DNA of 33,402 nt. Origin: Cellulomonas algicola. Lineage in GTDB: Bacteria > Actinomycetota > Actinomycetes > Actinomycetales > Cellulomonadaceae. Positions within the stretch are counted from its first letter, which is position 1. Each line of letters starts with the position of its first letter. The DNA lies in NCBI RefSeq assembly GCF_003851725.1, contig NZ_BHYL01000027.1, positions 1 through 33,402 on the forward strand, written 5' to 3'. This document shows, piece after piece, positions 1-33,402 of this stretch. A program made the position numbers and the translations under genes. A model generated the notes under the pieces. It saw only the letters and a list, made by a program, of their open reading frames with translations, did no database searches and was not told the DNA's origin.

Positions 1-1959
1 GCCACCGGCCGCCCCGGCCCGCCCGTCCCGCCCGGGACGGCCGCGGCGAGCCCACCCGCGACCCGTGCCGCGCTCGACCCGGCCCTCGTCGCGGGGCGCG
101 GCGCCGACCTCGGGGTCGTCGAGCAGGAGGCCGAGGCCGCGACGACGAACGGCACCGTCATCGGCCCCGACCGGACCGCCTACACGCTGCCCGCGGAGGC
201 GTCGGGCCGGTCGGCGGTGCGGCTGCTGCCCGGCCAGCACGTCGAGTTCCGGCTGCCGAAGGCCGCGAACGCGCTGACGATCCGTTACGCGATCCCGGAC
301 GCCCCGACGGGCGGCGGGATCACGTCGCCGCTCGACGTCACCGTCGGCAAGGACCGGCGGACGATCACGCTCACGTCGCAGTACTCGTGGCTCTACAACC
401 AGTACCCGTTCACGAACGACCCGGACGCGGGACTGCTGCACCCCGACTGGTGGATCACCGAGTGCGGCTGCGTGCCGTCCGCGACGACACCGGCGCCCAC
501 GATCACCACGCCGTTCCGGCCCATGCACTTCTACGACGAGCAGCGCGTGCTGCTGGACCGGACCTACCGCGCGGGCGAGACCGTGCGGCTCACCGTGCCG
601 AAGAAGGCCACCGCCGCGTGGACCGTGATCGACCTGCTCGACTCGCAGCTCGTCGCCGCGCCGCACGTGCGGCTCAAGGCGGCCAACGCCGTGCTGTTCG
701 GCGCCGACCCGACGGGCCGTCGCGACGCCGCCCCCGCGATCGAGCGGGCGATCGCGTTCGCGAAGAAGCACGACCTGCCCGTCTACCTGCCGCCCGGCAC
801 GTACCAGGTGAACCGGCACCTCGTCGTCGATGACGTCACCATCGAGGGCGCCGGGTCGTGGTGGACGACGCTGCGCGGGCGCGAGGTCGCTCTGCCGACG
901 CCCGCACCCGACGGGTCGGTCCACACCGGCGTCGGGATCTACGGGAAGCCCGCGGCGGAGGGCGGGTCGCGCGACGTGCACCTGTCCGGGTTCGCGATCC
1001 AGGGCGATGTCCGCGAGCGCATCGACACCGACCAGGTGAACGGCGTCGGCGGGGCCATGAGCGACTCCTCGATCCGCGACCTGTACATCCAGCACACCAA
1101 GGTCGGCATGTGGTTCGACGGACCCATGTCGAACCTCGTCGTGAGCGACAGCGTGATCGTCGACCAGATCGCCGACGGCGTGAACTTCCACACCGGCGTC
1201 ACCGACTCCGTCGTGCGGAACTCCGTCGTCCGGAACACGGGCGACGACGCGCTCGCGATGTGGGCGCAGGGCACGACGAACGCGCGCAGCACGTTCGAGC
1301 GCAACACCGTCCAGACGCCGACCCTCGCGAACGGGATCGCGATCTACGGCGGCGAGGACATCACGGTCGTCGGCAACCTCGTCGCCGACCCCGTCCGGGA
1401 GGGCAGCGCGCTGCACGCCGGGTCGCGCTTCAGCGCCGAGCCGTTCACCGGGTCGCTGCGGTTCGTCGACAACACGACCGTCCGGGCCGGGACCTACGAG
1501 CTCAACTGGAACATCGGGCTCGGGGCGCTGTGGGTGTTCGCGCTCGACCGCAGCATCGACGTCGACCTGCAGGTCGTCGGGGACCACTTCCTCGACAGCA
1601 CGTACAACGCGCTCATGCTCGTGACCGACTGGCCCGTCAAGGACCGGTACTCGATCACCGGCGTCGACGTGCGCGACGTGCGCGTCGACGGCACGGGCAC
1701 GTCGGTCCTGTCCGCCCGGTCCGCCGGGTCGGCGACGTTCACGAACGTCGACGCGCGCAACGTCGGGGCCGTCGGCATCAACAACTGCGGCGCCTTCGGG
1801 TTCACGCCCGCGGGCTCGGAGTTCACCGTGGTCGACGGCGGCGGCAACGACGGCGGCGGGACGACCGGACCGTGGATGGCCCCGTGGGAGCTGCCGAACA
1901 CGATCACGTGCGACGACCGGCCGCCGGTGGTGCCCCCGCCGCCGCCGTCCGCGTGGTGA
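1..1959 (+). CDS. GH87-like alpha-1,3-glucanase (mycodextranase), 5' truncated by window edge
   Basis: The frame is open from base 1 to the TGA at 1957-1959, so the true start and any signal peptide lie upstream. The visible part is 652 codons. Codons about 40-190 form a CBM-like beta-sandwich (VEQEAEAATTNGTVIGP, then VEFRL and YSWLYNQYPF). From codon about 232 a right-handed beta-helix of the pectate-lyase-3 type begins (FGADPTGRRDAAPAIERAI, then LPPGTYQVNRHLVVDDVTIEG). Three aspartates in the helix fit the GH87 catalytic set: D392 in ADGVNFH and D415/D416 in TGDDALAMW. GH87 enzymes hydrolyse alpha-1,3-glucan, a polymer of fungal walls and dental mutan; secretion is expected. The C-terminus is a short Pro-rich tail. 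The family call is from memory of actinobacterial mycodextranases. A GH55 or other beta-helix lyase is the main alternative. Confidence 0.72.
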   Translation, partial: ATGRPGPPVPPGTAAASPPATRAALDPALVAGRGADLGVVEQEAEAATTNGTVIGPDRTAYTLPAEASGRSAVRLLPGQHVEFRLPKAANALTIRYAIPDAPTGGGITSPLDVTVGKDRRTITLTSQYSWLYNQYPFTNDPDAGLLHPDWWITECGCVPSATTPAPTITTPFRPMHFYDEQRVLLDRTYRAGETVRLTVPKKATAAWTVIDLLDSQLVAAPHVRLKAANAVLFGADPTGRRDAAPAIERAIAFAKKHDLPVYLPPGTYQVNRHLVVDDVTIEGAGSWWTTLRGREVALPTPAPDGSVHTGVGIYGKPAAEGGSRDVHLSGFAIQGDVRERIDTDQVNGVGGAMSDSSIRDLYIQHTKVGMWFDGPMSNLVVSDSVIVDQIADGVNFHTGVTDSVVRNSVVRNTGDDALAMWAQGTTNARSTFERNTVQTPTLANGIAIYGGEDITVVGNLVADPVREGSALHAGSRFSAEPFTGSLRFVDNTTVRAGTYELNWNIGLGALWVFALDRSIDVDLQVVGDHFLDSTYNALMLVTDWPVKDRYSITGVDVRDVRVDGTGTSVLSARSAGSATFTNVDARNVGAVGINNCGAFGFTPAGSEFTVVDGGGNDGGGTTGPWMAPWELPNTITCDDRPPVVPPPPPSAW

Positions 1960-1983
1960 CGCGCGGGGTGACCCGCTGAGACC

Positions 1984-2023
1984 GGGGCTCCCGGGCCGGA
2001 GTGCGCACCGGTCCGGGAGCCCC
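1984..2023 (+). terminator. Intrinsic terminator of the mycodextranase gene
   Basis: A 16-bp stem (GGGGCTCCCGGGCCGG, 1984-1999, with 2008-2023; one G-U pair) closes on an 8-nt loop 25 nt after the stop codon. It is followed by TT but no long T-run, as is usual at this GC content. Confidence 0.8.
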
Positions 2024-2062
2024 TTCGTCTGCGACGGGCCCACCGCGTCAGCGGCAGGCGCG

Positions 2063-2111
2063 CGACGACGGGTGGGTGCGTCAGCGGTCCTGGCGCAGCC
2101 ACCCGTCGTCG
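2063..2111 (-). terminator. Distal hairpin after the GH42 operon
   Basis: Perfect 13-bp arms (CGACGACGGGTGG at 2063-2075 and its complement at 2099-2111) enclose a 23-nt loop. It lies about 20 nt past the GH42 stop on the minus strand and faces the terminator of the convergent mycodextranase gene. It probably acts as a second, backup terminator. Confidence 0.5.
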
Positions 2112-2148
2112 GCGACGGCCCGTCGCCGCGTCAGCGGTCCTGACGCAG
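2078..2148. repeat. 21-bp direct repeat spanning the GH42 3' end
   Basis: A 21-bp sequence at 2078-2098 recurs at 2128-2148 with one mismatch (50-bp offset). The 2128-2148 copy holds the last codons of the GH42 gene (LRQDR-stop); the other copy lies downstream in the hairpin loop. It looks like a short tandem duplication of the gene's 3' end. Confidence 0.75.
2111..2127 (-). terminator. Proximal hairpin immediately after the GH42 stop
   Basis: GGCGACG-GCC-CGTCGCC forms a 7-bp stem with a 3-nt loop, beginning 3 nt after the TGA (2131-2133) of the last GH42 gene. There is no T-run. Confidence 0.5.
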
Positions 2149-4134
2149 GACGAGGACGCCGTGAGCGGGGACCGTCGCGCCGCCGTCATGCACGCCGCCC
2201 GCGACCAGGTCCGTGCCCGACGCGTCGATCCGGGCGTCGTCGTCGGTGTGGTTGATCGCGAACAGCCACGCCGCGCCGTCGCCCACGCGCCGGACGACCT
2301 CGACCCCGGCCGGGACGTCGGGCACCAGCGGGTCGACACCGGCAGCCGCGAGCACCGTGCCGAGCAGCGCCGACGTCGACGCCGGGTCCAGGCGCGTCGC
2401 GACGTACCAGGCCGCGCCGTCGCCCACGTCGCGACGCGTCACCGCCGGGAAGCCTGCGGACGGGCCGTCGGCGAACGACGCCACGACCTCCGCGTCGGGC
2501 ACCGTCATGCGCTCCGACCACACCTCGCCGACGGACCCGTCGTCGAGCGTCACGCGACCGCCGTCGGGGAGCGGTGCGAGCTCCTCGCCGCGCACGCCCA
2601 GGAGGTCGCGGAACGCCCCCGGGTACCCGCCGAGCAGCACGCGGTCGTGCTCGTCGACCATCCCGGAGAAGTACGTGACGACGACCTGCCCCCCGCGCGC
2701 CGCGACCGCCTCGAGCCGGTCGGAGAGCCCGTCCGGCGCGAGGTACAGCGTCGGCACGAGGACCACCTCGTACCCGTCGAGCGGTGCCGTGGCGGGCAGG
2801 ACGTCGACGGCGACTCCCGCGTCGAGCAGCGCCCGGTGCAGGCGTCGCGCCTGGTCGAGGTAGCGGACGTCGACCGTCGGGTGCGCCTCGAGCTCGGCGG
2901 CCCACCACGCCTGCGTGTCCCACAGCAGCGCGACGCGTGCCCGCTCGACGACGCTCCCCCGCACCTCCGCGAGCCGCCCGAGGGTCGCGCCCAGGTCGAC
3001 GACGTCCCGGAACAGCGCCGAGTCGCGGCCGGCGTGCGGCACCATCCCCGAGTGGTACTTCTCGGCGCCCGCGCGGGACTGCCGCCACTGGAAGAACAGC
3101 GCGCCGTCGGCGCCGCGCGCCACGTGCTGCAACGAGTTGCGCAGCAGCTGGCCGGGGCCCTTCGCGAGGTTGCGCGGCTGCCAGTTCACCGCGCTCGTGG
3201 AGTGCTCCATGACGAGCCACGGCTCGCCGCCGGCGAGCCCGCGCACGCGGTCGGCGCTGAACGCGAGCTCCGCCCAGCCATCCGGGTCCGCCGCCCACAG
3301 GTAGTGGTCGTTCGAGACCAGGTCGACGAGCGGCGTCGTGGCCGCGTAGTCGAGCTGGTGGAACTCGCCCATCACCATGTAGTTCGTCGTGACCGGCAGG
3401 TGCGGCGTGACCTCGCGCAGGACCGCGGCCTCCGCGGCGAGGTGGTCGACGAACGCGTCGGACGAGAACCGCTCGAAGTCGAGCCGCTGCCCCGGGTTGG
3501 GGATCGTCGTCGTGCGGCGCGGCGGCAGCACCTGGTCGAACGACGCGTACCGCTGTCCCCAGAACGCCGTCCCCCACGCCAGGTTGAGCGCGTCGACGTC
3601 GTCGGAGTACCGCGTGCGCAACCAGTCCCGGAAGGCCGCCGCCGACACGTCGCACCAGCAGCGCCCGTTGTGGCACGCGAGCTCGTTCGACACGTGCCAC
3701 ATCCGCACCGCCGGGTGCTGCCCGTACCGCTCGGCCAGCACACGGGCGATGCGCAGCGCGTGCTCGCGCAGGACCGGGCTGCTCGGGCACCACGACTCGC
3801 GGCTGCCCTGCGTGTACCGCAGGCCGTCCGCGTCGACGGGCAGCATCTCCGGGTGCTTCAGATGGAGCCACACCGGCGGCGCCGCGCTCGGCGTCGCCAG
3901 GTCGACCCCGATGCCGTTCTCGTGCAGCAGGTCGAGCACACGGTCCAGCCACTCGAACCGGTAGACACCCTCCTCGGGCTCGAGCTCGCCCCACGAGAAG
4001 ATCCCGACGGACACGAGGTTGACCCCCGCCTCGCGCATGAGCGCGACGTCCTCCTGCCAGACCTCCTCCGGCCACTGCTCCGGGTTGTAGTCGCCGCCGA
4101 ACGCGATGCCCTCGGTGGGCCAGCGCGCGCTCAC
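2131..4134 (-). CDS. GH42 beta-galactosidase (classical, Cys-site type)
   Basis: 667 aa. Hydrolyses terminal beta-D-galactosides, probably intracellularly since no signal peptide is present. The N-terminal TIM barrel starts FGGDYNPEQWPEEVWQEDV, typical of GH42. The acid/base Glu is E151 in WHVSNE; the nucleophile is E310 in WLVMEHST. Cysteines C116, C154, C159 and C161 lie where GH42 enzymes carry a zinc site, but the last usual Cys is Ser164, so the site is altered. A trimerisation-like domain (about 380-590) and a C-terminal beta domain ending VLVLRQDR follow. The GTG start at 4134 is chosen because it overlaps the stop of the preceding GH42 gene (GTGA, 4131-4134), implying translational coupling. 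The frame stays open far upstream, but that part is a shadow of other genes. Last gene of the operon; substrate could be galacto-oligosaccharides or arabinogalactan fragments (inference). Confidence 0.92.
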   Translation of the reverse strand: MSARWPTEGIAFGGDYNPEQWPEEVWQEDVALMREAGVNLVSVGIFSWGELEPEEGVYRFEWLDRVLDLLHENGIGVDLATPSAAPPVWLHLKHPEMLPVDADGLRYTQGSRESWCPSSPVLREHALRIARVLAERYGQHPAVRMWHVSNELACHNGRCWCDVSAAAFRDWLRTRYSDDVDALNLAWGTAFWGQRYASFDQVLPPRRTTTIPNPGQRLDFERFSSDAFVDHLAAEAAVLREVTPHLPVTTNYMVMGEFHQLDYAATTPLVDLVSNDHYLWAADPDGWAELAFSADRVRGLAGGEPWLVMEHSTSAVNWQPRNLAKGPGQLLRNSLQHVARGADGALFFQWRQSRAGAEKYHSGMVPHAGRDSALFRDVVDLGATLGRLAEVRGSVVERARVALLWDTQAWWAAELEAHPTVDVRYLDQARRLHRALLDAGVAVDVLPATAPLDGYEVVLVPTLYLAPDGLSDRLEAVAARGGQVVVTYFSGMVDEHDRVLLGGYPGAFRDLLGVRGEELAPLPDGGRVTLDDGSVGEVWSERMTVPDAEVVASFADGPSAGFPAVTRRDVGDGAAWYVATRLDPASTSALLGTVLAAAGVDPLVPDVPAGVEVVRRVGDGAAWLFAINHTDDDARIDASGTDLVAGGVHDGGATVPAHGVLVLRQDR

Positions 4135-6323
4135 CGGGTCACCGCCACGAGCACGTCCCACGCACCGAGCGTCACCGTGGCACCCGCGTCGAGCGGGCCT
4201 CCCGGCTCGTCCGGCGGCGGCGGGTCGGCGGGACGGTCGCCGCGCGCGGCGAGCACGTCGAGGTCCGCGGGGGTGACGACGTCGACCGCGTCCCACGACC
4301 AGTTGTGCAGCACGTGCACGCGGCGGCCGTCGGTCGTCGTCGAGGTGTGCACCGTGACGCTCGGCGGCAGGTCCGACCAGCCGGCGAGCGGCTGCGGCAC
4401 GAGCCAGCGCGCGAGCGACCGCGCGAACGACGCGCCCGGCACGGTCCCGACGACGGTCACGCGCCCCGCGCCGTACGCCCGGGTCGTCGCCGCGGCCCAG
4501 GCCCCGTGGTGCGGGTGCACGTACCGCGCGAGCACGTCGGCCTCCCCGTCCGCCGCCGCGGTCGTGCGGTCGCCCTCGGGCGGGGTGCCGGGGGTCAGGC
4601 CCTCCGCCCACGCCGTCGCCGTCGCGTCGTCGTCCAGGGTCAGCGGGGAGCCGGGGGCGGCGACGACCGGGACCGGCGTCGGGAGGTTGGCGATCTCGTC
4701 GTACCAGGCGCCTGCCGCCTCCGACAGGCCGCCCGGCTGGACGGTCGCCCGGGCGCGCGCCTCGGTGTCGGCGTACCCGGTGCGCGGGCCGACGACCAGG
4801 TGCCCGCCCGCCTCCGCGTACCGGCGCAGCCAGGCGAGCTCGTCGTCGGAGGCGGCGTAGAACCCGGCCGCCACGAGCACGGGGAGACGCGCGGCGACGG
4901 CCGCGGGGTCCTCCGCGCCCACGTGCTGCGGTCGCACGACCCGCACCTGCAGGCCCGCGTCGAACGCGCCCCGGTAGAACGACGCCACGATCCGCGGGTA
5001 GGACAGGGGGTCGCCCTCGCCCGACGCCGTCTGGAGCGGCGGCTGGCCCGCGAGCGCCCACCGGCTCGCGCCGTGGTGCCAGATCGCGACGTCGGCGTCG
5101 GGGGTCGCGTCGGCGAGCAGCCCGCCGACGCGCCCGAGCTCCGCCCCGAGCACGGCCATCTCGCGGTACGCCCGGCCGGGCACGCCGCTGTGCGGCAGCA
5201 CGCCGCCCCAGTACGTCTCGGCGCCGTAGTGCAACGTGCGCCAGTGCCAGTACTCGACCATGCGCGCGCCGCGGGTCACGAGCGCCCACGCGGCCTGCCG
5301 CCACTGCCCCGGGTAGGCGGGCAGGTTCGTCGACGGGCCGCCGATGGCCTGCGCGTCGGTCTCGGTCACGAGGAAGGGCTCGTCGCGCGAGGACCACATC
5401 ACGTCGGCCACCTGGAACAGCGCCCACGTGCCCGTCGCTGTCCACGACTGCGGCACGACCGCCGCCGACGGGTGCGCGAGGCCGTCCTGCATCGTGTAGT
5501 ACGCGTTGCCGCTGGTCACGTCGAGGACCGACGCGAGGTCGGCGTCCTCGAGCGCGGGCCGCTCGTACGCGATGCACGTCGTCACCCACTGACCGGGCCG
5601 CGCGAGCTCGCGCACGGCGCGGGCCTGCCAGTCGATCATCTCCGTCGTCAGCGACGCCTGGAACCGACGCCACGCGAGGTCGTACTGCGGCTGCGCGTTG
5701 CCGTCGGGCGTCCACAGGTCGGCCCACGTCGAGAGGCGGTGCGACCAGTAGACGAGGCCCCACTCGCGGTTGAGCGTCTCGACGTCGCCGTACGTGTCCG
5801 ACAGGTGGTCGACGAACCGCTCGAAGATCCCGCGGTTGTGCAGCAGGTGCAGGCCCGGCTCGTTGTCGACCTGGTACCCGACGACGGCCGGGTGGTCGCG
5901 GTAGCGCTCGACGATCCGGCGCAGCACGCGCTCGGCGTACCAGCGGAACACCGGGTGCGTGAAGTCGACCTCCTGCCGCGCGCCCCAGCCCATCGGCCGG
6001 CCCGTCGCGGACTCCCCCGCGATCTCCGGGTACCGGCGGACGAGCCACGGCGGTACCGCGTACGTCGGGGTGCCGAGCACGACGTCGATGCCGCGCTCGT
6101 GCGCGCCGTCGAGCACCGGCTCGAGCCAGTCGAGGTCGAACCGCCCGTCGGACGGCTCCCAGGTGGACCAGACCGACTCGCCGACGCGGATCACCGTGAA
6201 CCCGGCGGCGGCCATGAGGTCGAGGTCGCGCTTGAGGTCGCCGGGCGTCGGGTCGGCGCCGGGGCCGTGGTACTCGTGGTAGTACGCGGCGCCGAAGCGG
6301 ACGCGGTCGTGCTGCACGGACAT
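4131..6323 (-). CDS. GH42 family glycosidase (beta-galactosidase), divergent from its neighbour
   Basis: 730 aa, cytoplasmic. The barrel opens with VRFGAAYYHEYHGPGADPTPGDLKRD-like sequence, followed by IRVGESVWSTWEP. Acid/base Glu is E155 in YQVDNEPG and the nucleophile is E321 in VTETDAQ; both match GH42 geometry. It lacks the cysteine cluster of the downstream GH42 and is clearly a different subfamily, so the two enzymes probably take different linkages or chain ends. The ATG at 6323 is preceded by AGGAG at good spacing. The stop overlaps the next GH42 start by 4 nt. A 78-bp gap separates it from the permease upstream. Family members can act on beta-galactosides or alpha-L-arabinopyranosides; sequence alone cannot decide. 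Confidence 0.9.
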   Translation of the reverse strand: MSVQHDRVRFGAAYYHEYHGPGADPTPGDLKRDLDLMAAAGFTVIRVGESVWSTWEPSDGRFDLDWLEPVLDGAHERGIDVVLGTPTYAVPPWLVRRYPEIAGESATGRPMGWGARQEVDFTHPVFRWYAERVLRRIVERYRDHPAVVGYQVDNEPGLHLLHNRGIFERFVDHLSDTYGDVETLNREWGLVYWSHRLSTWADLWTPDGNAQPQYDLAWRRFQASLTTEMIDWQARAVRELARPGQWVTTCIAYERPALEDADLASVLDVTSGNAYYTMQDGLAHPSAAVVPQSWTATGTWALFQVADVMWSSRDEPFLVTETDAQAIGGPSTNLPAYPGQWRQAAWALVTRGARMVEYWHWRTLHYGAETYWGGVLPHSGVPGRAYREMAVLGAELGRVGGLLADATPDADVAIWHHGASRWALAGQPPLQTASGEGDPLSYPRIVASFYRGAFDAGLQVRVVRPQHVGAEDPAAVAARLPVLVAAGFYAASDDELAWLRRYAEAGGHLVVGPRTGYADTEARARATVQPGGLSEAAGAWYDEIANLPTPVPVVAAPGSPLTLDDDATATAWAEGLTPGTPPEGDRTTAAADGEADVLARYVHPHHGAWAAATTRAYGAGRVTVVGTVPGASFARSLARWLVPQPLAGWSDLPPSVTVHTSTTTDGRRVHVLHNWSWDAVDVVTPADLDVLAARGDRPADPPPPDEPGGPLDAGATVTLGAWDVLVAVTR

Positions 6324-6401
6324 GAGGTCTCCTCAGCCGGGTGTACCGGTGGATCAGGGGCCGCGGGCGACAGCGCGCCGGCGGCGGGAACAGGGGGTGC
6401 G

Positions 6402-7349
6402 TCAGCCCTTGACGGAGCCGGTCGCGAGCCCGGACTGCCAGTACCGCTGCAGGAACAGGAACGCGACGATCAGCGGGATGATCGAGATGAGCGATCCCGT
6501 GATGACGCTCGAGAACAGCGGTCGTGAGCCGGAACCGCCCGCGGCGGTGGCCTGCCACTGCGCGAGGCCGACGGTCAGCGGGAACAGGTCGGGGCTGTTG
6601 AGCACGATGAGCGGCAGGAAGTAGTTGTTCCACGTCGCGACCAGCGTGAACAGCAGGACCGTCACGAGGCCCGGGACGAGCAGCCGCAGCGCGACCTGGA
6701 AGAAGATCCGCAGCTCCCCGGCACCGTCGACGCGGGCCGCCTCGATGAGCGTGTCGTCGACCGCGTCGGCCGCGTACACCCGCATGAGGAACACCCCGAA
6801 CGGGCTGACGAGCGAGGGCAGGATGACCGCCCACGGCGTGTTCGTCAGGCCGGCCTTCGCGAACAGCAGGTACGTCGGGATCGCGAGCGCCGTCGTCGGG
6901 ATCATGATCGACCCGAGGATGCCGCTGAAGATCGCGTTGCTGCCGGGGAACCGGTACTTCGCGAACGCGTAGCCGGCCGCCGTCGCGAGGAACGCGGCGC
7001 CGACGGCTGCGGTGCCGGCGTAGATGACGGTGTTGCGCATCCACAGCAGGTAGACGCCGTCCTGCGCCGTGAACACGGCCTGGATGTTCTCCCACAGGGA
7101 CATCGACTGCGCGAACCACAGGCCGAACGAGGAGAACAGGTCCGCGTTCGACTTGGTCGACGCCACCACGAGCCAGAACAGCGGGAGCAGGAAGTACACC
7201 AGGGCCAGCAGCATGAGCACCGTCAGCAGCGGGCTGCGGCGGGGCTGGTCGCTCGAGTAGGCGCGGCGGCGGCGGCTGCGCGGTGCCGCCGGCTGGGCGG
7301 GTCCGGACGCGCGCCGGCCCGCGGGGGTGCTGATCGTCGTCGTGGTCAT
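6402..7349 (-). CDS. Carbohydrate ABC transporter permease, MalG type
   Basis: 315 aa inner-membrane protein. A polar, Arg-rich N-terminus (to about residue 36) precedes roughly six membrane spans; the first is LLTVLMLLALVYFLLPLFWL. The cytoplasmic EAA loop is present (EAARVDGAGELRIFFQ), which contacts the ATPase. The C-terminus ends LQRYWQSGLATGSVKG, the usual MalG-like finish. ATG at 7349 overlaps the stop of the partner permease (ATGA, 7346-7349), so the two are co-translated. It should import the oligosaccharide bound by the lipoprotein encoded upstream, feeding the GH42 enzymes. Confidence 0.93.
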   Translation of the reverse strand: MTTTTISTPAGRRASGPAQPAAPRSRRRRAYSSDQPRRSPLLTVLMLLALVYFLLPLFWLVVASTKSNADLFSSFGLWFAQSMSLWENIQAVFTAQDGVYLLWMRNTVIYAGTAAVGAAFLATAAGYAFAKYRFPGSNAIFSGILGSIMIPTTALAIPTYLLFAKAGLTNTPWAVILPSLVSPFGVFLMRVYAADAVDDTLIEAARVDGAGELRIFFQVALRLLVPGLVTVLLFTLVATWNNYFLPLIVLNSPDLFPLTVGLAQWQATAAGGSGSRPLFSSVITGSLISIIPLIVAFLFLQRYWQSGLATGSVKG

Positions 7350-8296
7350 CGGGCACGCTCCTTGCGCTCCCTGCGCTGCGCCGAGAGCTGCACCACGTAG
7401 GAGACGATCATGATGACGATGCCCAGCACGAAGGCGATCGCTGCGGCGTAGTTCAGGTCACGGTTGATGAACGAGAGGTTGTACGCGTAGAGGTTCGGCG
7501 TGTAGTCGGTGCCGATCACGTTGGGCGCGAGCGACTGCAGCAGGTTCGGCTCGGTGAAGAGCTGGAACGTGCCGATCACGGAGAAGATCAGCGTCAGCAG
7601 GAGCGCCGGGCGGACGGCCGGGATCTTGATGCTCCACGCGGTGCGGACCGCGCCGGCCCCGTCGACGGATGCCGCGTCGTACAGCTCTGCGGGGATCGCC
7701 CGCAGCGCGGCGTAGATGATGATCATGTTGTAGCCGACGAACTCCCACGTGACGATGTTCATGATCGAGAACAGCATCCAGTCGGCCGACAGGAAGGGCG
7801 GCGCCGGGGCGCCGACCGCGTCGGCGATCTGCGCGGCGGGCCCGAAGTCGGGGCCGTAGAGGTAGCCCCACATGAGGGCCGCGACGACGCCGGGCACCGC
7901 GTACGGGACGAAGATGCCGAGCCGGATGAAGCGCTGCAGGTACAGCACGCCCGCGTCGAGCAGCAGCGCGAACAGGAGCGACAGCCCGAGCATGACCGGC
8001 ACCTGGATGACCAGGAAGAGCGTCATGCGTCCGACGCCCGACAGGAACGACGGGTCGGACAGCGCGCGCGAGTAGTTCTCGAGCCCGACGAAGGCGGTGC
8101 CGCCGACGAGCTGCTCGCGGAACAGGCTGAGGTAGCCCGCGTAGACGAGCGGCGTGACGAGGAACAGGACGAAGATCGCGACGAACGGCGCGATGAGCAG
8201 GTACGCGGTGGCGTTCTGCTTGCGGCGCATCGGCGACGAGTGCCGGTGCTTCCGGGGCTGCGCGAGGGTGCGCTCGGGCGTGACGACGTCGGTCAT
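7346..8296 (-). CDS. Carbohydrate ABC transporter permease, MalF type
   Basis: 316 aa inner-membrane permease. The N-terminal cytoplasmic stretch (about 35 residues, RKHRHSSPMRRKQN) precedes the first span, ATAYLLIAPFVAIFVLF. Several further hydrophobic segments follow, and an EAA loop (DAASVDGAGAVRTAWSIKIP) lies near residue 220. The ATG at 8296 is chosen over upstream in-frame codons because GGGAG sits 6 nt before it and the family begins here. It overlaps the next permease by 4 nt. A strong hairpin (8324-8360) lies between it and the binding-protein gene. Confidence 0.93.
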   Translation of the reverse strand: MTDVVTPERTLAQPRKHRHSSPMRRKQNATAYLLIAPFVAIFVLFLVTPLVYAGYLSLFREQLVGGTAFVGLENYSRALSDPSFLSGVGRMTLFLVIQVPVMLGLSLLFALLLDAGVLYLQRFIRLGIFVPYAVPGVVAALMWGYLYGPDFGPAAQIADAVGAPAPPFLSADWMLFSIMNIVTWEFVGYNMIIIYAALRAIPAELYDAASVDGAGAVRTAWSIKIPAVRPALLLTLIFSVIGTFQLFTEPNLLQSLAPNVIGTDYTPNLYAYNLSFINRDLNYAAAIAFVLGIVIMIVSYVVQLSAQRRERKERAR

Positions 8297-8323
8297 CGGT
8301 GTCTCCCGGGGTCGGTGAGGGGT

Positions 8324-8360
8324 GCCGGTCCCGCGGCCTGCGGAGTGCCGCGGGACCGGC
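8324..8360 (-). terminator. Intra-operon hairpin (attenuator or mRNA stabiliser) after the binding-protein gene
   Basis: A perfect 13-bp stem (GCCGGTCCCGCGG at 8324-8336, complement at 8348-8360) with an 11-nt loop, 6 nt after the binding-protein stop and 27 nt before the permease start. Such elements commonly make binding protein exceed permease. No T-run, so it is probably leaky or a 3'-end stabiliser. Confidence 0.7.
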
Positions 8361-8366
8361 GGTCCC

Positions 8367-9743
8367 TCAGTCGGCGACGGTGAAGCCCTGCTGCTCGGCG
8401 TAGGTCGTGAGCTTGTCCTGCCACGCCTGCATGGCCTCGACCAGGTCGGTCTTGTCCGCGATGGCCTTGCCGACGGTCTCCTCACCGGCGGAGTAGGCGT
8501 AGTCCATGAACGGCAGCCAGCCGAAGTCCGGCTCGACCGTCGAGGACACCTCGGCGAACAGCTTGTTGACCTCCTGGCCGCCGTAGAACTCGGACTTCTC
8601 GTCGGCGAACTGCGGGTCCTCGAGGACCTCGGTCGTGGTCGGGAACAGGAACTGCTCCGTCGCCATCGTCATCGTCGACGCCTTGTCGTGGTTGATCCAC
8701 AGCGCGAGCTGCGACGCCGCGATCGGGTTCTTGGTCGACGCGAGCACCGCGTCGGACGAGCCGCCCCAGTTGGCGGACACGTTCGCGCCGTCCTCCCACT
8801 GCGGGATCGTCGACGCGCGCCACAGGCCCGACGTGTTCGCAGCCGTGCCCTGGAGGAACACGGGCCCCCACGCGGCGGCCACCCAGGACGCGTACTTGCC
8901 GTTCGCGAGCCCCTGGTACCAGGCGTCGGTGAAGTCCGGGTCGACGGAGACCGCGTCGGCGGCGACGAGGTCGCCCCAGTACTGCGCGACCTGCGTGGCC
9001 TCGTCGGACATCAGGTCGATCGTCACCGTCTCCTTGCCGTCCCAGCCGAACGGCCGCGCACCGGCCTGCCACAGCAGCGCCGTGAACTGGCCCATGTCGT
9101 TGCCGGGCAGGTTCGTCAGGTAGAGGTTCGGGTCCTTCGCGTGCAGGTCGGTCGCCGCCTGGGCGAACGCGTCCCACGTCGTCGGGACCTCGATGCCGTG
9201 CTGCGACAGCAGGTCCTCGCGGTACAGCAGACCCATCGGGCCCGAGTCCTGCGGGACGCCCCACACCTTCTCGCCGTCGGTCGACTTGACCTGCTCCCAC
9301 ACCCACGGCACGTAGTCGTCGCCGACGTCGGCCGGCATGTACGGCGTGAGGTCGAGCAGGTTGTCGCCCAGCGCGAACGACGACAGGTGCTGGAACTCGA
9401 CCTGCGCGACGTCCGGGGCGCCTTCGCCGGCCTTCAGCGCGCTGCGGAGCTTCTGGTAGTGGTCGGCCCCCTGGCCGACGTTGACGACCTCGACGTCGAT
9501 CGCCGGGTAGGCGTCCTCGAAGAGCTTCACCTCCTTCTCGATGTCGGGGACCCACGTCCAGAAGGTCAGCTTGGTCGGCGTCTTCATGGCCTCGTCGATG
9601 TCGGCCTGGCTGACGGGGCCGGTCGTCTCGCCGCCGCCGTCGCTCCCGCCGCCGCTGCTGCAGGCGGTGAGGGCGAGCGCCGCCACGGCGACACCCGCGG
9701 TGAGCCCGGCGGCCTTGCGCCGCCACGTGATCGTCCTCGACAT
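8367..9743 (-). CDS. Sugar ABC transporter substrate-binding lipoprotein
   Basis: 458 aa, family-1 extracellular solute-binding protein (MalE/UgpB type). The N-terminus has RR-K, a hydrophobic core and lipobox LTAC with the lipidated Cys at residue 28, then a Gly/Ser linker. The mature part begins LTFWTWVPDIEKEVKLFE and has the conserved YREDLL and WDAFAQAA segments of this family, plus many Trp residues consistent with a sugar-stacking site. ATG at 9743 has GAAGGAG upstream. It lies between lacI and the two permeases, so it should bind the inducer-related galactoside. No ATPase gene is in the operon; actinobacterial systems of this type usually share one MsiK/UgpC-type ATPase (known for the group, not seen here). 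Confidence 0.95.
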   Translation of the reverse strand: MSRTITWRRKAAGLTAGVAVAALALTACSSGGGSDGGGETTGPVSQADIDEAMKTPTKLTFWTWVPDIEKEVKLFEDAYPAIDVEVVNVGQGADHYQKLRSALKAGEGAPDVAQVEFQHLSSFALGDNLLDLTPYMPADVGDDYVPWVWEQVKSTDGEKVWGVPQDSGPMGLLYREDLLSQHGIEVPTTWDAFAQAATDLHAKDPNLYLTNLPGNDMGQFTALLWQAGARPFGWDGKETVTIDLMSDEATQVAQYWGDLVAADAVSVDPDFTDAWYQGLANGKYASWVAAAWGPVFLQGTAANTSGLWRASTIPQWEDGANVSANWGGSSDAVLASTKNPIAASQLALWINHDKASTMTMATEQFLFPTTTEVLEDPQFADEKSEFYGGQEVNKLFAEVSSTVEPDFGWLPFMDYAYSAGEETVGKAIADKTDLVEAMQAWQDKLTTYAEQQGFTVAD

Positions 9744-9790
9744 GCTCCACTCCTTCGTGAAGGTCGTGCTGGTCCGGTCGGTGCGCGCGC

Positions 9791-9814
9791 CCCGCCGCGA
9801 TGGTGCGCGGCGGG
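9791..9814 (-). other. Hairpin between lacI and the binding-protein gene
   Basis: CCCGCCGCG / CGCGGCGGG, a perfect 9-bp stem with a 6-nt loop in the 115-bp gap. No T-run follows. It could be a partial terminator or processing site that separates regulator and transporter levels. I see no second copy of the operator here, so the operon may be read from the lacI promoter. Confidence 0.45.
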
Positions 9815-9858
9815 ACGCCCGGGTTGGCCTCGTGGGCCGGAGTGCGGGTGCGGCTGGG

Positions 9859-10878
9859 TCAGCCCCGCCCGCGGGGTGCTGCTGTCGTCTCCCGGACCAC
9901 GAGCTCGACCGGGACGTCCTCGCGACGGTCCTGCCGTCGCGGGTTCTCGACGGCGTCGACGAGGAGCCGGACGCCGAACGAGGCCAGGTGCGCGAGGTCC
10001 TGGCGGATCGTGGTGAGGGAACGCGTCAGGTACGCGGCCTCAGGGATGTCGTCGAAGCCGACGACGGACACGTCACCGGGGACGTCGCGACCCGCGTCGG
10101 CGAACGCGCGCAGCACGCCGATCGCCATGTGGTCGTTCGCGACGAAGACGGCGGTGACGTCGGGGTCGGCGGCGAGGCGCTGCCCGACGGCGTAGCCCGA
10201 CGGTGCGCTCCAGTCGCCGTGCAGGACCTCGGGGACGGGCGCGCCCGCCGCGGCCAGCGTCTGCCGCCAGCCGTCGGCGCGCAGCCCGGCCGACCGCCAG
10301 CCGGACGGGCCGGCGACGTGGTGGACCGTGCGGTGCCCGAGTCCCAGCAGGTGCTCGGTCGCGGCGCGGCCGCCACCCGCCTGGTCCGCGTCGACCATGA
10401 GCTCGTTCGTCGAGATGCCGTAGCGGCCCGACAGGCTGAGGAGCGGCAGGTCGCCGACCTGCGCGGCGTCGAGCGTGAAGACGCCGACGGGCTCGTTGAC
10501 GGCGATGCCGTCGACGCCCTGCTCGACGAGGTCCAGCAGCGAGCCGGTGATGCTCTCCGGGTCCCCCTCGAGCGTGTTGACGACCGACATCGCGTAGCCG
10601 GCCTCGCGGATCGCCCGCTCGATGCCGACCATGATCGACGCGGGGCCGAAGTCGGTGGACCCGACGGACAGGACGCCGATCGTCCTGCTGCGGCCGGAGA
10701 CGAGCTGACGGGCGGCACGGTTGGGCCGGTAGCCGAGGGTTGCGGCGGCGTGGCGGACCCGGTCGCGGACCTCCGGGCGGACGTGGGGGTCGCCGTTGAT
10801 GACGCGGCTCACGGTCTTCTGCGAGACGCCGGCAGCGCGCGCCACGTCCATCGCGACGACTGCTCGCTCCACGGCCAC
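9859..10878 (-). CDS. LacI-family regulator of the GH42/transporter operon
   Basis: 339 aa. N-terminal LacI helix-turn-helix (MDVARAAGVSQKTVSRVINGD, about residues 10-30) and hinge helix (RPNRAARQLVSGRSRTIGVL), then a periplasmic-binding-like effector domain with the usual VFVANDHMAIGVLRAF and DVSVVGFDDIPEAAYL segments. It should bind a sugar and repress the downstream transporter and GH42 genes. GTG at 10878 is preceded by AAGGGA; an ATG nine codons in is a possible alternative. Two identical palindromes (10909-10922 and 10933-10946) lie 31-68 bp upstream, strongly suggesting autoregulation of the whole operon. Confidence 0.93.
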   Translation of the reverse strand: MAVERAVVAMDVARAAGVSQKTVSRVINGDPHVRPEVRDRVRHAAATLGYRPNRAARQLVSGRSRTIGVLSVGSTDFGPASIMVGIERAIREAGYAMSVVNTLEGDPESITGSLLDLVEQGVDGIAVNEPVGVFTLDAAQVGDLPLLSLSGRYGISTNELMVDADQAGGGRAATEHLLGLGHRTVHHVAGPSGWRSAGLRADGWRQTLAAAGAPVPEVLHGDWSAPSGYAVGQRLAADPDVTAVFVANDHMAIGVLRAFADAGRDVPGDVSVVGFDDIPEAAYLTRSLTTIRQDLAHLASFGVRLLVDAVENPRRQDRREDVPVELVVRETTAAPRGRG

Positions 10879-10908
10879 GACGGTGTCCCTTCGGTCGGCT
10901 CTGCCCGA

Positions 10909-10946
10909 TGACTACGTAGTCAAACCACTGGATGACTACGTAGTCA
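10909..10946 (-). promoter_or_regulatory. Tandem LacI-type operators
   Basis: Two perfect palindromes TGACTACGTAGTCA at 10909-10922 and 10933-10946, centres 24 bp apart, each within a shared 16-bp context. The central CG is typical of LacI-family sites. Each contains TTGACT on the minus strand, which may double as a -35 element. No convincing -10 was found. They lie directly upstream of lacI and nowhere else that I noticed in the window. Confidence 0.85.
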
Positions 10947-11053
10947 AGTGGCGTGGATCACAGGAGTGTGACGATTCAGAGACGGTCGCGCTCCCACACC
11001 CGACGTCCCGCGCGTCAGGGGCCGGCCGCGCGCCGTGCGGCGTCGGGAGACGT

Positions 11054-11785
11054 TCAGGGAGTCCGGCGACGCAGGGTCGAGGCCCCGACGACGAGGGCGC
11101 CGACGATGAAGAGCGCCACGACCCCGACGTCGCCGCGCACGTCCGACCAGCCCGACCCCGCCGCGAGCTTCTGCATCGCGTCGAGCGCATAGGTCAGCGG
11201 GAAGACGCGCGACAGCCACTCGAGCAGCTGCGGCATCTCGTCGCGGGGCATGAGCAGACCGCACGTGATGATCTGCGGGAAGATCACCGCCGGCATGAGC
11301 TGCACCGCCTGGAACTCGGTCCGGGCGAGGGCGGACGCGCCCAGCCCCAGCGCGCACCCGAGGACCGCGTCGAGCACCGCGACCAGGATCACCAGGCCGA
11401 TCGGGCCGGCCACGTCCATCCCGCACACGCCCACCGCGAACCCGACCACGACGAGCGCCTGCACCGACGCGAGCACCGCGAACGCGATCGCGTAGCCGAC
11501 GACGACGTCCGCCCGGCCGATCGGGAGCGTCATGAGCCGCTCGAGCGTGCCCGACGTGCGCTCCCGCAGCGTCGCGACGCTCGTCACCAGGAACATCACC
11601 AGCAGCGGGAACAGCCCGACGAGCAGCGGACCGAACTGGTCGAGCACCGGCGTCCCGTCGAACATCCACGCGATCAGGCCGATGAGCAGGCACGGCAGCA
11701 GCAGGACCAGCGCGATCGTGCGGTGGTCGTGCCGCAGCTGGGTGAGGACGCGGGTCGCGGTCGCGGCCGTCAGGCGGGGGCTCAC
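11054..11785 (-). CDS. ABC-2 type transporter permease
   Basis: 243 aa, six predicted membrane spans, with ALVLLLPCLLIGLIAWMF first. The conserved block TLRERTSGTLERLMTLPI (about residues 70-90) and the later LMPAVIFPQIITCGLLMP plus FPLTYALDAM are classic ABC-2 permease signatures, as in DrrB/NodJ-type exporters. GTG at 11785 overlaps the stop of the ATPase gene (GTGA, 11782-11785), so ATPase and permease are coupled and form one exporter. The substrate is unknown; drug, lipid or polymer export are all possible. Confidence 0.92.
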   Translation of the reverse strand: MSPRLTAATATRVLTQLRHDHRTIALVLLLPCLLIGLIAWMFDGTPVLDQFGPLLVGLFPLLVMFLVTSVATLRERTSGTLERLMTLPIGRADVVVGYAIAFAVLASVQALVVVGFAVGVCGMDVAGPIGLVILVAVLDAVLGCALGLGASALARTEFQAVQLMPAVIFPQIITCGLLMPRDEMPQLLEWLSRVFPLTYALDAMQKLAAGSGWSDVRGDVGVVALFIVGALVVGASTLRRRTP

Positions 11786-12615
11786 GACGCACTCCCGGTG
11801 TCCGTACCGGTCGCGCCCGTCGTGCCGGTCGCGTCGGCCCTCCCCGTCCTGCCCGTCGCGCCCGTCGCACCGGGCACACCGGCGGGGCCGGCCGCCGCGT
11901 TCGCCGCGTCGACGAGGGCGAGGAACGCGTGCTCCGCGTCGGGCGCTCCCGTCTGCGCGAGCAGCTCGGGCAGGGTCGCGTCCGCGAGGACCCCGCCCTC
12001 GCGCATGAGGACCAGCCGGTCGCACCGGACCGCCTCGTCCATCACGTGGCTCGACACGAGCAGGCTCGCGCCCGCGTCGCGGAGCCGGCCGAACAGGTCC
12101 CACAGGTCGCGGCGCAGCACGGGGTCGAGGCCGACGGTCGGCTCGTCGAGCACCAGCAGCTCGGGGTGCCCGAGCAGCGCGATCGCGAGCGAGACGCGGG
12201 ACCGCTCACCGCCGGAGAGCGTGCCGATCGTCTGCTTCGCGCGTGCCGTCAGGTCGACCTCGTCGAGCGCCCGGTCCACCTCGCGCTGGCCGAGCCCGAG
12301 GATCGCGGCGGCGTAGCGGAGGTTCTCGGTGACGGTGAGGTCGGAGTACACGCTCGGGGCCTGCGTCACGTAGCCGATGCGCCGCCGCAGCGAGGGAGCG
12401 CCGGCGGGCTCGCCGAGGACGAGCACGTCGCCGCCCGCGACCACCTGGGCGCCGACGATCGCGCGCATGAGGGTCGTCTTGCCGCTGCCGCTCGGGCCGA
12501 GCAGCCCGACCACCTGCCGACGCGGGACGGCCAGGTCGAGCGCGTCGATGACGGGCCGACCACCACGGACGACGCGCAGACCGACGACCTCGACCGCCGG
12601 GGTGTTATTCCCCAT
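11782..12615 (-). CDS. ABC transporter ATP-binding protein with Gly/Thr-rich C-terminal tail
   Basis: 277 aa. Walker A GPSGSGKTT (residues 40-48), Q-loop YVTQAPSVY, signature LSGGE, Walker B LLVLDEP and switch His in LLVSSHVMDEA are all present. The domain resembles DrrA-type exporters and pairs with the overlapping permease. The last about 40 residues are a Gly/Ala/Thr repeat tail (GVPGATGATGRTGR and on) that the ATPase fold does not need. ATG at 12615 is chosen because it directly precedes the fold. No Shine-Dalgarno sits at proper distance; instead CACAAT lies 7 nt upstream, inside a 7-bp inverted repeat, so transcription may be leaderless. Confidence 0.92.
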   Translation of the reverse strand: MGNNTPAVEVVGLRVVRGGRPVIDALDLAVPRRQVVGLLGPSGSGKTTLMRAIVGAQVVAGGDVLVLGEPAGAPSLRRRIGYVTQAPSVYSDLTVTENLRYAAAILGLGQREVDRALDEVDLTARAKQTIGTLSGGERSRVSLAIALLGHPELLVLDEPTVGLDPVLRRDLWDLFGRLRDAGASLLVSSHVMDEAVRCDRLVLMREGGVLADATLPELLAQTGAPDAEHAFLALVDAANAAAGPAGVPGATGATGRTGRADATGTTGATGTDTGSAS

Positions 12616-12636
12616 GCGAGGAATTGTGCTCCTCGC
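12616..12636 (-). promoter_or_regulatory. Inverted repeat abutting the ATPase start codon
   Basis: GCGAGGA-N7-TCCTCGC directly upstream of the ATG at 12615. It covers a CACAAT box 7 nt from the start. It could be an operator over a leaderless promoter, or an RNA hairpin that hides the start. Confidence 0.45.
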
Positions 12637-12656
12637 AGGTACGGCGGGGCAAGGGC

Positions 12657-13511
12657 CTACTGGCTCGACTCGACGAGCACCTCGCGGAACCGGTCGACGA
12701 CGGCTCGCTCCCCTTCGACCGCGAGCGCGTCCAGCGGTCCCCGGCCCCACAGCCAGAGGTCGAGGTCCCACGCGGACCCCGTGAGCGTCACCGTGCTGCG
12801 CGCGTCCTCCGGGGCCACGTCGCGGGCGACCAGCTCACCCGCGTCCAGGTCGTACGTGGTGCCGGTGCGCGGCGACGTCCCCGCGAAACGGCCGAGCGCG
12901 ATCAGCCACGAGCGACCGGCGTCGGACGCGACGACGAGCACGCGTCCGTCGTCGTCGGGTGTGAACGTCGCCCACGGCGGGAGGCCGCTCATCATCACGG
13001 CGAGCATCTCGTCGACCCCGTCCGCCGCGACCTCGACCGGCGGCGCACCGACCGGGAGCCCCGCGACCTGCTCCGCGTCGACGCGGTGCACGAGCGCCTC
13101 GTGCGCCTGACGTCGGAGCGCCCACGCCACGTCGCCGCCGTGCGGCGACCACGACCAGCACCGCTCCGACGGGTCGTGCGCGTCGAACGCGTCGAGCAGC
13201 GCCCCGGTCCGCGTGCGCAGGAACGGCACGAGCGCGTCGTCCGGCTCGCGCTCCGGGCCGTCGAAGCCGCCCGGCGGGTCGCCGCCCACGTCCACCACCG
13301 CGTCCGGCGCGGCCAGGCCGACGACCCTCGACCAGAAGTCCTGCGTCTCGCCCAGGTGGTACGCGAGGTCCGCGGCCGACCAGTCCGGGCACGCGGGGAC
13401 GCGCGCGTCGGGCGGCACGGCGGCCAGCGCGTCGGCGGCGCGGGCGGACTCCTCGCGGACCACCTCGGCGAACGGCAGCGTGGACGGGGACGCGCTCGAC
13501 GACGTCGTCAT
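12657..13511 (-). CDS. Maleylpyruvate isomerase family (MDMPI/DinB-like) mycothiol-dependent enzyme
   Basis: 284 aa, cytoplasmic. The N-terminal four-helix DinB-like domain carries CPDWSAADLAYHLGE with metal ligand H52, and RRQAHEALVHRVDAE with E138 and H142; together these are the divalent-metal triad of the MDMPI family. The C-terminal part (about 200-284) is the MDMPI_C beta domain. Family members are thought to use mycothiol, the actinobacterial thiol, in isomerisation or S-transfer; the substrate is unknown. ATG at 13511 has no Shine-Dalgarno, but TACTGT lies 6 nt upstream, as in leaderless genes. It is 41 bp upstream of the ABC exporter genes and on the same strand, yet each appears to have its own promoter. 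Confidence 0.85.
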   Translation of the reverse strand: MTTSSSASPSTLPFAEVVREESARAADALAAVPPDARVPACPDWSAADLAYHLGETQDFWSRVVGLAAPDAVVDVGGDPPGGFDGPEREPDDALVPFLRTRTGALLDAFDAHDPSERCWSWSPHGGDVAWALRRQAHEALVHRVDAEQVAGLPVGAPPVEVAADGVDEMLAVMMSGLPPWATFTPDDDGRVLVVASDAGRSWLIALGRFAGTSPRTGTTYDLDAGELVARDVAPEDARSTVTLTGSAWDLDLWLWGRGPLDALAVEGERAVVDRFREVLVESSQ

Positions 13512-13517
13512 GGCGCG

Positions 13518-13523
13518 ACAGTA
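13518..13523 (-). promoter_or_regulatory. Leaderless-type -10 box, MDMPI gene
   Basis: TACTGT on the minus strand, exactly 6 nt before the ATG, placing the expected transcript start at or next to the A of the start codon. No clear -35. Confidence 0.55.
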
Positions 13524-13600
13524 GCGACCCGCACCGACAGCCCTGCCCGGCACCCAGTCACCGCTCCGGCCGCGCGGGTGCCGTCCGTCGGCGTTGCTCC

Positions 13601-13606
13601 TACGGT
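13601..13606 (+). promoter_or_regulatory. Leaderless-type -10 box, DoxX-like gene
   Basis: TACGGT, 5 nt before the GTG at 13612. GTGCCG lies 17 bp upstream as a possible -35. Confidence 0.45.
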
Positions 13607-13611
13607 GAGGC

Positions 13612-14016
13612 GTGCTCCCCGACCCGGTCCGCCGTCACGGTCCCGCCCTCGCGCTCGCCGCCGTCCTCGGTACCGCGGGCGTCCTCCACCTGCGCCGTCC
13701 AGCGATCTTCACGTCGCTCGTCCCCCGTCGGCTGGGCGACCCCGAGCCGTGGGTCCTGGGCAGCGGGGTGGCAGAGCTCGCATGCGCGGCCGTGCTCGTC
13801 CCGCCCGCGACCCGACGCCTCGGCGGGCTCGCGTCCGCCGCACTGCTCGTCGGGGTCTTCCCCGGCAACGTCACCATGGCCGTCCGGTCGCACCGCGGTG
13901 CCCGGCACTGGTCGCGCCACCCCGTCGTCGCGTGGGGACGGCTCCCGCTCCAGGTGCCCCTCGTCGCGTGGGCGCTCGCGGTCAGTCGTCGAGCGGACCG
14001 TGCCACCGGCCGATGA
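13612..14016 (+). CDS. DoxX-like small integral membrane protein
   Basis: 134 aa with four hydrophobic segments: ALALAAVLGTAGVLHL, the stretch around GSGVAELACAAVLVP, LASAALLVGVFPGNVTMA, and the C-terminal LQVPLVAWALAV. The pattern GxAELACAAVL with a following R-x-x-G and VFPGNVTMAV is that of the DoxX/YphA-like family. The family function is poorly defined (membrane redox or thiol stress in a few cases). GTG at 13612 follows a TACGGT box by 5 nt and lacks a Shine-Dalgarno. The stop overlaps the tail of the convergent methyltransferase gene by 35 bp (13982-14016). Confidence 0.65.
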   Translation: MLPDPVRRHGPALALAAVLGTAGVLHLRRPAIFTSLVPRRLGDPEPWVLGSGVAELACAAVLVPPATRRLGGLASAALLVGVFPGNVTMAVRSHRGARHWSRHPVVAWGRLPLQVPLVAWALAVSRRADRATGR

Positions 14017-14773
14017 CCACGGTCGCCCCGAGGTCGTCGTCCGCGACGACCCGCGGGAACAGCCCGGCCGACGACATCGCCGCCGCGGTCGCGGGCGCCT
14101 GCCGCTCGCTCGTCTCGATCAGCAGGTGGCCGCCCGGACGCAGCCAGCCGGGCGCCGCGGACGCGACCCGTCGCTGCACGTCGAGCCCGTCCGCTCCCCC
14201 GTCGAGCGCGACCAGGGCCTCGTGGTCGCGGGCCTCCGGCGGCATGAGGCGCACCTCGTCCGACGGCACGTACGGGGCGTTCGCGGTCAGCACGTCGACC
14301 CGACCGCGCAGGTGGTCCGGCAGCGGCGCGTCGAGGTCGCCCAGCAGCGCGACCCCGCCGACCGGGACGAGGTTGCGGCGGGCCACGACGACCGCCGCCG
14401 GGTCCACGTCGGCCGCGACCAGGACCGCGTCCACCAGGGACGACACCACCGCGAGACCCACGGCACCCGTCCCGCAGCACAGGTCGACCACGACCGCGTC
14501 GCGCGCCGGGGCGAGCGCCACGGCCTCGCGCACCAGCAGCTCCGTGCGGCGGCGCGGCACGAAGACGGTCGGCGCGACGACGACGCGCAGACCGCAGAAC
14601 TCCGCCCAGCCGACGACCTGCTCGAGCGGCTCCCCCGCGACGCGTCGGGCCACCATCCCCTCGAGCGCGTCGGCGTCGACGGTCGCGTCGAGCAGGAGGC
14701 GGGCCTCGTCCTCGGCGAAGACGCACCCGGCGGCGCGCAACCGCGCGGCCAGCGTGGGGATGTCGGGCAGCAC
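13982..14773 (-). CDS. PrmC/HemK-related protein N5-glutamine methyltransferase, NAPY variant
   Basis: 263 aa, SAM-dependent. The short N-terminal helical domain (about 1-75) resembles the PrmC substrate-recognition domain (GEPLEQVVGWAEFCGL, FVPRRRTELLV). The SAM loop is VVDLCCGTGAVGLAV (motif I), with the acidic ADVDP following. The catalytic NPPY of true PrmC is NAPY here (about residue 184), as in a set of actinobacterial PrmC-related enzymes with unknown target. It is therefore probably not the release-factor methyltransferase itself. GTG at 14773 with TAGGTT exactly 6 nt upstream supports leaderless initiation. It converges on and overlaps the DoxX-like gene. Confidence 0.85.
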   Translation of the reverse strand: MLPDIPTLAARLRAAGCVFAEDEARLLLDATVDADALEGMVARRVAGEPLEQVVGWAEFCGLRVVVAPTVFVPRRRTELLVREAVALAPARDAVVVDLCCGTGAVGLAVVSSLVDAVLVAADVDPAAVVVARRNLVPVGGVALLGDLDAPLPDHLRGRVDVLTANAPYVPSDEVRLMPPEARDHEALVALDGGADGLDVQRRVASAAPGWLRPGGHLLIETSERQAPATAAAMSSAGLFPRVVADDDLGATVVIGRWHGPLDD

Positions 14774-14779
14774 GTGCGG

Positions 14780-14785
14780 AACCTA
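14780..14785 (-). promoter_or_regulatory. Leaderless-type -10 box, PrmC-like gene
   Basis: TAGGTT on the minus strand, exactly 6 nt before the GTG. No -35 seen. Confidence 0.55.
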
Positions 14786-14831
14786 CGCCCGCACGGACCG
14801 GTCGCGCGACGGGTCCGACCGCCCGTCGTGC

Positions 14832-14865
14832 CCGGAGCACCTCGTGCGGGGGCAGGCCGCTCCGG
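14832..14865 (-). terminator. Hairpin after the TetR gene
   Basis: CCGGAGC / GCTCCGG, 7-bp arms with a 20-nt loop, 15 nt past the TetR stop. Modest stability and no T-run. Confidence 0.35.
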
Positions 14866-14880
14866 AGACGGCGGGGGTCG

Positions 14881-15528
14881 TCACGTCGAGGTGTCGGGCA
14901 GCGGGTCGGTCATGTAGCGCTGGAGCGTCGGCCCGACGAGCGACGCGAGCCGGTCGACGTCGAGGGACGCCAGGGGCTCGACGCCCAGCACGTGCCGCGC
15001 CACGAGCACCCCCACGACGTGGGACGCGACGAGCGACACGCGCACGGCCGGATCAGGCCCGGGCAGGACCCTGCTGACCTGCGCGAACACCTCGCGACCG
15101 ACGTAGCCCATGATCACGTGCGGCGGGACGCCGTCGGAGCCGAGCGCCGAGAACACGGCGCGGAACGTCGCGCCGCCGTCGGAGTCCCACACCCCCACGA
15201 CGGTCCGCAGCAGACGCTCACCCAGCCCGTCGAGGCCGCCGGCGACCATGGCCGCCGCCGTGCGACCCGGGTCCACACCCTGCGGGATGACCCCCGCCGC
15301 GAACAGCGACGCCTTGTCGCCGAAGTAGTGCCGCACGAGCGCCGGGTCCACGCCCGCCCGACGTGCGACCGACCGCACGCTCGCGGCGTCGAACCCCTTC
15401 TCGGCGAACTCCGCGCGCGCCGCCGCGACGATCGCCCCGCGGGTGTCCTCGCCGGCGGGACGCCGCCCGCGCGGGCGCGGCGTCTGCGCGGGCTCGGCGC
15501 CGGGGTCGACGTCAGGGGCGGACTGCAC
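14881..15528 (-). CDS. TetR-family transcriptional regulator
   Basis: 215 aa. A disordered Pro-rich lead (to about residue 25) is followed by the TetR helix-turn-helix: TRGAIVAAARAEFAEKGFDA, then VRSVARRAGVDPALVRHYFG and DKASLFAA. The rest is the all-helical ligand domain, with a C-terminal half of the TetR_C type (RVSLVASHVVGVLVARHVL). GTG at 15528 is preceded by TACGCT at exactly 6 nt and no Shine-Dalgarno. Ligand and targets are unknown. Its neighbours (methyltransferase, acetyltransferase) give no clear pathway. Confidence 0.88.
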   Translation of the reverse strand: MQSAPDVDPGAEPAQTPRPRGRRPAGEDTRGAIVAAARAEFAEKGFDAASVRSVARRAGVDPALVRHYFGDKASLFAAGVIPQGVDPGRTAAAMVAGGLDGLGERLLRTVVGVWDSDGGATFRAVFSALGSDGVPPHVIMGYVGREVFAQVSRVLPGPDPAVRVSLVASHVVGVLVARHVLGVEPLASLDVDRLASLVGPTLQRYMTDPLPDTST

Positions 15529-15534
15529 CAGCCC

Positions 15535-15540
15535 AGCGTA
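15535..15540 (-). promoter_or_regulatory. Leaderless-type -10 box, TetR gene
   Basis: TACGCT on the minus strand, exactly 6 nt before the GTG at 15528. Confidence 0.5.
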
Positions 15541-15629
15541 GGAGGGCGCGACGAGACCGGACCGGTGCGTCGCGGTCACGTCCGCGCGTCGGACGTCGGC
15601 GCGGGCCACCTCCGTCGCGGCTGCTCCCT

Positions 15630-16145
15630 CTACGCACCCCGGACGGCGACCGGTCGGGCCGTCGCCACCAGGGCGTCGCCCGTGAGGCGGTAGCCCGTCC
15701 AGTCGTCCATCGGGAACGCGCCGAGCGAGCGGTAGAACGCGATCGACGGCGCGTTCCAGTCGAGCACCGCCCAGTCGACCCGGGCGTACCCGCGCTCGAC
15801 CGCGATCGCCGCGAGGTTCCGCAGCAGCGCCTGCCCGTAGCCGTGGCCACGCTGGTCGGCGCGGACGTACAGGTCCTCGAGGTAGAGGCCGTGCCGGCCG
15901 GTCCACGTGGAGTAGTTGAGGAACCACACCGAGATCCCGACGACGGCGCCGTCGCGCTCGACGACGTGCGCGAACACCGCCGGGTGGTCGCCGAACAGCG
16001 CGGCCGTCAGGTCGGCCTCGGTCGTCTCGACGGCGTCCGGCTCGCGCTCGTACTCCGCGAGCTCGCGGATGCAGGCGAGGATGCCGGGCTCGTCACCGGG
16101 GCGGGCGGGGCGCAGGACGGCGCCACCCGAGAGCGTCGTGGTCAC
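15630..16145 (-). CDS. GNAT-family N-acetyltransferase, diamine acetyltransferase-like
   Basis: 171 aa. The fold begins LRPARPGDEPGILACIRELAEYE. The acetyl-CoA pyrophosphate loop is RADQRGHGYGQALL (Q/RxxGxG/A), preceded by GLYLEDLYV, a pairing typical of spermidine/spermine acetyltransferase-like GNATs. Later AVLDWNAPSIAFYRSLGA is the conserved C-terminal motif. Acceptor is a guess: a small amine or amino-acid derivative. The GTG at 16145 is preferred over a GTG at 16193 because it starts right at the fold, with TAACGT 8 nt upstream. Overlap with long antisense frames is codon-bias shadow. Confidence 0.88.
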   Translation of the reverse strand: MTTTLSGGAVLRPARPGDEPGILACIRELAEYEREPDAVETTEADLTAALFGDHPAVFAHVVERDGAVVGISVWFLNYSTWTGRHGLYLEDLYVRADQRGHGYGQALLRNLAAIAVERGYARVDWAVLDWNAPSIAFYRSLGAFPMDDWTGYRLTGDALVATARPVAVRGA

Positions 16146-16153
16146 GGGCCGTG

Positions 16154-16159
16154 ACGTTA
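16154..16159 (-). promoter_or_regulatory. Possible leaderless-type -10 box, GNAT gene
   Basis: TAACGT on the minus strand, 8 nt before the GTG. Spacing is at the long end for a leaderless start. Confidence 0.4.
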
Positions 16160-16246
16160 CCCGCGCACCGGTCCTGACCGTCCGGAGGTCCACGCACGGG
16201 CCCGACGGTCGGCGTGCGCGGGCGCGGCGGCACTCGCCAGGGCACG

Positions 16247-16281
16247 CCCGTGGGGCGACCGTCGTCCGGCCGCCCCACGGG
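16247..16281 (-). terminator. Terminator after the chaplin-like gene
   Basis: CCCGTGGGGCG / CGCCCCACGGG, a perfect 11-bp stem with a 13-nt loop, 6 nt past the stop codon. Confidence 0.75.
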
Positions 16282-16287
16282 ACGCGC

Positions 16288-17793
16288 TCACCGCGTCGGC
16301 GGCGCCTGGCGCTGCGTCGGCACGTGGTCGAGCAGCTGACGACGACCGTGGTCGCGGGTCGAGGTCGCGGCCTGACGGAGCGTCAGGCCGATGCCGACCA
16401 GCGCCACCACCGCGAGACCGCCCAGCCATGGCGAGGCCCCCGTCGCGGCGAGTGCGGACGGCAGCCCGGCAGCCGCGAGCGCCGCCCCGGAGCCCGCCGT
16501 GATCGCGGTCGCGGCACGCGCCGCCCCTGTCGGCGTCGACGCCGGCGCGGAGCCCGACGCTCCGCCACCCCCCACGACCGGCAGCGTCCCCACCGCGCTG
16601 CCGCCCGTGCCCACGGTGCCGCCGCCGGACACCGATCCGTTCGAGCCCGTCGAGCTCGTCGAGCCCGTCGAGCCCGGCACCGTGCCGGGGGTCGTCCCGG
16701 CCGCGGTCCCGACGGTCGCGTCACCACCGATGCCGGCGGCGACGCCCGCGACGTCGACCGGCAGCGTCACCGGCACGGACACGAGCCCGTCGCCGGACGT
16801 CGAGCCCGCCGACCCCGTGCTCGTCGACATGCCGTCGACGGCGGCGTCACCCAGGACACCGAGTGCGACCCCGGACACGTCGACCGGGACCGTCACCGGT
16901 GCCTCGACGAGCGCGCCGCCGGACGTCGCACCGGTCGGGCCCGTGGCCGAGGGCGTCGTGTCGGACGCGCCCTCGACGACCGCGTCGCCCAGGACGCCGA
17001 GCGCCACCCCGGAGACGCTGACCGGCACGGTGACCGGCGCGCTGACCGGCGAGCCGTCCGTCTCCGGTCGGCTCGCCGGCCCGTCGCTCGTGCCGACGGG
17101 CGCACCCGCGACCGAAGCGTCCCCCAGCACGCCGACCGCGATGCCCGAGAGGTGGACGGGCGCGGTCACCGGCGCGCTGACGAGCGCGGCAGGGGCGGAC
17201 GTCGAGGAGGTGCCCGCCGTGTCGGACGTGGGCGCGCCGTCGACGGCGGCGTCACCCAGGACTCCGAGCGCGACACCGGACACGGTGATCGGCGCGGTGA
17301 CGGGAAGGGCGACGGCGGTCTCGTCGTCGGTGCCCTGCGCGTCCGGACGGCTGCCGCCCGTCGACCCTGCGGTCGACGCGGACGAGCCGACCGTGGCGTC
17401 ACCGAGGACGCCCATGGCCACGCCGGCGACGTCCACCGGCGCGACGACCGGTACCTCGACGAGCGCGGCGGGCGCGGCAGGCGCCGGTGCCGGGCTGGTG
17501 ACGGGCGCGGGCGGCGGGTCCGCGGCGGGCGCGGCGGACACGGACGTCGCGTCCCCGCCGACCGCGACGGCGACTCCGGAGACGTCGACCGGCACGGTGA
17601 CCGGTGCCTGGACGAGCGTGCCCGCGTCGGGTGCGAGCCCGAGGAGACCGTCCGCACCGCCGACCTGGAGTTCGACGGACAGGGTGGCGGGTGAGGCGGG
17701 TGGTTCCGTGGCGTGGGCCAGGCCGGCCCCGGCGACGACGATGCCGCCGCTCACGAGCGCTGTCTGCAGCGCTCGACGGACGAACGTGTGCAT
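16288..17793 (-). CDS. Chaplin-like seven-repeat secreted protein with LAXTG sorting signal
   Basis: 501 aa. A signal peptide (residues 1-28, cleavage after AHA) is followed by seven copies of a roughly 25-residue repeat, consensus LV-APVTVPVDVSGVALGVLGDA, at about 60-83, 111-135, 160-184, 204-228, 249-273, 295-319 and 337-361. Ser/Thr/Gly/Pro linkers of 17-27 residues separate them. The repeat recalls the chaplin core (PV-x-V-x-G-x-x-V-x-V-x-G), but the two chaplin cysteines are absent throughout. The C-terminus has LAATG (448-452), a hydrophobic span (LGGLAVVALVGIGLTL) and an Arg-rich tail: a sortase-E type LAXTG cell-wall signal. GGAGGAG lies 7 nt before the ATG. It follows the Val/Ala/Pro-rich protein by 77 bp and probably shares its transcript. 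Chaplins form surface amyloid-like films; whether this does is inference. Confidence 0.75.
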   Translation of the reverse strand: MHTFVRRALQTALVSGGIVVAGAGLAHATEPPASPATLSVELQVGGADGLLGLAPDAGTLVQAPVTVPVDVSGVAVAVGGDATSVSAAPAADPPPAPVTSPAPAPAAPAALVEVPVVAPVDVAGVAMGVLGDATVGSSASTAGSTGGSRPDAQGTDDETAVALPVTAPITVSGVALGVLGDAAVDGAPTSDTAGTSSTSAPAALVSAPVTAPVHLSGIAVGVLGDASVAGAPVGTSDGPASRPETDGSPVSAPVTVPVSVSGVALGVLGDAVVEGASDTTPSATGPTGATSGGALVEAPVTVPVDVSGVALGVLGDAAVDGMSTSTGSAGSTSGDGLVSVPVTLPVDVAGVAAGIGGDATVGTAAGTTPGTVPGSTGSTSSTGSNGSVSGGGTVGTGGSAVGTLPVVGGGGASGSAPASTPTGAARAATAITAGSGAALAAAGLPSALAATGASPWLGGLAVVALVGIGLTLRQAATSTRDHGRRQLLDHVPTQRQAPPTR

Positions 17794-17870
17794 GGTGGTG
17801 CTCCTCCGTGCTGATGGGTGGCCCGTGCGGGCCGTGGACGCGTGCCGCGACGTGCGCGGCCGGTCCTCCG

Positions 17871-19010
17871 TCAGGCGGGAGAGCGGGGAACCTCGGCGGC
17901 GGGCGGGGTCGCGGGCACGGCGAGCGTGCCGCCGAGGAGGCAGCGCCCGAGGTCCGGCTGGTGCGCGGCGGTCGCGAGCACCGCGGGCGTGTCGCCGCCG
18001 CGCGCCCCGGACGTGCTGCTGGGCGTGGTCGGGGTGCTGCCGGGCACGTCGGACGGGCCACGGCCGGCCGGATCGGACGGCACCGGCACACCGGAGGAGG
18101 GTGCGGTCGTCGTCGAGACGGTCGACGGACCCGCCGGCACGTCACCGGCGGAACGCACGGGCACCGCGTGGCGCGCCGCGACGGTCACCGGGCTGGTGGG
18201 CTCGGACGTCACGAGCGGCTCGGGCGCGGTGGCCGTCGGCGCCGGCTGCGCGACCCCGGTCGCCGCGTCGGTGGGCACGGCCCCCGGGAGCGCCGCGTCG
18301 ACGACCGGCCGGAGTCGGTCGACGACGGGATCGAGGACGTCGAGGCCGTCGGTGGCGGGCGCGAGCGCCCCGCCCAAGGGTGCGACGACGTCGGTGAGCG
18401 GTCGGAGAGCGGAGGCGAGCGGTCCGACCAGCGGCGCCGCCCCGTCGAGGACCGGCGTGACCGCGTCGACGACGGGGCGCAGCGGTGCGACGGCGGCGTC
18501 GAGAGCCTCGACCGTCGGGGCGAGAGCGTCGCCGACGGGTGCGGCGACGGCCGCCGCAGGGGCCGTGACCTGGGCGCTCACCGGCGCCGCGGGTGCGGCG
18601 ACCGTCGTGAGGGTGGGCTGGACGGCGGGCGCGACGACCTGCTCCGCGACCGGCTGCGCGACGGGCGTGACGACCCGCTCGACGAAGGACTGGGCCACCG
18701 GCGTGACGACGTGCTCGACCACGGGCTGCGCGACGGGTGCGACCGCCCGCTCCACGACGGGCTCGACGACCGGGGCCACGACGGCGTCGACCACCGCGGG
18801 GAGGACCCCCGCGAGCGCGGTCGGCACACCGCCCTCGGCCGCGGCCCCGCTCGCGTGGAGGTCGGTCGGTGCCGGCTCGGCGGCGTGGGCGCGCGGCGCG
18901 GACAGGACGCTCTGCACGAGGACGAGGAGGGCGAGGCCGACGAGCGCGAGGAGGCCGCGCAGGAGCCACGTGGCTCCTGCGGCCGTCGCACCGCTGCGAG
19001 TCGTCGACAT
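17871..19010 (-). CDS. Secreted Val/Ala/Pro-rich low-complexity protein
   Basis: 379 aa, no family recognised. Residues about 15-40 are a long hydrophobic signal segment (LLRGLLALVGLALLVLVQSV) with AHA cleavage. Residues about 65-160 are a degenerate repeat on the theme PVVEPVVERAVAPVAQPVVEH, with Pro and Val spaced every few residues, then similar LRPVVDAVTPVLDG units to about residue 235. The last third is Ser/Thr/Pro-rich, with a single Cys near the end. No sorting signal or second membrane span. The ATG at 19010 is chosen because AGGGGGA lies 9 nt upstream; a GTG three codons earlier is too close to that site. It sits just before the chaplin-like gene, suggesting a secreted partner in a surface layer. 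A frame open further upstream (to 19121) is not supported. Confidence 0.65.
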   Translation of the reverse strand: MSTTRSGATAAGATWLLRGLLALVGLALLVLVQSVLSAPRAHAAEPAPTDLHASGAAAEGGVPTALAGVLPAVVDAVVAPVVEPVVERAVAPVAQPVVEHVVTPVAQSFVERVVTPVAQPVAEQVVAPAVQPTLTTVAAPAAPVSAQVTAPAAAVAAPVGDALAPTVEALDAAVAPLRPVVDAVTPVLDGAAPLVGPLASALRPLTDVVAPLGGALAPATDGLDVLDPVVDRLRPVVDAALPGAVPTDAATGVAQPAPTATAPEPLVTSEPTSPVTVAARHAVPVRSAGDVPAGPSTVSTTTAPSSGVPVPSDPAGRGPSDVPGSTPTTPSSTSGARGGDTPAVLATAAHQPDLGRCLLGGTLAVPATPPAAEVPRSPA

Positions 19011-19048
19011 CGTCGTCACTCCCCCTGAGCAACTTCTCCGTGCGACCG

Positions 19049-19081
19049 ACCGTACGAAGGCCGGTTGCGCCCGGCAACCGG
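19049..19081 (-). promoter_or_regulatory. Promoter with inverted repeat for the surface-protein pair
   Basis: On the minus strand TTGCCG (-35, 19077-19072), a 17-bp spacer and TACGGT (-10, 19054-19049) form a good vegetative promoter about 39 bp before the start. A perfect 8-bp inverted repeat CCGGTTGC-N5-GCAACCGG (19061-19081) covers the -35 box and looks like a repressor site. Confidence 0.65.
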
Positions 19082-19297
19082 AGGGCGGTCGGGCACGGGG
19101 CACGTGAGCGCGCGCGTGCACGTCGCCGCGGTCGTGGCGTCACCGCAGGTCGGCACGGGCCCGACGGCCGCCGCTCCTCGACAAGACACACCGCGGCGGA
19201 GCCGGACGCGTCATCCGTTCGGACCAGCGGGTCGTCCGGCATCGCGTGCGTGACGGTGCGGGGAACTCTCGAGCGGCCCCGCCGCCGGCCCTTCAGC

Positions 19298-19495
19298 TCA
19301 GACCGCGCACTCGCAGACGAGGTTGTACTCGACGACCTCGTCACCCTCGTCCGGCCGGGCCCACGCCTCGGCGTCGGCGCGCGAGGCGAACTTCCGACCG
19401 GCGAGGCGGCCGTTGGCGAGGAGGACGCTGAACTCGATGAGGGTGCGCGGGTCGTCCAGGTCGACCGTCGTCGTCGTGCCGGTTGCCTCGCTCAT
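19298..19495 (-). CDS. Small uncharacterised protein, 65 aa
   Basis: 65 aa, acidic, no membrane segment or signal peptide. Sequence features: a Thr-rich start, LIEFSVLLANGRLAGRKFA, an acidic stretch (DEGDEVVEYN) and a C-terminal CEC motif (C-x-C, third and fifth from the end). ATG at 19495 follows GAGGAGGGG at 6 nt, one of the best Shine-Dalgarno sites in the window, which argues it is real and well translated. The Cys pair could bind metal or a thiol; this is speculation. It stands alone, between the secreted-protein promoter and the leader of the transglycosylase gene. Function unknown. Confidence 0.7.
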   Translation of the reverse strand: MSEATGTTTTVDLDDPRTLIEFSVLLANGRLAGRKFASRADAEAWARPDEGDEVVEYNLVCECAV

Positions 19496-20078
19496 CGTCC
19501 GCCCCTCCTCGTGGCCGCCGCAGACCGGGTCGCGGCGACTCACCCGGCACAACGCCCGCCTGGGGGCTCGCATTCCGTCGTGGCACGTGCGAGGGAGGTG
19601 GACCGTCACGGCATTCTGGTCCCGCCTCGGCAATGCTCCCGCGGGGCATCGACCGAAACGACACGTGCCTGCCACGACGTGCGTGTCCCACGACCGGGAC
19701 GAGCGACGTCCCTGCACCTCGGAGCACCAGGCGGAGGTCCGGCCGAGCCCGCGAAGAACGGCGCGGCGGGCGATCGGCGGCGACGTTTCTCCGACGTTCT
19801 CACGCGTGCCCGGTTTCGTGCCCGACAGGTTCGGCCGGGACCCGTGAAGCACCCTCGACCCGTCGAGAGTCATAGCGTCCGACGCCTTTCGACGGGGTGA
19901 GAGAACGCACGTCTGCCCACGTCAGATCGTGCGGTTGGGGGAAAACCTGCTCGAAGAAGGACCCGCTGTGCTATGGCGGGGCTCGTCGGTCACACGACCA
20001 TTGACGCAGCGTCCTCGTATCCACCAGGGTGTCGCCCGCGACGGCCGCACGCGCTGCTCGCCGACTCAGGGGGCACGC
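19496..20078. other. 583-bp intergenic region: upstream DNA of the 65-aa gene and long leader of the SLT/SGNH gene
   Basis: No convincing protein gene. On the plus strand, TAGCGT (19873-19878) may be a -10 box, just downstream of the palindrome CTCGACCCGTCGAG (19854-19867). Possible RNA stems follow: CCCGTCGA/TCGACGGG (19859-19866 with 19889-19896), GCACGTCTG with CAGATCGTGC (19907-19915, 19923-19932, one bulge), GGTT-GGGGGAA-AACC (19933-19947) and CCCGC/GCGGG (19962-19980). A GAAGG site with GTG at 19968 opens an in-frame N-terminal extension of the next gene. Confidence 0.45.
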
Positions 20079-23000
20079 ATGCGCATCGGTGGTCCGGCAC
20101 GCACTCTCACCGTCCTCGTCGCGCTCGGTGCGCTGACGGTGACCGGCGCCCAGGCGGCGCCGACCCAGCCCGACGCGCCGCCGGCCGCCGCCGCGGGGGG
20201 CGCCCCCGCCGGCCCGTCGCAGCTCCCACCCGGCACGGACCAGGTGGTCGAGGCGCCGGCGGTCGACGACCTCACGACCGAGATCCCGATCGACCAGCGC
20301 GACGCCACGCTCGGCGACGGGTGGGAGACCTCGACCGACCAGGCGTGGACGCTCTCCGGCGACCCCGCGGGCCTGCACGTCCTCCTCGCCGACGCGTCCG
20401 ACGGCTACGCGTGGCGGACGGTCGCGACGTTGGCCCAGCCCGGCATCGAGACCGACCGATGGATCGGGAACGCGTGCCTCACGGAGTCGGGCGACCGGCT
20501 CGTCGTCGCCTACGCGCCGCGCTCGTTCACCAACGAGCCCGAGCTGTTCCTCCAGGGCGCGTGGACGGCGGTCGTCGACCTGACCAGCGGGACGGTGGCG
20601 GACCTGCCGGTGCGCGGGAGCCTCGAGTACTTCACGCCGTCGTGCGGGCACGACGAGGACGCCGTGCTCACGGTGTCGGGTGGCGACGAGCTCGCCGCGA
20701 CGCGACTGGTCACCGTCGACGCCGTGGCCGCGACCGTCGACGCCCCGGTCGACGTGTCGGGTCAGGTCACGTCGGCCGTCCCGACCGGCTCCGGGGTCGT
20801 CGCGGCCGTCGGGACGCAGGTCGCGCGCATCGACGGCGCGGGTCACGTCATCGCGCTCGCCCGCACGACCTCGGTGCCCTACGAGCTGACGACCGACGCG
20901 GACGGTGGGGTCGTCTTCCTCGAGCACGACGGGACGACGGCGACCGCACGCCGCCTCGACGCCGCACGCATCACGAAGCCCCGGCCGCGGACGGCCGCTC
21001 CCGCACTCGCGACGGGGCCCCTCGCCGAGGTCGGCGTGACACGCACGCCGCGCGGTCAGGTCCTGCTCACGGGCAAGGCCAAGGCCTCGCGCACGCTCCC
21101 CGCGACGGTCCGCGTCGCGGCTGTGCCGACGGACGCGGAGGTGAGCGTCGACGGCTCCGTCGTCGTCGACGTGACGTCCGACCACCTCCCGGTGCGCGGA
21201 CCCGACGGGAGCGTCGACGTGACCGCCCCCCTCTCGACGCTCGAGACGCGCGTCACCAGCCTCTCGACCGGTCGCACGGTCGCCGTCGACGCGGTCGTCG
21301 ACGGCGTCGCGCCCGGCACCGCAGCGCCGGACGCCGGTGCCGCCGAGCCGACCGGCGCCGACGAGCGGCCGCTCTCGGCCCCGCCGTCGCGCGCCCTCGA
21401 CCGCGGGGTGACCGCGCCGTCCGCCGTGACGACCGCCGCTGACGACCCGTACGGCGTGCACGACACGGTCGACGTGGGCCGTGGCTGCTCCGTGCCGCGC
21501 AACTCGCTGCTCAACCAGACGGTCCAGCCCAAGCCGCGGCAGGTCGAGTGGGCCGTGAACCAGGCCGTGAAGGGTGCGCTCACCGTCCAGCGGCCGGCCA
21601 ACTGGAAGAACCTCCAGATGCCCGCCTACACGCCGCAGGGGATGTTCCCGTCGATCCCGCTCCGTGGCGGCGGCGAGGTGCCCTCGCAGGTGATGCTCGG
21701 CATCCTCGCCCAGGAGTCCAACCTGTGGCAGGCGAACGGCTACGTCGTCCCCGGCGTGTCGGGCAGCCCTCTGATCGGCAACTACTACGGGATCAAGAAC
21801 GGCCTCGAGGCGAACGACCCCGACCGGTTCAACCCCGACTTCGCCGCAGTCGACTGCGGGTACGGGGTCGCGCAGGTCACGGACGGCATGCGCCTCGCGG
21901 ACACGGGGATGCCCGGCGGGCGCAGCTGGAACCAGCAGCGCGCCATCGCGCTCGACTTCGCCGCCAACGTCGCCGCGGGCCTTCAGATCCTGCAGGAGAA
22001 GTGGAACCAGACGTACGACGCCGGCATGAAGATCAACGGCGGCGACCCCTCGAAGATCGAGAACTGGTTCTACGCGATCTGGGCGTACAACTCGGGCTTC
22101 TACCCGGAGGCCGACAAGAACACGCAGGAGCGCAACGGCGCCTGGGGCGTGGGCTGGGTGAACAACCCGGCGAACCCCAGCTACCCGCCCACCCGAGGGT
22201 TCTTCCACAAGAACCCTGCCGACGCGACGCACCCGCAGGACTGGCCCTACCCCGAGCGGGTCATCGGGTTCGCCGCCTTCCCCCCGTCGCTCCTCGAGTC
22301 GCCCGGCACCTTCGTCGGGGCCTTCCGGCCGGCATGGTGGAACGGCGAGAACACGCTCGAGAACAGCAACCGGCTCGGCGCGAAGCCGCCCATCGGCGCG
22401 TTCTGCGACCCGGCTGACGGTTGCGTGTACATGGACTCCTACGGCCAGTGCGTGCACAAGAACAGCCAGGGCGTCATGGACTACCGCTGCTGGTCCCACA
22501 AACCCGTCACGTGGAAGACCAACTGCTCCTACAGCTGCGGCAACCCGTTCATCCGCTTCGTCGCCGGGTACGCCTACCAGGAGGACGGCAACGCATACCC
22601 ACCGGTCTGCGGACCGACAGGGCTCCCCTCGAACGCGCTCGTCATCGACGACGTCCCCGCCGGCACAGCACCGGTCCGCTCGGGCTGCTCGTCGCCCGCC
22701 ACGTCCGCCGGAACCTTCAGGTTCACGTTCAGCAGCGCAGACGATCCGACCGAGTTCCCGTCCAAGATGGACCTGCACCAGCTCGGCGCCGGCTACGGCG
22801 CGCACTTCTGGTTCGGGCACACGCGGACGGAGGCCGTGCGGAACGGGTCGATGGAGTTCACGGGTACGTGGACGCTCGACCGGTCCCTCGACCAGTGGGC
22901 GCGGGTCCTCGTGCACCTGCCCGACCACGGCGCGCACACGCAGGAGGCGAACTACCGCGTCCACACCGGCGTCGGCGAGCCGAAGCTGCGATCCGTCCTG

Positions 23001-24101
23001 CAGCGCACGGAGCGCAACGGGTGGGTGTCGCTCGGCGTCTTCGACATCGACGGCGTCCCGAAGGTCTCGCTCTCGACCGAGACGGAGCACGGGGACACGG
23101 TGGACGGGCAGGGCAACCCTGTCACTCCCAGCAAGAACGAGGACATCGCGTTCGACGCAGTCGCCTTCGTCCCGCTCCCTCAGCGCCCCAAGGACATCGT
23201 CGTCGCGCTCGGGGACTCGTACTCCTCGGGGGAGGGCACGGACGACTACTACGCGGAGTCGAACCAGTTCGGCAACGATCCGCGGTACCGGAACGCGTGC
23301 CACCGTTCGCCGCAGACCTGGTCCCGCCTGGCGACGATGCCCGGGTCGAGCCAGACGATCGGTCAGCGCGCCGACGCGCTGGACCCGACGATGGACTACC
23401 ACCTGCTCGCCTGCTCGGGCGCCAAGACGAACCAGGTCGTGACGGACGGTCAGTACCAGGCGCTGTCGCAGCTCGATCGGGGGTTCATCGACGAGAGCAC
23501 CACCCGGGTCACGATCTCCATCGGGGGGAACGACACCGGCTTCTCGAAGATCGCGATGTTCTGCAGCATCACCCCGCACTGCCACTACGACGTCATCACG
23601 GACGGCAGGAGCCCCTACGCGGCGGGGATCGAGAACAAGATCGCGGACGAGGTGGGGCCGGCCGTCACCGAGACCTTGCTCGCCATCCGGGACCGAGGGG
23701 AGAACGCCAAGGTCATGCTCATGGGATACCCCAAGCTCTTCTCGGGGCACGTCTGCCTGGACCCGGTCTCGATCGCCATCGACGCCAGCGAGGTGGACTG
23801 GCTGAACCGCGTGAGCGAGTTGCTCAACGCGGAGATGTCGGCGGCGGTCGACCGTGCGAACGACATCGAGGGGACCGAGTTCGCCACGTTCGCCTCGCCC
23901 GTGGAGGCGTTCGACGGCAAGACGATCTGCGGAGGTTCGCCGGCGTACATCCACAGCGTGATGTGGGACAAGAGCGAGAGCGACGAGTCCGGGTGGGACG
24001 ACTGGTGGAAGCCCGCGGCGAAGGGCATGCACCCCACGGTCGACGGGTACCGGGCCTACGCAGGCGTCGCGACGAGCGCGTTCGCGGCGATGGGCGGATG
24101 A
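20079..24101 (+). CDS. Secreted multidomain cell-wall enzyme: SLT-like transglycosylase, Cys-rich segment, golvesin-like domain, SGNH hydrolase
   Basis: 1,340 aa. Signal peptide 1-26 (AQA cleavage). Residues about 60-420 look like a beta-propeller or beta-rich region. About 530-680 resembles an SLT lytic transglycosylase: ILAQESN with catalytic E546, YGVAQV (595-600), the N-x-x-x-G segment, and AYNSG (669-673). Eight cysteines lie at 776-870. About 880-1038 resembles the golvesin C-terminal domain, ending NGWVSLGVFDIDG. The rest is an SGNH hydrolase: ALGDSYSSGEG with S1047, IGGND with N1151, and GMHPTVDGY with H1318; the usual Asp three residues before His is Lys. It would act outside the cell on peptidoglycan or an attached polymer. 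The ATG at 20079 follows AGGGGG and starts the signal peptide; an in-frame GTG at 19968 is an alternative. The stop overlaps a lipoprotein start (ATGA). Confidence 0.85.
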   Translation: MRIGGPARTLTVLVALGALTVTGAQAAPTQPDAPPAAAAGGAPAGPSQLPPGTDQVVEAPAVDDLTTEIPIDQRDATLGDGWETSTDQAWTLSGDPAGLHVLLADASDGYAWRTVATLAQPGIETDRWIGNACLTESGDRLVVAYAPRSFTNEPELFLQGAWTAVVDLTSGTVADLPVRGSLEYFTPSCGHDEDAVLTVSGGDELAATRLVTVDAVAATVDAPVDVSGQVTSAVPTGSGVVAAVGTQVARIDGAGHVIALARTTSVPYELTTDADGGVVFLEHDGTTATARRLDAARITKPRPRTAAPALATGPLAEVGVTRTPRGQVLLTGKAKASRTLPATVRVAAVPTDAEVSVDGSVVVDVTSDHLPVRGPDGSVDVTAPLSTLETRVTSLSTGRTVAVDAVVDGVAPGTAAPDAGAAEPTGADERPLSAPPSRALDRGVTAPSAVTTAADDPYGVHDTVDVGRGCSVPRNSLLNQTVQPKPRQVEWAVNQAVKGALTVQRPANWKNLQMPAYTPQGMFPSIPLRGGGEVPSQVMLGILAQESNLWQANGYVVPGVSGSPLIGNYYGIKNGLEANDPDRFNPDFAAVDCGYGVAQVTDGMRLADTGMPGGRSWNQQRAIALDFAANVAAGLQILQEKWNQTYDAGMKINGGDPSKIENWFYAIWAYNSGFYPEADKNTQERNGAWGVGWVNNPANPSYPPTRGFFHKNPADATHPQDWPYPERVIGFAAFPPSLLESPGTFVGAFRPAWWNGENTLENSNRLGAKPPIGAFCDPADGCVYMDSYGQCVHKNSQGVMDYRCWSHKPVTWKTNCSYSCGNPFIRFVAGYAYQEDGNAYPPVCGPTGLPSNALVIDDVPAGTAPVRSGCSSPATSAGTFRFTFSSADDPTEFPSKMDLHQLGAGYGAHFWFGHTRTEAVRNGSMEFTGTWTLDRSLDQWARVLVHLPDHGAHTQEANYRVHTGVGEPKLRSVLQRTERNGWVSLGVFDIDGVPKVSLSTETEHGDTVDGQGNPVTPSKNEDIAFDAVAFVPLPQRPKDIVVALGDSYSSGEGTDDYYAESNQFGNDPRYRNACHRSPQTWSRLATMPGSSQTIGQRADALDPTMDYHLLACSGAKTNQVVTDGQYQALSQLDRGFIDESTTRVTISIGGNDTGFSKIAMFCSITPHCHYDVITDGRSPYAAGIENKIADEVGPAVTETLLAIRDRGENAKVMLMGYPKLFSGHVCLDPVSIAIDASEVDWLNRVSELLNAEMSAAVDRANDIEGTEFATFASPVEAFDGKTICGGSPAYIHSVMWDKSESDESGWDDWWKPAAKGMHPTVDGYRAYAGVATSAFAAMGG

Positions 24102-24556
24102 CACCGACGTCCCGACGCCGTGTGGTGGTGACGGCGGTGCTCGCAGCCGTCACCACCACCGTCGCCACCGGCTGCTCCTCGGTCGACCGCCGGGCGGTCA
24201 GGGACGCGCAGCTGGACGGCGCGGTCGTCGAGGCGGTCGTGCGCGACGCGGTCGAGCGCGACACCGGAGCGGAGCCTGAGCAGATCGTGGAGGCGGTCGA
24301 GCAGGAGCTCTCGAACCAGGGCCAGGTGCGGTGGTGGGAGCGCTCGTCGACCGGCGGAGGATCTGCCGCCTGGCAGCTCCTCGTCGTCGGGTCTGCGGAG
24401 GAGCAGGGAGTCATCGGCTACGAGAGCGTCTTCGCCAACCTGTGCGTCGAGATCACCCTCGAGTACACGACGCGAGAGGTCAGGCTGACCGACGTCGACT
24501 GCCCGGAGGAAGCCGACGCGCCGCGCGACGGGATCGACGCCGACCTGGCGCAGTGA
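24098..24556 (+). CDS. Small lipoprotein coupled to the SLT/SGNH protein
   Basis: 152 aa, no family recognised. The N-terminus has SRRR, a hydrophobic core (VVVTAVLAAVTTTVA) and lipobox ATGC with Cys26, followed by SS, so it should be membrane-anchored and extracytoplasmic. The mature part has an acidic amphipathic helix (about 35-75, VVEAVVRDAVERD, EQIVEAVEQELS) and then a small beta-rich region with two further Cys (LCVEITLEYTTREVRLTDVDC) that could form a disulphide. ATG overlaps the stop of the large gene by 4 nt (24098-24101), so translation is coupled. That supports a partner role, for instance anchoring, activating or restraining the enzyme (inference). A strong terminator follows. Confidence 0.85.
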   Translation: MTPTSRRRVVVTAVLAAVTTTVATGCSSVDRRAVRDAQLDGAVVEAVVRDAVERDTGAEPEQIVEAVEQELSNQGQVRWWERSSTGGGSAAWQLLVVGSAEEQGVIGYESVFANLCVEITLEYTTREVRLTDVDCPEEADAPRDGIDADLAQ

Positions 24557-24560
24557 CGGC

Positions 24561-24593
24561 GAGGGGGCCCGACCGCGCCGGTCGGGCCCCCTC
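24561..24593. terminator. Bidirectional terminator between the lipoprotein and araA
   Basis: GAGGGGGCCCGACC / GGTCGGGCCCCCTC, a perfect 14-bp stem with a 5-nt loop. It lies 4 nt after the lipoprotein stop and 19 nt after the convergent araA stop, so it can serve both. Confidence 0.85.
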
Positions 24594-24612
24594 GTCCGTG
24601 GTCGGACCCGGG

Positions 24613-26121
24613 TCAGAGGCCCTGGGCGAGCCGCCAGTAGGCCTGGTTCCAGCGGACCTGCTCGCGGAAGCCGCGGCGGGTCGTGGACTCGTCGATGACG
24701 AGGAGCTCGGTGCGGGCGATCTCGGCGAAGTCCTCGAACACCTCGATGCCGACGGCCGTGGACAGCACGGTGTGGTGCGCGCCGCCCGCGGTGAGCCACG
24801 CCTCGGCGGAGGTGCGGAAGTCGGGGCGGGGCTGCCAGACGGCGCGGGCCACCGGCAGGTTCGGGAGCGCGGCGGTCGGCGGCACGATGTCGACGACGTT
24901 CGCGGTGAGGCGGAACCGGTCGCGCATGTCGGCGAGCGAGACGACGACGCCGACGCCCGGGTCGGTGTCGAACACCAGGCGGACGGGGTCCTCCTTGCCG
25001 CCGATGCCGAGCGGGTGGATCTCGAGCGTCGGCTTCGACGTGGTGAGCGTCGGGCAGATCTCGAGCATGTGGGCGCCGAGGATGCGCTCGTCGCCGGGCG
25101 TGAGGTCGTAGGTGTAGTCCTCCATGAGGGAGGCGCCGCCGGGCAGGCCCTGCCCCATGACCTTGGCCGCGCGGACGAGCACGGCGGTCTTCCAGTCGCC
25201 CTCGGCGCCGAAGCCGTAGCCGTCGGCCATGAGGCGCTGGACCGCGAGGCCGGGCAGCTGGCGCAGCGCGCCGAGGTCCTCGAAGTTCGTCGTGAACGCC
25301 TTCGCGCCGACGGACTCGAGGAACGTGCGCAGCGCGATCTCCTGGCGCGCGCCGTAGCGCAGCGACTCGTGCTGGTCGCCGCCACGACGCAGCGACGGGA
25401 CGACGTCGTACAGGTCCTCGTACTCGGCGACGAGCGCGTCGACCGCGGCGTCGTCGACGGCCTCGACCGCGGCGACGAGGTCGTTCACGCCCCACGTGTT
25501 GACGGAGACGCCGAACCGCAGCTCGGCCTCGGTCTTGTCGCCCTCGGTGACGGCGACGTTGCGCATGTTGTCGCCGAAGCGGACGAGGCGGAGCTCGTGC
25601 GTCGCGGCCCAGCCGGCGGCGGCACGCACCCACGTGCCGATGGACGCGCGGACGGCGGGGTTCGACGCGTGCCCGACGACGGTCTTGCGCGCGGTGCCGA
25701 GGCGCGTCGCCATGTACCCGAACTCACGGTCGCCGTGGGCGGCCTGGTTGAGGTTCATGAAGTCCATGTCGATGGTGTCCCACGGCAGCTCCACGTCGGC
25801 CTGCGTGTGCAGGTGCAGGAGCGGCTTGCGCAGCGCGTCGAGGCCGGCGATCCACATCTTCGCCGGGGAGAACGTGTGCATCCAGACGACGACGCCGAGC
25901 ACGTTGTCGTCGGCGTTCGCGTCGAGCGCTGCGCGGCGGATCGCGGCCGAGTCCTTGAGGACGGGCTTCCAGACGACCGTCGCCGGGACCTCGTCGGAGT
26001 CCTGCAGCAGGCGCGCGACCTCCTGCGACTGCTCCGCGACCTGGCGCAGCGTCTCCTCGCCGTACAGGTCCTGGCTGCCGGTGAGGAACCAGATCTCGCG
26101 GTCGGCGTACGGCTTGGTCAT
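24613..26121 (-). CDS. araA: L-arabinose isomerase
   Basis: 502 aa, matching the usual 500. Converts L-arabinose to L-ribulose in the cytoplasm, Mn-dependent. The sequence opens [21 protein letters not shown]. Active-site blocks are all present: [53 protein letters not shown] and GGAHHTVLS, which hold the two Glu and two His metal ligands of the family. ATG at 26121 overlaps the araD stop (ATGA, 26118-26121). It is the last gene of araB-araD-araA and ends facing a bidirectional terminator. Confidence 0.98.
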
Positions 26122-26885
26122 CGGGCGTTCTCCTGCTCGGTGTCGGTGGTGGTGCCGGCGGCGGGGGCGGCGGTGCCCTGGCCGTAGACGTTCTGGTAGC
26201 GGTCGTACAGCGAGTCGACGTGCTCCTGCGCGATGGGCAGCGGCTCGCCGAGCTGGCGGGAGATGTGCACGGTGCGCGCGACCTCCTCGACCATGACGGC
26301 GGCCTTGACGGCGGCCTTCGCGTCGCGGCCGATGGTGAAGGGCCCGTGGTTGCGCATGAGGACCGCGGGGCTGCGGGACTCGCGCAGGGTCTCGACGATG
26401 CCGCGGCCGATGGAGTCGTCGCCGATGAGCGCGAACGGCCCGATCGGGATGTCGCCGCCGAACTCGTCGGCCATCATCGTGAGCACGCACGGCACGGGCT
26501 CGGCGCGCGCGGCCCACGCCGTCGCGTACGTGGAGTGCGTGTGCACGACGCCGCCGACCTCGCTCATGTGCGCGTAGACGTACGCGTGCGCCGCGGTGTC
26601 GGACGACGGGGCGCGCGTGCCGTCGACGAGGTTCCCGTCGAGGTCGCAGACGACCATCGACTCGGGCGTGAGCTCGTCGTACGTCACGCCCGACGGCTTG
26701 ATGACGAACAGGTCCCGGGCGCCCGGGCCTGCCGGGTCGACGACGACGCGCTGCGAGACGTTGCCCGCGGTCCACACGACCAGCCCCCAGCGCGGCAGCT
26801 CGGCGTGCAGGCGCGCGACGACCTCGCGCGTGGTGGCGACGGCGGCGCGCACGTCGTCGGGGTAGGCGTCCAGGGGTGTCGTCAT
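26118..26885 (-). CDS. araD: L-ribulose-5-phosphate 4-epimerase
   Basis: 255 aa, class II aldolase fold, zinc-dependent; converts L-ribulose 5-phosphate to D-xylulose 5-phosphate. Seen motifs: [13 protein letters not shown], the phosphate-binding [11 protein letters not shown], zinc ligands in [13 protein letters not shown], and [10 protein letters not shown] with the third His region. The C-terminus (after about 235) is a Thr/Ala-rich tail longer than in E. coli (231 aa). ATG at 26885 is the first Met before the fold. The preceding 105 bp to araB carry 7-bp tandem repeats. Overlaps araA by 4 nt. Confidence 0.96.
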
Positions 26886-26909
26886 GCGGGTCTCGCTCCG
26901 TGTCTCGTC

Positions 26910-26941
26910 GTCGTGCGTCGTGCGTCGTGCGTACGTCGTGC
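26910..26941. repeat. Tandem GTCGTGC heptamers between araB and araD
   Basis: Three consecutive GTCGTGC copies (26910-26930), GTAC, then a fourth copy (26935-26941), in the 105-bp araB-araD gap. The transcript carries GCACGAC repeats. Likely slippage-prone spacer; a role in araD translation is unproven. Confidence 0.7.
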
Positions 26942-26989
26942 GGGTGTCGTCGGTGCGCCGGGCGGGTGCGGGCGGTGCGGGTGGCAGCC

Positions 26990-28585
26990 TCAGACGGCGT
27001 CCGCCGCCGCCTGCGCGATCGCCAGGCCGGCCGTGTAGCGCTCGAGGTAGGCGGCGAAGCCGCGCACGTCGTCCGCGTCGGGCTCGACGACGTCGACCTT
27101 CGCGTCGGCGAAGACCCGCGTGCTCAGGTACGCGCCGAGGTCGAGCTCGTCGGACGCGTCGAGGTAGGCGGCGAGCACCGCGATCCCCCACGCGCCACCC
27201 TCGCTCGCGGTGTCGCCGACCGCGACGGGCGCGTCGACGGCGGCCGCGAGCAGCCGCTGCGCGACGCCCGCGGTGCGGAACAGGCCGCCGTGCGCGAAGA
27301 GCGCGTCGACCTCGACGCCCTCCTCGGCGAGCAGCCGCATGCCGAGGCTGAGCGTGCCGAACGCGCCGTAGACCTGGGTGCGCGCGACGTTGGCGAGCGT
27401 GAGGCGGCTGTCGGGCGTGCGGACGACGAGCGGGCGGCCCTCCGCGAGGCCCGCGATGGGCTCGCCGGACAGGAAGTTGTACGCGAGGAGGCCGCCGCCG
27501 TCGGCGTCACCGTCGAGCGCCGCGCGCAGGAACGTGCCGAAGACCGCGTCGGCGTCGGTGTCGTGGCCGGACGCGACCGCGAACTGGCGGAACACCTCGG
27601 CCCACGCGCCGAGCTCGCTCGCACCGTTGTTGCAGTGCACCATCGCGACGAGGTCGCCCGCGGGCGTCGTCACGAGGTCGATCTCGGTGTGCACCCGCTC
27701 GAGCGCCTTCTCGAGCACGATCATCGCGAAGATGCTGGTGCCGACGCTGACGTTGCCGGTGCGGGGCGCGACCGCGTTGGTCGCGACCATGCCGGTGCCG
27801 GCGTCGCCCTCGGGCGGGCACAGGGCCGTGCCGGCCCGCAGCGTGCCCGACGGGTCGAGCAGCGCGGCGCCCTCGTCGGTCAGGCGGCCCGCCTCCTGGC
27901 CCGCGACGAGCACCTCGGGCAGCACGTCGGCGAGGCGCAGGCCGGGCTGGCGCTCGGCGACGAGGTCGTCGAACTGGGCGAGCATGCGCGCGTCGTAGTC
28001 GCGCGTCGCGGGGTCGATCGGGAAGACGCCCGACGCGTCGCCGACGCCCAGCACCCGGCTGCCGGTGAGCTTCCAGTGCACGTACCCGGCGAGCGTCGTG
28101 ACGAACGCGACCTGCGGGACGTGCGGCTCCTCGTCGAGCACCGCCTGGTAGAGGTGCGCGATCGACCAGCGCAGCGGGATGTTGTGCCCGAACAGGCCCG
28201 TGAGCTCGGTGGCCGCGGCCTCGGTCGACGTGTTGCGCCACGTGCGGAACGGCACGAGCAGCTCGCCGTCGGCGTCGAACGCGAGGTAGCCGTGCATCAT
28301 CGCGGAGACGCCGAGCGCGCGCAGGGCCGTCGGCCGCACGCCGTGCTTCTCCTCGGCGTCCGCGAGCAGCGCCGCGACGGACTCCTGCAGGCCGGTCCAG
28401 ACGGCGTCGAGCGAGTACGTCCACGTGCGGTCGACGAACTGGTTCTCCCACGCGTGGCTGCCGGTCGCGAGGACCGTGCCGTCGGCGGCGACGAGGCACG
28501 CCTTGATGCGCGTGGAGCCGAGCTCGATGCCGAGGGTCGCCTCGCCTGCGCTGATCGCGTCTCGTGCCTGGGCGGGGTCGACCAT
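26990..28585 (-). CDS. araB: Ribulokinase, FGGY carbohydrate kinase family
   Basis: 531 aa. Phosphorylates L-ribulose with ATP. N-terminal phosphate-1 loop [29 protein letters not shown] and RTWRN follow as in FGGY kinases; the C-terminal domain holds [40 protein letters not shown] and [17 protein letters not shown], the adenosine-binding part. It resembles the actinobacterial ribulokinase type, more xylulokinase-like than E. coli AraB; assignment rests largely on the araD-araA context. ATG at 28585 follows AAGGAG at 8 nt. A LacI-type operator overlaps its likely -10. Confidence 0.93.
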
Positions 28586-28675
28586 CGTCGCGGCTCCTTC
28601 GTCGCTGGTGGCGGGTGCCGACGACGTGCCGGGCACCCCTCGCTCGTGCACCGTCAGATCGCGGTGCGTGAGCCA

Positions 28676-28706
28676 ATGTTAGCGCTCACATCGGGTGGGC
28701 GGTCCA
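28676..28706 (-). promoter_or_regulatory. araBDA promoter and LacI-type operator
   Basis: The near-perfect palindrome ATGTTAGCGCTCACAT (28676-28691) has a central CG core typical of LacI-family operators and resembles AraR sites of other actinobacteria as I recall them. On the minus strand its end reads TAACAT, a good -10 box; TGGACC (28706-28701), 19 bp upstream, is a possible -35. Repressor binding would block polymerase. The start codon is about 90 bp downstream. Confidence 0.7.
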
Positions 28707-28807
28707 GCCCGGAGGTCCCACGCCGCGCTCGGTCGCGCGACGTCGGGCACGGTCCGCCGCACGGCGTCGTGCGCGGTCCGGCGGCCCCGGCGACGCAGAG
28801 CGTCCCG

Positions 28808-29875
28808 TCAGGCACGGGCACCGCTGCTCACCCGCACGACGAGCTCCGCAGGGATCAGCCGGTGGCCCGGGTCGCCGCCCGACATCGCCGTCTCCAGCGT
28901 GTCGATCGCCAGCAGCCCGAGCGCCGAGAAGTCCTGCCGCACCGTCGTCAGCGGCGGGACGTAGTGCGCCGACCCGACCTCGTCGTCGAAGCCCACCAGC
29001 GCCACGTCGTCCGGCACGCGCACCCCCGCCTCCCAGAACGCGTGCAGCAGACCCAGCGCGAGCTGGTCGTTCGCCGCGAAGACCGCGTCCGGCAGGCCCT
29101 CGCGCACCAGGCGGCGCCCCACGTCGTACCCGTCGGACGCACCCCAGCCGACGACCACGGGCTCGTCGACCGGCACGCCCGCGGCCGCGCACTCCGCACG
29201 CCACCCGACCAGCCGGTCCTGCGCGTCGAACCAGTCCTGCGGACCCGCCACGTGCAGCACGCGCGACCGCCCCGCCTCGAGCAGGTGCGCGGTCGCGAGC
29301 CGCGCGCCCTGCTGCTGGTCGACACCCACCGCGTGCAGGTGCGGCTCCGACGGCACGTCCGCCGCCGACGACACCACGACCACCGGCACCGGGGAGTCGA
29401 GCGCCGCGAGCACGTCGACCGCCTGCACCGTCGGCGCGATGATCGCCACGCCGTCCACGCCCTGCCCCAGGAAGTGCTCGAACGCGTGGTGCATCGCGTC
29501 GCCGTCGAACTGCCGCAGCGTCGCGACCGACACGAACCAGCCCGCGACCCGCGCGGCCTCCTCGACCCCGACCAGCGTGCTCGTCGGCCCGTAGAGCGCG
29601 GTCGCGGGCGTCACGACCCCGACCGTGCCCGTCCGGCGCGTGACCAGCGCACGCGCCGCGCTGTTGCGCCGGTAGCCGAGCTCCGCGATCGCCGCGAGCA
29701 CACGGTCCCGCGTCTCCGGGCGCACCGACGGGTGGTCGTTGAGCACGCGCGACACCGTCTGGTGCGACACGCCCGCGCGGGCCGCGACGTCGCTCATCGC
29801 CGGTGGTCGGCCCGTCGTCCCGTTGCGCGCAGCGGCCGGGCGCGCCGTCGCCCCGTCCGTCCCGATCTCGGCCAC
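28808..29875 (-). CDS. LacI-family regulator, probable arabinose repressor
   Basis: 355 aa from GTG 29875; an ATG at codon 27 (29797) is an equally plausible start, immediately before the DNA-binding domain. Helix-turn-helix: MSDVAARAGVSHQTVSRVLND; hinge helix YRRNSAARALVTRRTGTVGVV. The effector domain has VFAANDQLALGLLHAFWE, VALVGFDDEVGSAHYVPPLTT and a DWFDAQDRLVGW sugar-site segment. It lies 222 bp upstream of araB, same strand, with a LacI-type operator between them, so it most likely controls araBDA in response to arabinose. It acts as the functional equivalent of LacI-type AraR (inference). Confidence 0.92.
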   Translation of the reverse strand: MAEIGTDGATARPAAARNGTTGRPPAMSDVAARAGVSHQTVSRVLNDHPSVRPETRDRVLAAIAELGYRRNSAARALVTRRTGTVGVVTPATALYGPTSTLVGVEEAARVAGWFVSVATLRQFDGDAMHHAFEHFLGQGVDGVAIIAPTVQAVDVLAALDSPVPVVVVSSAADVPSEPHLHAVGVDQQQGARLATAHLLEAGRSRVLHVAGPQDWFDAQDRLVGWRAECAAAGVPVDEPVVVGWGASDGYDVGRRLVREGLPDAVFAANDQLALGLLHAFWEAGVRVPDDVALVGFDDEVGSAHYVPPLTTVRQDFSALGLLAIDTLETAMSGGDPGHRLIPAELVVRVSSGARA

Positions 29876-30187
29876 GCCGCCTCGACTTCCCGTGCTCGTC
29901 CGGGGTCCGTCCCCGTCCGCCGTCCGCCGCCTCGCGACGTCCGTCCCGCCAGTCCTACCGCCTCACCGGGTCCCGGGAGGCTCGATCGCGCCGACCCGTG
30001 CCGCCGCGCCCATGTTTCGATAGTCCACGACCCGCATGATCGCCCCTCGTGCCCCGTCGCGACGCTGGTCCCGCGCAGCGCGGGCGACCCGGCGCCCGGT
30101 CGAACGGTGGTGCCGTCACCGACTCGTTTCGACGCGTCCGACGGGCGTGCGCCCGGCTCCGACCGCGCCAGGGCGCGACGCGCGCCG
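29876..30187. other. 312-bp intergenic region between the LacI regulator and proC
   Basis: No gene seen. Around 30011-30026 lies the only AT-rich patch, CATGTTTCGATAGTC, which shares ATGTT and a central CG with the araB operator but is not a palindrome; it may be part of the lacI promoter. Two small stems follow the proC stop: GGCGCG-ACG-CGCGCC (30172-30186) and CGGGC-GTGC-GCCCG (30142-30155). Confidence 0.4.
30172..30186 (-). terminator. Hairpin after proC
   Basis: GGCGCG-ACG-CGCGCC, a 6-bp stem directly after the stop codon, with a second small stem about 20 nt further on. No T-run. Confidence 0.4.
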
Positions 30188-31021
30188 TCAGCCCGCGTAC
30201 TGCGCGCCGAGCTCCCGGGAACGCTCCGCGGCCGCGCGTGCCGCCGCGACGACGCCCGCTCGCACACCGTGCGCGTCGAGCGCCGCGACCGCCGCCACCG
30301 TCGTCCCGCCCGGCGACGACACGCGCTCGCGCAGCACCACCGGATGGTCCCCCGACTGCGCCGCGAGCGCCGCCGCACCCTCGACCGTCGCGACCGCGAG
30401 GCGCGTCGCCAGGTCCCGCGTGAGCCCGAGCAGCACGCCTGCCTCGGCCATCGCGTCGACCAGGTAGAACGCGTACGCCGGGCCCGAGCCCGAGATCGCG
30501 GTCACCGCGTCGAGGTCCTTCTCCGCGACGCGCACGACCAGGCCGGTCGCGGCGAGCAGCTTCTCGACGAGCACCAGGTGCCCCTCGGTCGCGTGCGCGC
30601 CGCCCGCGATCGCGCTCGCACCCTTGCCGACGACCGCCGGGGTGTTCGGCATGACGCGGACCACCGGCGTGCCGGCCGGCAGTCGCTGCTCGTAGAACGC
30701 GATCGGCAGACCGGCCGCGACCGACACCACGAGCGCGCCGCCCCGCAGGGCCGACGCGATCTCGTCCAGCACCGACCCGACGACGTGGGGCTTCACCGCG
30801 ACCAGCACGACGTCCGCGCGCGCCGCCGCGTCCACGTTCGACGCGCCCGTCCGGACCGCGTACCGGCCGGCGAGCTCGTCCGCGCGCGCCGTCGCGTGCT
30901 CCGTCACCTCGACCTGCTCGGGCGTCCAGCCCGCCGTGAGCAGCGCACCGAGGAGCGCCTCCCCCATCACGCCGCCGCCCAGGACCGCCACCTGCGGGGT
31001 GCCGCCCGCTGTGTCCGTCAT
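30188..31021 (-). CDS. proC: Pyrroline-5-carboxylate reductase
   Basis: 277 aa, the usual length. Reduces pyrroline-5-carboxylate to L-proline with NAD(P)H in the cytoplasm. Rossmann motif VAVLGGGVMGEALL at residues 11-24; AVKPHVV; RVMPNTPAVVGKGASAI; substrate-site helix AISGSGPAYAFYLVDAM; and VSSPGGTTVAAV, the C-terminal signature. ATG at 31021 follows GGGAGG at 6 nt, and TAGGCT (31063-31068, minus strand) is a possible -10. A 5-bp stem (GCCCG-GCGT-CGGGC, 31040-31053) lies in the leader. It stands alone between two unrelated units. Confidence 0.97.
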   Translation of the reverse strand: MTDTAGGTPQVAVLGGGVMGEALLGALLTAGWTPEQVEVTEHATARADELAGRYAVRTGASNVDAAARADVVLVAVKPHVVGSVLDEIASALRGGALVVSVAAGLPIAFYEQRLPAGTPVVRVMPNTPAVVGKGASAIAGGAHATEGHLVLVEKLLAATGLVVRVAEKDLDAVTAISGSGPAYAFYLVDAMAEAGVLLGLTRDLATRLAVATVEGAAALAAQSGDHPVVLRERVSSPGGTTVAAVAALDAHGVRAGVVAAARAAAERSRELGAQYAG

Positions 31022-31326
31022 CGTCGTCCTCCCTCGTGCGCCCGGCGTCGGGCGACGACGCGAGCCTACCGACGCGCGCGGCGCACCCTCGCCGCCGCCC
31101 GACCCGTCCGCCACCGCGCGCCCGCCGGTGTGCGATCGCGCCGAGCTCGTGAGGTGCGGCTCACCACCCCGCCAGGAGGTGACGACCTCGACGACGCGAC
31201 GGATCGGTCGGCGTGCGGTGCGGGGTGCCGGTGGTCGCGCACATGCGAGCTCGCGGGTGCGACGACGAGCGGGACCTCCTGCGCGGACGGCGAGGACGGG
31301 GCGCTGAGGCGGGCGGGGCGAGGCGG
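31022..31326. other. 305-bp intergenic region upstream of proC
   Basis: Apart from the possible proC -10 box (31063-31068) and a short leader stem, it holds GTGAG-N6-CTCAC (31148-31163), a weak inverted repeat. No gene and no clear terminator for the adaptor gene was found. Confidence 0.35.
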
Positions 31327-33402
31327 TCAGCCGCCGGTGCGGGTCTGCGGCGGGCCGCCCTGGAAGCCTGCGGGAGGGCCGCCCTGGAGGACGACCGGGC
31401 CGCGCTGGTCGTCGCCGAGGCCCGACAGGCCCGTCGAGGTGCTGCCCGACGAGCCCTCGACCGGCTGGTCGAGGTCCGCGAGGACGACCTCGTCACCCGC
31501 CGACAGGCCCGAGACGATCTCGGTGCGCTCCGCGCCCACGGCGCCGACCTCGACCTCGACCGTGCTCGGGGTGTCGCCGTCGAGGACCTGGACCGTCGTC
31601 GCGCCGTCGGCCGTCCGGACCGCGGAGGTCGGGACGGTCAGCACGTCGTCGACGCCCGCGACCTGCACGACGACCTGCGCCGACGCACCGTCGAACAGGC
31701 GCTCCTGCGTCGCGTCGAGCGCGATCTCGACCGTGTAGGACGGCTCCGACGTCGACGACACGTCGAGGACCCCGACGCTGCTCACGGTCCCCGTGAGCGC
31801 CGCCTGGGTGCTGGGCGTCGTCACCGTGGCAGCCTGGCCGACGGCGACGAGGTCGATGTCCGAGAGGCCGACGGTGGTCGTCGCCGTGTGGCCGTCGCCG
31901 CCGAGCACCGTGACGACCGCGGTCGTCGACGACGCCCCGACCGCGTCTCCGGGCGCCAGCGCGACCCCCGCGACCGTGCCGGCGATCGGGCTGGTCAGCG
32001 TGCCGAACGGCAGTGCCGCCCGGGCGATCGCGACCTCCGCCTGCGCGGCGGCGACCGCCGCCTGGTCCGCGAGGATCGTCGCCGCCGACGCGGCACCGCC
32101 GGTCGAGCCGTCGCTCGCGGACGTGCGGTCGGACGACGCGCTCGAGGCGCTCGGGGCCGTCGTCGTGCTGCTGGTCGGGGACGGGGTCGTGCTCGACGAG
32201 CCGGAGCCCGAGGTGTCGGCGCCCGTCGTCCCGCTGCCGGTCGCGCCGGTGCCCGGGGTGTTCGTGCCGTCCGTCGACGACCGGGCCGCCGCGACGGCCT
32301 GCTGGAGGGCGACGACCGCCTGGTCGAGCGTCGTCGCCAGCGCCGTGAGGGCCTGCTGCGCGGCGTCGGTGGCCTGCTGCGCGTCGAGCGTGCCGCCGAT
32401 CGCGTCGCGGCAGGCGGCGAGGGCGTCCGTCAGGGCGGCGTCGACGTCCGGGCCGTCGGCGCCGTCGGTCTCGTCCGGGCCGTCGGTGTCGGCGGCGTCT
32501 GCTGCGTCGGTCGTCGCGCCGGTGCCGGTGACGTCGCCCCCGGTGCCCGTCGCGTCGCCCGTCGACGAGGCCGCCCCACCCGTACCCGACGGGACGCCGG
32601 ACGCGGGGTCGCCGTCCGTCGGCTCGGGGCTCGGCTCGTCGTCGGCGACGAGGTCGAGGAACGCCGTGCACGCCGCCTCGGACGCCTCGACGCTCGCGCT
32701 GCTGCCGGCGAGGGCGTCGTGCGCGGCGGTGGCCTGTGCGAGGAGGTCCTGCTGGGCCTTCCGGACGTCGGCGACGGCCGCCTGCACCGCGGCGTCGTCG
32801 GACGCGTCGGGACCGCCTCCGGGGCCGGTCGTGCCGGGCTCGGTCGACCCGGCGTCCCCGGTCGAGCCGGTCGAGCCGGTCGAGCCGGTCGACGGCGTCG
32901 ACCCGCCGGGCGGCGTCGAGCCCGTCGACGTGGAGCCCGTGGACGACGGCGAGCCCGTGGACGTCGACGCGCTCGACGTCTGCGACGCCAGGTCCGTGTC
33001 GAGCTGGTCCTGCGCGTCGGCGAGCGCCGCCTCGGCGTCGTCGACCGCCTCCTGCAGCGCGGCAGGGTCGAGCGTCGCGAGCGTCTGGCCGGCGGTGACC
33101 TGCTGCCCGACGGCGACGTCGACGGTCGCGACCGTGCCCGCGACGGAGAACGACGCGTCGCGCCGCGTGGCCGACGCGACGGAGCCGACGGCGTCGACGG
33201 ACTGCTCGACGGACGCGGTCTCGGCCGTCGCGGTCCGGTACCGCCCGGTGCCGTCGCCGCCCAGCGCGAGGGCCACGCCTCCGCCGACGCCGCAGAGCAC
33301 GACGGCTCCGGCGGTGGCCAGCGCGACGGTGCGACGGCGGGCACGGCGACGGGCCGAACGTGCGAGCGACGGGCGCGGCGCGGCACCGGCACCGGGCACG
33401 AC
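31327..33402 (-). CDS. MacA/HlyD-type membrane-fusion (efflux adaptor) protein; start may lie outside the window
   Basis: At least 690 aa; the frame is open to the window end, so the start is uncertain (GTG at 33399 is the last visible one). An Arg-rich N-terminus and one membrane span (VALATAGAVVLCGVGGGVALAL) lead to the first lipoyl half (AGTVATVDVAVGQQVTAGQTLATLD). A coiled coil (AVDDAEAALADAQDQL) is interrupted by three long Ser/Thr/Gly/Asp stretches and two single Cys. The second half (ILADQAAVAAAQAEVAIARAAL, then GTLTSPIAGTVAGVALAPGDAV) and a beta-barrel plus membrane-proximal domain (VLTVPTSAVRTADG) follow. In actinobacteria such adaptors usually pair with a MacB-like ATPase and FtsX-type permease, expected here to the minus-strand downstream or outside; none is visible downstream. 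The C-terminus is Gly/Pro-rich. Confidence 0.85.
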   Translation of the reverse strand, partial: VVPGAGAAPRPSLARSARRRARRRTVALATAGAVVLCGVGGGVALALGGDGTGRYRTATAETASVEQSVDAVGSVASATRRDASFSVAGTVATVDVAVGQQVTAGQTLATLDPAALQEAVDDAEAALADAQDQLDTDLASQTSSASTSTGSPSSTGSTSTGSTPPGGSTPSTGSTGSTGSTGDAGSTEPGTTGPGGGPDASDDAAVQAAVADVRKAQQDLLAQATAAHDALAGSSASVEASEAACTAFLDLVADDEPSPEPTDGDPASGVPSGTGGAASSTGDATGTGGDVTGTGATTDAADAADTDGPDETDGADGPDVDAALTDALAACRDAIGGTLDAQQATDAAQQALTALATTLDQAVVALQQAVAAARSSTDGTNTPGTGATGSGTTGADTSGSGSSSTTPSPTSSTTTAPSASSASSDRTSASDGSTGGAASAATILADQAAVAAAQAEVAIARAALPFGTLTSPIAGTVAGVALAPGDAVGASSTTAVVTVLGGDGHTATTTVGLSDIDLVAVGQAATVTTPSTQAALTGTVSSVGVLDVSSTSEPSYTVEIALDATQERLFDGASAQVVVQVAGVDDVLTVPTSAVRTADGATTVQVLDGDTPSTVEVEVGAVGAERTEIVSGLSAGDEVVLADLDQPVEGSSGSTSTGLSGLGDDQRGPVVLQGGPPAGFQGGPPQTRTGG
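32860..32892. repeat. 9-bp tandem repeat in the adaptor gene
   Basis: GGTCGAGCC repeated three times plus a partial copy, in frame, encoding GST/TGS units of the first low-complexity stretch. Whole-codon length means copy changes would not break the frame. Confidence 0.75.

What the first reader, a model, noticed from the sequence alone, without database searches (positions are those of the whole stretch)
20079..24101. One polypeptide joins a lytic transglycosylase, a golvesin-like domain and an SGNH esterase
The sequence shows an SLT-like active-site set (E546, YGVAQV, AYNSG), eight clustered Cys, a golvesin-like domain and SGNH blocks (S1047, N1151, H1318). Lytic transglycosylases need a free C6 hydroxyl on MurNAc, so O-acetylated peptidoglycan blocks them; in Gram-negatives separate SGNH-type esterases (Ape) remove that acetyl. 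This fusion could do both steps on one substrate: de-O-acylate, then cleave. I do not know of a described enzyme with this order.
Basis: partly seen in the sequence, partly recalled or inferred. Interest (0 to 1): 0.75.

Follow-up and report, generated by a model that had tools for sequence, protein, structure and literature searches.

The report
Secreted wall-cutting protein with interchangeable warheads
A large, probably secreted protein of soil bacteria carries what looks like a wall-cutting module in its front part and an exchangeable enzyme at its tail, often next to a small matching gene, so it looks less like a cell-wall housekeeping enzyme and more like a modular weapon against neighbouring bacteria, although nothing has been tested at the bench.

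Summary
In detail: one 1340-aa protein with an SLT-like motif set (E546, YGVAQV, AYNSG), eight clustered Cys, a golvesin domain and a C-terminal SGNH domain (S1047, N1151, H1318). The SLT assignment rests on motifs and weak Pfam hits; two AlphaFold models did not resolve it. The combination is not unique. Among 103 core proteins (one a duplicate) the part before the last domain is shared and the tail is not: SGNH 68, NucA/NucB-type nuclease 14, an unknown domain 14, RHS repeats 2, no tail 5. Six pairs 70-78% identical in the front part carry tails of different classes. The neighbouring gene tends to follow the tail: small membrane-type or lipoproteins after SGNH tails (here a 152-aa lipoprotein overlapping the stop codon), SUKH immunity-family genes beside nuclease tails. 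The SGNH domain is closest to Streptomyces phospholipase A1 and lipase, less to peptidoglycan O-acetylesterases. Best reading: a secreted polymorphic-toxin-like family with a built-in peptidoglycan-cutting module, exchangeable effector and adjacent immunity gene. 'De-O-acetylate, then cleave' is not needed for the core, which also occurs with a nuclease, but is not excluded for SGNH members. Toxicity and immunity are untested; outside Streptomyces the partner gene is often missing.

The parts
20079..24101 (+). whole protein, 1340 aa, with N-terminal signal-like segment
   Evidence: start agrees with homologue L002
20079..20159 (+). Sec-type signal peptide (about residues 1-27, ...GAQA|AP), judged by eye
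   Evidence: sequence; no predictor was run
20160..21488 (+). conserved N-terminal region, residues 28-470, fold not identified
   Evidence: 7 homologues; only a chance-level PDB match
21519..22388 (+). SLT-like region (residues 481-770); Glu546 codon 21714-21716; YGVAQV and AYNSG motifs
   Evidence: fold not confirmed
22404..22688 (+). cluster of eight Cys (776-870)
   Evidence: C776, C782, C791, C820, C844 invariant and C870 nearly invariant in 79 cores
22845..23171 (+). golvesin C-terminal-like domain (residues 923-1031); tails are exchanged at its end (NEDIAFDAVAFVP)
23199..24059 (+). C-terminal SGNH hydrolase (residues 1041-1327); S1047 at 23217-23219, N1151 at 23529-23531, H1318 at 24030-24032
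24098..24556 (+). small lipoprotein (152 aa, lipobox ...ATGC by eye) overlapping the stop codon by 4 bases (ATGA); proposed immunity protein
   Evidence: comparable gene at the same place in L002, L003, L005

Best explanation
It is one member of a family of secreted, modular antagonism proteins of actinobacteria. A shared front part (signal peptide, N-terminal region, SLT-type lytic transglycosylase, Cys-rich segment, golvesin beta-sandwich) binds and locally opens the peptidoglycan of a neighbouring cell; a C-terminal effector, exchangeable at a border at the end of the golvesin domain, then acts on what lies beneath. In this member the effector is an SGNH hydrolase, most likely acting on membrane phospholipids. 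The producer protects itself with the product of the adjacent gene, here a membrane-anchored lipoprotein. Shown by comparison: shared core, tail exchange, invariant catalytic residues, tail-linked neighbour genes. Inferred: secretion, wall cutting, substrate, delivery of the tail, toxicity, immunity.
For: 103 core proteins fall into tail classes SGNH 68, unknown 14, nuclease 14, RHS 2, no tail 5 (L150 repeats L006). Six pairs 70-78% identical over 883-1024 aa carry tails of different classes (L116/L121, L116/L122, L112/L117, L115/L117, L051/L118, L067/L068); identity is 81-95% at residues 540-719, 40-52% at 960-1019 and 19-37% at 1020-1079. Nuclease tail: Pfam NucA/NucB 3.9e-7 in L049 (1 of 3 scanned proteins of that class); CDE[FY]xFA in all 14 aligned. 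Convergent neighbour of nuclease tails: SUKH-1 in 8 of 10 scanned, 7 over cut-off, out of 13 of 14 loci with such an ORF; L049 by record annotation. NucA toxin with SUKH immunity is a recorded pair (PMC3482391, passages). After SGNH tails the next same-strand gene is <=300 aa with a hydrophobic segment in 39 of 51 loci, after unknown tails 6 of 12, nuclease tails 1 of 14, background 11 of 124; further set: SGNH 7 of 16, unknown 1 of 2. Among pairs with front part >=70% identical, a homologous downstream ORF is shared in 26 of 27 when tails are >=65% identical, 5 of 15 at 45-65%, 1 of 17 when same-class tails are <45%, 0 of 6 across classes. RHS repeats behind the same core in 2 proteins. Patchy, sometimes multi-copy: 37 of 150 genomes of one genus, up to 8 matches in one genome. 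SGNH nearest to PLA1 4hyq and lipase 5mal.
Against: No killing or immunity data. Only three common tail types, few for a polymorphic toxin family. 12 of 51 and 9 of 16 SGNH loci have no rule-passing neighbour; in the second set 6 of 8 loci of genus g10 pass but only 1 of 8 others, and that one (L150, same locus as L006) is an alpha/beta hydrolase gene; L006 and the doubtful L096 are also among the 39. SUKH genes are convergent, not co-directional. SLT fold unconfirmed: low pLDDT; hhalign against 19 SLT domains probability 0.95%, E 0.058; no PDB match of the SLT profile up to E 10. Nothing is known of the lipoprotein: no family over cut-off. The six cross-class pairs re-use some members (L116, L117 twice each) and are not six independent events.
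Confidence: 0.66

Rival explanations
1. Modular scavenging or lysis enzymes: a wall-lytic core fused to whichever hydrolase helps digest dead or living cells (lipase, nuclease, others). The neighbour genes are accessory proteins, not immunity.
For: Few tail types, two of them hydrolases; many SGNH members, mainly outside genus g10, show no candidate partner; no toxicity data. That secreted lipases and nucleases are common in these bacteria is recalled, not tested.
Against: Downstream gene follows the tail among proteins with closely similar front parts, SUKH immunity-family genes beside nuclease tails, RHS repeats behind the core, patchy and multi-copy distribution.
Confidence: 0.18
2. One reading: a two-step wall enzyme; SGNH removes O-acetyl (or another acyl) from peptidoglycan or a wall polymer so that the fused transglycosylase can cut.
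For: SGNH and the SLT-like core in one chain in 68 of 103 cores; the golvesin+SGNH model aligns with CE2 esterases (rank 3 is 4xvh, E 2e-10, TM by target 0.46) and with Ape1 (4k3u, 8gld, 8gkd; E 4e-8 to 2e-7, TM by target 0.29-0.34).
Against: The core keeps its invariant catalytic set with nuclease, unknown and RHS tails; the SGNH profile finds only a phospholipase A1, a lipase and an esterase in the PDB up to E 0.01, no peptidoglycan O-acetylesterase.
Confidence: 0.1
3. Mobile-element function: wall opening for transfer or establishment of plasmids.
For: 48 plasmid records hold a match; 15 of the 16 plasmid records fetched are linear, 1 circular.
Against: In the window no transfer gene family was matched among the frames scanned; neighbourhoods of the other chromosomal copies were not surveyed for transfer genes. 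Tails of the known classes are not transfer functions.
Confidence: 0.06

Closest known systems
Polymorphic toxin systems (Zhang et al. 2012, PMC3482391; passages seen)
   Same: near-constant N-terminal part, variable C-terminal domain, adjacent immunity-type gene; NucA toxin with SUKH immunity is listed there
   Different: front part with an SLT-like module: 'SLT', 'transglycosylase' and 'SGNH' have 0 hits in the 300,000 characters of main text held; the listing counts one 'transglycosylase' in the full text, not seen
Streptomyces umbrella toxins UmbC (PMC11062931; passages seen)
   Same: secreted toxins of Streptomyces with exchangeable C-terminal domains and, for two of three in S. coelicolor, a downstream immunity gene
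   Different: ALF repeats, coiled coils and lectin partners; 'transglycosylase' 0 hits; 77 toxin families against four tail types here; here one chain with its own SLT-like module
Streptomyces albidoflavus phospholipase A1 (4hyq) and S. rimosus lipase (5mal)
   Same: nearest solved relatives of the tail by sequence and fold
   Different: the solved chains are 234-236 aa, without the other domains
Ape1 peptidoglycan O-acetylesterases and CE2 esterases
   Same: fold matches spanning golvesin and SGNH
   Different: lower TM-scores; no sequence match
SLT (PF01464) lytic transglycosylases
   Same: order of E, YG..Q and A-Y-N-S-G motifs; Pfam match at E<=0.05 in 45 of 79 cores
   Different: weak scores, a longer stretch between the Glu and YG..Q than in 19 actinobacterial SLT domains, fold unconfirmed
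Polyvalent proteins with lysozyme domains (PMC5512222; passages seen)
   Same: idea of a wall-cutting domain in the same chain as effectors, to breach peptidoglycan
   Different: proteins of phages and conjugative elements, thought to enter with the element's DNA

Membership tests
Polymorphic toxin system | near-constant N-terminal part with exchanged C-terminal domains | tested here: met
Polymorphic toxin system | adjacent gene that changes with the tail | tested here: met
   26 of 27 against 5 of 15, 1 of 17 and 0 of 6; not every locus has a partner
Polymorphic toxin system | known toxin and immunity families among members | tested here: met
   NucA/NucB Pfam hit in L049 and shared motif in 14 tails, SUKH-1 in 8 of 10 scanned neighbours, RHS in 2; none for the SGNH member of the window itself
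Polymorphic toxin system | toxicity and neutralisation by the neighbour | not testable with these tools
   needs experiments
SLT lytic transglycosylase | catalytic Glu plus YG..Q and AYN-type motifs in order | tested here: met
SLT lytic transglycosylase | profile match over the curated cut-off | tested here: inconclusive
   window protein under cut-off; 45 of 79 cores at E<=0.05, best 2.3e-6; L123 over cut-off
SLT lytic transglycosylase | lysozyme-like fold around E546 | tested here: inconclusive
   AlphaFold pLDDT too low; hhalign E 0.058; no PDB match of the profile
SGNH hydrolase | profile match and catalytic S, N, H | tested here: met
Peptidoglycan O-acetylesterase (Ape) | closest relatives are peptidoglycan O-acetylesterases | tested here: not met
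   sequence profile finds PLA1, lipase, esterase only; Ape1 appears as lower-ranked fold match. Substrate itself not testable here
Golvesin_C domain | profile match | tested here: met
   79 of 79 cores at E<=0.05; the window protein itself is under the curated cut-off

The most novel reading that the evidence does not exclude
A further secreted polymorphic-toxin class of Streptomyces and other actinobacteria, distinct from umbrella toxins, in which one polypeptide brings its own peptidoglycan-cutting drill and an exchangeable warhead (phospholipase, nuclease, unknown, RHS), with the immunity protein placed in the compartment where the warhead acts.
Probability: 0.48. Interest if true: 0.82.

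Novelty: new variant of a known kind. Interest (0 to 1): 0.67.

Why it matters
How secreted protein toxins get into Gram-positive rivals is open: the umbrella-toxin paper lists the mechanism of translocation into target cells among its outstanding questions (passages). A family with an SLT-like module and swappable tails in one chain makes the wall-crossing step directly testable by comparing wild type with an E546 mutant. It would also give meaning to many proteins now annotated only as SGNH/GDSL hydrolases or hypothetical proteins.

Tried and rejected
Structure of residues 481-1340 from 7 sequences: mean pLDDT 50; golvesin and SGNH parts usable, SLT part not. Cropped 290-aa SLT job: mean pLDDT 37, not used for a fold search. 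SLT-part profile against PDB: no match up to E 10. Whole-core profile against PDB: one irrelevant weak match, E 0.029. N-terminal region: chance-level match only. Unknown tail: chance-level match only. Nuclease-tail profile: no PDB match up to E 0.1. Core in viral contigs: none in one scan. Phages: 3 records, SGNH part only. PADLOC: none. NCBIfam: none for this protein. The first SLT reference alignment A9 held wrong-strand translations for minus-strand loci and was replaced by A10. Literature: searches listed no paper that I recognised as describing this core; the library holds open-licence papers only, and most listed papers were seen as listings.

Counting notes. The neighbour listing used a filter that missed genes, the window's lipoprotein among them; counts therefore come from the fixed rule, applied alike to background genes, L097 dropped for short flank. 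One search lists the loci: the 39 include the window but also L006 (alpha/beta hydrolase) and L096 (doubtful frame); L007, L038, L047, L052 and L111 fail the rule although a lipoprotein or membrane-type gene is seen there by eye. Fisher p-values printed are nominal because loci are related. One search used 77 loci (three main classes, enough flank); L040/L044 was scored as sharing a downstream ORF (36.9%) although the annotated next genes look different. L068 has a broken tail and is counted in the unknown class; L097 is cut by a contig end; L052 and L157 lack much of the N-terminal region. Alignment A7 held 79 of the 83 first cores, A6 51 of 52 SGNH tails, A5 11 of 12 unknown tails, A8 40 cores.
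Full report
Observation. Pfam supports SGNH clearly, and golvesin and SLT below their cut-offs, for this protein; of 79 homologous cores golvesin matches 79 and SLT 45 at E<=0.05, with E546 and the DCGYG, Q and Y-N columns invariant. The organism is probably a Cellulomonas: the best relative in the genome collection is in Cellulomonas sp. Leaf334, 67% in its best segment.

How common. One scan of genome contigs found six relatives matched over most of the protein, in Cellulomonas (3), Catellatospora, Planobispora and Clavibacter. Of plasmid records 48 match, 37 of them Streptomyces; in 14 one place covers at least 80% of the protein. In the class 16 of 394 genomes; among 19 near genomes, own included, 2 have a long match (G000, G002). 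It is patchy and sometimes multi-copy.

The tail is exchangeable. I collected 83 core proteins, then 103; L150 repeats L006. Clustering the part after the golvesin domain gives SGNH 68, unknown 14, NucA/NucB-type 14, RHS 2, no tail 5. The nuclease class rests on a Pfam hit in L049, one of three such proteins scanned, and on CDE[FY]xFA in all 14; the RHS class on 13 and 11 RHS repeats. Six pairs share 70-78% of the front part yet have tails of different classes; identity is 81-95% at residues 540-719, falls to 40-52% at 960-1019 within the golvesin domain, and to 19-37% at 1020-1079, the clear break being at DIAxxxVAFxP. On two Streptomyces plasmids (L040, L044) the front 1019 aa are 95% identical, as is DNA reaching 2.8 kb upstream, while the SGNH tails are 48% identical and the annotated next genes are a 140-aa membrane-type and a 287-aa lipoprotein-type protein.

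The neighbour follows the tail. In the window a 152-aa lipoprotein starts inside the stop codon; L002, L003 and L005 have a comparable gene there, 20-36% identical. By one fixed rule a small gene with a hydrophobic segment follows 39 of 51 SGNH genes, 6 of 12 unknown-tail genes, 1 of 14 nuclease genes and 11 of 124 background genes. A second set gave 7 of 16 for SGNH: 6 of 8 in g10, 1 of 8 elsewhere, that one a hydrolase gene. So the link is strong in g10 and weak in other lineages sampled, although the window and L002, L003 and L005 have it. Nuclease tails instead have a convergent SUKH-1 gene: 8 of 10 scanned, from 13 of 14 loci with a convergent ORF. With the front part at >=70% identity, a shared downstream ORF tracks tail identity: 26 of 27, 5 of 15, 1 of 17, and 0 of 6 across classes.

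What the SGNH tail does. Profile search: S. albidoflavus phospholipase A1 6.5e-34, S. rimosus lipase 2.9e-29, S. scabies esterase 5.2e-14 (the species of the last is recalled, the table says ESTERASE), nothing else up to E 0.01. Fold search with a model of mean pLDDT 50: the first two again, TM-score by target 0.78 and 0.77; CE2-type esterases 0.33-0.46 and Ape1 0.29-0.34 among the next ranks. I favour a lipid substrate; a wall ester remains possible.

Mechanism. Shown by comparison: anatomy, invariance, exchange, linked neighbours. Inferred: export, wall cutting, delivery, killing, immunity. NucA with SUKH is a recorded toxin-immunity pair (PMC3482391, passages). Streptomyces umbrella toxins are the closest ecological analogue; that paper states that polymorphic toxin systems had not been identified in Streptomyces before and lists translocation as an open question (PMC11062931, passages).

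Weak points. The SLT fold is not confirmed. There are few tail types. Many loci outside g10 lack a partner. All evidence is comparative.

Novelty. Eight searches of the open-licence library listed no paper that I recognised as describing this front part. It is built like a polymorphic toxin; membership is met on architecture and untested on function.

Noticed in passing
window 16288-17793 (-): Chaplin-type domain (ChpA-C), three matched stretches at E<=1, one at E<=0.001, in a long reading frame.
   Followed up: no
window 24613-31114 (-): Arabinose-type sugar gene group: L-arabinose isomerase, class II aldolase, FGGY kinase, LacI regulator, then a P5C reductase-like gene.
   Followed up: no
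window 217-10878: Alpha-1,3-glucanase-like protein, GH42 beta-galactosidase, ABC permease, LacI regulator.
   Followed up: no
L045, L047, L048 upstream of the core gene: CU044_5270 family and peptidase inhibitor I36 family genes in all three, an RNA polymerase sigma factor gene in L045 and L047.
   Followed up: no
L046, L049, L051: ABC transporter ATPase and peptidoglycan-binding protein genes (also a permease in L049 and L051) beside the core gene.
   Followed up: no
L053 and L123: Same core fused to RHS repeats with hydrophobic C-terminal ends.
   Followed up: partly
tails of L041, L046, L051, L064, L065, L069, L073, L117, L120-L122 (aligned); also L068, L149, L168: An unidentified tail domain of about 420-470 aa; in the 11 aligned, conserved Cys, A[PG]PIWQ and NPW; no meaningful PDB match.
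   Followed up: partly
L088:5664-6491 (-): DUF6461 gene beside a nuclease-tail gene instead of SUKH; possibly another immunity family.
   Followed up: no
L003:12500-12976 and L007:13027-13509: A further small secreted-looking protein gene downstream in both.
   Followed up: no
L103, L105, L108, L156, L167: Core proteins that end at or just after the golvesin domain, without a tail.
   Followed up: no
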